Positions 1-43,277 of a stretch of DNA of 43,277 nt are shown here, piece after piece. The notes beneath the pieces are model-generated. The model was not told the DNA's origin. It saw nothing but the letters and a program-made list of their open reading frames with translations, and ran no database searches. Position 1 is the first letter of the stretch; the number at the start of each line of letters is the position of its first letter. Made by a program: the position numbers and the translations under genes. This stretch comes from Alphaproteobacteria bacterium (lineage in GTDB: Bacteria; Pseudomonadota; Alphaproteobacteria; SMXS01), in the NCBI GenBank assembly GCA_016124315.1, contig WGNW01000011.1, forward strand, positions 1 through 43,277, given 5' to 3'.

Positions 1-130
1 TCCGCAAAATGGCGAAACTGATCCCGATGTCCCTGCCAGCGATGGCCGTATGAGGAGGCACAAGAGCGCTCGCGCCGCCCAGAAACGGCGTCCGCTCCTC
101 TCAAAAGCGGACTTCTTCAACAATATCGGT
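1..130 (+). mobile_element. 3' end of an IS1182-like element, cut by the window edge
   Basis: The frame ending at the TGA at 51-53 encodes a 16-residue tail (RKMAKLIPM... from base 3) that closely matches the tail at 1921-2031 ([15 protein letters not shown]). That tail is the usual C-terminus of IS1182-type DDE transposases. The stretch 100-130 (ctcaaaagcggacttcttca onward) resembles 2077-2107 and is probably the terminal repeat region. The body of the element lies left of the window. The two related ends are in direct orientation and frame the segment 131-1920. Family naming is from memory of the C-terminal motif, not a search. Confidence 0.6.
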
Positions 131-329
131 GGGAAGCGGACATTGGGCTGCTACGCCGGGCGCGCCTACGAAGGCCCAGAGGCCGACCTTGAAGCAGCAT
201 CGAAACGGGACTGGCCTTCAGGGGCAGGAAGGACTTCCTGCACGATCCTCGACCGAAACCTACCGCTCGACTAGCTACTTAGGCACGGTAAGGCGCGCTC
301 GGCTGTGGCTGTGGTAACGGATACCGATG
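131..329. other. Non-coding or degenerate stretch
   Basis: Two short overlapping open frames cross this stretch (50-274 and 129-317). They have no recognisable motif, start inside the IS remnant, and show no ribosome-binding site. No RNA gene or repeat was seen. It is probably decayed sequence between the IS end and the entericidin-like gene. Confidence 0.4.
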
Positions 330-467
330 TTAGTTGTGGATGGCTCTGTCGCCCGCCCTGCCGACGCTTTCGATATCTTGGCCGGCACCTTTTACCGTAT
401 TGCAAGCCGCCACCGCCGTTAGAAGAGCAATCACCAGAATCTTCTTGGTGAGGTTCATGGCTTTCAT
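330..467 (-). CDS. Entericidin A/B-family small lipoprotein
   Basis: This is a 45-residue lipoprotein, too short for routine ORF calling. It has a basic start (MKAMNLTKK), a hydrophobic signal segment (about 9-20) and a lipobox ending in Cys22 (AVAAC). After the Cys it reads NTVKGAGQDIESVG, the hallmark of entericidin EcnA/EcnB peptides, and then a short charged tail. Entericidins are membrane lipoproteins described as a bacteriolytic toxin/antidote pair in enterobacteria, and single copies are common in alphaproteobacteria. An internal ATG at 458 (MNLTKK) could be the true start. No partner entericidin is visible nearby. It sits between IS remnants, so it may be cargo of, or survivor in, an insertion hot spot. 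Confidence 0.8.
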   Translation of the reverse strand: MKAMNLTKKILVIALLTAVAACNTVKGAGQDIESVGRAGDRAIHN

Positions 468-662
468 GTCGTTACATCTCGAGTTGGTTTGTGGGACCAT
501 TTAGCATAGCTGAATTTGAGGCTAGTGGGTCCGCGTCGTATTGCGCCCGGCTGTTCAGGGTGGCAGGCGGACCTAACGACGGCCATAGGCTGTGTGCGGA
601 CATACGGTACTCTAGCCGCTGCAAGCTGCCCCCATCTATTGCTGGTATGATAATCTGTGATC

Positions 663-1139
663 ATGAGATTGGCGCGGCGCTGTTTTGGAATCTCCATTGG
701 CTTGATCACCGCTGCCTGCGCATCGGCCACATCCGCACCCCCACCTAGTCACCAAGAGATCGTAAATGCCCTCGTTTCCGATGCATCGTTGAACGCGTTG
801 ATTGGCAACGGGAATGACTTGGTATCTTGGGGCTGGTGGTTCGGACACGACAAGCATTACCATCCGGAAATCGGGATAGAGGTGCTGAAATGTCATGTGC
901 ACTTTCGCGACCAGCGATGCGTGTTTGACTTCGTCCGAAAGGCAGACCCTCGCTCCTCAACTCAGGATCAGCACGAACCCCAACGTCTGACATGCACGGC
1001 GGATATTTCCATGACAATGAATGCAGACGGGAGCCAGAACTGGAGCGTGATCCATAGGGTTCCGGCAGAACGGCATCCGACTCATAGTCAGACAACCATG
1101 CACTGTCGCGTGGCAGGGAACACTCGCTCCGTCCGCTAA
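663..1139 (+). CDS. Hypothetical lipoprotein
   Basis: The protein has 158 residues from the ATG at 663; a GTG at 657 would add two. Its N-terminus is lipoprotein-like: MRLARR, a hydrophobic stretch, and a lipobox ITAAC with Cys19. The mature part carries a Trp/His-rich segment (VSWGWWFGHDKHYHPEIG) and three or more Cys residues (KCHVHF, RCVF, LTCT, MHCR) that could form disulfides in the envelope. I do not recognise a family. Base composition here is visibly less GC-rich than in the catabolic cluster, consistent with foreign origin inside the IS islet. It ends just before the IS5-type fragment, so the 3' end could be disturbed. Confidence 0.55.
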   Translation: MRLARRCFGISIGLITAACASATSAPPPSHQEIVNALVSDASLNALIGNGNDLVSWGWWFGHDKHYHPEIGIEVLKCHVHFRDQRCVFDFVRKADPRSSTQDQHEPQRLTCTADISMTMNADGSQNWSVIHRVPAERHPTHSQTTMHCRVAGNTRSVR

Positions 1140-1435
1140 GAGCGTGTTTGAGAAGGGCGTCTGGTCATGGCCAGCGCCGTAGCAGTGTGGCTGATGCGGC
1201 GATGATGATGAGGGTTTCGGCAACGTCCGTGAGCTGCTCGTAATCCCGCACGAGGCGGCGGTTCTTGAATATCCAGGCGAAGGTGCGCTCGACGACCCAG
1301 CGACGCGGGACAACGTCGAAGCCCCTGGCGTGAACACCGCGCCTGATGATCTCGAGGGTGCTGTGGGTTTTGTCGCTGGCCCATTTGACGAGACGCCCCG
1401 CGTAGCCGCCGTCGGCGAAGACCCGCGAGACGAGC
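1140..1435 (-). pseudogene. IS5-family transposase C-terminal fragment
   Basis: The minus strand encodes about 90 residues ending at the TGA at 1165-1167. It shows motifs of IS5-family (IS427-like) DDE transposases: FADGGYAGRLVKWASDK (second catalytic Asp region) and then WVVERTFAWIFKNRRL with the catalytic Glu, ending in AATLLRRWP-type sequence. The N-terminal two thirds are missing, because the frame runs into the IS630-type element at 1436. The sequence at 1140-1160 (gagcgtgtttgagaag) looks like the element's terminal repeat. It is non-functional because the first catalytic Asp and the start are absent. Confidence 0.8.
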
Positions 1436-1920
1436 GGAATTACGGTGACAGTTTACTAAACGCGTTATCATGACCTAGAGCATTTTCATATTGAGCGTTG
1501 GTATCCTGCGGCCTGGAAGAAGTTGGCGCATTCTTCGGGGAGGAATTGGTCGATGAGTTGGCCGATGCGGTCGACGAGGGCGTCGACGGTGCGGGCGGTT
1601 TAATGGCGCAGCAGGGCCTTGAGCTTGGCGAAGGCCATCTCGATGGGGTTCATGTCCGGGCTATAGAGCGGCAGATAGAAGAGCTGGGCGCGGCGTGCGG
1701 CGATGGCCTTGCGGATACCGGCGACCTTGTGAGCGGGCAGGTTATCGAGAACCACTCGCCGCGCTTGAGCGTGGGGCCAAGGACGTCGCGGAGGTAGATG
1801 CGGAAGGCATCGCCATCCATCGCGCCGTCGAGCACCCAGGGCGCGGTCATGCCGCTCAGCCGCAGTCCGGCGAGGAAGGTCATGGTTTAAAATGATTACG
1901 TAAACTGTCACCGTAATTCC
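1436..1920 (-). mobile_element. Internally deleted IS630-type element with perfect 21-bp inverted repeats
   Basis: Bases 1436-1456 and 1900-1920 are exact reverse complements (21 bp, core ttacggtgacagtttac). Between them lie only about 440 bp, whereas complete IS630-family elements are about 1.1 kb. The left-end sequence (read on the minus strand) leads almost directly into the middle of the transposase, so the N-terminal half has been deleted. IS630 elements duplicate a TA target. TA dinucleotides lie near both ends (1441-1442 and 1914-1915), so the GGAAT/ATTCC outside them would be flanking sequence if that target model is right. The element lies exactly at the junction of the IS5 and IS1182 remnants. 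Confidence 0.8.
1486..1883 (-). pseudogene. IS630-family transposase, C-terminal half with frameshift and stop
   Basis: From 1883 the minus strand reads [20 protein letters not shown] and then [20 protein letters not shown]. The frame then shifts near 1750-1757 into [11 protein letters not shown]...[21 protein letters not shown]. These are the second Asp (LDN) and Glu (NPIE) motifs of IS630 DDE transposases. An in-frame TAA at 1600-1602 interrupts the sequence before the final segment (TARTVDALVDRIGQLIDQF), which stops at 1486. The first catalytic Asp region is deleted. It is certainly inactive by itself, although the intact ends could still be mobilised by a complete relative elsewhere. Confidence 0.85.
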
Positions 1921-2107
1921 CGCCTGCGCCTGCGTGGACCCAACGGTGCAAAAGACGAGTTCCTCCTCGCTGCCACCGCCCAAAATCTCCGCAAGCTCGC
2001 CAAGCTTCTCCCGATGCCGGCAATGGCCTGAGCCCGAAGCCCACTCACGCCGTCACCCGGGACAATGACCGCTGCCCTCAAAAGCCAACTTCTTCAACAC
2101 AATCGGT
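1921..2107 (+). mobile_element. IS1182-like transposase 3' remnant and terminal end
   Basis: The plus strand encodes 36 residues up to the TGA at 2029-2031 ([20 protein letters not shown] and then [12 protein letters not shown]), the characteristic C-terminus of IS1182-type transposases. The 5' part is replaced by the IS630-type element. The segment 2077-2107 (ctcaaaagccaacttcttca onward) resembles 100-130 and probably contains the element's terminal repeat. The next gene (VOC protein) begins only about 30 bp further on, so this IS end marks the left border of the catabolic cluster. Confidence 0.7.
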
Positions 2108-2136
2108 CGATAACCGACTCTGCGCCTGCCTTCCGA

Positions 2137-2691
2137 CTACATGCCGACCAGGATGTCCTTGCCGTCCCAGTTCGCCGCGCGCTCGGCGACGGTGCGGTAC
2201 AGGTGCCGGATGCCCGGATAGTCGGTGTAGAGCTCGACCATGCCGCCGGTGAGGTGGCGCGCGTCCATGTAGCAGGTGCGGGTTTCCTCGGTGCCGAAGA
2301 TCATCGCCGTGGGGCAGCCCATGGCCTCGTAGCGGGCGCGCTCGGCCTCGAAATCCCGGCACAGCACCGCCACGTGGTGGAAGCCCTCGCCGCCGTCGGG
2401 ATAGGTGTCCCGGTAGCAGGACGGCCCGTCGTAATGCTGCTGGATCAGCTCGATCTGGATCGGGCCAGCCTGGCACAGCGCCGCCGACAATTCCATCTGG
2501 GCGGGCCGGCCGCGGTAGAGCACGTGCTTGAGCTCGATGTGGTCCAGCAGCACGAACGGGCCGATGCCGAAGGTGCCGTTCCACTTGCGCGCCGTTTCCT
2601 CGATGTCGTTGACCACATAGGCCTGCTGGATGATGTCGCCATATGCCAGTTCCACGCCGGCTTCTCCCCTGATTTCGGACAGGCGAGTCAT
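2137..2691 (-). CDS. VOC (glyoxalase/bleomycin-resistance fold) family protein
   Basis: The protein has 184 residues from the ATG at 2691. Longer in-frame readings to 2832 lack signals and would cross the palindrome at 2737-2756. The sequence has the paired beta-alpha-beta-beta-beta look of vicinal oxygen chelate proteins: an N-terminal module (AYVVNDIEETARKWNGTFGI), GPIQIELIQQ, then a second module with GFHHVAVLCRDFEAERARYE and GMVELYTD. The His in FHHVA and the Glu residues in IQIELI and GMVELY are candidate metal ligands of the type used by methylmalonyl-CoA epimerase and glyoxalase relatives. It is divergent from the first P450 gene and is probably part of the same catabolic cluster. The substrate is unknown. 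Confidence 0.8.
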   Translation of the reverse strand: MTRLSEIRGEAGVELAYGDIIQQAYVVNDIEETARKWNGTFGIGPFVLLDHIELKHVLYRGRPAQMELSAALCQAGPIQIELIQQHYDGPSCYRDTYPDGGEGFHHVAVLCRDFEAERARYEAMGCPTAMIFGTEETRTCYMDARHLTGGMVELYTDYPGIRHLYRTVAERAANWDGKDILVGM

Positions 2692-2736
2692 AGCCCCCGA
2701 CGCCCGGCGGGGAAAGGGCGACGACGGCCTTCCGGC

Positions 2737-2756
2737 CCCTGTCAGGCCTGACAGGG
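2737..2756. promoter_or_regulatory. Perfect 20-bp palindrome, candidate operator
   Basis: The sequence ccctgtcaggcctgacaggg is a perfect 20-bp palindrome with no spacer. It lies in the 139-bp gap between the divergent VOC (start 2691) and P450 (start 2831) genes, where a repressor would control both. TetR dimers commonly bind such sites and two TetR genes are in the cluster. An imperfect match to the half-site (cctgtcag) occurs at 12247-12254, upstream of the second TetR gene. A DNA-level operator role is inferred. Confidence 0.5.
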
Positions 2757-2830
2757 TGGGCCGCGCCGGCCTTGCCGCGCACGCCCGTTCGGGCCACTCT
2801 TCGGCTGCACGAAACGGGAAGGATGCCGCC

Positions 2831-4081
2831 ATGTCCAGACTGGACGAGATGAATTTCTTCGACCCGCAGACGGTCGAATGCCCGTTCGCCTTCTATCAGG
2901 CGGCCCGCGCCGAGGCGCCGGTCTACAAGCTGCCCAACAGCCCGATCCCGGGCCGCGACGTCTGGCTGGTGACGCCCTACAAGCTGGTGCACGACGTGCT
3001 GCGCGACTGGAAGACGTTCTCCAACAGGTTCGCCCACCTGATGAGCGCGCGCGGCCAGAGGGACCCGGACGTGGAAGCGATCATGGCCGAGGGCTTCCCG
3101 CCGGTCGAGACCATGCTGACCCAGGACCCGCCGGCGCAGCGCAACTACCGCAACCTGGTGAACAAGGCGTTCAGCGCCGGCCGGGTGAACTCCATGGAAG
3201 GCTACATCCGGCAGATCTGCGACGAGCTGATCGACGCCATGAGCGCCGCCACGGAATGCGACTTCTTCGAGGCCTTCGCCATCCCGCTGCCGGTCTACGT
3301 CATCGCCGACCAGCTCGGCGTGCCGCGGACGGACCTGCCCCGCTTCAAGCGCTGGTCCGACGACGTGATCGCCAGCCTCAGCCAGATGGGTGGCAAGGAG
3401 GAGCAGCTGCAGGGCGCCCGCTCGGTGGTCGAGATGCACAAGTACTTCGCCGCCGTGGTGGAGAGCCGCCGCGCCGCGCCGAAGGACGACATCATCAGCG
3501 ACATCGCCAACGCCACGCTGGACGAGGGCCGGCTGCTGACCCTGCCCGAGGCGCTGTCGATCATCCAGCAGCTGCTGGTGGCGGGCAACGAGACCACCAC
3601 CAACGCGCTGGCCGGCGGCCTGGGCTACATCCTGCAGACGCCCGGGCTGGCGGACAAGCTGGCGGCCGATCCGTCGCTGATCCCGAATACAGTGGAGGAG
3701 ATCCTGCGGCTGGAGGCGCCCACCAAGCACATGTGGCGCATCGTCAAGGAGGATACGGAGCTGGGCGGCGTGGCACTGCCCGAGGGCGCCATCCTGCTGC
3801 TGAGCTACGACGCCGCCAACCGCGACGAGGGCAAGTTCGAGGACGGCGACGCCTTCGACCCGTGCCGCGGCAACGCCGGCGCCCACCTGTCGTTCGGCAT
3901 GGGCATCCACTTCTGCGTCGGCGCGCTGCTCGCCCGCAAGGAGATGACCATCGCCTACCAGCGCCTGTTCGCGCGGCTGACCGACCTGCGCCTGACGCCG
4001 GGCAGGAACGAGCTGCGCCACATCGCCAGCATCCTGCACCGCGGCCTGACCGGCCTGCACATCAGCTACCGGGTGCGATGA
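2831..4081 (+). CDS. Cytochrome P450 (first)
   Basis: This is a 416-residue soluble bacterial P450 of normal length, starting at the ATG at 2831 (MSRLDEMNFFDP). The I-helix motif AGNETTT (251-257) keeps the acid-alcohol pair, the K-helix ExxR is Glu290-Arg293, and the heme loop SFGMGIHFCVG places the thiolate at Cys362. It would hydroxylate a hydrophobic substrate using electrons from a ferredoxin and reductase. No redox partner gene is in the window. Its stop overlaps the start of the SurE-like gene by 4 bp (ATGA), indicating translational coupling. Family assignment is secure, but the CYP subfamily and substrate are not. Confidence 0.95.
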   Translation: MSRLDEMNFFDPQTVECPFAFYQAARAEAPVYKLPNSPIPGRDVWLVTPYKLVHDVLRDWKTFSNRFAHLMSARGQRDPDVEAIMAEGFPPVETMLTQDPPAQRNYRNLVNKAFSAGRVNSMEGYIRQICDELIDAMSAATECDFFEAFAIPLPVYVIADQLGVPRTDLPRFKRWSDDVIASLSQMGGKEEQLQGARSVVEMHKYFAAVVESRRAAPKDDIISDIANATLDEGRLLTLPEALSIIQQLLVAGNETTTNALAGGLGYILQTPGLADKLAADPSLIPNTVEEILRLEAPTKHMWRIVKEDTELGGVALPEGAILLLSYDAANRDEGKFEDGDAFDPCRGNAGAHLSFGMGIHFCVGALLARKEMTIAYQRLFARLTDLRLTPGRNELRHIASILHRGLTGLHISYRVR

Positions 4082-4941
4082 GCGCCGCGCGGATCGTCCG
4101 CACCGCGCTTCTTGCGGTCCTGCTGGCGTGGCCCGCGGCGGCGTTCGCCGGCCCGCTGCGCATCCTGCTCACCAACGACGACGGCATAGACGCGCCGGGC
4201 ATCGTCAGCCTCCGGGCCAGGCTGGTCGAGGCGGGCTACGACGTCACCGTGGTCGCGCCGGCCGAGAACCGCAGCGGCGGCAGCGGCGCGGTGACGGTGC
4301 GCGGCACCCTGGCGGTGGAGAAGCGCCCCGACGGCAGCTACGCCGTCTCCGGCACGCCTTCGGACTGCGTCTATGCTGGGACCGGCCTGATCATGAAGCA
4401 GCAGCCGCCCGACCTGGTGATCTCCGGCACCAATTTCGGCCAGAACGCCGGCCCGGGCCTCAACCTCTCCGGCACCTTCGGTGCGGCGCGGGCCGCCAGC
4501 TCGCTAGGCTATCCGGCGATCGCCGTCAGCCAGGCGTTCGATCCCGACGATCCGGCGAGGACCGTCGACTATTTCGACGACGCCGCCGACACGGTGGTGC
4601 GGGTGCTGAAGCTGCTGACGGCCGACGGCGCCGCGCTGCCGTCGGGCATGCTGCTCAACATCAACCATCCGCTGCGGCACCGCGACGCGGTGGCGGGCTG
4701 GCGCGTCACCCGGCCCTCCGAAGCGGCCGGCATCCGCTTCGCCTATGCCTGGAGCGACGACGGCAAGGGTGTCACGGTAAGACTGGAGCAAGCGGCGCGG
4801 CAGTTCGCCGAGGGCACCGACGAGGCGGCGCTGGCGGCCGGCGCGGTCAGCATCTCGCCGCTCGATCCGGGCGCGGCCACCGACGACGCGGCGGCGGCGT
4901 GGCTGAAGCGGCTGCTGCCGGCGTTGCAGCCGGCCGAGTAG
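4078..4941 (+). CDS. surE: SurE-family nucleotidase/phosphatase with signal peptide
   Basis: The protein has 287 residues and starts in the ATGA overlap with the P450. The SurE fold begins at LRILLTNDDGIDAPGI (Asp34-Asp35 are the metal ligands), followed by APAENRSGGSGAVT, SGTPSDCV and ISGTNFGQNAGP, all conserved SurE metal- and nucleotide-site motifs. Classical SurE is a cytoplasmic 5'/3'-nucleotidase and exopolyphosphatase. This one carries a clear N-terminal signal (MSAARIVRTALLAVLLAWPA, probable cleavage after AFA at 24), which implies a periplasmic phosphatase. Coupling to a P450 suggests it dephosphorylates a substrate of the pathway or scavenges phosphate. It converges on the TetR gene with 1 bp between them. 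Confidence 0.9.
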   Translation: MSAARIVRTALLAVLLAWPAAAFAGPLRILLTNDDGIDAPGIVSLRARLVEAGYDVTVVAPAENRSGGSGAVTVRGTLAVEKRPDGSYAVSGTPSDCVYAGTGLIMKQQPPDLVISGTNFGQNAGPGLNLSGTFGAARAASSLGYPAIAVSQAFDPDDPARTVDYFDDAADTVVRVLKLLTADGAALPSGMLLNINHPLRHRDAVAGWRVTRPSEAAGIRFAYAWSDDGKGVTVRLEQAARQFAEGTDEAALAAGAVSISPLDPGAATDDAAAAWLKRLLPALQPAE

Positions 4942-4942
4942 G

Positions 4943-5620
4943 TCAGCCGGCGAGCTCTTCCTGGAGCTCCTTCAGGCGGGTTTGGACAAGCCTGGCGATG
5001 GGGCCGCAGGTGACGGAGCCCAGCGTCAGCAGCAGGGTGTATTTCTGCCGCGTCGCCAGCCGCGCCGAGTCGACGCGGCCGATGGCCCAGTCGTGGACGA
5101 CGGCGAATTCCTGGTTGGCGATCTCGTCGGCGACCAGGTCCACGTTCACCCACTCCTCGAGCTGCCCCTGCCGCCTCAGAAGGTCGAGAAAGTAGATGTA
5201 GTTGGTCATGCTCATGTTCCGCAGCAGGTCGCGGACGGTGCTGTCGGCCGTGGTCGAGAAATAGACGGTGACCATGGCGCGCGCGTATTCCGGCATCCGC
5301 AGGATTTCGCCGGCGATCCAATCGAGCCGCTTGAGCGCGCCGTCCACGCCCTGGCCGCATTCCTGCGTCGCCCGCTCGATCTGTTCCTCGAACAGCTCGG
5401 AAACCGCCGTGGCGACCAGCGTCTCCTTGTTGCCGTAGATGTTGTAGAGTGTGGCGGACGCCACCTGGGAGCGTTCCGCGAGCAGACGCATGGTCACGCC
5501 GTCATATCCCGCCTCGCCGATCAGCTTTCGGGCCTCTTCGAGAACCCGGCTGCGGCGGCGCGCCATCTGGGCGCTGGAGTAGGACGACTTTCTCTGTGTC
5601 GCCGTCGATACGCTGGCCAT
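4943..5620 (-). CDS. TetR/AcrR-family transcriptional regulator (first)
   Basis: The protein has 225 residues from the ATG at 5620 (MASVSTATQ). The N-terminal helix-turn-helix is clear (ARKLIGEAGYDGVTMRLLAE and RSQVASATLYNIYGNKETLV, about residues 30-70). The rest is the ligand-binding/dimer domain, with a C-terminal block typical of the larger TetRs (FAVVHDWAIGRVD). It faces away from the second P450 operon across a 320-bp gap and converges on the SurE-like gene, so it most likely controls the P450/flavoenzyme operon in response to its substrate. Confidence 0.9.
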   Translation of the reverse strand: MASVSTATQRKSSYSSAQMARRRSRVLEEARKLIGEAGYDGVTMRLLAERSQVASATLYNIYGNKETLVATAVSELFEEQIERATQECGQGVDGALKRLDWIAGEILRMPEYARAMVTVYFSTTADSTVRDLLRNMSMTNYIYFLDLLRRQGQLEEWVNVDLVADEIANQEFAVVHDWAIGRVDSARLATRQKYTLLLTLGSVTCGPIARLVQTRLKELQEELAG

Positions 5621-5940
5621 GATCAACTGCTTCCATCCGTGTCGGCGGCCCTTGCAGGCCGTGGCGGTCCAACCGTCATTTATGCTTGTAATATGAACAG
5701 CGTTTTCGCCGCAACAGCGCCGAGGTGCTTGACCGGCATGCGCCCTGCCCGTAAAACTGTAATGTGTTCCATTTTGTTTGGCGGACGCGGTGCGTTGCCG
5801 GACGGAATCGGCTCGGGGAGAACGACGATGAACCAGTTCGCAGGGCTTCGGCCGGCATGCGGCTTGTCGCCTGTGCGGTTTCGTTCCCCTCTGCCCTCCG
5901 GCCGCGCTACCATCCGACCAAGCCAAGCCGGGGAGGCCCC
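5621..5940. promoter_or_regulatory. Divergent intergenic region, TetR gene versus P450 operon
   Basis: This is a 320-bp gap between divergent starts with a lower-GC core at about 5675-5785. It contains two similar motifs in direct orientation, tgtaatatgaac at 5687 and tgtaatgtgttc at 5758 (TGTAATnTGnnC), possible regulator sites. Open frames crossing it have no recognisable content. No exact promoter could be fixed. Confidence 0.35.
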
Positions 5941-7134
5941 ATGAGCGACTTTTTCGACATCAAGGACAGGGAGTTTCAGGAACACCCTCATGCCGTCTAC
6001 AAGCGGCTGATCGCGGAATGTCCCGTCCACCATTCGGAGAAGTACGGCTTCTACGCCGTCAGCCGCTACCAGGACGTCAAGGAGATCCTGCGCAACACGG
6101 GCCTGTGGTCGAGCAAGTTCGGCCCGGGCACGGCCTACGCCGACCCGGAAGCGCCCAACGCCCTGGTCAACGTGGACCCGCCGGAGCACGACTTCCAGCT
6201 CAAGCTGGTCAACAAGGCGTTCACCCGACAGTCCATCAACGCGCTGGAGCCGGACATCACCGAGTTCGTCCGGAACAAGGTCGCCGAGATCCGGCCGCGG
6301 GGGCACGCCGACCTGATGCAGGACTTCGCCGTCCACCTGCCGCTGTTCGTCATCTCGCGCATGCTGGGCGTCGACCCGGCCGACGGGCCGATGTTCCGCG
6401 GCTGGGTGCAGGAACTGACCATGGGCGTGTTCGGCGACGGCGACCCGGCGGTGATCCAGGGCGTCCAGGCCGAGTTCGCCGCCTACTTCACCAACGAGGT
6501 GCAGAAGCGCGAGAAGGTGCTGGCCGAGGGCGGCACGCTGGAGGACGACCTGATCACCCGCCTGCTCACCGCCGAAGTGGACGGCAAGCGGCTGGAGCCG
6601 GCGCGGGTGCTGGGTTTCATCTCGTTCCTGCTGGTGGCGGGCAGCGGCACCACCACCATGCTGGTGTGCAACACCGTCCATCACCTGCTGGAGAATCCGG
6701 ACCAGATGGCCAAGGTGATGGCGAATTTCGACCTGATCCCGCCGGCGCTGGAGGAATCCATGCGCTACACCGCGCCGGTGCACGGCCTGTTCCGCACCAA
6801 CAACGAGGACGTGACCTTGCACGGTGTCAACATTCCCAAGGATTCCAAGGTGATGTGCATGTTCGCCGCGGCCAATCTCGACGCCGACCAGTTCGCCGAC
6901 CCCGACCGGTTCGACGTTGAGCGCAGCGCCGCCGAACTGCGCAAGCAGCTCGGCTTCGGCTGGGGCACCCACATCTGCACCGGCGCGCCGCTGGCGCGCA
7001 TGGAGGCGCGCATCGCGCTGACCGAGATCCTGTCCGGCCTGCCCAACCTGCGCGCCGACGGCCCGGCCGTGCAGACCGCGCCCTCGGTGCTCTACGGCTT
7101 CGACAGCCTGCCCGTCGCCTGGGACGCGGAGTAG
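5941..7134 (+). CDS. Cytochrome P450 (second), atypical I-helix
   Basis: The protein has 397 residues and starts at the ATG at 5941; the frame is open further upstream but has no signals there. The K-helix ExxR is Glu272-Arg275 (EESMR) and the heme loop is GFGWGTHICTG with Cys346, both intact. The I-helix reads AGSGTTT (233-239): the acidic residue that normally precedes the catalytic Thr in (A/G)Gx(D/E)TT is Gly236. It leads a same-strand operon with the LLM oxidoreductase (6 bp), the OYE-type reductase (41 bp), the SnoaL-like protein and a 34-residue membrane peptide. The usual mono-oxygenase role is likely, though altered proton delivery or peroxide use is possible. Confidence 0.95.
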   Translation: MSDFFDIKDREFQEHPHAVYKRLIAECPVHHSEKYGFYAVSRYQDVKEILRNTGLWSSKFGPGTAYADPEAPNALVNVDPPEHDFQLKLVNKAFTRQSINALEPDITEFVRNKVAEIRPRGHADLMQDFAVHLPLFVISRMLGVDPADGPMFRGWVQELTMGVFGDGDPAVIQGVQAEFAAYFTNEVQKREKVLAEGGTLEDDLITRLLTAEVDGKRLEPARVLGFISFLLVAGSGTTTMLVCNTVHHLLENPDQMAKVMANFDLIPPALEESMRYTAPVHGLFRTNNEDVTLHGVNIPKDSKVMCMFAAANLDADQFADPDRFDVERSAAELRKQLGFGWGTHICTGAPLARMEARIALTEILSGLPNLRADGPAVQTAPSVLYGFDSLPVAWDAE

Positions 7135-7140
7135 GCGCCG

Positions 7141-8028
7141 ATGGAATATTTCGCCAACTACAACACCGGCATCGACCAGGATCCGGCGGAATGGGCCCTC
7201 GCCCGCGAGGCCGAAGGCTACACGGGCGTGGTGGTCAGCGACCATTTCTGGGTGGGCGACAAGCCCTATCCCCATGTCTGGGTCACCCTCACCCGCATCG
7301 CCTGCGCCACCGAAGGGCTGCGGTTCGGCTCGTCCTTCTGCAACAACCTGTTCCGCTCGCCGGTGGAGTTCGCCCAGGCCAGCCTGACGCTGCACCATGT
7401 CGCCAAGGGCCGGTTCGAGGCCGGCCTCGGCGCCGGCTGGTCGGAGAACGAGGTGTCGTGGGGCCTGGGCCAGGACTATCCGCCGGCGCCCGAGCGTGCC
7501 GGCCGGTACAAGGAAGCCATGACCATCGTCCGGCAGATCTTCGACCACGGCACGTGCAGCTTCAGCGGCGAGCACTACCGGGTCAACGTGCCGGTGGTCG
7601 GCCCCTATGACGGCAGCAGGCCGCTGCTGGTGGGCTCGGCCGGCGGACCGCGCACCCGGCGCGAGATCACGCCGCTGGTCGACCGCATCGAGGTGTTCGC
7701 CGGCGAGTTCATCCGCGGCGGCGCCATCGACTTCGAGGCCCTGGCGCGGGTCACCGACGACGACGTGCGGGACATGATCGCCAAGGTGCGCACCATCTCG
7801 CCCGACATCCCCATCGGCTACTTCACGCTGATGGCGGCGGGCGAGAGCGAGCAGGTCAAGGGCCTGGAGCAGATGCTGGGCAGCAACTTCGCCTCGGGCC
7901 TGGTCGGCCATCCGGAGAAGGTCGCCGCCAAGATCCGCGACATGGAGTCCTGGGGAATGGGCCGGGTCCAGCTGACCGAACTGGTCCCGGGCAGCTACAC
8001 CAACCTGGCGCCCTACCTGGGCTCCTGA
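7141..8028 (+). CDS. LLM-class flavin-dependent oxidoreductase (luciferase-like)
   Basis: The protein has 295 residues. It shows the luciferase-like monooxygenase TIM-barrel pattern: EAEGYTGVVVSDHFWVGDKP near the N-terminus, SSFCNNLFRSPVEFAQASLTLH, and then GRFEAGLGAGWSENEVSWGL, the flavin-contacting segment typical of this family. The YKEAMTIVRQIF and PLLVGSAGG motifs follow. Members use F420H2 or FMNH2 to reduce or oxygenate small organic substrates; which cofactor applies cannot be read here. It lies 6 bp after the P450, so the two are certainly co-transcribed. It probably acts on the P450 product or a related intermediate. Confidence 0.9.
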   Translation: MEYFANYNTGIDQDPAEWALAREAEGYTGVVVSDHFWVGDKPYPHVWVTLTRIACATEGLRFGSSFCNNLFRSPVEFAQASLTLHHVAKGRFEAGLGAGWSENEVSWGLGQDYPPAPERAGRYKEAMTIVRQIFDHGTCSFSGEHYRVNVPVVGPYDGSRPLLVGSAGGPRTRREITPLVDRIEVFAGEFIRGGAIDFEALARVTDDDVRDMIAKVRTISPDIPIGYFTLMAAGESEQVKGLEQMLGSNFASGLVGHPEKVAAKIRDMESWGMGRVQLTELVPGSYTNLAPYLGS

Positions 8029-8069
8029 ACCATCGCCGCAGTCGAACGCCACGCCGAGGGGGAGATCAC

Positions 8070-10031
8070 ATGGCGCTGACCCACGTCCTGGAGCCGATCC
8101 GGATCGCCGGCCGGACCCTCAAGAACCGGGTGGTCCGCACCGCCCACGCCACCGGCATCGGCGGCGGCACCATGTCCGACGACCTGATCGCCTATCACGA
8201 GGCGCGCGCGATCGGCGGCGTCGGCCTGTCGGTGCTGGAGATCCTGTCGGTGCATCCGACCAGCCCGGCGCCGCTCAACATGTTCGACCCGAGCCTGGAC
8301 GAGGGCTACGGCAAGCTGATGGAGGCAGTGCGGCCGCACGGCATGGCGGTGTTCCAGCAGATCTGGCACGCCGGCCACAACGGCACGCCGCTGGACGGCA
8401 GCCCGCCCTGGTCGCCCTCGGACGTGCCCAACCCGCTGGGCGGATCGGTGCCGATCCCCATGACCAAGGACATGATCGACGAGATCATCGCCGCCTATGC
8501 CGCCGCCGCGGCACGCTGCGACAAGGCGGGGCTGGACGGCGTGGAACTGCATTGCGCCCACGGCTACCTGGTGCAGCAGTTCCTGTCGCCCAACGTCAAC
8601 AAGCGCACCGACGACTATGGCGGCCCGTTCGAGAACCGCATCCGCTTCATGCTGGAGACCCTGCGGGCCATGCGGGCGGCGGTGCGGCCCGGCTTCGCCG
8701 TGGGCATCCGCGTGGCGCCCGACATGACCGGCGGCGGCGTCGGCGTGGAAATGAACCAGATGGCCGTCGAGCGCGTCCAGCAGGACAACCTGGTGGACTT
8801 CGTCAACGTCTCCATGGGCAACTACAACAGCTTCCCGAAGATGATCGGCGGCATGCACGAGCCCATGGGCTACGAGCTGCCCACCAGCGTGCCGATCGCC
8901 GCCAGGGCCAAGGTGCCGACCATCGTCATCGGCCGCGTCCGCACCCTGGAGGAGGCGGACCAGATCATCCGGCAGGGCGAGGCCGACATGGTGGGCATGA
9001 CCCGCGCCCATATCGCCGACCCGGACCTGGTGCGCAAGACCGTCGAGGGACGGGTGGACGAGGTGCGGCCCTGCATCGCCTGCAACCAGGGCTGCGTCGG
9101 CAACCTGCTGGGCCCGGCGCACCGCATGGGCTGCGCCGTCAATCCCGGCGTCGGTTTCGAGCGCTCCATCGGCGACGACCGCATCGGCAGGGCGGAGGCG
9201 CCGAAGAAGGTGCTGGTGATCGGCGGCGGGCCGGCCGGCCTGGAAGCGGCCCGCGTCGCGGCACTGCGCGGCCACGAGGTCGTGCTCGCCGAAGCCACCG
9301 ACCAGCTCGGCGGCATGATGAACTTCGCCGCCAAACTGCCCAAGCGCCACGGCATCGCCGACATCGTCAAGTGGCAGGAGGCGGAGATTTTCCGGCTCGG
9401 CGTCGAGGTCCGGCTGGGCACCTACATGGAGGCCGACGACGTCACGGCCGAGGCGCCCGACGCCGTGATCGTGGCGACCGGCTCCATGCCGCGCATGGAC
9501 GGCATCCAGTCCACCAACCCGGGCGAGCCCGTCGCCCGCTTCGACCGGCCCAACGTGCTGTCCAGCATCGACCTGCTGACCCATGGCCGCAACCGCATCG
9601 GCAAGTCGGCGGTGGTGATCGACGACGTGGGCCACTATGAGGCCATCGGCGTGGCCGAATATCTGGTGGAGGCCGGCGCCGCCGTAAGCTTCGTGACCAC
9701 CCAGGCCATGTTCGGCCCCAAGGTGGAGACGGCGCTGATGACCGAGCCCGCGCTGGAGCGCCTGAGCGGTAAGGACTTCCGGGTCTACACCCGCTACCGG
9801 GTGACCGAGTTGGGCGATGAGGAGGCCACCATCGCGCCGACCCATGCGGGCGCCAAAAGCCGGGTACCGGCCGAAACGGTGGTGTTCGTGTCGGCCAACC
9901 GGCCCAACCGGGAACTGTTCGACGAATTGCGGGGCAAGATTCCGGAGGTGCACGTCGTCGGGGATGCCAACTCGCCGCGCTTCCTGCAGACTGCCATCCG
10001 CGAAGGCCACCTGGCCGCCAAGGCCATCTGA
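8070..10031 (+). CDS. OYE-type NADH:flavin oxidoreductase / 2,4-dienoyl-CoA reductase-like
   Basis: This three-part protein of 653 residues has an FMN TIM-barrel (about 1-330) with the family signature HCAHGYLVQQFLSP and NKRTDDYGG. A [4Fe-4S] cluster site follows with Cys335, Cys338, Cys342 and Cys355 (CIACNQGC...GC). A C-terminal FAD/NAD(P) region starts with VLVIGGGPAGLEAARVAALR. This is the plan of bacterial 2,4-dienoyl-CoA reductase, enoate reductase and trimethylamine dehydrogenase relatives. It would reduce a conjugated C=C bond. In this operon the substrate is probably an enone or dienoyl intermediate made by the P450 or LLM enzyme. An SD-like ggggga precedes the ATG at 8070. Confidence 0.92.
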   Translation: MALTHVLEPIRIAGRTLKNRVVRTAHATGIGGGTMSDDLIAYHEARAIGGVGLSVLEILSVHPTSPAPLNMFDPSLDEGYGKLMEAVRPHGMAVFQQIWHAGHNGTPLDGSPPWSPSDVPNPLGGSVPIPMTKDMIDEIIAAYAAAAARCDKAGLDGVELHCAHGYLVQQFLSPNVNKRTDDYGGPFENRIRFMLETLRAMRAAVRPGFAVGIRVAPDMTGGGVGVEMNQMAVERVQQDNLVDFVNVSMGNYNSFPKMIGGMHEPMGYELPTSVPIAARAKVPTIVIGRVRTLEEADQIIRQGEADMVGMTRAHIADPDLVRKTVEGRVDEVRPCIACNQGCVGNLLGPAHRMGCAVNPGVGFERSIGDDRIGRAEAPKKVLVIGGGPAGLEAARVAALRGHEVVLAEATDQLGGMMNFAAKLPKRHGIADIVKWQEAEIFRLGVEVRLGTYMEADDVTAEAPDAVIVATGSMPRMDGIQSTNPGEPVARFDRPNVLSSIDLLTHGRNRIGKSAVVIDDVGHYEAIGVAEYLVEAGAAVSFVTTQAMFGPKVETALMTEPALERLSGKDFRVYTRYRVTELGDEEATIAPTHAGAKSRVPAETVVFVSANRPNRELFDELRGKIPEVHVVGDANSPRFLQTAIREGHLAAKAI

Positions 10032-10062
10032 GCCGCCAAACACAGCCGAGAAGGGGAGAGAG

Positions 10063-10551
10063 ATGAGCGACGACCTGAAATATCTGCGCGACCGGGCCGA
10101 CCTGACGGACCTGATCAACGAGTACGCCACCGGCATCGACACCCGCGACTGGACGCTCTACCGCTCCATTTTCGCCGACGAGGTGGACATCGACTTCTCG
10201 TCCTACAGCGGCGTGCCCGGCTCGCGCATGAAGGGCGACGACTGGGCCGCCGGCGTGCAGCAGATGCTGCCGGGCTTCGACGCCACCCAGCACCTGCTGG
10301 CCAACATGGTGTTCGACATCAGGGGCGACGAGGCGACGGTCACCGTCTACATGCAGGCCGAGCACTTCCTGCCCAACAATCTGGGCGACTCCAGCCACAC
10401 CCTGGGCGGCTACTACACCCACCAGATCAGGCGCGGCCCGGACGGCTGGAAGATCCACGGCACCCGGCTCACCGTCACCTGGAGCCGCGGCAACCGCCAC
10501 GTCTACGAACTGGCGCGGCAGCGGGTGGCGGAGCGGAACAAGGCGGGATGA
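10063..10551 (+). CDS. SnoaL-like (NTF2-fold) protein
   Basis: The protein has 162 residues, with a strong SD (aaggggagagag) just before the ATG at 10063. It begins with the helix typical of SnoaL_4/NTF2-like proteins (LRDRADLTDLINEYATGIDT), then DWTLYRSIFADEVDIDF, a central QHLLANMVFDI strand and WKIHGTRLTVTWSRGN. Relatives act as small hydratases, cyclases or isomerases, or as subunits of ring-hydroxylating enzymes. The Tyr/Asp/His set seen here is compatible with an acid-base catalyst but not diagnostic. It overlaps the next small ORF by 4 bp (ATGA). Confidence 0.85.
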   Translation: MSDDLKYLRDRADLTDLINEYATGIDTRDWTLYRSIFADEVDIDFSSYSGVPGSRMKGDDWAAGVQQMLPGFDATQHLLANMVFDIRGDEATVTVYMQAEHFLPNNLGDSSHTLGGYYTHQIRRGPDGWKIHGTRLTVTWSRGNRHVYELARQRVAERNKAG

Positions 10552-10652
10552 AGCCGGAGCGCCTGCGCCTGATCCTGCTGATCGTCGCCGGGCTGCTGAT
10601 CCTGTTCAACCTCTACATGTACCTGACCATGCCGGACGTCCCGACGCCCTGA
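10548..10652 (+). CDS. 34-residue single-span membrane peptide
   Basis: The ATG at 10548 overlaps the stop of the SnoaL-like gene (ATGA). The product reads MKPERLRLILLIVAGLLILF and then NLYMYLTMPDVPTP: a short basic cytoplasmic end, one strong hydrophobic span (about 8-27) and a short polar tail. The stop-start overlap and the positive-inside layout make a real gene likely despite its size. It could anchor or organise the operon's enzymes at the membrane or be a small transporter accessory. No family is recognised. A GC-rich hairpin follows at 10686-10702. Confidence 0.6.
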   Translation: MKPERLRLILLIVAGLLILFNLYMYLTMPDVPTP

Positions 10653-10685
10653 GCACCGACGTCGGGAGACGGCGCATCCCGATAC

Positions 10686-10702
10686 GCGGCCCTACGGGCC
10701 GC
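10686..10702. terminator. GC-rich hairpin after the P450 operon
   Basis: The sequence gcggccctacgggccgc forms a 7-bp perfect stem with a 3-nt loop, 34 bp after the last stop. There is no T-tract, so this may be a weak terminator or an RNA 3' end stabiliser. Confidence 0.4.
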
Positions 10703-10742
10703 ACTCGATGCGAGCGGACGGTGCACGGTCCATTCCCGTCGA

Positions 10743-10843
10743 CCGTCCTTGCGAGCACCCGGAGGGTGCGCGGCAATCCAGGGCCTGGGGCGTGGCCGGC
10801 TGCCCCTGGATCGCTTCGCCGCGGCGCAGCTCGCGATGACGGG
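10743..10843. repeat. Imperfect long palindrome, intergenic repeat-like element
   Basis: Left arm 10743-10783 (ccgtccttgcgagcacccgg onward, ending ggcaatccaggg) pairs imperfectly with right arm 10803-10843 (cccctggatcgcttcgccgc onward, ending cgatgacggg). The arms carry the 'cctggat(t/c)gcttcg...ctcgc(a/g)atgacgg' wording common in dispersed alphaproteobacterial intergenic palindromes. It lies between convergent genes, the usual place for REP/BIME-type units. Confidence 0.55.
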
Positions 10844-10873
10844 TCGGAAAGCAGCCGCCGACTTGTCAGGGCC

Positions 10874-11347
10874 TCACCCGAACTTGCTGTCCTCGACGGA
10901 ATAGGGGCCGTTCTCCTCGACGGTGACGCTCAGCCGCCGGAACATCCACCGTCCGTCGACCCGTACGTACTCCTCGTCGTAGAAGCCGATGATCCGGTGG
11001 TACTGCAGGGTGCCGCCGGGCACCTTGCCGGTGTAGGCCATGATGAAGCGCCACTCGCCGGTGGCCTCGTCGCCGTTCACGGTGATGATCGGGTTCATGA
11101 ACATGTGGGCGCTGTTGCGCATCCGCCCGCTGGCGCGCACCCCGCCGATATAGTCCTTGATGGCCGCGTGCCCCTTGGCGTGGACGCCCGTGTTGCGGCC
11201 CTCCCACAGCCCGTCGGGCACGAACAGCGCAGCCACCTTGTCGGGATTGTGGTTGTCGTCGCAGGCCTGGCCGTAGCGGCCCTTGAGCTGCTTGATGGCC
11301 TCGATGTCTTCCAGCCGCCGGATGCGTGTTTCGAGCGGTTCCGTCAT
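10874..11347 (-). CDS. SnoaL-like (NTF2-fold) protein (second)
   Basis: The protein has 157 residues from the ATG at 11347, preceded by an SD (gggaggagaag). The N-terminal helix RIRRLEDIEAIKQLKGRYGQ and then ACDDNHNPDKVAALFVPDG are typical of SnoaL_4 proteins associated with aromatic or steroid catabolic genes. HMFMNPIITVNGDEATGEWR and a C-terminal RVDGRWMFRRLSV complete the cone-shaped fold. It lies downstream of the second TetR gene on the same strand (172-bp gap containing a perfect palindrome). It is paralogous in fold, not close in sequence, to the gene at 10063. Confidence 0.85.
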   Translation of the reverse strand: MTEPLETRIRRLEDIEAIKQLKGRYGQACDDNHNPDKVAALFVPDGLWEGRNTGVHAKGHAAIKDYIGGVRASGRMRNSAHMFMNPIITVNGDEATGEWRFIMAYTGKVPGGTLQYHRIIGFYDEEYVRVDGRWMFRRLSVTVEENGPYSVEDSKFG

Positions 11348-11442
11348 GCGTCTTCTCCTCCCGTTGCCGCCAAACCCTGGAGCAGCCCGCGTCCACGGAC
11401 GCAGGTAGCTGCTTCAGACCGTTGCGAGCGATCACCTTACCG

Positions 11443-11466
11443 CTTTCAGATGGTCCCATCTGAAAG
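11443..11466. promoter_or_regulatory. 24-bp near-perfect palindrome
   Basis: ctttcagatgg (11443-11453) and ccatctgaaag (11456-11466) are exact reverse complements separated by 2 bp. The site lies about 96 bp upstream of the SnoaL-like gene and about 54 bp downstream of the TetR stop. It could be a TetR-type operator, a dispersed repeat, or an RNA hairpin. There is no T-tract, so an intrinsic terminator is less likely. Confidence 0.5.
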
Positions 11467-11519
11467 TGGGATGATCCAGCACAATCCGCCGATCTGGAAA
11501 GGGACAGAGCGCGGGCGCG

Positions 11520-12218
11520 TCACCCCCCGGAACGCTTCCGGTCGACGTTGTAGCGGACGATGGCGCCCTCGACCTCCTTCGGCACGCCGTGCTCCAGCAG
11601 GGCCTTGATATGGACCTTGAGGTCCTCGATCAGCCGCCGGCGGCGGTAGTCGGCATCGGTCCACATGAAGCTGACGGCCATGCCGATCATCAGGTACTGG
11701 GCGAGGTCCGCCGTCAGGCCGAACCGGTCGTCCGTGTCGGAGATGGCGTGGGAATGGTCGCGGCCGATACGGTCCCATTCCCGTTCGTATTCCTCCTGGG
11801 CAGGACGCAGGATGGCCTCGAGGTCCGGATCGGTCCGGGCGGCCACGGTCAGTTCGTTATAGGCGGTGAACAGCGGATCGGAGGTCTGCTGCCAGAGCGT
11901 CTCCAGCGCCGCATCCACGAAGTCCGGCTCGCTCTCGATCTGTTCGAGGCTATCCCGATAGATGGCAAGGCGCTTCTGCTGCAGATGGGCGACCGCAGCG
12001 CGGGTCACGTCCACCATGGACGGGAAGTGGTAGATGATCGCGCCGCGCGACAGGCCCGTGCGGTCGGCGATCTGCTGCAGGGTCGTGCGGCTGTAGCCTA
12101 CCTCGATGTAGGACCGGATGGTCGCTTCCAGGATCTCCGAGCGCGTTTCGGCGCTCTTGCGCGCCTGCCAGGTTTCCCGTCCGGAGCGCGCCGCCGCCGT
12201 CTTGATAGCTTGTGACAT
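11520..12218 (-). CDS. TetR/AcrR-family transcriptional regulator (second)
   Basis: The protein has 232 residues from the ATG at 12218. The HTH is canonical (SRTTLQQIADRTGLSRGAII and YHFPSMVDVTRAAVAH, about residues 42-78) and follows a basic arm (ARKSAETRSEILEATIRSYI). The C-terminal domain has RPAQEEYEREWDRIGRD and an IGMAVSFMW segment, and presumably binds a ligand. It lies upstream of the second SnoaL-like gene on the same strand. Its own promoter region (12255-12283) contains a half-site (cctgtcag at 12247-12254) matching the 2737-2756 palindrome, which hints at autoregulation and shared control of the cluster. That link is an inference. Confidence 0.9.
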   Translation of the reverse strand: MSQAIKTAAARSGRETWQARKSAETRSEILEATIRSYIEVGYSRTTLQQIADRTGLSRGAIIYHFPSMVDVTRAAVAHLQQKRLAIYRDSLEQIESEPDFVDAALETLWQQTSDPLFTAYNELTVAARTDPDLEAILRPAQEEYEREWDRIGRDHSHAISDTDDRFGLTADLAQYLMIGMAVSFMWTDADYRRRRLIEDLKVHIKALLEHGVPKEVEGAIVRYNVDRKRSGG

Positions 12219-12254
12219 TCCTCACCTTTTTCCGCCGCACCGGCGACCTGTCAG

Positions 12255-12283
12255 ATCATACACCGATAACCCATTTTTGACAT
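12255..12283 (-). promoter_or_regulatory. Predicted sigma-70-type promoter of the second TetR gene
   Basis: On the minus strand, atgtca (-35, 12283-12278) and tatgat (-10, 12260-12255) are 17 bp apart, about 37 bp upstream of the ATG at 12218. The -10 matches five of six consensus bases and the -35 four of six. Confidence 0.45.
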
Positions 12284-12304
12284 AACGGTCGAATTTGAAT
12301 CGCC

Positions 12305-12332
12305 TTGACGGTCACGTTACGTCCGTTACAAT
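12305..12332 (+). promoter_or_regulatory. Predicted sigma-70-type promoter pointing into a gene-free region
   Basis: ttgacg (12305-12310) and tacaat (12327-12332) are 16 bp apart, each matching five of six consensus bases. This is among the better sigma-70-like promoters noticed in the window. It faces the 350-bp stretch that ends in the terminator at 12655-12692. Confidence 0.5.
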
Positions 12333-12338
12333 TCCCCT

Positions 12339-12692
12339 CGACACGTCAAGGTCGCGATAGGCTGCTGGAGGGGAGACAGGCATCGATGACGCGATCCCAA
12401 CCATACGTCATATCCTATACATCGAAGGCGTTGCCGCTCGGTAACATATGTGGGGCGACGCTGTCCTGCGGAAATGTGGGAGCGCGCCCGATGCGCGCCC
12501 CTCTCAGCCCGGCATTCCCAAACCGCGCGTCGAACTGCTCCTCGGCCCGGCGCCGCGCTTCGTGACCTTCTGGATGCGGCGCTTGCCGCATCGGAGAGGG
12601 GACGCCCGACCCGGCATCCGTCGGACGGCCCCTACCCTCCTCCCTGAGGGAACTGAGCACCACTGGTCCCCGCTGGTGGTGCTCATTTTTTT
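12339..12692 (+). ncRNA. Candidate structured ncRNA (or leader with a short ORF)
   Basis: The region starts just after a good promoter (12305-12332) and ends at a hairpin plus T-tract. It contains a perfect 8-bp stem with a 4-nt loop (gatgcggc/gccgcatc, 12573-12592). The only sensible reading frame is a 60-residue ORF (ATG 12386 to TGA 12565, SD-like ggaggggag some distance upstream) with no recognised motif and Ser/Arg/Cys-rich content of the kind seen in random GC-rich frames. The 3' end overlaps the final codons of the antisense hybrid kinase. Transcription is predicted, not shown. Confidence 0.35.
12655..12692 (+). terminator. Intrinsic terminator (plus strand)
   Basis: Stem gagcaccac (12655-12663) / gtggtgctc (12676-12684) has a 12-nt loop and is followed by a ttttttt run at 12686-12692. 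The T-run is on the plus strand, so it terminates rightward transcription. The stop codon of the leftward kinase gene lies inside the stem. Confidence 0.7.
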
Positions 12693-15600
12693 CCGGCGCG
12701 GACATCGAGCAGTTCGCGCACCTTGCGCGCGAGCAGTTCCCGCGGAAACGGCTTGGAGAGCAGCACCACGCCTTCGTCGAGCCGGCCCTGATGCATCACC
12801 GCATCCTCCGTGTAGCCGGACATGAACAGGATGCAGCAGTCCGGCACTCTCGCGGCGACGGCCTCCGAGACGTCGCGCCCGCTCATCCCCTTGGGCAGGA
12901 CCACGTCGGCCAGCAGCAGGTCGGGCGCGAAACCCTCGTCGATCAGGGCGACGGCCGCGGGCCCGTCGGAGGCGGCGACCACCGTGTACCCCAGCGATTT
13001 CAGCAGCCGCTCGACGGTGAACCGCACGTCGGCGTCATCCTCCACCAGCAGCACGGTTTCCGATCCCGAACGGACCGTCGGCGCCGGCGCCGGCGTCGCG
13101 GCAAGCTCGACCCGCCGGAAGCTGCGCGGGAAAAGCAGCTTGACGGTCGTCCCCTGGCCGGCTTCGCTGTAGATTTTCACGTGGCCGCCCGACTGGCGCA
13201 CATAGCCATAGACCATGCTCAGGCCGAGCCCGCTGCCCTTGCCCACTTCCTTGGTGGTGAAGAACGGGTCGAACGCCCGCTCCAGCACCTCGGGCTCCAT
13301 GCCGCTGCCCGTGTCGCTGATCGCCAGCATGACGTAGTCGCCCGGCACCATGTCCTCGAACTCGCTGGCGACGGCGGCGTCCGCGTGGACGTTGCCGGTC
13401 TCGATGATGAGGCTGCCGCCCTCCGGCATGGCGTCCCGCGCGTTCACCACAAGGTTGACCAGCGCCGTCTCGAGCTGGGCCGGATCGAGCTCGACGGGGT
13501 AGACATCGGGATCGAGCACCGTCCGGGTGTCGATGTCCTCGCGCAGCAGCCTGTGCAGCAGCCGCATCATGGAATTGACCACGTCGTTGGCGTCGACGAC
13601 CTTGGGCACCAGGGGCTGCTGCCGCGAGAACGCCAGCAGGCGGCGGGTCAGTTCGGCGCCCCGCTCCACCGCGTTGAGCGCCACGGTGATCGATTCAGAG
13701 ACGTCGGGACGGTCCGCCGCGAGCATGTTGGCCAGTTCCAGGTTGAGCTGCATGGCCATCAGCAGGTTGTTGAAGTCGTGGGACACGCCGCCGACCAGCT
13801 GGCCGACGGTTTCCATCTTCTGCGCCTGGCTGAGCCGGGCCTCGGCCTTCTTGCGCTCGGCGAGATCGCGCAGGCTGCCGATAAAGATGCGCCGGTCGCC
13901 GACATTGACGGCGCTGATCGCCACGTCGAGGGGGAAGACCTCGCCGGACTTGCGCTCGCCCATCAGCTCGCGCGGGCCGGTCCCCAGGAAGCCGCCGCCC
14001 TCGCCGCGCCGGTAGCGGGACAGGAATTCGTCATGGGCGCTCCGGTGCGGCTCGGGCATCAGCAGCCGGAGGTTGCGGCCCACCACCTCCTCGGCCCGGT
14101 AGCCGAAGATGCTCTCGGCTTCCGGATTGAACGATTCGATGTTGCCGTACTCGTCGGCCGTGACGATGGCCACCGAGGCGGCCGCCATGATCGCCCGGTT
14201 CCGCTCCTCGCTCTCCTGCAGCCGCTCGACGATCCGCTGCTCGTCGGTGATGTCGGCGACATAGCCCTCCAGCGCCACGACCTCGTCGTTCTCGTCGCGG
14301 ATGGCGCTGCCCTGCTCGAACACCCAGCGCAGGTCGCCGTCCCTGCGAATCACCCGGTAGGAAAGCTGGAAGGCGCGGCGCTTGACCACCGCGTCCTGGA
14401 TGACCTCCCACACCCGCGCCCGATCCCGCGGATCGATCACGTCGCTGTACGAGACGACCCGGTTGTCGACGATCTCGTCCGGCTCGTAACCGAGGAGCTG
14501 GCGGCAGGCGCTGCTGACGAAGTGCATGGTCCAGCGCTCGTCGTTCATGCAGCGGTAGACCATGCCGGAAAGATTGCTCATCAGCGCCGCCATGGCGCGC
14601 TCGGTCTCGCGGTGGGCGCGCTCCAGCTCCATGACCGAGGTGACGTCCTGGATCAGCCCGGACAGCCCGATGACGGCGCCGTCCGGCCCGCGCTCGGTTC
14701 CCATGATCACCCGCACATGCAGCGTGCCGCGGCCGGAGCCGCTGTAGCGGTACTGGACCTCGGCCCGGTCGATCTCTCCCCGCAGCATCCTGCGGGTCAC
14801 CCGGCGAACCTCGGGCAGGTCGGCCGGATGGATCCAGCTTGCGGCCTGGGTGGGACCGTAGGTGGCGAAGCCATCTCCCAGGCCCATCACCAGACGGGTT
14901 TCCGGTGGCAGGTGATAGGTGCGCGAGGCGACGTCGAAGCGCCAGGGCCCGAGGCGCGCCAGCTCCTGCGCCTGCATCAGCAGGCTTTCGCGGCGGGACA
15001 GCTCCTGCACCACCCGGTTGCGCTCGGTGACGTCGGAATAGGACGCGACGATCCGATAGGGCATGCCGTCGTCGTCCCTGACCACCGCGGCATAGACGCT
15101 CACATCGACCACCCGGCCGTCATTGGCGCGCCTGAGGCGAAGTTCGCCGGTCCAGCGTCCCTTGTCGCGCAGCGCCGTGATCGACCCCCAGATCTGTGAC
15201 GGATCGACGGCGAAGTCGACGGCGCCGCGGCCGATCAGGTCGTCGGCGCTCCCGACCCCGAACAGCTCGACCAGCGCCCGATTGACATAGATGTAGAGAC
15301 CGTCCATCCCGGTGATCGCCAGCGGGCTCGCCGCCGTCTCGATCGCCTCGCTGCGGAACGCCGCCTCGCGCTCGACGCGCCGGTGTTCTGTCACGTCCTG
15401 GATGACGCCGTTGACGCGGATCGTCCGGCCCTGCTCGTCCCGGTCGGCCCAGATCGCCAGCCGCATCCACGCCACGGCGCCATCCGGCCGCGCGACCCTG
15501 GTCTCGAGCATGGGGTGCGGCTCGCCCCCCGCGCGCACTCCCGCGACGCGCGCCGCGACCGTCGCCCGGTCCTGCGGGTGCGACCACTGCACCAGATCGT

Positions 15601-16183
15601 CGATCTTCATGATCCGCGATGCAGGGTCGATGCCGATCAGGCGGCACATCTCGGGCGAGCACTCCACCAGGTCCGTCTCCAGGTTCCAGTGCCAGGTCCC
15701 GATGTGGGCCGCCCTTTCGGCGAGCATCAGGCTGCGCTCGGATTCGGCGCGGGCGGTCTCGGCCGTCACCTCGCGGGTGATCACCTCGGTCAGCATCATC
15801 ATGCCGAGCACCTCGTCCGCATCGCCCGTCACCGGGACCAGCTCCCAGCTCAGCCAGATGGAACTGCCGTCCGCCCGAAGGAACTGGTCCTCGCGGGACG
15901 CGAGGCCCTCCCCCGCGAGGCATCGGCGATGCGCCTCCTTCCACCGCTGAGGAATGTCCGGGAAGACCTCGTAATGCGAACGCCCGATGATGTCGGTCCC
16001 GGTCAGACCGTAGTCCTCGTACCATCGCCGGCTCGCCGCCAGATAGCGCATCTCCGTGTCGACGATCGCGACGGGCGCCGGCATCCGTTCGAACAGGAAC
16101 CTCAGGAAAGGACTATCGGCTTGTCTCGCAATCAGAGGCTTCAGGGAATCAATGTCGATAAAAGTGAGTTTTTTCTGCTCCAT
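12683..16183 (-). CDS. Multi-PAS hybrid sensor histidine kinase
   Basis: The protein has 1166 residues from the ATG at 16183 (MEQKKLTFIDID); a longer frame to 16327 has no start signal. It has no membrane span, so it is a cytoplasmic sensor. About six PAS domains occupy residues 24-780. The last (655-780) is FixL-like, with LMPEPHRSAHDEFLSRY and His717 at the position of the FixL heme ligand. The kinase core follows, with phospho-acceptor His802 (VSHDFNN), N-box NARDAMPEGG, G1 SDTGSGM and FFTTKEVGKGSGLGLS. A C-terminal receiver ends the protein with phospho-acceptor Asp1093 (LLADVVLPKGMSG) and a conserved Lys (SKPFP). No response regulator lies beside it, so the next relay partner is elsewhere. 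Confidence 0.95.
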   Translation of the reverse strand: MEQKKLTFIDIDSLKPLIARQADSPFLRFLFERMPAPVAIVDTEMRYLAASRRWYEDYGLTGTDIIGRSHYEVFPDIPQRWKEAHRRCLAGEGLASREDQFLRADGSSIWLSWELVPVTGDADEVLGMMMLTEVITREVTAETARAESERSLMLAERAAHIGTWHWNLETDLVECSPEMCRLIGIDPASRIMKIDDLVQWSHPQDRATVAARVAGVRAGGEPHPMLETRVARPDGAVAWMRLAIWADRDEQGRTIRVNGVIQDVTEHRRVEREAAFRSEAIETAASPLAITGMDGLYIYVNRALVELFGVGSADDLIGRGAVDFAVDPSQIWGSITALRDKGRWTGELRLRRANDGRVVDVSVYAAVVRDDDGMPYRIVASYSDVTERNRVVQELSRRESLLMQAQELARLGPWRFDVASRTYHLPPETRLVMGLGDGFATYGPTQAASWIHPADLPEVRRVTRRMLRGEIDRAEVQYRYSGSGRGTLHVRVIMGTERGPDGAVIGLSGLIQDVTSVMELERAHRETERAMAALMSNLSGMVYRCMNDERWTMHFVSSACRQLLGYEPDEIVDNRVVSYSDVIDPRDRARVWEVIQDAVVKRRAFQLSYRVIRRDGDLRWVFEQGSAIRDENDEVVALEGYVADITDEQRIVERLQESEERNRAIMAAASVAIVTADEYGNIESFNPEAESIFGYRAEEVVGRNLRLLMPEPHRSAHDEFLSRYRRGEGGGFLGTGPRELMGERKSGEVFPLDVAISAVNVGDRRIFIGSLRDLAERKKAEARLSQAQKMETVGQLVGGVSHDFNNLLMAMQLNLELANMLAADRPDVSESITVALNAVERGAELTRRLLAFSRQQPLVPKVVDANDVVNSMMRLLHRLLREDIDTRTVLDPDVYPVELDPAQLETALVNLVVNARDAMPEGGSLIIETGNVHADAAVASEFEDMVPGDYVMLAISDTGSGMEPEVLERAFDPFFTTKEVGKGSGLGLSMVYGYVRQSGGHVKIYSEAGQGTTVKLLFPRSFRRVELAATPAPAPTVRSGSETVLLVEDDADVRFTVERLLKSLGYTVVAASDGPAAVALIDEGFAPDLLLADVVLPKGMSGRDVSEAVAARVPDCCILFMSGYTEDAVMHQGRLDEGVVLLSKPFPRELLARKVRELLDVRAGKK

Positions 16184-16396
16184 GCCCCGGTTCACAGCCT
16201 CGCGTCTCGGAGGGCAGCCCCTCCGCGTCCTGCAGGTCCGGATTTGCCGCTGTATTCGCATCATAGCGACTCTTTGCGCGGTCGGGTACACGGCATCGGC
16301 GCTCGAGCCTGGACGCGGCACCCTCAAAGCTTTATCTCCTGTGCCCGGCCGTGGCTACGCATGGCCGACGGTGTGGCCGATTGGATGTGACAGGCG

Positions 16397-19300
16397 ATGG
16401 GACAGGACGGACGCCCCTACCCGGAAGTTGACTCGAACCCCAGCTTCCCGGCGATCGAGAAGGACATCCTCGCGTTCTGGCAGCGCGAGCGCATCTTCGA
16501 GCGTTCCGTGGAGAACCGTCCCGCCGTGAAGAACGGCGCCAGCAACGAATACGTCTTCTACGACGGCCCGCCCTTCGCCAACGGCCTGCCCCACTACGGC
16601 CACCTGGCCACCGGCTTCGTCAAGGACATCGTGCCGCGCTACCACACCATGAAGGGCCGGCGCGTGGAGCGGCGGTTCGGCTGGGACTGCCATGGGCTGC
16701 CCGCCGAGCTGACCTCCGAGAAGGAGCTGGGCATCTCCGGCCGGCAGGAGATCCTGAAGTTCGGCGTCGACAAGTTCAACGAGCACTGCCGCACCTCGGT
16801 GATGCGCTTCACCCAGGAATGGGAGGACTACGTCACCCGGCAGGGCCGCTGGGTCGATTTCCAGAACGACTACAAGACCATGAACCTGCCGTTCATGGAG
16901 AGTGTGATCTGGGCGTTCAAGCAGCTCTACGACAAGGGGCTGGTCTATGAGGGCCACCGGGTCGTCCCCTATTCCTGGGCGGTGCAGACCCCGCTGTCCA
17001 ATTTCGAGACGCGCCTCGACAATTCCTACCGCGAACGGCAGGACCCGGCGCTGACCGTCGGCTTCCTGCTGGAGCCGGCCGCTGGCGAGACCGTGCCGAC
17101 GCGGCTGCTGGCCTGGACGACCACGCCCTGGACGCTGCCGTCAAACATGGCGCTCGCGGTCAATGCCGAACTGGATTACGCCGTCATGGAGAAGGACGGC
17201 CAGCGGGTCGTCCTCGCCACCACGGCGCTGGAGCGCTACGAGCGCGAGCTGGGCGACTGGGAACGCGTCGCCACCGTCACCGGCGCGCAGCTCGCCGGCC
17301 GGCGCTACACGCCGCTGTTCCCCTACTTCACGGACCTGGAAGGCGCCTTCCGGGTGCTGACGGGCGACTTCGTCGATGCTTCGGAAGGTACCGGCACCGT
17401 GCACATCGCGCCCGGCTTCGGCGAGGACGACATGGAGCTGGGCAACGCCAACGGCGTGCCCATCGTCGTGCCCGTGGACGAGGCCGGCAACTTCACCGCG
17501 GACGTCGCCGACTATGCCGGCGAGAACGTGCTGGAGGCCAACAAAGCCATCATCCGCGACCTGAAGGCGCAGCCGGGCGTAGTGCTGCGGCACGAGACCT
17601 ACCTGCACAACTACCCGCACTGCTGGCGCACCGACACGCCGCTGATCTACAAGGCGATCACCGCCTGGTACGTGAAGGTGAGCGCCTTCAGGGACCGCAT
17701 GGTCGAGCTGAACAAGGGCATCTCCTGGATTCCCGAGCACATCCGCGACGGCCTGTTCGGCAACTGGCTGGAGAACGCGCGCGACTGGAACGTCAGCCGC
17801 AACCGGTTCTGGGGCTGCCCGATCCCGGTCTGGCAGAGCGACGACCCGGCCTATCCGCGCCTCGACGTCTACGGCAGCCTGGACGAGATCGAGCGCGATT
17901 TCGGCGTGCGCCCCACCGACCTGCACAAGCCCATGGTGGACGAACTGGTGCGCCCCAACCCGGACGACCCGACCGGCAAGGCGATGATGCGACGGGTGCC
18001 CGAGGTGCTGGACGTGTGGTTCGACAGCGGCTCCATGCCGTTCGCCCAGCTGCACTATCCGTTCGAGAACAAGGAACGCTTCGAAGCCAACTTCCCGGCC
18101 GATTTCATCGTCGAGTACGTCGCCCAGACCCGCGGCTGGTTCTACACGCTGATGGTGCTGTCCACGGCGCTGTTCGACCGGGCGCCGTTCCGCACCGCCG
18201 TGTGCCACGGCGTGGTGCTGGACGAGAACAAGCAGAAGCTGTCGAAGCGGCTGCGCAACTATCCGGACCCCATGGAGGTGTTCGACGACTACGGCGCCGA
18301 CGCGCTGCGCTGGTACATGATCTCCTCGCCGCTGCTGTCGGGCGGCGACCTGTCGATCCCGCGCGAGGGGTCGGGCATCGGCCAGGCGCTGCGCCAGGCG
18401 ATCATCCCGATCTGGAACGCCTATTACTTCTTCACCCTCTACGCCAATATCGACGGCTGCAGGGCGCAGCTGCGCACCGACCAGAAGGGCGTGCTGGACC
18501 GCTACGTGCTGGCCAAGACCCGCGAGTTGATCGAGCTCATCGAGGCGCGGCTCGACGCCAACGACCTGCCCGGCGCCTATGCCGTCGTGCCCGGCTACAT
18601 CGACGCGCTCAACAACTGGTACATCCGCCGCAGCCGCGCCCGGTTCTGGCGCGAGGCCGACGACGCCGACAAGCGCGACGCCTACGACACCCTCTACACG
18701 GCGCTGACCAGCGTGACGAGGGCGCTGGCGCCGCTGATGCCGTTCATCGCCGAGCGCATCTACAAGAACCTGACCGGCGAGGTCTCGGTGCACCTGGCCG
18801 ACTGGCCGGAGGCGACCGCCCTGCCGGCGGAGCGCGAGCTGGTCACCCGGATGGACCAGGTGCGCGAGATATGCACCGCCGTCATGTCGCTGCGCGAGAC
18901 CAAGAGCCTGCGCACCCGGCTGCCGCTGAAGACCCTGACCGTCGCCCACCCCGACGCCGCCGCGCTCGAGCCCTACCGCGCGCTGATCGCCGACGAGGTC
19001 AACGTCAAGCAGGTGGTGCTCGCCACCGACCCGGCCTCCATGGGCGAGCAGCAGCTCAAGGTCAACCCGCAGATCGGCAGACGCATCGGCGGCAAGATGA
19101 AGGAAGTGATGGCGGCCCAGCGCGAGGGCGACTGGCGCATGGCCGCCGGCGGCAACGTCGCCATCGCCGGCATCGAGCTGGGACCGGAGGATTTCTCGCT
19201 GCGGGTCGTCACGCCCGAGGGCCTGGATTCCGAGCCGTTCGACGGCGGCGCCGGCGTCGTGGTGCTGGACACCCGGGTCTACGACGACCTGGAGCGGGAG

Positions 19301-19552
19301 GGCTGGGCGCGCGACTTCGTGCGTCTGGTGCAGCAGACCCGCAAGGACGCCGGCCTCGAGGTCACCGACCGCATCCGGCTGGCCGCCCGCGTGCCCGAGA
19401 ACGTGGCTGGCGCGCTGGCCGAGCACCGGGACCACGTTTGCCGCGAGACCTTGGCCGTGGACCTGAGGCTGGGCGAGGACGTGCCTGGCGGCTTCCGCGC
19501 CGAGCACAAGCTTTCCGGCGCTCCGGTAACCATCGAGCTGGCGCGCGCCTAG
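16397..19552 (+). CDS. ileS: Isoleucyl-tRNA synthetase, eukaryotic-like type 2
   Basis: The protein has 1051 residues. This class I synthetase charges tRNA-Ile and edits mischarged valine. The HIGH signature is PHYGH (65-69), KMSKS is KLSKR (614-618), and the family block RRFGWDCHGLPAE is present. It also carries WTTTPWTLPSN of the editing domain and the long C-terminal extension. The length and the GLPHYGH/KLSKR wording mark the IleS2 type shared with eukaryotes and known for low mupirocin sensitivity, rather than the roughly 940-residue E. coli type. It is divergent from the hybrid kinase with 213 bp between. No T-box-like leader was seen. Confidence 0.97.
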   Translation: MGQDGRPYPEVDSNPSFPAIEKDILAFWQRERIFERSVENRPAVKNGASNEYVFYDGPPFANGLPHYGHLATGFVKDIVPRYHTMKGRRVERRFGWDCHGLPAELTSEKELGISGRQEILKFGVDKFNEHCRTSVMRFTQEWEDYVTRQGRWVDFQNDYKTMNLPFMESVIWAFKQLYDKGLVYEGHRVVPYSWAVQTPLSNFETRLDNSYRERQDPALTVGFLLEPAAGETVPTRLLAWTTTPWTLPSNMALAVNAELDYAVMEKDGQRVVLATTALERYERELGDWERVATVTGAQLAGRRYTPLFPYFTDLEGAFRVLTGDFVDASEGTGTVHIAPGFGEDDMELGNANGVPIVVPVDEAGNFTADVADYAGENVLEANKAIIRDLKAQPGVVLRHETYLHNYPHCWRTDTPLIYKAITAWYVKVSAFRDRMVELNKGISWIPEHIRDGLFGNWLENARDWNVSRNRFWGCPIPVWQSDDPAYPRLDVYGSLDEIERDFGVRPTDLHKPMVDELVRPNPDDPTGKAMMRRVPEVLDVWFDSGSMPFAQLHYPFENKERFEANFPADFIVEYVAQTRGWFYTLMVLSTALFDRAPFRTAVCHGVVLDENKQKLSKRLRNYPDPMEVFDDYGADALRWYMISSPLLSGGDLSIPREGSGIGQALRQAIIPIWNAYYFFTLYANIDGCRAQLRTDQKGVLDRYVLAKTRELIELIEARLDANDLPGAYAVVPGYIDALNNWYIRRSRARFWREADDADKRDAYDTLYTALTSVTRALAPLMPFIAERIYKNLTGEVSVHLADWPEATALPAERELVTRMDQVREICTAVMSLRETKSLRTRLPLKTLTVAHPDAAALEPYRALIADEVNVKQVVLATDPASMGEQQLKVNPQIGRRIGGKMKEVMAAQREGDWRMAAGGNVAIAGIELGPEDFSLRVVTPEGLDSEPFDGGAGVVVLDTRVYDDLEREGWARDFVRLVQQTRKDAGLEVTDRIRLAARVPENVAGALAEHRDHVCRETLAVDLRLGEDVPGGFRAEHKLSGAPVTIELARA

Positions 19553-19630
19553 GCCTCATCCGGCGTCGCGCCGCACCGGCGGGGCAGCGAAATCGTGACG
19601 CCTCCGTGAGTTTCGCCGCGGGTTTCCGCC

Positions 19631-19659
19631 TTACGAGACGCCCGGTCTTGCCCTATAAT
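19631..19659 (+). promoter_or_regulatory. Predicted promoter of the partner-switch operon
   Basis: A perfect -10 box tataat at 19654-19659 lies 17 bp after ttacga (19631-19636), 32 bp before the ATG at 19692. The -35 is weak (TT..A match), so an activator may help. Confidence 0.5.
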
Positions 19660-19691
19660 CAAGGCGGCCAGCCACCCCGCCAGGATGTCCC

Positions 19692-20828
19692 ATGACGCCT
19701 CCCGACGAAGACGCCTTCGATCGCACGACAGTCTTCGTGCCGAGCGCCCCCAGGCCCGCGACAACCGGCCTGGAGGAGATGGGCCACTATCTCCTTGTCA
19801 TCGACGGCGGGGAACCCGGCCAGCGGGTCGAGATCGGCGACAAGCCGATGATCATCGGCCGGGATCCCGGTTGTTCCTTCGTCATCAACGATTCCCAGGT
19901 CTCCCGCCGCCACTGCTCGGTGGGCCTGCGCTTCGAGACCGCGGTGCTCACCGACAACGGCTCGACCAACGGCACCTATGTGGGCGGCAAGCGGATCGCC
20001 GAGCCGGTGCCGCTGACGGAAGGCATGATCTTCACCATCGGCAACCATGTCCTGCAGTACGAGAAGCGGAACCGGCGCGAGACCCGCGACATGCAGGAGC
20101 TGGACCGGTCGCTGGCCAAGGCCAGCAAGTACGTCCATTCCCTGCTGCCCGCCCCGCTGCGCGAGGGCGACATCCTGACCGAGTGGTTCTACCTTCCCTC
20201 CGAGCGCCTGGGCGGCGACGCCTTCGGCTATTTCGCGCTGGATGACGACAATTTTGCCATCTACATCGTCGACGTGTCGGGCCACGGCGTCGGCGCGGCC
20301 ATGCATTCCGTGTCGCTGCTCAACGTGCTGCGGCAGCGGGCGCTGCCCAGCACCGACCTGACGAAGCCGGCGCAGGTGGTGGGCAAGCTCAATCAGATGT
20401 TCCCCATGGAAGATCACGACGACATGTATTTCACCATGTGGTACGGGGTCTGGAACCGCGCGAGCCGGCGGCTCGCCTATTGCACCGCCGGCCATCACGC
20501 CGGTTTCCTGCTGTCCGCCGACAAGGCCTCGGTCCGGCAGCTGCGCACGGAAGGCCCGATCATCGGCCTGCTGCCCGACTTCCCGTTCGAGACCGGCGCC
20601 GTGGACGTGCCCCGGGGCGAAACGCTCTATCTGTTCAGCGACGGCGTGTTCGAGATCATTACCCATGAGGGCGCGGAGTGGGCGCTGGTGGACTTCGAGC
20701 CGCTGCTGATCGAGCCGACGTCGCCCATGCAGTCAGAACCCGACCGCCTGCATGCCGCGGTGCGCTCGGTCTCGCGTCCCGGACCGTTCGACGACGATTT
20801 TTCGATCCTGACTGTAACATTTGAGTAA
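19692..20828 (+). CDS. FHA-domain SpoIIE/RsbU-type PP2C phosphatase
   Basis: The protein has 378 residues. A short N-terminal arm holds a Thr-Thr motif (FDRTTVFVP, Thr12-Thr13). An FHA domain follows (about 45-120: IIGRDPGCSFVINDSQVSRR with Arg57 and Ser71, then NGSTNGTYVGG), which binds phosphothreonine. A linker helix leads to a SpoIIE-type PP2C domain (150-378) with metal Asp residues Asp176 (GGDAFGYF), Asp194 (VDVSGHG), Asp317 (FSDGVFE) and Asp369 (FDDDFSIL). Such phosphatases dephosphorylate STAS antagonists, here probably the next gene. Having an FHA domain instead of PAS or response-regulator input links it to the Ser/Thr kinase in this window. The arm resembles the self-binding phospho-motif of mycobacterial GarA. 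Confidence 0.93.
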   Translation: MTPPDEDAFDRTTVFVPSAPRPATTGLEEMGHYLLVIDGGEPGQRVEIGDKPMIIGRDPGCSFVINDSQVSRRHCSVGLRFETAVLTDNGSTNGTYVGGKRIAEPVPLTEGMIFTIGNHVLQYEKRNRRETRDMQELDRSLAKASKYVHSLLPAPLREGDILTEWFYLPSERLGGDAFGYFALDDDNFAIYIVDVSGHGVGAAMHSVSLLNVLRQRALPSTDLTKPAQVVGKLNQMFPMEDHDDMYFTMWYGVWNRASRRLAYCTAGHHAGFLLSADKASVRQLRTEGPIIGLLPDFPFETGAVDVPRGETLYLFSDGVFEIITHEGAEWALVDFEPLLIEPTSPMQSEPDRLHAAVRSVSRPGPFDDDFSILTVTFE

Positions 20829-20910
20829 TAGAGGCCGACTAGTATCCGCGTCTTGACTGGCCGTCGTGCGGGCGGCCGACGGCTCCTTAACGGCATGTGG
20901 GGGAATTGCA

Positions 20911-21249
20911 GTGGACATGGACGTCATCGACCTGGGCGACAACACGCTCAAAATCGTGCTTCACGGTCGCCTCGACACGCCCGGCGTGGACAAGATCGAG
21001 ACCAGGTTCTCGGCGACCATCGTGCCCGGCGGGCGCCATGCCATCGTCGACCTGTCCGATGTCAGCTTCATCGCCTCCATGGGCCTGCGCATGTTCATTT
21101 CGGTCGCGCGCTCCGTGAACAACAAGCACGGCAAGCTGGTCCTGCTGTCGCCCCAGGAGATGGTGCATGAAGTGTTCAAGAACGCCGCTCTCGGCCAGAT
21201 CATCCCGATCGTCTTCAACGAAGAGGACGCCCGCGCGGCTGTCGCATAA
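20911..21249 (+). CDS. STAS-domain anti-sigma factor antagonist (RsbV/SpoIIAA-like)
   Basis: The protein has 112 residues from a GTG at 20911 preceded by ggggga; an ATG at 20917 is an alternative, and the frame is open further upstream without an SD. It has the STAS fold: LKIVLHGRLDTPG, AIVDLSDVSFIASMGLRMFI and KLVLLSPQEMVHEVF. The phospho-acceptor is expected at Ser56 in SFIASMG, the site RsbW-type kinases modify and SpoIIE-type phosphatases restore. It lies 82 bp after the FHA phosphatase and 30 bp before the ATPase, forming a complete three-part partner switch. Confidence 0.92.
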   Translation: MDMDVIDLGDNTLKIVLHGRLDTPGVDKIETRFSATIVPGGRHAIVDLSDVSFIASMGLRMFISVARSVNNKHGKLVLLSPQEMVHEVFKNAALGQIIPIVFNEEDARAAVA

Positions 21250-21279
21250 GCCGTCGCCGCCGCTCTCCCGAAACGCACC

Positions 21280-21732
21280 GTGCCGGCGATGAATGGCGTT
21301 GCCGGCAGCGCGCGCGACGGGGGCGCCGAGACGGTCATCGAGGTGGGCCAGAGCCTGGCCGAGCTGGGCCGCTGCCTGGAGGAGCTGCAAGGCTTCCTGG
21401 AGCGCCACGGCGTCGCCGCCCGAGGGCGGTTCCAGACGGAGCTGGTGTTCGAGGAGCTGGTGACCAACGTGGTCCGCTACGGCTACGACGGCGGCGGCGA
21501 GACCGTCGAGGTCATGGTGAGGATCGAGCCGGATGACATCGTCATGGTGGTCAGCGACGAGGGCCGTCCGTTCAATCCGCTGGAGCGGCAGGATCCCGAA
21601 GCCCCCGAATCGCTCGCCGACGCCTCGATCGGCGGCCTCGGCATCATGCTGGTGCGCAAGGCCGCCCGCCACATGGCCTACGAGCGCGACGGCAACCGCA
21701 ACCGGCTGACAGTGGTCATCCCTAACGAGTAG
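21280..21732 (+). CDS. HATPase anti-sigma regulatory factor / STAS kinase (RsbW-like)
   Basis: The protein has 150 residues from a GTG at 21280 (or the ATG at 21289). The GHKL ATPase motifs are clear: FEELVTNVVRYGY (N-box, Glu and Asn), VSDEGRPFNPL (G1) and GGLGIMLVRKAA (G2). In known switches such proteins hold a sigma factor or other target and phosphorylate the STAS partner. No sigma factor gene adjoins it; the only one in the window is an ECF type about 18 kb away. The target may be distant or not a sigma factor. It converges on the PP2C gene with 20 bp between. Confidence 0.92.
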   Translation: MPAMNGVAGSARDGGAETVIEVGQSLAELGRCLEELQGFLERHGVAARGRFQTELVFEELVTNVVRYGYDGGGETVEVMVRIEPDDIVMVVSDEGRPFNPLERQDPEAPESLADASIGGLGIMLVRKAARHMAYERDGNRNRLTVVIPNE

Positions 21733-21752
21733 GCGGCGGTGTCCTGCTCCGG

Positions 21753-22484
21753 TTACGCCTCGGCCTCGATGATGACGAAGGACAGATTGTCGGGCGCCCC
21801 GCGCTCCAGGCAGGTGGCCTCGATGCGCTCTGCAGCCTCCGTCAGGTCGGGCATGCCGGCCATCAGGGCGATCTCCGTGTCCGAGCAGACGCCGGTGACC
21901 CCGTCGGTGGCGAGGATCAGCCGGTCACCGGCCTCGATGGGGCCGTGGCAGGTATCCACGTCGAGATGCGCATGGGCGCCCAGGGCGCGGGTGACGACGT
22001 TGCGCATGGGATGGTGGCTCGCGTCGGCGGCGGAGATCTCGCCGGCGTCCACCAGCTGCTGCACGAAGGAGTGGTCGCGCGTGAGCCGGCTCAGCTGGTT
22101 GCGGCGCAGGCGGTAGAGGCGACTGTCCCCGACCCAAAGGCAGGCGTAGAAGTCCTGGTAGATCAGCACGGCCACCACGGTGCTGCCCATGGTGCGGGCC
22201 TGCGACTGCGCCGAGCCCTGGGTGTAGAGATCGTCATTCACCCGGTAGAGATCCTCGCGCACCTCCCTGAGGAAGGAGCGGCCGTCCACCGGCGGCTTCA
22301 CCGCGGCGAGGCGGTCGATGATCATGGCGCTGGCCACGTCGCCCGCCCGATGGCCGCCCATGCCGTCGGCGACGACCCACAGGCCGATGTCGGTGCGCTC
22401 GAGGAACGCGTCCTCGTTGTGCGGGCGCACCTTGCCGGTGTGCGTCCTGCCGATCGACCGAAAGCTCAGTTGTCCCCCGTACAC
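21753..22484 (-). CDS. PP2C-type Ser/Thr protein phosphatase (PppA/Stp-like)
   Basis: The protein has 243 residues from a GTG at 22484 with a good SD (ggagggaag). This is the classical bacterial PP2C pattern: HTGKVRPHNEDAFLE (Asp25), WVVADGMGGHRAGD (Asp40), GSTVVAVLI, WVGDSRLYRLR, RDHSFVQQLVDAGEI, LILATDGVTG (Asp194) and GAPDNLSFVII (Asp232). It is last in the operon TPR protein - FHA protein - DotU-like protein - PP2C, 18 bp after the previous stop. In type VI secretion clusters the same phosphatase (PppA) reverses phosphorylation of the FHA protein by PpkA. Its likely partner here is the kinase at 30711. Confidence 0.94.
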   Translation of the reverse strand: MYGGQLSFRSIGRTHTGKVRPHNEDAFLERTDIGLWVVADGMGGHRAGDVASAMIIDRLAAVKPPVDGRSFLREVREDLYRVNDDLYTQGSAQSQARTMGSTVVAVLIYQDFYACLWVGDSRLYRLRRNQLSRLTRDHSFVQQLVDAGEISAADASHHPMRNVVTRALGAHAHLDVDTCHGPIEAGDRLILATDGVTGVCSDTEIALMAGMPDLTEAAERIEATCLERGAPDNLSFVIIEAEA

Positions 22485-22502
22485 GGTGCGGCTCTTCCCT
22501 CC

Positions 22503-23828
22503 CTAGAACCAGACGGGCATCGGGCCCGTCGGCGCGGCTGGCCGCACCTGCTTGCCGATGACGACCAGCATCCGCCCCGGAACGACGGGAGGCTTCCCGT
22601 CTGCCGGCGCTGTCATCACGATGCACACGATCTGCTTCCCCTGCTCGGACGTCCAAGGCTTCAGGAAATCGGCCACCTGCCGCACCTGCTCGTCCATCAG
22701 GCCCGGGCCATCGGTGGAGCGGACGGCAACGAGGTAGACCGGTCCGGCGGAAAGGCCGACGGCCGCGCCGATCCGGCGCATGGTCCTGTCGCTCGCCGGA
22801 TCCAGCTTCGCCGAATCCCGGACGAACAGCGTCTGGGCCGCCACGTTCAGCACCACCGAGGAGGCGGTCTCGTCGATGGAAACCAGCCTCGTCGCGGTAT
22901 CCTGATCCAGCAGTGCCCTGATTCTGCCCGGCGCGGGTTCGGGCCTGGGCTGCAGATCGGGACTGCTCAGGATGGCCGAGGCGTCTGGCGCCGCGCCCGT
23001 ATTCCCGGCGACACGGGGCGATCCCTCGCCGAAGATCAGCACCGCAATCCCCAGGGATGCGGCGACGAGCAGGACTCCGCCCAGCACCATGGTGAAGGGG
23101 TTGAGGTAGGCGAGCGCCTTGTGGGCGTTGCCCTTGGCGCCGATGGACACCGAGGCGCGGGGGTGCTTCTCCGCTTCCGCGCGGATCGCGGCGAGCAACC
23201 GCTCCCGGTACTGGATCAGCAGCAGGGGGCCGCGGGCGTCGATCCGGAACGGCCCCTCGAAGCCGAGCGCCATCACCACGTAGACGAGCTCCAGCAGGTA
23301 GTAGCGGCGGCCCGGGTCGACCAGCACCTCTTCGAGCAGATCGATCACCTGCTGGCCTGCGCCGCGCGGATCACGGGACGGCCCCGCCATGGGCCGCTGG
23401 CGCCACTCGGACTTGCCCGGCCATGGGCCGTTCAGGACCAGGTCGTCGATCAGCGCGCCGAGCACCGTCACCCCCGACTTGACCGTCTCCGCATCCAGCT
23501 CCGTGCGCCCGCTGGCCGTGCGGTAGGCCTTCAGCGCGCGCTGCGCGGCGGCCTTGATGTCGGCGAGACCGGCGAACTCCTCCGGCTTCTGGCGCAGCGT
23601 TTCCGCCAGGGTCAGCAGCGCGGCGCCGGAGACCAGAAGCGGATTGCCCCAGGTCAGGTTGACGTCGACGCGCCCGAAGGTCAGCCGTTCCAGGACCGGC
23701 TCCTCGACGACCGTGCGTCCGAGAAGGAAGGGATTGTCCGGTTCCGGCGCATCCTCGGACGCAGCGCGGTGCAGCGGATGGACTCCGCCCCCTTCCTCGC
23801 CCAGCCCGAATGGATTGTTAGACTGCAT
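22503..23828 (-). CDS. tssL: TssL/DotU-family inner-membrane protein with degenerate OmpA-like tail
   Basis: The protein has 441 residues. The N-terminal arm carries NNPF (4-7), DNPF (31-34) and RTVVEEP (38-44). A DotU/IcmH cytoplasmic helical domain follows (about 55-225: NPLLVSGAALLTLAETLR, GALIDDLVLN, RRYYLLELVYVVMALGFEGP, RERLLAAIR). One membrane span lies at about 246-266 and a periplasmic domain at 295-441. That domain starts like the OmpA domain of TssL (QTLFVRDSAKLDPASDRTMR), but the Asp/Arg residues that grip peptidoglycan in OmpA domains are not recognisable. In type VI systems TssL pairs with TssM and TssJ in the envelope complex, and neither is seen here. It lies between the FHA protein and the phosphatase. 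Confidence 0.85.
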   Translation of the reverse strand: MQSNNPFGLGEEGGGVHPLHRAASEDAPEPDNPFLLGRTVVEEPVLERLTFGRVDVNLTWGNPLLVSGAALLTLAETLRQKPEEFAGLADIKAAAQRALKAYRTASGRTELDAETVKSGVTVLGALIDDLVLNGPWPGKSEWRQRPMAGPSRDPRGAGQQVIDLLEEVLVDPGRRYYLLELVYVVMALGFEGPFRIDARGPLLLIQYRERLLAAIRAEAEKHPRASVSIGAKGNAHKALAYLNPFTMVLGGVLLVAASLGIAVLIFGEGSPRVAGNTGAAPDASAILSSPDLQPRPEPAPGRIRALLDQDTATRLVSIDETASSVVLNVAAQTLFVRDSAKLDPASDRTMRRIGAAVGLSAGPVYLVAVRSTDGPGLMDEQVRQVADFLKPWTSEQGKQIVCIVMTAPADGKPPVVPGRMLVVIGKQVRPAAPTGPMPVWF

Positions 23829-23896
23829 CGCCTCTCATTTCGTCGCCGCACTTCTGGCGGCAGTGTCGCTCCCTTGCGAGATGATCCCGTCCGCGG

Positions 23897-24940
23897 TCAC
23901 AAATCCGCATTCTGCAGCTGCCGCAGCCGGTCCTCGTAGCCGCGCCGGAAATCGACCATGAACGAACTGCGGTCGAGATCGGCGATATCCTTTTCCAATT
24001 GTGCGAAGTATGCACGATAAGTGTCCCAAGCAGCAGCCTTCTTGCCGCCTGCCGTGACGATGGACATGGTGCTTCGCTTGCTCAGCAGTTCCTCGATCTC
24101 GTCCGGGTCGAGCCGGGCCACGAGGCCGACCAGCGCGCGGTGCATGCCGGCCAGCACCGCGAGCTGGTGGCGCTTGACGTCGCGGAACGTCGCCTCGACC
24201 GCCTCCTCCGATGCCAGATAACCCTTCTGGTCGCTGCGCAGCAGCCGGACCGCCAGTTCCTCGGGCATCAGCGACTTGAACGGGTTGTTGTTCATCGGCA
24301 TGACCATGGTCTGCTCGGCGCGGAACTGGGCCTTGACCGCGGAACGGTCGCGCAGCAGGTCGTGGACGTGGGAGATGATCTGGCGGAACAGGCCGCCGGC
24401 GCGCCGCAGCACGGCGTTGGCATCGGCGCCCTGCATGGTCTTCGGATCGAGCCCGGCGCCGTCGAGGAAGGCCGCCAGCGCCTCCGGCGGCGGGCCCTTC
24501 CCGGTGGCCGCGACCGGCTCGCTGAAGGGATCCCGAGCGCGCGATGCGTCGCGTCCGTCTTCCTCCTCGCCATAGCCCCACGGATCATCGTCCTCGGGCG
24601 CCGTCTCGGCCGGCGCCTGCTCGAACGCGACCGTCACTTCGTACTCCCCCACCTGCAGCCGGTCGCCGTGGCCGAGCGGAATCGGACCCCCCCTCTCAAG
24701 GCGCTGCCGCGATCCGTTGAGGAAGATTCCGTTGGCGCTCAGGTCGGTGGCGAACAGCCGGCCGCCGGCCAGGTTCAATTCGCAATGGTGGCGCGACAGC
24801 AGGCGCTGACGGTCTTCCAGTATCCAGTCGCAATCCGGCGCGCGGCCGATGATCATCGTGCCGCCCTCCAGCATCCGTTCGTCTTCGGCGGCATCCTCAC
24901 CCGCCCGCGACAGCGTCAGTCTCACCAAACTCAAGCCCAT
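23897..24940 (-). CDS. tagH: TagH-type FHA-domain protein (type VI secretion associated)
   Basis: The protein has 347 residues. The N-terminal FHA domain (about 1-107) contains MIIGRAPDCDWILED (Arg33), SRHHCEL (Ser49-Arg50-His51), SANGIFLNGS and PLGHGDRLQVGEYEV. An acidic linker holds RDPF. The C-terminal helical domain (about 150-347) reads like the T6SS FHA C-terminal family (FRQIISHVHDLLRDRSAVKA, NNNPFK, YLASEEAVEATFRDVKRHQL, SFMVDFRRGYEDR). In type VI systems this protein is phosphorylated by PpkA and promotes envelope-complex assembly. It follows the TPR membrane gene by 39 bp and precedes the DotU-like gene by 68 bp. Confidence 0.9.
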   Translation of the reverse strand: MGLSLVRLTLSRAGEDAAEDERMLEGGTMIIGRAPDCDWILEDRQRLLSRHHCELNLAGGRLFATDLSANGIFLNGSRQRLERGGPIPLGHGDRLQVGEYEVTVAFEQAPAETAPEDDDPWGYGEEEDGRDASRARDPFSEPVAATGKGPPPEALAAFLDGAGLDPKTMQGADANAVLRRAGGLFRQIISHVHDLLRDRSAVKAQFRAEQTMVMPMNNNPFKSLMPEELAVRLLRSDQKGYLASEEAVEATFRDVKRHQLAVLAGMHRALVGLVARLDPDEIEELLSKRSTMSIVTAGGKKAAAWDTYRAYFAQLEKDIADLDRSSFMVDFRRGYEDRLRQLQNADL

Positions 24941-24979
24941 GCTCCGTCGATCACTTTCCTCTCCCCCTCTGCCGGCGCC

Positions 24980-27157
24980 TCACGAAGAACCGGCGGTCTC
25001 CAAATCATGCAACCGATCACGCAGCCGGGCGCGGTCGGCATCGAGGTCCGCCGTGATCGCCTGGAATTCCGCCAAGCCGCGCAGCGATCGCAGCGCCGGG
25101 TCCCAGCCGACCACCGAGACGCCCGGAAAGCGGTGCGACACCGAACTCCTCAATGCCGCCAGCGCCCCGTCGCGGTCGCCCTCCAGCGCGTCGATCCGCG
25201 CCTCGACATAGGCCAGGTAAGGATAGTCGAACCCGAGCCGGCGAAGCGTCGCCACGTAGCGTCGACTTTCCTCCAGCAGGGTCTTCGCCGCGGCGGCGTC
25301 GCCGACGGCGAGACGGGCGGCGGCGAGGGTGATGGCGGGCATGAAGGGTGTCCGGGTGAACAGCCGCCACCGGTCCTTCGGCGGCAGGCCTTCGAACGGA
25401 CCGAGCAGGTCGATCACCGCCCGGTCGTTGCCGGCGGCCGCCTCGGCGTCGGCGAGCGCGAAGATCCGCTCGGGGTCGCCGGGGTTGGCGGCAAAACGGC
25501 GCTGCGCCTCGGCGACCGCGTCGGCGGCGCGGCCCTCGGCCAGGAGCACCAGTTCGCCGTCGCCCTTGAGCCAGCTGGCGGCCTCTTCCGCGGCGCCGAG
25601 ATCGAGATAGATCATGCCGAGCAGCCGGCGGGCGCGCCGGTCGGACGGATCGGCGGCGTTCGCGCGGCGCAGCATCTCCGCCGCGTCCACCGGCCGCCAG
25701 TCGTCGGCCAGGCGGGCGCCACGGGCCACCAGCAGATTCTCGTCGCCGGGATAGAGGCGCTCCAGCCGGTCGAGCAGCATGTCGGCGCCCAGACGCCGGT
25801 CGCTCAACGCCAGCAGCCGCGACATGTTGAGACCGATGGCCAGCGAGTCCGGCTGCAGGTGATAGGCTTGCTCCAGGTGAGGGATGCCGTCGCCCGGCCG
25901 TCCCGCCGCCAGATAGGCCCGGTAGAGCCACAGATGGGCCTTCGCCAGGTCGGGCTTGGCGGCGACGGCCTTGTTCAGCTTGCCGATGGCGCCGTCGGCG
26001 TCGCCGGACACCAGGTCGGCGAAGCCGTCGACGGCCCTGGCCTCCGCCAGCTTGGGATTGAGCACCAGCGCCTTCGCCACGAGCGGCCTCGCCCGGGCGA
26101 CGGCGTCGGGCACCGGCACGGCGCCGTACGTCGCCGCCCCCTGGCCCTGGAGCAGGATCGTCTCGGCGATGCCGGCGTAGGCGGATGCCGTTTTCGGCGC
26201 CAGGGCAATGGTCTGCTCGAAGGCGGACAGGGCCGCCGCGAGGGACTTGCCGGTGCGGCGCCCGAGGCTTTGGCGTCCCGAGGCGAGGGCCTTCTGCGCC
26301 GCCGCCGGGGAGCCCTTGGCACCCGCCACGTCGTCCTCGTCCTGCGGCTCGTGGGTGATCACCCGCCGCACGTCATCGACGATGGCCTGCGACAAGTCGT
26401 CCTGCACCGACAGGATATCCGCCACGTTCCGGTTGAAGGTCTTCGACCAGAGCTGGACGCCGTGCTTGGTGTCGACGAGCTGCGCCATCACCCGGAGCCG
26501 GTCGCCGGCGCGCTGCACACTGCCGTCGAGCACCACGTTCACCCCGAGTTCCTCGCCGACGGCCTTCATGCCGTGGTCTTCCTCGGGCTTGGCGGCGGCG
26601 CTGTCCGCCAGCACCCGCAGACCCGGCAGCCGGGTCAGCCGGTTGCGGACTTCGGCGGTGAGCGCCCGCGAGACCCCTTCCTGCTCGGGCTCGACCGACA
26701 GATTGGCGAAGGGGAGGACCGCCATGCTCCGCACGTTGAGCGTGACGGGGGCATCGTCGGCCTCCTTCGTCCATTCGACCTGATAGTACAGGTAGCCGCA
26801 GATGCCGATCATGGTCGCCAGGATGAGGTAGTCACCCACATTGGCCGGCGCTCGGCCGATGTGCCGGTGCTGGTCCACGTCCTGTGTTCGTCGCAGGCCT
26901 TCGGGCGTCATCTCGAAGGCCCAGGCCGCCACCAGCGTCACGGGCAATCCGAGGAGCATCATGGTGAAGACGAAGGTCGTCGACCATTCCGGCAAATGGT
27001 ACGCGCTCACCAGGGGATCGGTGAGCTGGACCATGCCGAAGAACACGACGGCGTAGGCGCCGCCGACGCGGAACACGTTTCGCCGCTTGAGTTCATCGAC
27101 AAAGCGCACCGAGTAGTCCCCTCGCCCTCGCGGACGATTGAGCCGTCCACGCGCCAT
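24980..27157 (-). CDS. Membrane-anchored TolB-like/TPR protein
   Basis: The protein has 725 residues and is the first gene of the operon. The N-terminal cytoplasmic motif VDELKRRNVFRVGGAY (about 19-35) leads into three hydrophobic spans (33-50, 62-81, 108-126). A TolB-N/FlgO-like domain follows (about 140-260: SMAVLPFANLS, ELGVNVVLDGSVQRAGDRLR, VDTKHGVQLWSKTFNR). The remainder (about 280-715) is TPR helices (ALSAFEQTIALAPKTASAYA, AVAAKPDLAKAHLWLYRAYL and others). Proteins of this plan often carry an adenylate-cyclase or DNA-binding domain at the N-terminus; here that part is absent. It could scaffold the FHA and DotU-like proteins at the inner membrane, which is an inference from operon position only. 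Confidence 0.85.
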   Translation of the reverse strand: MARGRLNRPRGRGDYSVRFVDELKRRNVFRVGGAYAVVFFGMVQLTDPLVSAYHLPEWSTTFVFTMMLLGLPVTLVAAWAFEMTPEGLRRTQDVDQHRHIGRAPANVGDYLILATMIGICGYLYYQVEWTKEADDAPVTLNVRSMAVLPFANLSVEPEQEGVSRALTAEVRNRLTRLPGLRVLADSAAAKPEEDHGMKAVGEELGVNVVLDGSVQRAGDRLRVMAQLVDTKHGVQLWSKTFNRNVADILSVQDDLSQAIVDDVRRVITHEPQDEDDVAGAKGSPAAAQKALASGRQSLGRRTGKSLAAALSAFEQTIALAPKTASAYAGIAETILLQGQGAATYGAVPVPDAVARARPLVAKALVLNPKLAEARAVDGFADLVSGDADGAIGKLNKAVAAKPDLAKAHLWLYRAYLAAGRPGDGIPHLEQAYHLQPDSLAIGLNMSRLLALSDRRLGADMLLDRLERLYPGDENLLVARGARLADDWRPVDAAEMLRRANAADPSDRRARRLLGMIYLDLGAAEEAASWLKGDGELVLLAEGRAADAVAEAQRRFAANPGDPERIFALADAEAAAGNDRAVIDLLGPFEGLPPKDRWRLFTRTPFMPAITLAAARLAVGDAAAAKTLLEESRRYVATLRRLGFDYPYLAYVEARIDALEGDRDGALAALRSSVSHRFPGVSVVGWDPALRSLRGLAEFQAITADLDADRARLRDRLHDLETAGSS

Positions 27158-27548
27158 CCATCCCTTTGCACTATATGCGACAATACTGCGGGTGGGTAGC
27201 GTCCCGCACCGCCCGGCGACGGGAGACGGCCGTTGGGCTGGCTTCGATTCGCCAAAGAAACGACCCGCGGCAGCAGTCCTCCCCTCGCCCCGGCGAACCG
27301 GCGGAGCGGATCATGGCGCACTGCACCCATGGTATTGATTCAGGACGCGATTTCGCCCCAGTCGGGCGTCGCAGCCGGCGGCGATTGAAATAACGATTGC
27401 GAATTCAGCAGGATAGCTGATCATGGGCGATCGGCATCGGCGCGGAAGGCGCGGGAGCGGGGTGGTATTTTTTCTGCCGCCGGGAGCGGGGAGCCGCATT
27501 CCCGCAAATCCGGAGACCGGTGCTGAAAGTGCTTTGGAGGGGATTGCC
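27158..27548. other. Divergent intergenic region
   Basis: This is a 391-bp gap between the TPR membrane gene and the LysM lipoprotein gene. It holds no recognisable ORF or RNA gene. A plus-strand frame open from 27423 is only the 5' leader of the lipoprotein gene. A lower-GC patch (about 27380-27425, gattgaaataacgattgcga) is the likeliest promoter zone, but no clear -35/-10 pair was found. Confidence 0.4.
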
Positions 27549-28682
27549 GTGTCGCACTTCAACAGGATTCTGATCGCCGCTTTCGCGGCGGGCGCACTGA
27601 CTGCCTGCGCGTCGAAAGCGCCGCCGCCGCCACCGCCGCCGCCGCCTGCGCCGGTCGCCGAGGAAGCGCCGGTCGAGAAGGCGCCCGAAGTCGTCGCGCC
27701 CGTCTACACGCCGACGCCCGGCCTGTCGGCCAAGGAGCGCTTCCGCACCGCGGTCAAGCTGCTGGAGACCGGCGAGGCCGGCCAGGCGAAGGCCGAACTG
27801 CAGCAGTACATCGCCGAGACGCCCAACAGCAAGGTCGCCCAGGGCCTGCTCGCCCAGATCGACACGCCGATCAAGGACTACTTCCCCGAGGAATCCTTCA
27901 CCGTGACGATCGCGCCCGGCGAGTCCCTGTCGACGCTGGCGCAGACCTTCCTGCGCGATCCGCTGAAATTCTTCGTGCTGGCGCGCTACAACGGCATCGA
28001 GAATCCCAGCCAGATCTCCGTCGGCCAGACCATCCGCATCCCGCAGACGCCCGAAACCCTCGCGGCCAAGGAAGCGCGGGCTCGGGGCGAGACGCAGAAG
28101 CCCGCGGCCGCGGAAGCCGCCGCGGCCGCCGAGCAGGAAGAGGAGACCGAAGCACCGACGGCTGCCGAGCAACCGGCCCAGCCCGCGCCCAAGGGCTCCA
28201 TGGAGAAGGTCCGCGCCCTCGCCGCCGCCGGCGACGCCGACGGCGCGATCAAGGAGGTCGAGACCTACAAGCTGGGCGCCACCGCCAATGCGGCCGACGC
28301 CACCTTCATCGCCGACACCTACCTCGCCAGCGCCAGGAGCCTCAAGGGATCGAACCCGTCGGTGGCCGCACAGCGCGCACGCCGGGCCGGCAATCTCTAT
28401 CTCAAGGCCGGCGACAAGGCCGACAAGGCGCTGGAGGCGGCGCAGCTCGCCTCGTCGCTGGCGCCCAACGACAAGGCCAACCAGACGCTGCTGGCCTCGG
28501 CCAAGGAGGCGGCGACAGACCGGTACTACCGCGCCGGGCTGTCTGCCTTCCGCCGCCAGGAACTCGACACCGCCATCAGGTACTGGGACAAGGTGCTGGA
28601 GATCGACCCCAACCACGAGAACGCGAAGCTCCAGCGTGCGCAGGCGGTGGAGTTGAAGGAGAAGCTGTCGAAGCTGAAGTAG
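27549..28682 (+). CDS. LysM- and TPR-containing lipoprotein
   Basis: The protein has 377 residues from a GTG at 27549 with SD tggagggg. Its features are a lipoprotein signal with Cys20 (GALTAC), a run of nine prolines and an Ala/Pro/Glu-rich spacer. A first TPR-like pair lies at about 60-105, and a LysM domain at about 116-166 (TVTIAPGESLSTLAQTFLRD, YNGIENPSQISVGQTIRIPQ) would bind peptidoglycan. A low-complexity Ala/Glu linker (168-205) leads to C-terminal TPRs (ALEAAQLASSLAPNDKANQT, AIRYWDKVLEIDPNHENAKL). It is probably an outer- or inner-membrane lipoprotein linking the wall to protein partners. It lies between two operons of the phospho-signalling cluster and converges on another TPR lipoprotein. 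Confidence 0.9.
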   Translation: MSHFNRILIAAFAAGALTACASKAPPPPPPPPPAPVAEEAPVEKAPEVVAPVYTPTPGLSAKERFRTAVKLLETGEAGQAKAELQQYIAETPNSKVAQGLLAQIDTPIKDYFPEESFTVTIAPGESLSTLAQTFLRDPLKFFVLARYNGIENPSQISVGQTIRIPQTPETLAAKEARARGETQKPAAAEAAAAAEQEEETEAPTAAEQPAQPAPKGSMEKVRALAAAGDADGAIKEVETYKLGATANAADATFIADTYLASARSLKGSNPSVAAQRARRAGNLYLKAGDKADKALEAAQLASSLAPNDKANQTLLASAKEAATDRYYRAGLSAFRRQELDTAIRYWDKVLEIDPNHENAKLQRAQAVELKEKLSKLK

Positions 28683-28696
28683 CGGAGCGATCCACG

Positions 28697-28716
28697 GCCG
28701 GCCGGAGACGGCCGGC
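28697..28716. terminator. Bidirectional hairpin between convergent genes
   Basis: Stem gccggccg (28697-28704), loop gaga, stem cggccggc (28709-28716): 8 perfect GC pairs located 14 bp after one stop and 11 bp from the other. There is no T-tract, so strength is uncertain. Confidence 0.5.
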
Positions 28717-28727
28717 TGCCGGATCGG

Positions 28728-29660
28728 CTATTTCGGCGCGATGCGGCTGAGCGTGTCGCGCATCTTCCTGGCCTGGGCAAGACTCTGCTTGGCCCGAAGG
28801 TGCTCCGGATTGTAGGTAAGCGCCTGTTCCAGCAGCTCGATCGCCCGGTCGAGGTCCGAGGTCATGTAGCTCAGGCCCTCGCTGTAGAGCTTGTCGGCCA
28901 GTTCGTCCCGCACCGTCTTCACCTTGGCCTCGAACTCCTGGCGGTCGTCGGCGTCGGCGCTTTCCACGGCAGATCCGAGATAGGTGAGCGCATCCCGGTA
29001 GTTGCCGCGCCGGCGGCTCTCGTCGACGAGCGCCAGATAGGCCTTCTTGCGGTACTCCGCGGCGACCTTGTTGTCGGGATTGCGCTTGAGGAATTGATCC
29101 GACAGGTCGATGACCCGGCGGTGGTCGCCACGCTTCAGCGGCGCCTTCACCTTCGCTTCGTACTCCTCGAGCGTGTCCTGCCGCTTGACCATGGCCGTGC
29201 GGTACTCGGACATGGCCTTCTGGTCCTTGCGGTTCTGGTTCGCCAGGGCGATGGTGCGGTCGATCTCGCGCAGCCGGTTCCGCGCCTCCTCGTCGCTGCC
29301 GTCGAGCAGCAGGGCCTTGAGGTAGGCGATCTGCGCCTTGTGGGTTTCCTGGTGCGCCAGCGCCTCTTCGCCCTCCTTGAAGTACTGCTGCCTGAGCGCG
29401 GCGATCTGGTCACCCAGCTCGTCCACCCGCTCCTTGGCTTCCGCGTCGGCCGGCGCGGCGGCGGCGACGTAGCGCCACTGCTGGAGCGCTTCCTTCAACC
29501 GGCCTTCCTTCTCGTACTGGCGCGCCAGGGCGCGCTTGTCTGCCAGGAAGTTGACCAGGGCGCTATCGGCGCCCGGCGCGACCGCGACCGGCGTCACGTC
29601 CTTCGCCGCGCATCCGGCAAGGACCAGGGACAGCGCGACGGCTGGCCAAGCTCTTTTCAT
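28728..29660 (-). CDS. TPR-repeat lipoprotein
   Basis: The protein has 310 residues from the ATG at 29660 (MKRAWPAVAL); the ATG at 29669, overlapping the previous stop, is an alternative. The lipobox is VLAGC with Cys17. The mature part is helical throughout: a charged coiled-coil-like middle (about 70-175: ELGDQIAALRQQYFKEGEEA, IALANQNRKDQKAMSEYRTA) flanked by TPR motifs, ending with AIELLEQALTYNPEHLRAKQ. It is last gene of the kinase - deacetylase - lipoprotein operon. With the LysM lipoprotein it supplies an envelope TPR scaffold. No enzymatic motif was seen. Confidence 0.88.
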   Translation of the reverse strand: MKRAWPAVALSLVLAGCAAKDVTPVAVAPGADSALVNFLADKRALARQYEKEGRLKEALQQWRYVAAAAPADAEAKERVDELGDQIAALRQQYFKEGEEALAHQETHKAQIAYLKALLLDGSDEEARNRLREIDRTIALANQNRKDQKAMSEYRTAMVKRQDTLEEYEAKVKAPLKRGDHRRVIDLSDQFLKRNPDNKVAAEYRKKAYLALVDESRRRGNYRDALTYLGSAVESADADDRQEFEAKVKTVRDELADKLYSEGLSYMTSDLDRAIELLEQALTYNPEHLRAKQSLAQARKMRDTLSRIAPK

Positions 29661-29668
29661 GTCACCCA

Positions 29669-30706
29669 TCACCGGAGGTCAACGGACTCGCGGACGGCGA
29701 GGTACTTCTGGAAATCCGCCATGCTGTCGTCCGAATAGACCATGTCCCGGCGCAGCACCAGCGGATCGGCAAAGGCGGGGTTGCCGCCGCGCTGCACGGT
29801 AGTGCCCGTGCGATAGCCGCGATCCTTGAGGATGGAGATGACGGTGGGGCTCATGTCGCCGTAGGGATAGGCGAAATCGCGCACGTTGTTGCCGAGCTTC
29901 GACTCGATGATGCCCTCCGGCACGGTGATCTCGGTGCGCACGCGCTCCGCGTAGCTCGGCCCGTCGACCTCGCCGGGGTTGAGGGACATGCTGGTGTGTG
30001 TCTTGGAATGGGACTCGACGGCGATCAGGCCGCTGTCGAGCATCTCCTTCATCTCCGCCCAGGTCAGCGCGAGACCGCCGCCGATGAAGTCGGTGTAGGT
30101 GTAGACAGTGGCATGGAAGCCATACTTCTTCAGGATCGGGTAGGCGATGTCGTAGGCGGAGCGGTAGCCGTCGTCGATGGTGATGACCACCGATTTCGCC
30201 GGCAGCGTGCCCTCTCCGGCCAGATAGCGGGAAAGCTGGCCCAGCGTGATGACGCTGTAGCCGTTGGTCTTGAGGAAGGCCATCTGGCTCTCGAAGGCGT
30301 CCTGGGAAACCTCCATCTTGTTGCGGGTGCGCTTGCCTGGGCCGAACTGGTGGTAACAGAGGATGGGCACCACCTGGTAGCCGTCCGCGTCCACCTGCCA
30401 GTGCTTCTCGGCCTTGAGCGGCACGACCAAGATCCGGCCCGGCGACGGCTGGGCCACGTCGTTGGCCTTGGCGATCCGCGGGCCGAGGGATTCGTCGTTC
30501 AGATAGGTCTTGGCCAGGGAGGCGAAGGTGTCGGCGGCCGCCGCCCGGACCAGGACGAAGTCGTCGGTGCGGGCGACCACGGGATCCCGGGGCGCCTCCA
30601 CCTGGACCTGCTGGGTGGCGCAGCCGGCGAAGGCCAGCGCCAGCAGGCCGAGGCACGCCCGGAACGCCCACCGGGAGAATGCCGGTCCCACGCCCGCCAC
30701 GTCCAT
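29669..30706 (-). CDS. Polysaccharide deacetylase (NodB-type) lipoprotein with LysM-like segment
   Basis: The protein has 345 residues from the ATG at 30706, 4 bp after the kinase stop. A lipoprotein signal ends at Cys29 (FAGC). A LysM-like segment lies at about 50-96 (FVLVRAAAADTFASLAKTYL, PSPGRILVVPL). The NodB/CE4 domain follows, with IDDGY (Asp178-Asp179), the metal His pair in ESHSKTHTS (His233, His237), and a DFAYPYGDMS motif. Relatives remove N-acetyl groups from peptidoglycan, chitin-like chains or exopolysaccharide (PgaB-like). Membrane anchoring and the LysM-like part favour peptidoglycan or an envelope glycan. It is co-transcribed with the Ser/Thr kinase and a TPR lipoprotein. Confidence 0.9.
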   Translation of the reverse strand: MDVAGVGPAFSRWAFRACLGLLALAFAGCATQQVQVEAPRDPVVARTDDFVLVRAAAADTFASLAKTYLNDESLGPRIAKANDVAQPSPGRILVVPLKAEKHWQVDADGYQVVPILCYHQFGPGKRTRNKMEVSQDAFESQMAFLKTNGYSVITLGQLSRYLAGEGTLPAKSVVITIDDGYRSAYDIAYPILKKYGFHATVYTYTDFIGGGLALTWAEMKEMLDSGLIAVESHSKTHTSMSLNPGEVDGPSYAERVRTEITVPEGIIESKLGNNVRDFAYPYGDMSPTVISILKDRGYRTGTTVQRGGNPAFADPLVLRRDMVYSDDSMADFQKYLAVRESVDLR

Positions 30707-30710
30707 CAGC

Positions 30711-32618
30711 CTACCGCTTCCCCTGGGGCGACCGCATGGCGCCGCCCTCCTCGTCGTCGGCGAAGGGGTCATCGTCGCGCACAGGCTCGTTCTCGTTGAA
30801 CGGGTCTTCCTCGAGGAACGGATTGTTCCGGTCGACGACCGGGGCGGGCCCCGGATTGGTGGAGATGAGCGTGGCCTCGATCGCGGCCGAGACCGACGGG
30901 CCGGATGACACGAGCGTCAGGTCGCCGGCACCGGCCGTGTTCAGCTCTTCCGTCTCCTCGTCGCGCCACATGGCGGGAATCGGGCGCGACGCCTGCGGCT
31001 CGTCGCCGGCGGGGGCCGCCGACGCCACGTGGGACGCCAGCCCCTCCATCATCCTGTTGAAGGCGGTGAACAGGGCGCCGATCTCGTCGCGCCTGGTCTC
31101 CGAGATACGCTGGTCGAGGTCGCCCGCCGCCACCGCCAGCATGGCCTGACGCAGACGCTTCATCGGCCTGGCGAGCATGCCGCCGAACACGTAGAGCATC
31201 AGCACCACCGCCGCGACCGTGATGACGCCCAGGGCGGCCATCAGCGTGCGGGTGAGGCCCATGACGTCCTCGAGTCCCTCCTGGGAGAGGCCCATGTAGA
31301 TCCGGCCGACTTCCTTGGTCTGGAACAGGATCGGCGTGTCGAAATTGAACACGCTCTGGCCGTTGGGCAGGTCCACGGAAGACGCCGTGACGTCCGGCGC
31401 GATCTTCAGCACTTCCATGTCGTGAGGGCGCACGTACGGCTTGCCAACCAGGGACTGGTCGGTGGCGGCGCGCACCGTGCCGGTGTGGTCGGCGACGATG
31501 AGATAGGTAAACGTGTCGCGCTCGCTGGCGTCCTGCACGAAGGTTTCCAGCCGGATCCAGTCCTCGCTGAGCACCGGTATCGCCGATTCGGTGGCGATGA
31601 ACTTGGCCAGCGACGAGCCGGCGTCGAGGGATTCCTGTTGGATCGCCTTGCCCTGGAAGTGAAACACCGTGAGCATGCTCGCGGCCATGACCACCGCGAT
31701 GATCCCGCCCATGGCCAGCGCCCAGCGCACCTTGAGCGGCAGGAACTTGTTGGAGGCGGCCTCCTCCTCCTGCTCGATCAGCACGCTCAGTTCGCGCGAC
31801 AGGGCCTCGGCGAGTTCGGCGCCGTTCTGGAACCGCTTTTCCGGCTTCTTGCTGAGCAGCTTGGTGACGATGCGCTGCAGCCCCACGGGCAGGTCCGGCG
31901 CCGTCTTGCGGATGGGCTCGGGGTCCTTCTGGGTGATCTGCAGCAGCAGCGAGGTCATCGTGCTGGCGTTGAACGCCTTGGCGCCGGTGAACAGCTCGTA
32001 GAGGATGACGCCGACCGAGAACAGGTCGGACCTTCCGTCGAGCTTGTCGCCCAGCGCCTGCTCCGGCGACATGTAGCGCGGCGTTCCCAGCACGGTGCCC
32101 GCGTGGGTCTTGTGCATGTCGTCGCCGCCCTCGACCCGGGCGATGCCGAAATCGGCGACCTTGATGGAGTCGCCGTGGCGCATGAACAGGATGTTCGCCG
32201 GCTTGATGTCGCGGTGGACGACGCCGAGGCGGTGGGCGTAGTCCAGCGCCTGGGCGAGCTGGATGCCGATCGACACCACCCGCTTGAGCGGCAGCTTCTC
32301 GTTCTTGGACAGCAGGTCGCTGAGCGTCTGCTCTTCCAGGAACTCCATGGTGATGTAGGGTTTGCGGCCGACACGCCCGACGTCGTAGATGGTGACGATA
32401 TTGGGATGGGACAGCGCGCCCGCCGCCCGGGCCTCGCGCAGGAACCGGTTGACGTATTCCTCGTCGACGCAGAGTTCGTCCTTGAGCACCTTGATCGCGA
32501 CGGTTCGATCGATCTCGGGGTCGTACGCCTTGTAGACGTCGGCCATCGCCCCTTCGCCAATCAGTCCGTCGACCAGATAGCGGCCGATCGATGTCGTTAT
32601 CGTACCGTCATCGGCCAT
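30711..32618 (-). CDS. Transmembrane Ser/Thr protein kinase with CACHE-like sensor and HAMP (PpkA/Pkn-like)
   Basis: The protein has 635 residues from the ATG at 32618 with SD aggagg. The Hanks-type kinase (about 13-280) keeps the Gly loop IGEGAMADVY, Lys43, catalytic HRDIKPAN (Asp137), DFG (Asp156) and activation loop THAGTVLGTPRYMSPEQ. A membrane span at 297-319 is followed by an extracytoplasmic region (about 320-458) with a CACHE-like YLIVADHTGTVRAATDQ motif, a second span (about 459-481) and a HAMP region (481-530). The acidic tail (550-635) contains NNPFLEEDPF and DDDPFADDEE. The sensor/HAMP layout resembles chemoreceptors and is unusual among bacterial Ser/Thr kinases, which often carry PASTA repeats. 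Likely targets are the two FHA proteins. Confidence 0.93.
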   Translation of the reverse strand: MADDGTITTSIGRYLVDGLIGEGAMADVYKAYDPEIDRTVAIKVLKDELCVDEEYVNRFLREARAAGALSHPNIVTIYDVGRVGRKPYITMEFLEEQTLSDLLSKNEKLPLKRVVSIGIQLAQALDYAHRLGVVHRDIKPANILFMRHGDSIKVADFGIARVEGGDDMHKTHAGTVLGTPRYMSPEQALGDKLDGRSDLFSVGVILYELFTGAKAFNASTMTSLLLQITQKDPEPIRKTAPDLPVGLQRIVTKLLSKKPEKRFQNGAELAEALSRELSVLIEQEEEAASNKFLPLKVRWALAMGGIIAVVMAASMLTVFHFQGKAIQQESLDAGSSLAKFIATESAIPVLSEDWIRLETFVQDASERDTFTYLIVADHTGTVRAATDQSLVGKPYVRPHDMEVLKIAPDVTASSVDLPNGQSVFNFDTPILFQTKEVGRIYMGLSQEGLEDVMGLTRTLMAALGVITVAAVVLMLYVFGGMLARPMKRLRQAMLAVAAGDLDQRISETRRDEIGALFTAFNRMMEGLASHVASAAPAGDEPQASRPIPAMWRDEETEELNTAGAGDLTLVSSGPSVSAAIEATLISTNPGPAPVVDRNNPFLEEDPFNENEPVRDDDPFADDEEGGAMRSPQGKR

Positions 32619-32752
32619 GAAAGCCTCCTGCGCATCCCCCGCGCCTCGTCCGCACAAAAATTGCCGCGAGCGCCAACTTTAGTCCAGCCTGCGCGGAACG
32701 GCAAAGTTTCTGCATTGCAGCACACCTTGGCCTCGCACGCCACCACGACCGC

Positions 32753-33259
32753 TCAAAGCCGCTCCTTTCCCCCGCCGGCGAACGGCGGCCTCCCGGCTCC
32801 GGGAGAACCGTAGATCCCCCGATCGGAGCCGGGAATGACTGTCGCCCCCACCGCCCGTGCATAGAAGTCCGCCGGCCCGACCCCGCCGATGACGGCATAC
32901 GCATACCCCTGCGCCCGCTGCGCATGCAGCACCGAGAGGAGCAGCGCCCGCCCGACCCCCTGGCTCCGGGCGCGCTCGTCCACGCCCATGGGACCGAAGA
33001 AGTTGCGGCATATGCCATCGTAGCATGCGAATCCGAGGATTTCGCCTGATTTCACGGCGATATGGCAACTCGGCGGCAACCGTGAGAAACAGACGTCGAC
33101 CTCGGCCGTCCAGGCCGCGAACCGGTTGCGCACCCAGCCGGCGACAGCCTCCCGCTCAAGCACCAGCGCCGGGCGCACTTCGACGCCGGCGACGCCCGGC
33201 GACGCCAGGGCGTCCCGCAGGTCCGGTAGAGCATAGAGCGGCGCGATCATGTCCGGCAT
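32753..33259 (-). CDS. GNAT-family N-acetyltransferase
   Basis: The protein has 168 residues from the ATG at 33259. It shows the GNAT acetyl-CoA site (FFGPMGVDERARSQGVGRAL, the R/Q-x-x-G-x-G/A loop) followed by LLLSVLHAQRAQGYAYAVIG and DFYARAVGATVIPGS (motif B). The N-terminal part (about 10-60) differs from common small GNATs. The substrate cannot be told. It sits 134 bp upstream of the kinase gene start on the same strand, so it could be co-transcribed, but no functional link is evident. Confidence 0.88.
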   Translation of the reverse strand: MPDMIAPLYALPDLRDALASPGVAGVEVRPALVLEREAVAGWVRNRFAAWTAEVDVCFSRLPPSCHIAVKSGEILGFACYDGICRNFFGPMGVDERARSQGVGRALLLSVLHAQRAQGYAYAVIGGVGPADFYARAVGATVIPGSDRGIYGSPGAGRPPFAGGGKERL

Positions 33260-33380
33260 GGACGCAGCCTATCCCATCGCGGCGTCCGCGTCGCCTGCGC
33301 CGGACATTGGCGCGGACCCGCCGAAAGGCCATAGTGCGGCCTCGGATATCGGTGCAATTGCGAAGGACGGAGGACTCTCG

Positions 33381-34166
33381 ATGGAACTGGGACTGCGGGA
33401 CAAGGTGATTTTCGTGGCCGGCGCGTCGCGCGGAATCGGCAGGGCGATCGCGGAGGCTTTCCTGCGCGAAGGCGCCCGCGCGGCGATCACCGGCCGCACC
33501 GCGGGGTCGCTGGAGGAGGCGAGGAAGGCGATGGCGGCGATCGCCGGGGAGGACCGGGTGATCGCCGTGACCGGCGACATGACCCGCTCGGCCGACATCG
33601 CCGGGGCGCTGGACGAAGCGGAGGCGCGGCTCGGACCGCTCCACTGCGCGGTCGCCAATGTGGGCATCGGGCGGGCGCCGCTGGGCATCGACGTCAGCGA
33701 CGACGACTGGGAGGCGGACATCGCGCAGAACTTCACCGGCACCATGTTCCTCGCCCGCGACGCCCTGAAGCGCATGCTGGCACGGCCCCCCGAACAGCGG
33801 GCCGGCGCCAGCGTCATCATGATCTCGTCCATCGCCGGCGTGGACGCCATGGGCACGGCCGTGCCCTACGCCGCCACCAAGGCGGCCATCAATCACGCCG
33901 GAACCGCGCTCGCCAAGCTGGTCGGCAAGGACGGGCTGCGGGTCAACGTGATCGCACCGGGCAACATCCTGTTTCCCGGCGGCAGCTGGGAGAAGATCAC
34001 CTCCAGCCGGCCGGACGCATGGCAGCGCTGGATCGATCGGGAGGTCGCGCTGAAGCGGTTCGGCCGGGTGGAGGAGATCGCCGACGCCGCCCTTTGGCTG
34101 GCGTCGGACCGAGCGAGCTTCGTCACCGGCGCGACCATCGTGGTCGACGGCGGTCAGGTGCGCTGA
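33381..34166 (+). CDS. SDR-family NAD(P)-dependent oxidoreductase
   Basis: The protein has 261 residues from the ATG at 33381 with SD acggaggac. This is a classical short-chain dehydrogenase: cofactor motif AGASRGIG (13-20), a NVG motif in VANVGIGRAP, catalytic Asn117, Ser150 (ISSIAG), Tyr163 and Lys167 (YAATK), and C-terminal ASDRASFVTGATIVVDGGQV. It would oxidise an alcohol or reduce a ketone or enoyl-ACP-like substrate. It is divergent from the GNAT gene and convergent with the SapC-family gene. Its own substrate is not deducible from context. Confidence 0.94.
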   Translation: MELGLRDKVIFVAGASRGIGRAIAEAFLREGARAAITGRTAGSLEEARKAMAAIAGEDRVIAVTGDMTRSADIAGALDEAEARLGPLHCAVANVGIGRAPLGIDVSDDDWEADIAQNFTGTMFLARDALKRMLARPPEQRAGASVIMISSIAGVDAMGTAVPYAATKAAINHAGTALAKLVGKDGLRVNVIAPGNILFPGGSWEKITSSRPDAWQRWIDREVALKRFGRVEEIADAALWLASDRASFVTGATIVVDGGQVR

Positions 34167-34181
34167 CCCCGGACGCACGAA

Positions 34182-34204
34182 GGGCCGCGCTGGCTGCGCG
34201 GCCC
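34182..34204. terminator. Bidirectional hairpin between SDR and SapC-family genes
   Basis: Stem gggccgcgc (34182-34190), loop tggct, stem gcgcggccc (34196-34204): 9 perfect pairs located between convergent stops. There is no T-tract. Confidence 0.6.
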
Positions 34205-34226
34205 TGTCGACGCGGCGCGGCGGCCG

Positions 34227-34997
34227 TTATTTCTTCTTCGGCGCCGCGATCTTGAGCGCCTCGCGGGCGATCAGGTTCTGCCAGCTGTGCATGGAGATCA
34301 GCTGACAGTATATCACCGGCAGCGCGCCCTCCTCGCGAAGCTTGAGGAACTCGGCGTTGGGCAGGTCGTTGAACTTCTTCTCGTCCACCAGCTTGAAGCC
34401 TGTCAGCGACACCTTCTCGCCGCTCTCCAGGGTGAACGTGCCGCGATTGCTGGTGAGCAGCTGCATCTCGACCAGAAGCTTGGCGATCTCTTCCGTCTTG
34501 CGGTACTCCTGCTCGAAGGCCTCGCAGAACTTCAGCGCGTTGTTGGTGACGTCGGTGCGCTTGCCGTCGACGAAGAAGGGATTGTCCCGATTGTCGGCGA
34601 CCCGCGACGACTCCCGGTCGATGCACAGCGTCAGCGTCTTGGCGTTGGGGTTGCGCATGAAGACGAAGGGGTAGCGGCGCACATAGGCGGGCGAGTACAC
34701 GCCCTTCGCCCACTTGCCGTCCTTCTCGACGAACAGGTTGTCGCCGCCCCGTAGACCGACCACGGCGACCGGGAACGGATTGGTCGTGTCGGTGAAGACG
34801 ATCGGATAGTGACGCACCGCCCGGGGCATTTCCGCCGCGTTGATGGGCAGGGAGTTGGCGCCGCGCGCGAACTCGTACGAAACTTCCGGGTTGAGGCTCA
34901 GGTTCTTGTGCTTGTCCGCACGAAGGACCTCCGGCTTCTTGTAGAAGAGCGGATAGGCCTGCGAGGCTCCCTTGGCCTGGGTAGCAGCAGTCGACAT
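34227..34997 (-). CDS. SapC-family protein
   Basis: The protein has 256 residues. It reads as a SapC-family (PF07277-type) protein: LFYKKPEVLRADKHKNLSLN near the start, INAAEMPRAVRHYPIVFTDT, VYSPAYVRRYPFVFMRNPNA and EALKFCEAF-like helices. A C-terminal part follows with GFKLVDEKKFNDLPNAEFLK. Family members are widespread in alphaproteobacteria and are often near TonB-receptor or tryptophan-halogenase-type genes, but their function is not settled. The name should not be confused with the Sap peptide-uptake permease. The Lys-rich tail (AAPKKK) is as expected for a full-length gene. Confidence 0.85.
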   Translation of the reverse strand: MSTAATQAKGASQAYPLFYKKPEVLRADKHKNLSLNPEVSYEFARGANSLPINAAEMPRAVRHYPIVFTDTTNPFPVAVVGLRGGDNLFVEKDGKWAKGVYSPAYVRRYPFVFMRNPNAKTLTLCIDRESSRVADNRDNPFFVDGKRTDVTNNALKFCEAFEQEYRKTEEIAKLLVEMQLLTSNRGTFTLESGEKVSLTGFKLVDEKKFNDLPNAEFLKLREEGALPVIYCQLISMHSWQNLIAREALKIAAPKKK

Positions 34998-35101
34998 ATG
35001 GTGACTTTCTCTCTTGGTTTGGTGATTAACCCCAGTCGGGCAGTCTAGGAGCCGCCGTCGAAAAGTAAATGGCAGAATGGACGGCGGCCCGCCGGCCGGC
35101 T

Positions 35102-36493
35102 TCAGCCGACCTTGAGCAGGTAGCGGGTCTCCCGCCGTTTGCCGCTACGGTCCTCGGTGATCAGCCGGACCACCCATTTCGGCGAGCTGCGCAGCACGTC
35201 GATGCCGAATTCGCCGATCACGCCGTCGCGGACCGGCGCCTTGACGCCGTCGACCACCTTCTGCCACGTGCCGGGGTCGTCGCCGGGACCGATCTCGACC
35301 CAGGCCCGGGCGAAGGCGCTGGCGTCGGTGGTGCCGCTGACGCGCATCACGTACTTGCCGCCGGCCTGCTGCAGCGTCACCGCCTCGATCCGGCTCTCGA
35401 TGAAGAACGCCGGATCGGCCGCCAGCGCCGCCGAGGCGTCGACGATGCCGTAGCCGGTCAGGTGGTCCCAGCCCGGCGCCCCGATGTCACGGGCCGAGTT
35501 GAGAAGCATCCGCCGCACCTGCTCGCCGGTGAGCGTGGGGGTGCGGGCGAACAGCAGCGAGGCCACGCCAGAGACGAAAGGCGCGGCGAACGAGGTGCCG
35601 GTCGCCCGGTAATACGCCTTGTCGGCGCCCACCACGTTGGCGCCCGGGCGGTAGTCCTTCGGACCATCGATCATCATGAAGTCGGTGCGCCGGGCCCTCA
35701 GGCTCAGCACGTCGTCACCCGGCGCCGCGATGTCGACCACCTCGCCGTAGTTGGCGTAGACCGGGCGGGCGTCCTTCTCGTCCGTGGCGGTGACGGTGAT
35801 CACGCCGGGCACGCCGGCCGGCCCGAAGCCGGCCGCGTCGGCCCCCGAATTGCCGGCGGCGGCCACGACGACCACGCCCTTGCGGATGGCATAGCCGATG
35901 GCCTGGGCCTCGGCCCGGGAGATGCCCTTGGAGCCGAGGCTCATGTTGATGACCCGGGCGCCGTTGGCGACCGCATAGTAGACGGCTGCGGCAACGCGGA
36001 CACTCTGTCCCCGGCCGTAGAAATTCATCACCTTGAGCGGCATGATTCGCACCGACGGATTGACGCCGGCAATGCCTTTGCCGTTGCCCGTCGCCGCGCC
36101 GATGATGCCGGCGGTGTGGGTACCGTGACCGGAATCGTCCCAGGGCGAGTTGTTGTTGTCCAGAAAGTTCCAGCCGATCAGGTCGTCGACGTAGCCGTTG
36201 CCGTCGTCGTCCTTGCCGTTGGCCACTTCCTTGGAGTTGCGCCAGATGGTTTCGGGCTTCAGGTCGGGGTGGCGGAAGTCGATCCCCGAATCGATGACGG
36301 CGACGATGACGGGCGTGGTCGGCAGAGTGGCCGGAAGGTTGATGCGCTGCAGCGCCCACTGATCCGGATAGGCCTGCCCCCAGCTGCCCTTGCTCGTGGC
36401 GAACGGATCGTCGGCGCGCGCCGCGCCGGCAAGCAGTGCGAGACAGATTATCGCCGGTGCCCGAAACCGCTGGATCATGCGCGGCAGGTTCAT
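35102..36493 (-). CDS. Secreted subtilisin-like (S8) serine protease
   Basis: The protein has 463 residues from the ATG at 36493 with a strong SD (ggggggagg). The signal peptide is about residues 1-27 (ICLALLAGAARA). Catalytic triad: Asp68 (VIDSGID), His123 (SGHGTHTAG) and Ser301 (GTSFAAP), with oxyanion Asn215 (AAAGNSG). An acidic loop NGKDDDGNGYVDD (93-105) is a typical subtilase calcium site. No inhibitor I9 prodomain is visible, as in several Gram-negative subtilases. The C-terminal ~110 residues (from about 355) may form a beta domain. It probably acts in the periplasm or outside the cell. Confidence 0.95.
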   Translation of the reverse strand: MNLPRMIQRFRAPAIICLALLAGAARADDPFATSKGSWGQAYPDQWALQRINLPATLPTTPVIVAVIDSGIDFRHPDLKPETIWRNSKEVANGKDDDGNGYVDDLIGWNFLDNNNSPWDDSGHGTHTAGIIGAATGNGKGIAGVNPSVRIMPLKVMNFYGRGQSVRVAAAVYYAVANGARVINMSLGSKGISRAEAQAIGYAIRKGVVVVAAAGNSGADAAGFGPAGVPGVITVTATDEKDARPVYANYGEVVDIAAPGDDVLSLRARRTDFMMIDGPKDYRPGANVVGADKAYYRATGTSFAAPFVSGVASLLFARTPTLTGEQVRRMLLNSARDIGAPGWDHLTGYGIVDASAALAADPAFFIESRIEAVTLQQAGGKYVMRVSGTTDASAFARAWVEIGPGDDPGTWQKVVDGVKAPVRDGVIGEFGIDVLRSSPKWVVRLITEDRSGKRRETRYLLKVG

Positions 36494-36599
36494 GGCAACC
36501 TCCCCCCTGTGGCGCGCGGGCTCCGGCATCGGCGCCGCCGCCCGGGCGACAGGTGCCACTATACCGGGCCGGGCGCGGAAAGTCGCGGGGTTTGAGCCG

Positions 36600-38144
36600 T
36601 CAGCCGCGCAGCGGCGACGGCGGCAGGCGCACGAACAGCATCAGCCCCACGCCCACCAGCGCCGCCACCATGAGCCAGTGGTAGCTGTTGATGAAGCTGA
36701 TCATCATCGCCTGCCGGGTGATTTCGCCGTTGAGCATGGCGAGACCCGCCGGATCGCTCAGCGACGACCAGAATCCGGGCAGTCCGGCCAGGCCCAGCGC
36801 CTCGTTGTAGGGGTTGGCGAAGGCCGCAAGCTCGGCATGGTTGATCTGGGTGTACTGGGCCAGCAGCGCGACGGCGATCGACAGGCCCGCCGACGAGCCG
36901 AGCGCGCGCATCAGGTTGAACATGGTCGCGCCCTCGATGTGGAGCGGCCTCGGCAGGGTCGCGAAGGCGATGGTGTTGAGCTGCACGAAGACGAGCCCCA
37001 GGCCGAAGCCCTGAATGAAGGCGGACCGGACGATGTCCCACTCGCTGATGGCGATGCCGAGCTGGGAGAGGTCCCACAGGCCCCAGGCGGCGAAGGCGAG
37101 CCCGACGATGACGATGACGCGCACATCGAAGCGGTTCATCAGCCGGGCCGAGAGGATCATGCCCATCATGGTCCCGACGCCGCGCGGCGCGAGCAGCAGC
37201 CCGACGGTGAGCACAGGATAGCCCATGACGTTCTGCAGCATGGGCGGCTGCAGCGCCACGGTGATCATCATGTTGCTGCTGACCACGACGAACAGCAGCG
37301 TCCCGGTGACGAAATTGCGGTCGCGGAACAGGGCGCGGCTGACGAAGGGGCGGCGGGCGGTCACCGTCTGCACCACGAACATGTAGAAGGCGAGCGCCGC
37401 CATGCCGGCATAGAGGCGGATTTCCGTGGACGAGAACCAGTGCTTGGTCTCGCCCCGGTCGAGCATCAGCTGGAACGCGCCGATGGCGATGATCAGCATG
37501 GCGAAGCCGAAGGCGTCGAAATAGCCGTCGCCTTCGGAGCGGTGCTCGTCGAGGAAGATCTGGATGCCGCTGATCGCCAGCACCCCGAGCGGCAAATTGA
37601 TGAAGAACACCCAGCGCCAGTTGGCGACCTCGGTGACGTAGCCGCCGAGCGTCGGCCCGGCGATGGGCCCGAGCATCATGCCGATGCCGATGATCGCCAT
37701 GGCCTTGGCGAAGTATTCGCGCGGATAGAGGCGCATCATCACCGCCTGGGCGAGCGGCAGCAGCGCGGCGCTGGCGAGGCCCTGCAGGGTCCGGTAGAGC
37801 ACCATTTCCGGCAGGCTGGTGGCGATGCCGCAGAGCAGGGACGAGACGGTGAAGCCGGCCAGCGCCGCCTGGAGCACCAGCTTCTGGCCATAGCGGATGG
37901 CCAGCCATCCCATCAGCGGCGTTCCCACGGCGGAGGCGACGATATAGCTGGTCAGCACCCAGGCGATCTGGTCGATGGTGGCCGCCAGCGAACCCTGCAT
38001 GTGCGGCAGCGCCACGTTGGCGATGGTCATGTCGATGGACTGCATGGTGGCGCCCACCATGATGGAGAACACCGCCATGGTGCCGCGGAAGCCGAGCCGG
38101 AACGGCGCGACCGACTGTCCGGACGCGGCCGCCGCGGTGGTCAC
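36600..38144 (-). CDS. DHA2-family MFS efflux pump (EmrB/QacA-like)
   Basis: The protein has 514 residues from a GTG at 38144 that overlaps the stop of the upstream gene (GTGA). The length and about 14 hydrophobic spans fit the DHA2 drug:H+ antiporter group. Motif D1-like SIDMTIANVALPHMQ is in the first span. The loop 2-3 motif appears as GWLAIRYGQK, followed by GLASAALLPLAQAVMMR and motif C-like GPIAGPTLGGYV. It forms a tripartite EmrAB-type pump with the HlyD protein next door and an unlinked TolC. No regulator lies adjacent. Export of hydrophobic toxic compounds is expected. Confidence 0.93.
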   Translation of the reverse strand: MTTAAAASGQSVAPFRLGFRGTMAVFSIMVGATMQSIDMTIANVALPHMQGSLAATIDQIAWVLTSYIVASAVGTPLMGWLAIRYGQKLVLQAALAGFTVSSLLCGIATSLPEMVLYRTLQGLASAALLPLAQAVMMRLYPREYFAKAMAIIGIGMMLGPIAGPTLGGYVTEVANWRWVFFINLPLGVLAISGIQIFLDEHRSEGDGYFDAFGFAMLIIAIGAFQLMLDRGETKHWFSSTEIRLYAGMAALAFYMFVVQTVTARRPFVSRALFRDRNFVTGTLLFVVVSSNMMITVALQPPMLQNVMGYPVLTVGLLLAPRGVGTMMGMILSARLMNRFDVRVIVIVGLAFAAWGLWDLSQLGIAISEWDIVRSAFIQGFGLGLVFVQLNTIAFATLPRPLHIEGATMFNLMRALGSSAGLSIAVALLAQYTQINHAELAAFANPYNEALGLAGLPGFWSSLSDPAGLAMLNGEITRQAMMISFINSYHWLMVAALVGVGLMLFVRLPPSPLRG

Positions 38145-39217
38145 GGTCCGTCCATCCCGCCGAGCGGCCAGGCATGGTGAGGGCCGGTGTCGATCGATAC
38201 GTGCACGCTCATGCCGGCGCGCAGCGGCACCCGGGCCGCATCCTCGCCCAGCGCGATCCGGACCGGCACGCGCTGGGTGATCTTGACCCAGTTGCCGGTG
38301 GCGTTCTGGGGCGGCAGCACCGAGTATTCCGATCCGGCGGCCGGCGAGATGCTGGAGACGACGCCGTGCAGCGTCACGTCGGGGAAGGTGTCCACCTCGA
38401 GCGTGGCCCGCTGCCCGGGCCGGACGTTGGTCAGCTCGGTCTCCTTGAGATTGGCCTCCACCCAGAGGCTGTCGCTGGCCATCAGCGGGAACACGGGCTG
38501 CCCCTCGCCGACGTGCTCGCCGAGTTGCAGGCCGATCTTGCCGACGATGCCGTTCACCCGGGTCCGCACGGTGCAATTGCGCAGGTCGCGGCGCGCCTCC
38601 TCCAGCTTCGCCCGCGCACGGATCACCTGCGGATGGGATTCGACGTCCACGGCCTCGTTGCCGCCCAGCGCGGCGATGGTGGTCTCGATGTCCTTCCTGG
38701 CGGTCGCCACCCGGTTCTGTGCCTCGGTCAGGCGGTGCTGGACCTCCTCGAACTTGGCCCGCGACACGGTGTTGGACTGCGCGAGCCGGTCGTAGCGGGA
38801 AAACTCGCGCTGCTGGTAGTCCACATCGGCCTGCGCCGCCGCCAGTTCCGACCGCTTCTTGGCGAGTTCCGCCTTCAGCGAATGGACCGCCAGGCGGGCT
38901 TCCGCCAGGTCCGCCTCCGCTTCGGAGACGGCGATGGAGAAGGGTTCCGGGTCGATCCGGAACAGCACGTCGCCGACCTTGACCCGCTGGTTCTCGCGGA
39001 TCGGGATGTCCACCACCTCGCCGCTGACGTTGGCCGCCACGGACACCATGCCCGCCCGGACATAGGCATTGTCGGTGGTCACGTACCGGCCTCCCGTCAG
39101 GTAGAAATACGCCGCCACCCCGAGCGCGACCAGCGGCCCGGCCACCAGCAACACCGTGCGCAACCGGCGTCGCCGGCGTCCCTCACCCGCCAATCGGTCC
39201 CCCGTTCTTTCCGTCAT
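38141..39217 (-). CDS. HlyD/EmrA-family membrane fusion protein
   Basis: The protein has 358 residues from the ATG at 39217. A basic N-terminus, one span (about 20-42: LLVAGPLVALGVAAYFYL) and TTDNAYVRAGMVSVAANVSG open the periplasmic part; this is the EmrA-type lipoyl half. A long coiled-coil hairpin (about 98-215: EADLAEARLAVHSLKAELAK, VSRAKFEEVQHRLTEAQNRV) follows, then the second lipoyl half and beta-barrel (LWVEANLKETELTNVRPGQR). Translational coupling to the MFS gene makes a joint pump certain in practice. The region upstream is unusually AT-rich. Confidence 0.94.
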   Translation of the reverse strand: MTERTGDRLAGEGRRRRRLRTVLLVAGPLVALGVAAYFYLTGGRYVTTDNAYVRAGMVSVAANVSGEVVDIPIRENQRVKVGDVLFRIDPEPFSIAVSEAEADLAEARLAVHSLKAELAKKRSELAAAQADVDYQQREFSRYDRLAQSNTVSRAKFEEVQHRLTEAQNRVATARKDIETTIAALGGNEAVDVESHPQVIRARAKLEEARRDLRNCTVRTRVNGIVGKIGLQLGEHVGEGQPVFPLMASDSLWVEANLKETELTNVRPGQRATLEVDTFPDVTLHGVVSSISPAAGSEYSVLPPQNATGNWVKITQRVPVRIALGEDAARVPLRAGMSVHVSIDTGPHHAWPLGGMDGP

Positions 39218-39554
39218 CCACGCTTATTCTTTTGAGGGCTACGTTACCCGATTCCGGAAAACGCGGACATGATTTTCAGGCTCCCTGGAACACGGCAAGG
39301 GGACGCTCACGACCCATGGCAAAAATACAATATAACCGAAAATGTCCCGAATCTAGACACATTATCGCCCCAAAAAATCCCAAATAAATCAAAAATATTA
39401 TGTATTAATAGAGAATTACGTAATCTAATATTCAACTTTTAATTTTTTAGCTCATCCGCCGCCTGTTCCAAGGCTACTAGGCCTGAATTTTTCACTTGAT
39501 ATGCATCGATTTTACCACACCTCCAGATGTACGGATACGATGCGGAGAAGAGTC
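39218..39554. promoter_or_regulatory. Divergent intergenic region with a 131-bp AT-rich core
   Basis: By hand count 39320-39450 has 33 G/C of 131 bases (about 25%), in sharp contrast to the surrounding genes. It includes a perfect palindrome attacgtaat (39415-39424) and runs of A and T (caaaaaatc, aattttttag). No ORF is present. It separates the efflux operon and the ECF sigma gene, and probably holds both promoters and a site for a nucleoid-type silencer. An sRNA cannot be excluded. Confidence 0.5.
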
Positions 39555-40079
39555 ATGACCCAGCCAAGCCTGCAGACGAAAGCCAGCATCGAACCCCACA
39601 TCCCCGCCCTGCGCCGCTACGCCCGCTCCCTCGCCCGCGACCGGGATGACGCGGACGACATCCTGCAGACCTGCCTGGAGCGCGCCCTGCGGCATTTCGA
39701 TCAGTTCCGGCCGGGCAGCAATCTGCGGGGCTGGCTGTTCAGGATCCTGCGCAACGAATTCATCAGCGGGCTGCGACACCGCCAGCGCCGGGGTACGACC
39801 GTACCCCTGGAAGACTGGCACGGCGAAACCGGCGTCGCCGGCGGGCAGGAGCGGCTGATGGAGATTCGGGATCTGTCGCGTGCCTTCGGCGATCTTTCGC
39901 GGCGAGATCGTCAGATTCTCTATCTTGTCGGGGTGGAGGGGCGCAGCTACGAGGCGACCGCCCGATTACTGAACGTCCGCTCGGGGACGGTCAAGTCGCG
40001 CCTGTTCCGGGCGCGCGAACGTCTGCGGGGACGTCTTGCCGACGATGCCGGCCGCGCCGGCGCGGCGCGGGCGGCATGA
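39555..40079 (+). CDS. ECF-type RNA polymerase sigma factor
   Basis: The protein has 174 residues from the ATG at 39555 (SD gagaag). Sigma region 2 spans about 13-75 (PALRRYARSLARDRDDADDI, LRGWLFRILRNEFI) and region 4 about 105-160 (LSRRDRQILYLVGVEGRSYE, ATARLLNVRSGTVKSRLFRA). A short linker carries PLEDWHGETG. No anti-sigma factor gene is linked: the next gene downstream is a convergent superoxide dismutase. The sequence pattern fits the small ECF sigma factors of alphaproteobacteria, but not clearly EcfG, whose anti-sigma NepR would normally be adjacent. Confidence 0.93.
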   Translation: MTQPSLQTKASIEPHIPALRRYARSLARDRDDADDILQTCLERALRHFDQFRPGSNLRGWLFRILRNEFISGLRHRQRRGTTVPLEDWHGETGVAGGQERLMEIRDLSRAFGDLSRRDRQILYLVGVEGRSYEATARLLNVRSGTVKSRLFRARERLRGRLADDAGRAGAARAA

Positions 40080-40091
40080 GCCGGCGGCCGA

Positions 40092-40718
40092 TCAGGCTTC
40101 CTTGGATATCTTCTGCACGACGCCATCCGGGTCGGCGAGATTGGCGGCGGCGAACTCCCAATTGAGCAGCTTGTCCACCACGGTCTTGAGGTAGTCCGGG
40201 CGCACGTTCTGGTAATCCAGATAGTAGGAATGCTCCCAGACGTCGATGCCCAGCACCGGCACCTGCCCCTCGACGAAGGGCGGCACGGCGTTCGAGGTGC
40301 TGGTGACCTTCAGGGAGCCGCCGTCCAGCACCAGCCAGCCGTAGCCGCTGCCGAACTGGCCGGCCGCGGTCTTCAGCAGCTGATCCCGGAAGTCCGCGTA
40401 GGAACCGAAATCCTTCTTGATCCGCTCGGCGATCTCGCCGCCTGGCTCGCCGCCGGCGCCCGGCGCCATGGAGTGCCAGTAGAACGTGTGGTTCCACACC
40501 TGGGCCGCCTGATTGAACAGGCCCTGGTTCTTGTCGGCGTGGGCCTTGCGGATGATGGTTTCGAGGTCGGCGTCGGCGAGATCGGTGCCCGAGATGAGGT
40601 CGTTGCCCTTGTCCACATAGGCCTTGTGGTGCTTGCCATGATGCAGCCGGAGCGTGCGCTCCGAAATGCAGGGTTCCAGCGCGTCATAGCCGTAGGGCAA
40701 TTTCGGCAGTTCGATCAT
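40092..40718 (-). CDS. sodB: Superoxide dismutase, Fe type
   Basis: The protein has 208 residues from the ATG at 40718 with SD gaggag. It converts superoxide to oxygen and hydrogen peroxide in the cytoplasm. The metal ligands are His26 (LRLHHGKHH), His77 (VWNHTFYW), Asp159 and His163 (DVWEHSYYLDY). The AAQVWNH block with the outer-sphere Gln in helix 3, together with FGSGYGWLV, favours the iron rather than manganese type, although cambialistic enzymes exist. It converges on the ECF sigma gene with 12 bp between the stops. Confidence 0.96.
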   Translation of the reverse strand: MIELPKLPYGYDALEPCISERTLRLHHGKHHKAYVDKGNDLISGTDLADADLETIIRKAHADKNQGLFNQAAQVWNHTFYWHSMAPGAGGEPGGEIAERIKKDFGSYADFRDQLLKTAAGQFGSGYGWLVLDGGSLKVTSTSNAVPPFVEGQVPVLGIDVWEHSYYLDYQNVRPDYLKTVVDKLLNWEFAAANLADPDGVVQKISKEA

Positions 40719-41007
40719 CCTGTACTCCTCTAGCAGTGGTGCACGACAGGTCGTAAGCGACTGTCCCACATATTAAAAGGGTGCTCGCGGCATGGCTGAT
40801 CCGCGAACCGGGCACGTCTCGTCGGCAGGCTTCCCTCGAGGTAACGCGGGCACGCTGGGGGTGTTCCGGGCGAATCCGGCCGCCCGGGAGAAGTTTTCGT
40901 TACGGTTCACAATTCATTCAGCAGGCCCGGATCAGACTCCCGCCCATGATGCGCTTCGGCTAGGTGTTGTATCCGGCGTGCGCACCAACCCGCTCATGGA
41001 GAGAGCC

Positions 41008-42246
41008 ATGCGTAGAGAGTTGACAATCACGTTGAAGAAGACGGTGCTGTCCAGCGCCGCCTGCATATGTCTGCTCGGCGCCCCGTCGGCGTTCGCCGAC
41101 CGCGGGGACAATGACGACAACCACAGGGGGCACCGGGAGCACAGCCACGACGAGCGCCGGGACGATTCCGGCCAGGACCAGCGGCGCCAGACGCCGCAGG
41201 CGCCGCAGACGCCCCAGGTCCGGCCGGGTGGCGCTGCCGTCCAGTCGCCCCAGGGCGGCACGGCGCACTGGCGTGGCGGCCAGGGCGACCGGCGCCGGGA
41301 CAACGCCGCCGGCGGCCCCTCGCAAAGCAACGCGCCCACACCCATCCTGCCGAACCAGCAGCACCAGATCACCCCGGCCTGGCAGCAGCAGAACCATACC
41401 CAGCAGAATCCGGGCCAGCGCAGCGCGGAGCGGCGCGACGACCGGAACGACCGGCGCGCGGACTGGCAGCGGGCCCACGACGACCGTCAGGACGACCGGA
41501 TCGACCGGCGCGATGACCGCCGGGACGATCGCGCCCGCGCCGCCGACGAGCGCCGGGACGACCGTATCGAGCGTCGCGACGACCGCCGCGATGGCCGGGT
41601 GGACCGGCGGGACGATCGCCGGGACGACCGTATCGAGCGCCGCGACGACCGGCGCGATGACCGGGCGGACCGGCGGGACGATCGCCGGGACGACTGGCGC
41701 AACGATCGCTGGCGCAACGACCGGAACGACTGGCGTCAAGACCGGCACGCGTGGGAGCACCGCTGGTTCGACCGCAACCGCAACGACCACGCCTGGGCGT
41801 GGCGTCACGCACCGGCCCGGCACTACACGTGGTACCGGCCCGGCCTGACCTTCGGCTTCCTGCCGCGGGGCTACGTTCCCCTGCGGGTCGGCTACCGCGA
41901 CTACTTCTATTACGACGGCCTCTACTACGCCCGGCACGGCGCGGGCTTCGTCGTCGTGACCGCCCCCTATGGCGCGCTGCTGCCCAGCCTGCCCGTGGGC
42001 TACAGCACGCTCTATTACGACGGGGTGCCCTACTACTACTATTACGGCACCTACTATGTCTGGGACGGCCGCTACCGGCAGTTCGCCGTCGTGGAGCCGC
42101 CTTACGGACTGGCGGTCACCTACCTGCCGGACGGCTACGACTCCCTGTACCGGGACGGCGACCTCTACTATCGCTACGGCGACACCTACTACCGTCCGGA
42201 CTACCGCGACGACGGCACCGAGGTCTTCGTCACCGTACGGTTCTGA
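41008..42246 (+). CDS. Secreted Arg/Asp-repeat protein with C-terminal Tyr-rich DUF6515-like domain
   Basis: The protein has 412 residues from the ATG at 41008 (SD ggagaga); the frame is open to 40792 without signals. The signal peptide is about residues 1-30 (LSSAACICLLGAPSAFA). A Gln/Pro/Asn-rich region is followed by a long charged repeat of RRDDR-type units (about 135-245). The C-terminal region (about 265-412) is Tyr-rich with PVGYSTLYYDGVPYYYYYGT, YVWDGRYRQFAVVEPPYG and LPDGYDSLYRDGDLYYRYGD, as in DUF6515-type proteins. It is probably a cell-surface or periplasmic protein whose charged repeat interacts with anionic polymers. Function is unknown. Confidence 0.85.
   Translation: MRRELTITLKKTVLSSAACICLLGAPSAFADRGDNDDNHRGHREHSHDERRDDSGQDQRRQTPQAPQTPQVRPGGAAVQSPQGGTAHWRGGQGDRRRDNAAGGPSQSNAPTPILPNQQHQITPAWQQQNHTQQNPGQRSAERRDDRNDRRADWQRAHDDRQDDRIDRRDDRRDDRARAADERRDDRIERRDDRRDGRVDRRDDRRDDRIERRDDRRDDRADRRDDRRDDWRNDRWRNDRNDWRQDRHAWEHRWFDRNRNDHAWAWRHAPARHYTWYRPGLTFGFLPRGYVPLRVGYRDYFYYDGLYYARHGAGFVVVTAPYGALLPSLPVGYSTLYYDGVPYYYYYGTYYVWDGRYRQFAVVEPPYGLAVTYLPDGYDSLYRDGDLYYRYGDTYYRPDYRDDGTEVFVTVRF
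41554..41685 (+). repeat. Two-copy 66-bp tandem repeat in the Arg/Asp region
   Basis: The wording cgggacgaccgtatcgagcg starts at 41554 and recurs at 41620, so the period is 66 bp (22 codons, reading RDDRIERRDDRR and then DxRxDRRDDR). The copies differ at a few positions. Degenerate relatives extend the repeat on both sides (about 41430-41760). Slippage or unequal recombination would change the length of the charged segment in frame. Confidence 0.8.
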
Positions 42247-42266
42247 ACCTGACAACGAGTACGCTG

Positions 42267-42303
42267 CCGCGGCGGTGGCGCCCCCCGGGGGCCGCCGCCG
42301 CGG
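42267..42303. terminator. Large GC-rich hairpin between convergent genes
   Basis: Outer stem ccgcggcgg (42267-42275) pairs with ccgccgcgg (42295-42303), and the interior ggcgccccccgggggcc can extend it. It lies 20 bp after the DUF6515-like stop and just before the transferase stop. There is no T-tract. Confidence 0.55.
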
Positions 42304-42309
42304 ACACGT

Positions 42310-43277
42310 TCAGTAGGCGTTCTTGTGGAAGAAGAAGACGCCGGCCGTCCGCAGCAGGATCTGCAGGTCGAGCCAGAACGACCAGTTATCGACGTAGGCA
42401 AGGTCGTAGGTCAGCCGCCGTTCCATGTCCTGGAGCGTGCGCGTCTCGCCGCGGGCGCCGTTGACCTGCGCCCAGCCGGTAATGCCCGGCTTGATGCGGT
42501 GACGGACCAGATAGTCGTCGATCTGCAGGGCGAAGTCGGCGTTCATGGAGACTTCGTGTGGGCGAGGTCCGACCAGCGACATCTCCCCACGCAGCACGTT
42601 CAGCAGTTGGGGTAGTTCGTCGATGCTGGTGGCGCGCAGGAAGCGGCCGATCGGTGTGATGCGGCTGTCGCCCTTCGTGGCCTGACGGAAGGCGCCCTCG
42701 GGCTGAATCGTCATGGTGCGGAACTTGTAGATCCGGAACTCCAGCTTCTGGAAACCGGAGCGGCGCTGGCGATAGAACACCGGGCCGGGCGAACTGAGCT
42801 TGACCAACAGCGCCGCCACCAGCATCACCGGGGACACCAGGAGCAGGATCAGGCCGGCGAGGATGTAGTCCTCGAGGAGCTTGACCAGCCGCGCCTCCTG
42901 CGACAACGGACTGCGCATCAGATTCATCGCAAGCAATCCGCCCAGATGGGTGACCGGCCGGCCCACCCACTCCTCGCCGACGCGGGGCAGCAGCAGTTCC
43001 ACGTCGAGAGCCAGGCTCCTGAGTGTCCGGACACACTGCTGGATGATCTCGGGCTCGCGCCAGTTGAACAGCAGCACCACGCGGTCCGGCACGAGTTCTT
43101 CCGCGAGGCGCTGCAGGTCTCGCACCTGACCCGCGCGGACCATATCATCCGGCGAAGGACAACTGATCGAGACGATGCCGAGGACGCTGAGGCGCCGCGG
43201 GGCCCGCCTGACCAGCCAGTTGCTGAAGCTGGCGATCCTTTCCGGCTCGCCGACGATCAGCAGCCGGTCGTGCAGCA
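42310..43277 (-). CDS. Polyprenyl glycosylphosphotransferase (WcaJ/ExoY-type), 5' end outside the window
   Basis: At least 322 residues are present; the frame stays open to the window edge (LHDRLLIVGEPERIASFSNW at the start of what is visible), so the N-terminus is missing. The visible N-terminal part is the CoA-binding-like cytoplasmic domain (VVLLFNWREPEIIQQCVRTL). A hydrophobic hairpin (LEDYILAGLILLLVSPVMLV) follows, then the bacterial sugar transferase domain: SSPGPVFYRQRRSG, YKFRTM, ATSIDELPQLLNVLRGEMSL, VGPRP and KPGITGWAQVNGARGET. It transfers a sugar-1-phosphate to undecaprenyl phosphate, the first step of exopolysaccharide repeat-unit synthesis. An exopolysaccharide locus probably continues to the right. 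Confidence 0.95.
   Translation of the reverse strand, partial: LHDRLLIVGEPERIASFSNWLVRRAPRRLSVLGIVSISCPSPDDMVRAGQVRDLQRLAEELVPDRVVLLFNWREPEIIQQCVRTLRSLALDVELLLPRVGEEWVGRPVTHLGGLLAMNLMRSPLSQEARLVKLLEDYILAGLILLLVSPVMLVAALLVKLSSPGPVFYRQRRSGFQKLEFRIYKFRTMTIQPEGAFRQATKGDSRITPIGRFLRATSIDELPQLLNVLRGEMSLVGPRPHEVSMNADFALQIDDYLVRHRIKPGITGWAQVNGARGETRTLQDMERRLTYDLAYVDNWSFWLDLQILLRTAGVFFFHKNAY

Follow-up and report, generated by a model that had tools for sequence, protein, structure and literature searches.

A type VI-like threonine-phosphorylation gene block, with an Rsb-type switch alongside, in alphaproteobacterial genomes

The locus and its genes

The window is the whole stretch of DNA that was analyzed, 43,277 nucleotides of contig WGNW01000011.1 from an alphaproteobacterial genome (assembly GCA_016124315.1, G000 below). 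Near its middle, an operon for an FHA-SpoIIE phosphatase, a STAS protein, and an RsbW-like ATPase is convergent with a second operon that encodes a membrane TPR protein, TagH, DotU, and a PP2C phosphatase. A LysM/TPR gene comes next, followed by a kinase-deacetylase-TPR operon. A preliminary description of this DNA had proposed these three operons, and domain searches recovered all of them where it had placed them. Beyond that description are the conserved LysM/TPR gene, an OmpA-like periplasmic fold predicted for DotU, and a separate type VI secretion system (T6SS) elsewhere in the same genome. The features are as follows.

19692..20828, forward: FHA-SpoIIE phosphatase (RsbU-like), 378 aa (Pfam SpoIIE 2.1e-39, FHA 3.4e-19)
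19725..19727, forward: Thr12 codon of FHA-SpoIIE, in DRTTVF, predicted phospho-acceptor
20866..21249, forward: STAS protein (RsbV-like) with the usual Ser in IASMG (Pfam STAS 4.5e-15)
21280..21732, forward: RsbW-like HATPase (HATPase_c_2 9.4e-24)
21753..22484, reverse: PP2C (Stp1-type) phosphatase (NF033484 1.8e-62; 210.9 bits, below the cut-off of 230)
22503..23828, reverse: DotU/TssL-family inner-membrane protein (PF09850 3.5e-29; TIGR03349 101.5 bits, cut-off 89.95)
23897..24940, reverse: TagH, FHA plus T6SS_FHA_C (PF20232 6.7e-44; FHA 1.5e-16; TIGR03354 249.1 bits, cut-off 120)
24980..27157, reverse: membrane TPR protein (TPR_19 2.5e-12; weak TolB-like TIGR02800 1.9e-5, below its cut-off)
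27423..28682, forward: LysM/TPR protein (LysM 4.9e-6, TPR_2 2.3e-7; lipobox-like LTAC by eye)
28728..29672, reverse: TPR protein (TPR_2 2e-6; lipobox-like LAGC by eye)
29669..30772, reverse: polysaccharide deacetylase (PF01522 9.6e-23; lipobox-like FAGC by eye)
30711..32618, reverse: Ser/Thr kinase with kinase domain, sCache sensor, HAMP, and tail (Pkinase 9.5e-51, sCache_3_2 4.2e-8, HAMP 4.5e-16)
30870..30872, reverse: Thr596 codon of the kinase tail (648-aa numbering), in EATLI, predicted FHA-docking phospho-site

The kinase reading frame opens at 32657, and the likely start is the ATG at 32618 (codon 14), the position at which the preliminary description also ends; M14 is an invariant column of our kinase alignment A3, and Thr596 is invariant across its five rows. 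The true start of the deacetylase is possibly further inside than 30772.

A SpoIIE phosphatase, a STAS protein with a phosphorylatable Ser, and a HATPase in one gene string constitute the genes of an Rsb partner switch. A Pfam scan of 19 ORFs in the window turned up no known sigma factor or other RsbW target. The phosphatase has a disordered N-terminus that carries the near-invariant Thr12, followed by the FHA domain, a helix (residues 128–151), and the SpoIIE domain (structure model with mean pLDDT 85.3, and <50 for residues 1–26).

The Ser/Thr kinase, the PP2C, and an FHA protein with a T6SS_FHA_C domain together form the gene set of the T6SS threonine-phosphorylation pathway. DotU scores 102.3 bits against a curated PF09850 cut-off of 27 and thus belongs to the DotU/TssL family, as do its counterparts in four relatives, all above the same cut-off. 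For its periplasmic part an OmpA-like fold is predicted, and Foldseek matched DotU to Vibrio cholerae TssL (4v3i) and the Pseudomonas aeruginosa T6SS cell-wall anchor (4b62).

Conservation of the block in relatives

This DotU is carried by five of 10 genomes of the window's order, namely G000 and four relatives (G001–G004). In all five, which span two genera, the run of eight genes that begins with the kinase and ends with PP2C is intact, an arrangement that is therefore more than chance; the neighborhood is conserved, not scattered, which the preliminary description had named as a point to check. It should be noted that synteny extends from IleS to HlyD in G000, G002, G003, and G004, and adjacency within this group of four therefore does not count as independent. 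The deacetylase is kept in 5/5, as is the LysM/TPR gene between the two operons, for which weaker matches occur in the gammaproteobacteria G697 and G702 and in G593 and G577. The membrane TPR protein, with an N-terminal part that is hydrophobic by eye, has 43–60% identity in G001–G004, and the TPR protein at 28728..29672 has 43–55%. Proteins resembling the former adjoin the switch in another genome, G753. In G593, a one-contig alphaproteobacterial genome, the kinase, TagH (PF20232, 107 bits), and PP2C are present, and IcmF_N and TssC were unmatched. A scan of genome contigs with the DotU alignment gave two loci, one of them useful.

Could the block be what is left of a lost T6SS, in decay and without a function today? 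The T6SS core went undetected in the four relatives (see below), G003 has a reduced switch and G004 none, and DotU is the least conserved of five genes compared, with the highest estimated dN/dS (0.33–0.53, within an overall range of 0.05–0.53 for 43 pairs). However, PP2C, TagH, and the kinase have values of 0.05–0.32 (30 pairs), two genera have kept all eight genes, and no copy checked contains an internal stop. Catalytic motifs are present in every copy checked: kinase motifs in 5/5, PP2C metal-site motifs in 5/5 (pairwise identities of 57–95% across the five genomes), the STAS Ser in 5/5 aligned copies, and the N-box E and N of the RsbW-like HATPase in 4/4. Likewise, the usual phospho-threonine pocket pattern, which we take from general knowledge of the FHA family, is kept in 5/5 TagH and 3/3 FHA-SpoIIE copies. 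We consider decay very improbable.

The switch is less constant than the block. It adjoins the block in three of the five genomes (G000, G001, G002); only the STAS gene is found in G003, and nothing of it in G004. The preliminary description had spoken of a switch "merged" with the block into an "integrated" system, which finds less than full support. Because the switch is optional, the kinase block can do without it. One alternative is that a T6SS-derived kinase/TagH/DotU unit simply lies beside an unrelated FHA-gated RsbU/V/W switch. Its incomplete occurrence fits this idea, as does the position of the G000 and G002 pairs within a generally syntenic region. So does G753 (62% complete), which has FHA-SpoIIE-STAS-RsbW on a 7.1-kb contig and yielded no match to a kinase of this type at E 1e-60. 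On the other side, the switch lies at one end of the block in G000 and G002 and at the opposite end in G001, a different genus, yet it still adjoins the block there. In addition, the full FHA-SpoIIE protein is rare, found at E 1e-70 or better in only one of 398 sampled species genomes of the phylum, the window's own. A plasmid tblastn search with it returned 16 records, mostly the SpoIIE domain alone, with one spanning 80% of the query. Two independent neighbors seem to us a rather unlikely explanation, albeit one with real weight.

Search for the type VI machine

DotU and TagH commonly serve as indicators of a type VI (or IVb) machine. No match to TssB, TssC, or IcmF/TssM was found in G001–G004, which are 99–100% complete, and positive genomes were matched in the same searches. 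Within the order, TssB and IcmF/TssM (PF06761) each occur in one of 10 genomes, the window's own in both cases, where TssB, TssC, and IcmF sit on contigs other than that of the locus. Across 16 genomes searched, IcmF_N (PF14331) and TssC were each found in five (G000, G331, G697, G702, and G577), none of them G001–G004. Sheath or IcmF genes adjoining the module in same-order relatives were considered and rejected, as none matched in G001–G004. Of Hcp, VgrG, ClpV, and TssK, the 40 kb of DNA surrounding the module in each relative showed only an Hcp-family gene, which lies ~6 kb from the switch in G001. The "rather than a secretion machine" part of the earlier proposal is thus supported by these four relatives, which keep kinase, TagH, DotU, and PP2C.

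The window's own genome is more complicated. Contig C33 carries an apparently complete T6SS with its own TssL, TssM (the IcmF/TssM match), Fha, and PppA-like PP2C, and contig C88 carries a tssA-tssB-tssC-hcp fragment near a contig end. The tetranucleotide use of C33 is close to that of the window (0.918–0.943, compared with 0.932 for the window halves against each other), and we therefore rejected plain contamination as its source, bearing in mind that genus relatives are close too (0.919–0.961). C88 is not close (only 0.826, with the unrelated G593 and G577 at 0.841–0.847).

Given these genes, the module could serve a T6SS in G000; it might be an ordinary control locus of a T6SS whose structural genes lie elsewhere, and might regulate the C33 or C88 system. 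The composition of C33 fits this, as do the gammaproteobacteria G697 and G702, in which ~7–16 kb separate the kinase cassette from T6SS genes of one and the same string. However, C33 already encodes a TssL, a TssM, an Fha, and a PppA-like PP2C, and G001–G004 carry the module with no match to TssB, TssC, or IcmF, which makes it unlikely that they retain the module for the sake of a T6SS. Overall, a split control locus appears improbable. The preliminary description had held that T6SS genes next to the locus in relatives would count against it. This is half the case: the kinase, deacetylase, lipoprotein, and PP2C genes share a string with T6SS genes in G697 and G702, and in G000 the T6SS is on another contig. 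The T6SS-linked cassette in G697 and G702 suggests the origin of the module.

Threonine motifs and FHA docking

Among the 120 best matches to FHA-SpoIIE, the column of Thr12 holds 113 Thr, one Ser, and six gaps; Thr is therefore found in 113 of the 114 sequences with a residue there (99%), and the rest of the N-terminus is variable. A conserved Thr thus precedes the FHA domain, as in switches of the GarA/OdhI type. A Thr motif was counted in 100 of 118 FHA-SpoIIE N-termini (shuffled mean 17.3, maximum 30), and 16 [DE]-x-T-aliphatic-aliphatic sites were counted in kinase tails (shuffled mean 1.02, maximum 6 in 2000 shuffles; the G577 and G593 tails are empty as the tail finder was unmatched, and one counted G005 site is beyond the kinase end), but both enrichments are overstated, because the patterns were chosen post hoc, with the sequences in view, and related proteins count as independent in the shuffles. 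The N-terminal count is alignment-based, covers 118 of 120 sequences, and replaced a version with a poor anchor that skipped 44 of the 120 (motif in 62/76). With a narrower pattern, 35 of 120 match, 33 match more loosely, and 52 are without it. The control region, the FHA-SpoIIE linker, has the motif in 1/120.

Together, the Thr-aliphatic motifs of the kinase tails and the near-invariant FHA-SpoIIE Thr suggest, at the level of sequence, that FHA domains may dock there. The preliminary description had one kinase signaling through two FHA proteins. The pocket patterns of both proteins and the enriched candidate motifs, whose patterns were set post hoc, support this as a putative route. The FHA domain and near-invariant Thr of FHA-SpoIIE also weigh against independent neighbors, since they would require some Ser/Thr kinase.

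We also considered the Thr motif of the TssL N-terminus (DLDRTVI in gammaproteobacteria) as a kept trait of this DotU family, and rejected it. It is present in two of 18 rows of alignment A1 (the window and P0141) and additionally in G001 (DLDQTII), and is missing in the other 16 rows. DotU N-termini of genus g1 are mostly without it, and the C33 TssL has RRTRLM, also without the motif.

Proposed mechanism and meaning

Four near-complete relatives keep the block with no sheath or DotU-partner genes found, and it has thus likely been reused as a stand-alone envelope signaling unit. Our best reading, which we hold with about even confidence, is a T6SS threonine-phosphorylation front end acting without a T6SS and optionally wired to an Rsb switch, the phosphorylation links being predicted. 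In terms of parts, the block has the components of a type VI threonine-phosphorylation control unit (sensor kinase, PP2C, TagH, and DotU); it is likely a stand-alone envelope sensor that would also drive the adjacent FHA-SpoIIE/STAS/RsbW switch.

Judging from domains, the periplasmic sCache domain and the LysM, TPR, and deacetylase lipoproteins would sense or alter the cell wall. The kinase would then phosphorylate its own tail at the [DE]-x-T sites, and the TagH FHA domain may bind these phospho-sites and meet the inner-membrane protein DotU with its predicted OmpA-like periplasmic fold. This tail may also recruit FHA-SpoIIE, or Thr12 of that protein may be phosphorylated, or both; on the model of GarA/OdhI and RsbU, the protein might then open, close, or dimerize by way of its FHA domain and linker helix. 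The STAS protein would be the substrate of SpoIIE and, once dephosphorylated, would hold RsbW and free a putative RsbW target. Resetting the phospho-threonines would fall to PP2C. The switch arm is optional, being wholly or partly missing in 2/5 genomes.

A bolder version, to which we lean slightly less than evenly, is that a T6SS sensory front end outlived the injection machine. Kinase, PP2C, TagH, and an IcmF-less DotU would form a cell-wall-anchored envelope-sensing hub. Two FHA proteins would read its phospho-Thr code, the first on the DotU scaffold and the second converting a Ser/Thr-kinase signal into an RsbU/V/W switch.

As near-complete genomes keep DotU, TagH, kinase, and phosphatase with no sheath or IcmF match, annotation of DotU or TagH is no proof of a secretion system. 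If the mechanism is true, the control circuit of a contact weapon would be reusable for envelope signaling, and a route from a Hanks-type kinase to a STAS/RsbW switch via an FHA-bearing phosphatase becomes testable.

Comparison with known systems

No description of this gene combination appeared among the matches listed, in titles and abstract openings of open-licence PMC papers. One close counterpart is the T6SS Thr-phosphorylation pathway (PpkA, PppA, Fha, and TssL in Agrobacterium and Pseudomonas), which likewise has a membrane Ser/Thr kinase, a PP2C, an FHA protein with the T6SS C-terminal domain, and DotU/TssL. Phospho-Thr14 of Agrobacterium tumefaciens TssL is bound by Fha (PMC3953482). 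In contrast, here no TssM, TssB, or TssC was found in four module-bearing relatives, the kinase has an sCache-HAMP sensor, the block also includes a deacetylase and TPR/LysM proteins and has an Rsb switch as a neighbor, and the DotU N-terminal Thr motif is mostly absent in genus g1. In Acidovorax, TssW-PpkA-Fha also pairs an inner-membrane kinase with Fha and adds an outer-membrane partner, but positions a working T6SS, and its abstract mentions no Rsb switch (PMC12607579).

The G697/G702 cassette shares the kinase (56% identity over 523–535 aa), deacetylase, TPR, LysM/TPR, and PP2C genes as well as [DE]xT-aliphatic kinase tails. Unlike here, a T6SS cluster that includes tagH, tssK, tssL, and tssM shares its gene string; FHA-SpoIIE had no match in G697 at E 1e-80.

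RsbU/RsbV/RsbW switches, such as RbaV/RbaW/RbaY of Rhodobacter capsulatus, have the same SpoIIE-type phosphatase, STAS protein, and RsbW kinase, whereas here the phosphatase bears an FHA domain and adjoins a Ser/Thr kinase module. In R. capsulatus, no cognate sigma factor was found for the Rba proteins (PMC3999984), and RsbU-type phosphatases are switched by linker dimerization (PMC12143880). Finally, actinobacterial PknG recruits the FHA proteins GarA/OdhI via an autophosphorylated Thr (PMC8546545), and these proteins share with FHA-SpoIIE a short N-terminal Thr motif before the FHA domain; in the present protein, a SpoIIE phosphatase is joined to the FHA domain, and phosphorylation of Thr12 is predicted.

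Gene content of the locus

The preliminary description had placed here an Rsb-type partner switch merged with a threonine-phosphorylation and DotU/FHA module resembling that of type VI secretion systems (T6SSs), and all of the genes it named were found in the window where it had put them. They are arranged as follows:

19692-21732, plus strand: FHA-SpoIIE protein, STAS protein and RsbW-like ATPase, a gene string (the switch)
21753-27157, minus strand: PP2C, DotU, TagH and membrane TPR protein, convergent to the switch
27423-28682, plus strand: LysM/TPR protein gene, between two minus-strand operons
28728-32657, minus strand: operon of TPR protein, polysaccharide deacetylase and Ser/Thr kinase

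The gap between the end of the switch and PP2C is 20 bases. TagH scores above the cut-off of the T6SS Fha family (TIGR03354, 249 bits vs. 120) and DotU above that of the DotU/TssL family (101.5 bits vs. 89.95), and the kinase domain of the Ser/Thr kinase is accompanied by an sCache domain, a HAMP domain and a tail. Next to ileS, and kept in the relatives G002-G004, lies a gene for a large hybrid histidine kinase (12683-16327, minus strand) that combines several PAS domains with a receiver.

In the DotU model, for which the whole-model pTM is only 0.48, the DotU fold matches V. cholerae TssL (4v3i, target TM 0.84), and the periplasmic part is modelled as OmpA-like, matching the P. aeruginosa T6SS cell-wall anchor 4b62 (target TM 0.68). 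Binding of DotU to the cell wall is uncertain because, in the alignment inspected by eye, the position of the Asp with which OmpA-type domains bind peptidoglycan is not fully conserved.

Conservation within the order

The window's order contributes only 10 genomes to the sample, and a window-type DotU occurs in five: the window's own genome (G000, 84.1% complete) and the relatives G001 (99%), G002, G003 and G004 (100% each). In all five, with the window representing G000, the block of kinase, deacetylase, TPR protein, LysM/TPR protein, TPR membrane protein, TagH, DotU and PP2C is intact and collinear, and a GNAT gene adjoins the kinase. Because G000, G002, G003 and G004 are broadly syntenic, sharing gene order from IleS to HlyD, far past the block, the only independent evidence of linkage within the order comes from G001, a member of another genus. 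In another order member, G005, the kinase gene sits where a contig ends and truncates the deacetylase, and DotU was not matched; kinase and deacetylase share a single open frame, with no stop between them, that runs off the contig end (G005:C27:45518-47678). The other four order genomes (G006-G009) gave no kinase match at E 1e-60.

No internal stops were found in DotU, TagH, PP2C or the kinase (five copies each) or in FHA-SpoIIE (three copies), and kinase, PP2C and SpoIIE have their catalytic motifs in every copy checked. Estimated dN/dS, over 10 pairs each, was 0.05-0.24 (PP2C), 0.10-0.29 (TagH), 0.12-0.32 (kinase) and 0.33-0.53 (DotU), and over three pairs of FHA-SpoIIE it was 0.29-0.43, values that are rough because synonymous differences are 0.38-0.70 per site.

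The switch adjoins PP2C in G000 and G002, lies at the opposite block end in G001, past the kinase and GNAT genes, and is reduced to STAS alone in G003; G004 has no switch genes. The proposal that all of these genes form one integrated envelope-stress system is plausible, but its switch arm is optional, and its phosphorylation steps are, throughout, ones that we infer. Between ileS and the switch, G002 (G002:C8:17191-18959) and G003 (G003:C1:1918721-1920502) carry a small membrane protein gene and, judged by eye, a cytochrome P450-like gene, neither of which is present there in the window.

T6SS genes in the order

TssB (PF05591) and IcmF (PF06761) were each matched in one of the 10 order genomes, G000, and IcmF_N (PF14331) and TssC (PF05943), among 16 genomes searched, only in G000, the gammaproteobacteria G697 and G702, and two further compared genomes (G331 and G577). 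In G001-G004, where the genome-wide search for T6SS components covered TssB, TssC and IcmF, none of these was matched, so the module occurs there with neither sheath nor IcmF genes detected. These four near-complete genomes support, for this order, the suggestion that the module serves a use other than secretion. G001, in which TssB, TssC and IcmF were not matched, encodes an Hcp-family protein (G001:C8:29251-29883; PF05638, 82 bits) ~6 kb from the switch, beginning with what resembles a signal peptide. The single-contig alphaproteobacterial genome G593 is perhaps a second case of a module without a T6SS: a related kinase, TagH (PF20232, 107 bits), PP2C and LysM/TPR protein cluster at G593:C1:2287985-2292368, but DotU was not matched at that locus, nor IcmF_N or TssC anywhere in the genome.

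The window's own genome does carry T6SS genes. Contig C33 (G000:C33:16716-47515) encodes Fha, TssK, TssL, ClpV, TssA, a PppA-like PP2C, TssB, TssM, two TssC matches, TssE (gp25), TssF, TssG, Hcp and VgrG, an apparently complete system when the component set is judged without TssJ. Because it includes its own TssL and TssM, the window's DotU is not needed by it, although the window module and this T6SS may cross-regulate. The last 4 kb of contig C88 (G000:C88:8951-12446), near the contig end, encode tssA, tssB, tssC and hcp. Tetranucleotide similarity to the window is 0.918-0.943 for C33 and lower, 0.826, for C88.

A related cassette beside gammaproteobacterial T6SS clusters

With the best few candidates per genome scored, five of 398 phylum genomes (G000, G593, G577, G697 and G702) matched the kinase at E 1e-110 or better. 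G697 and G702 each have the genes for kinase (56% identity), deacetylase, TPR protein, LysM/TPR protein and PP2C in one gene string with a T6SS cluster, ~7 kb from the nearest VgrG-like gene (in G697) and 14-16 kb from clpV. Genes of these clusters match C33 Fha or window TagH, TssK, TssL, TssM, TssB, TssC, TssF, TssG, ClpV and VgrG, and that of G697 additionally has TssA, TssE and TssJ (Pfam). The simplest history that we infer makes the cassette a control module of T6SSs, either retained in the window's order after the machine was lost or gained without it.

Candidate docking sites for FHA proteins

An acidic residue followed by Thr and two aliphatic residues occurs at 16 sites in eight of 10 kinase tails (shuffled mean 1.02, maximum 6 in 2000 trials), a count to be read knowing that the pattern was composed after some tails and TssL N-termini had been inspected, that the tails are related, that those of G593 and G577 entered empty (unmatched by the tail finder), and that one counted G005 site lies beyond the kinase end. 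In A. tumefaciens, Fha binds phospho-Thr14 of TssL (peptide DLPTVVEI; PMC3953482). The gammaproteobacterial TssL N-termini read DLDRTVI, and the C33 TssL N-terminus is without the Thr motif. Within the order, the DotU motif is found in G001 (DLDQTII) and in the aligned sequence P0141, and the window reads RTVV; given its absence from 16 of 18 aligned DotU rows, any docking would more likely be on the kinase tail than on DotU. The kinase tail (window 30711-30830), the linker of TagH and the conserved N-terminus of DotU (NDPFELD, NPF) all contain repeated (N/D)PF motifs, which may be a docking motif common to all three.

Distribution and features of the switch

The DotU protein search returned 21 matches. 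In the class sample, four order genomes had matches of 435-770 bits, the next best scored 148, and any match at E 0.001 was found in 43 of 385 genomes; by these sequence scores, the window-type DotU is set apart. A short DotU-like protein, in frames mostly of ~245-300 aa, occurs in >12 alphaproteobacterial genomes of ~0.8-2 Mb (e.g., G014, G022, G186, G242, G252, G279, G311 and G327). Of 7994 candidates scored in the FHA-SpoIIE protein search, 3197 matched, and the best 120 all have FHA and SpoIIE domains. The full protein is rare in sampled species genomes, with one in 398 for the phylum at E 1e-70 (G000) and one in 369 for the class of G697 at E 1e-80 (G753). On a 7.1-kb contig of G753, FHA-SpoIIE, STAS and RsbW adjoin two TPR proteins, both matching the membrane TPR protein of the window. 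A literature search at the level of titles and abstract openings found no published description of the gene combination.

The STAS Ser is kept in five of five copies and the RsbW N-box in four of four, residues that matter in these families. G000 (G000:C6:5080-5808), G002, G003 and G004 also encode, in open frames of 628-721 aa, another SpoIIE-domain protein, whose match does not include the FHA part; it is possibly a further phosphatase for the same STAS protein.

Ahead of the FHA domain, model confidence for the FHA-SpoIIE N-terminus is low, suggestive of disorder, and its sequence is variable except that position 12 is Thr in 113 of the 114 sequences with a residue there, among the best 120 matches. 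The region of this candidate phospho-site resembles the ETTS motif of GarA/OdhI, an FHA substrate that PknG recruits via an autophosphorylated Thr (PMC8546545). Between FHA and SpoIIE, the model has a helix (128-151), which occupies the linker position where RsbU-type phosphatases are switched, linker dimerization being their switching mechanism (PMC12143880).
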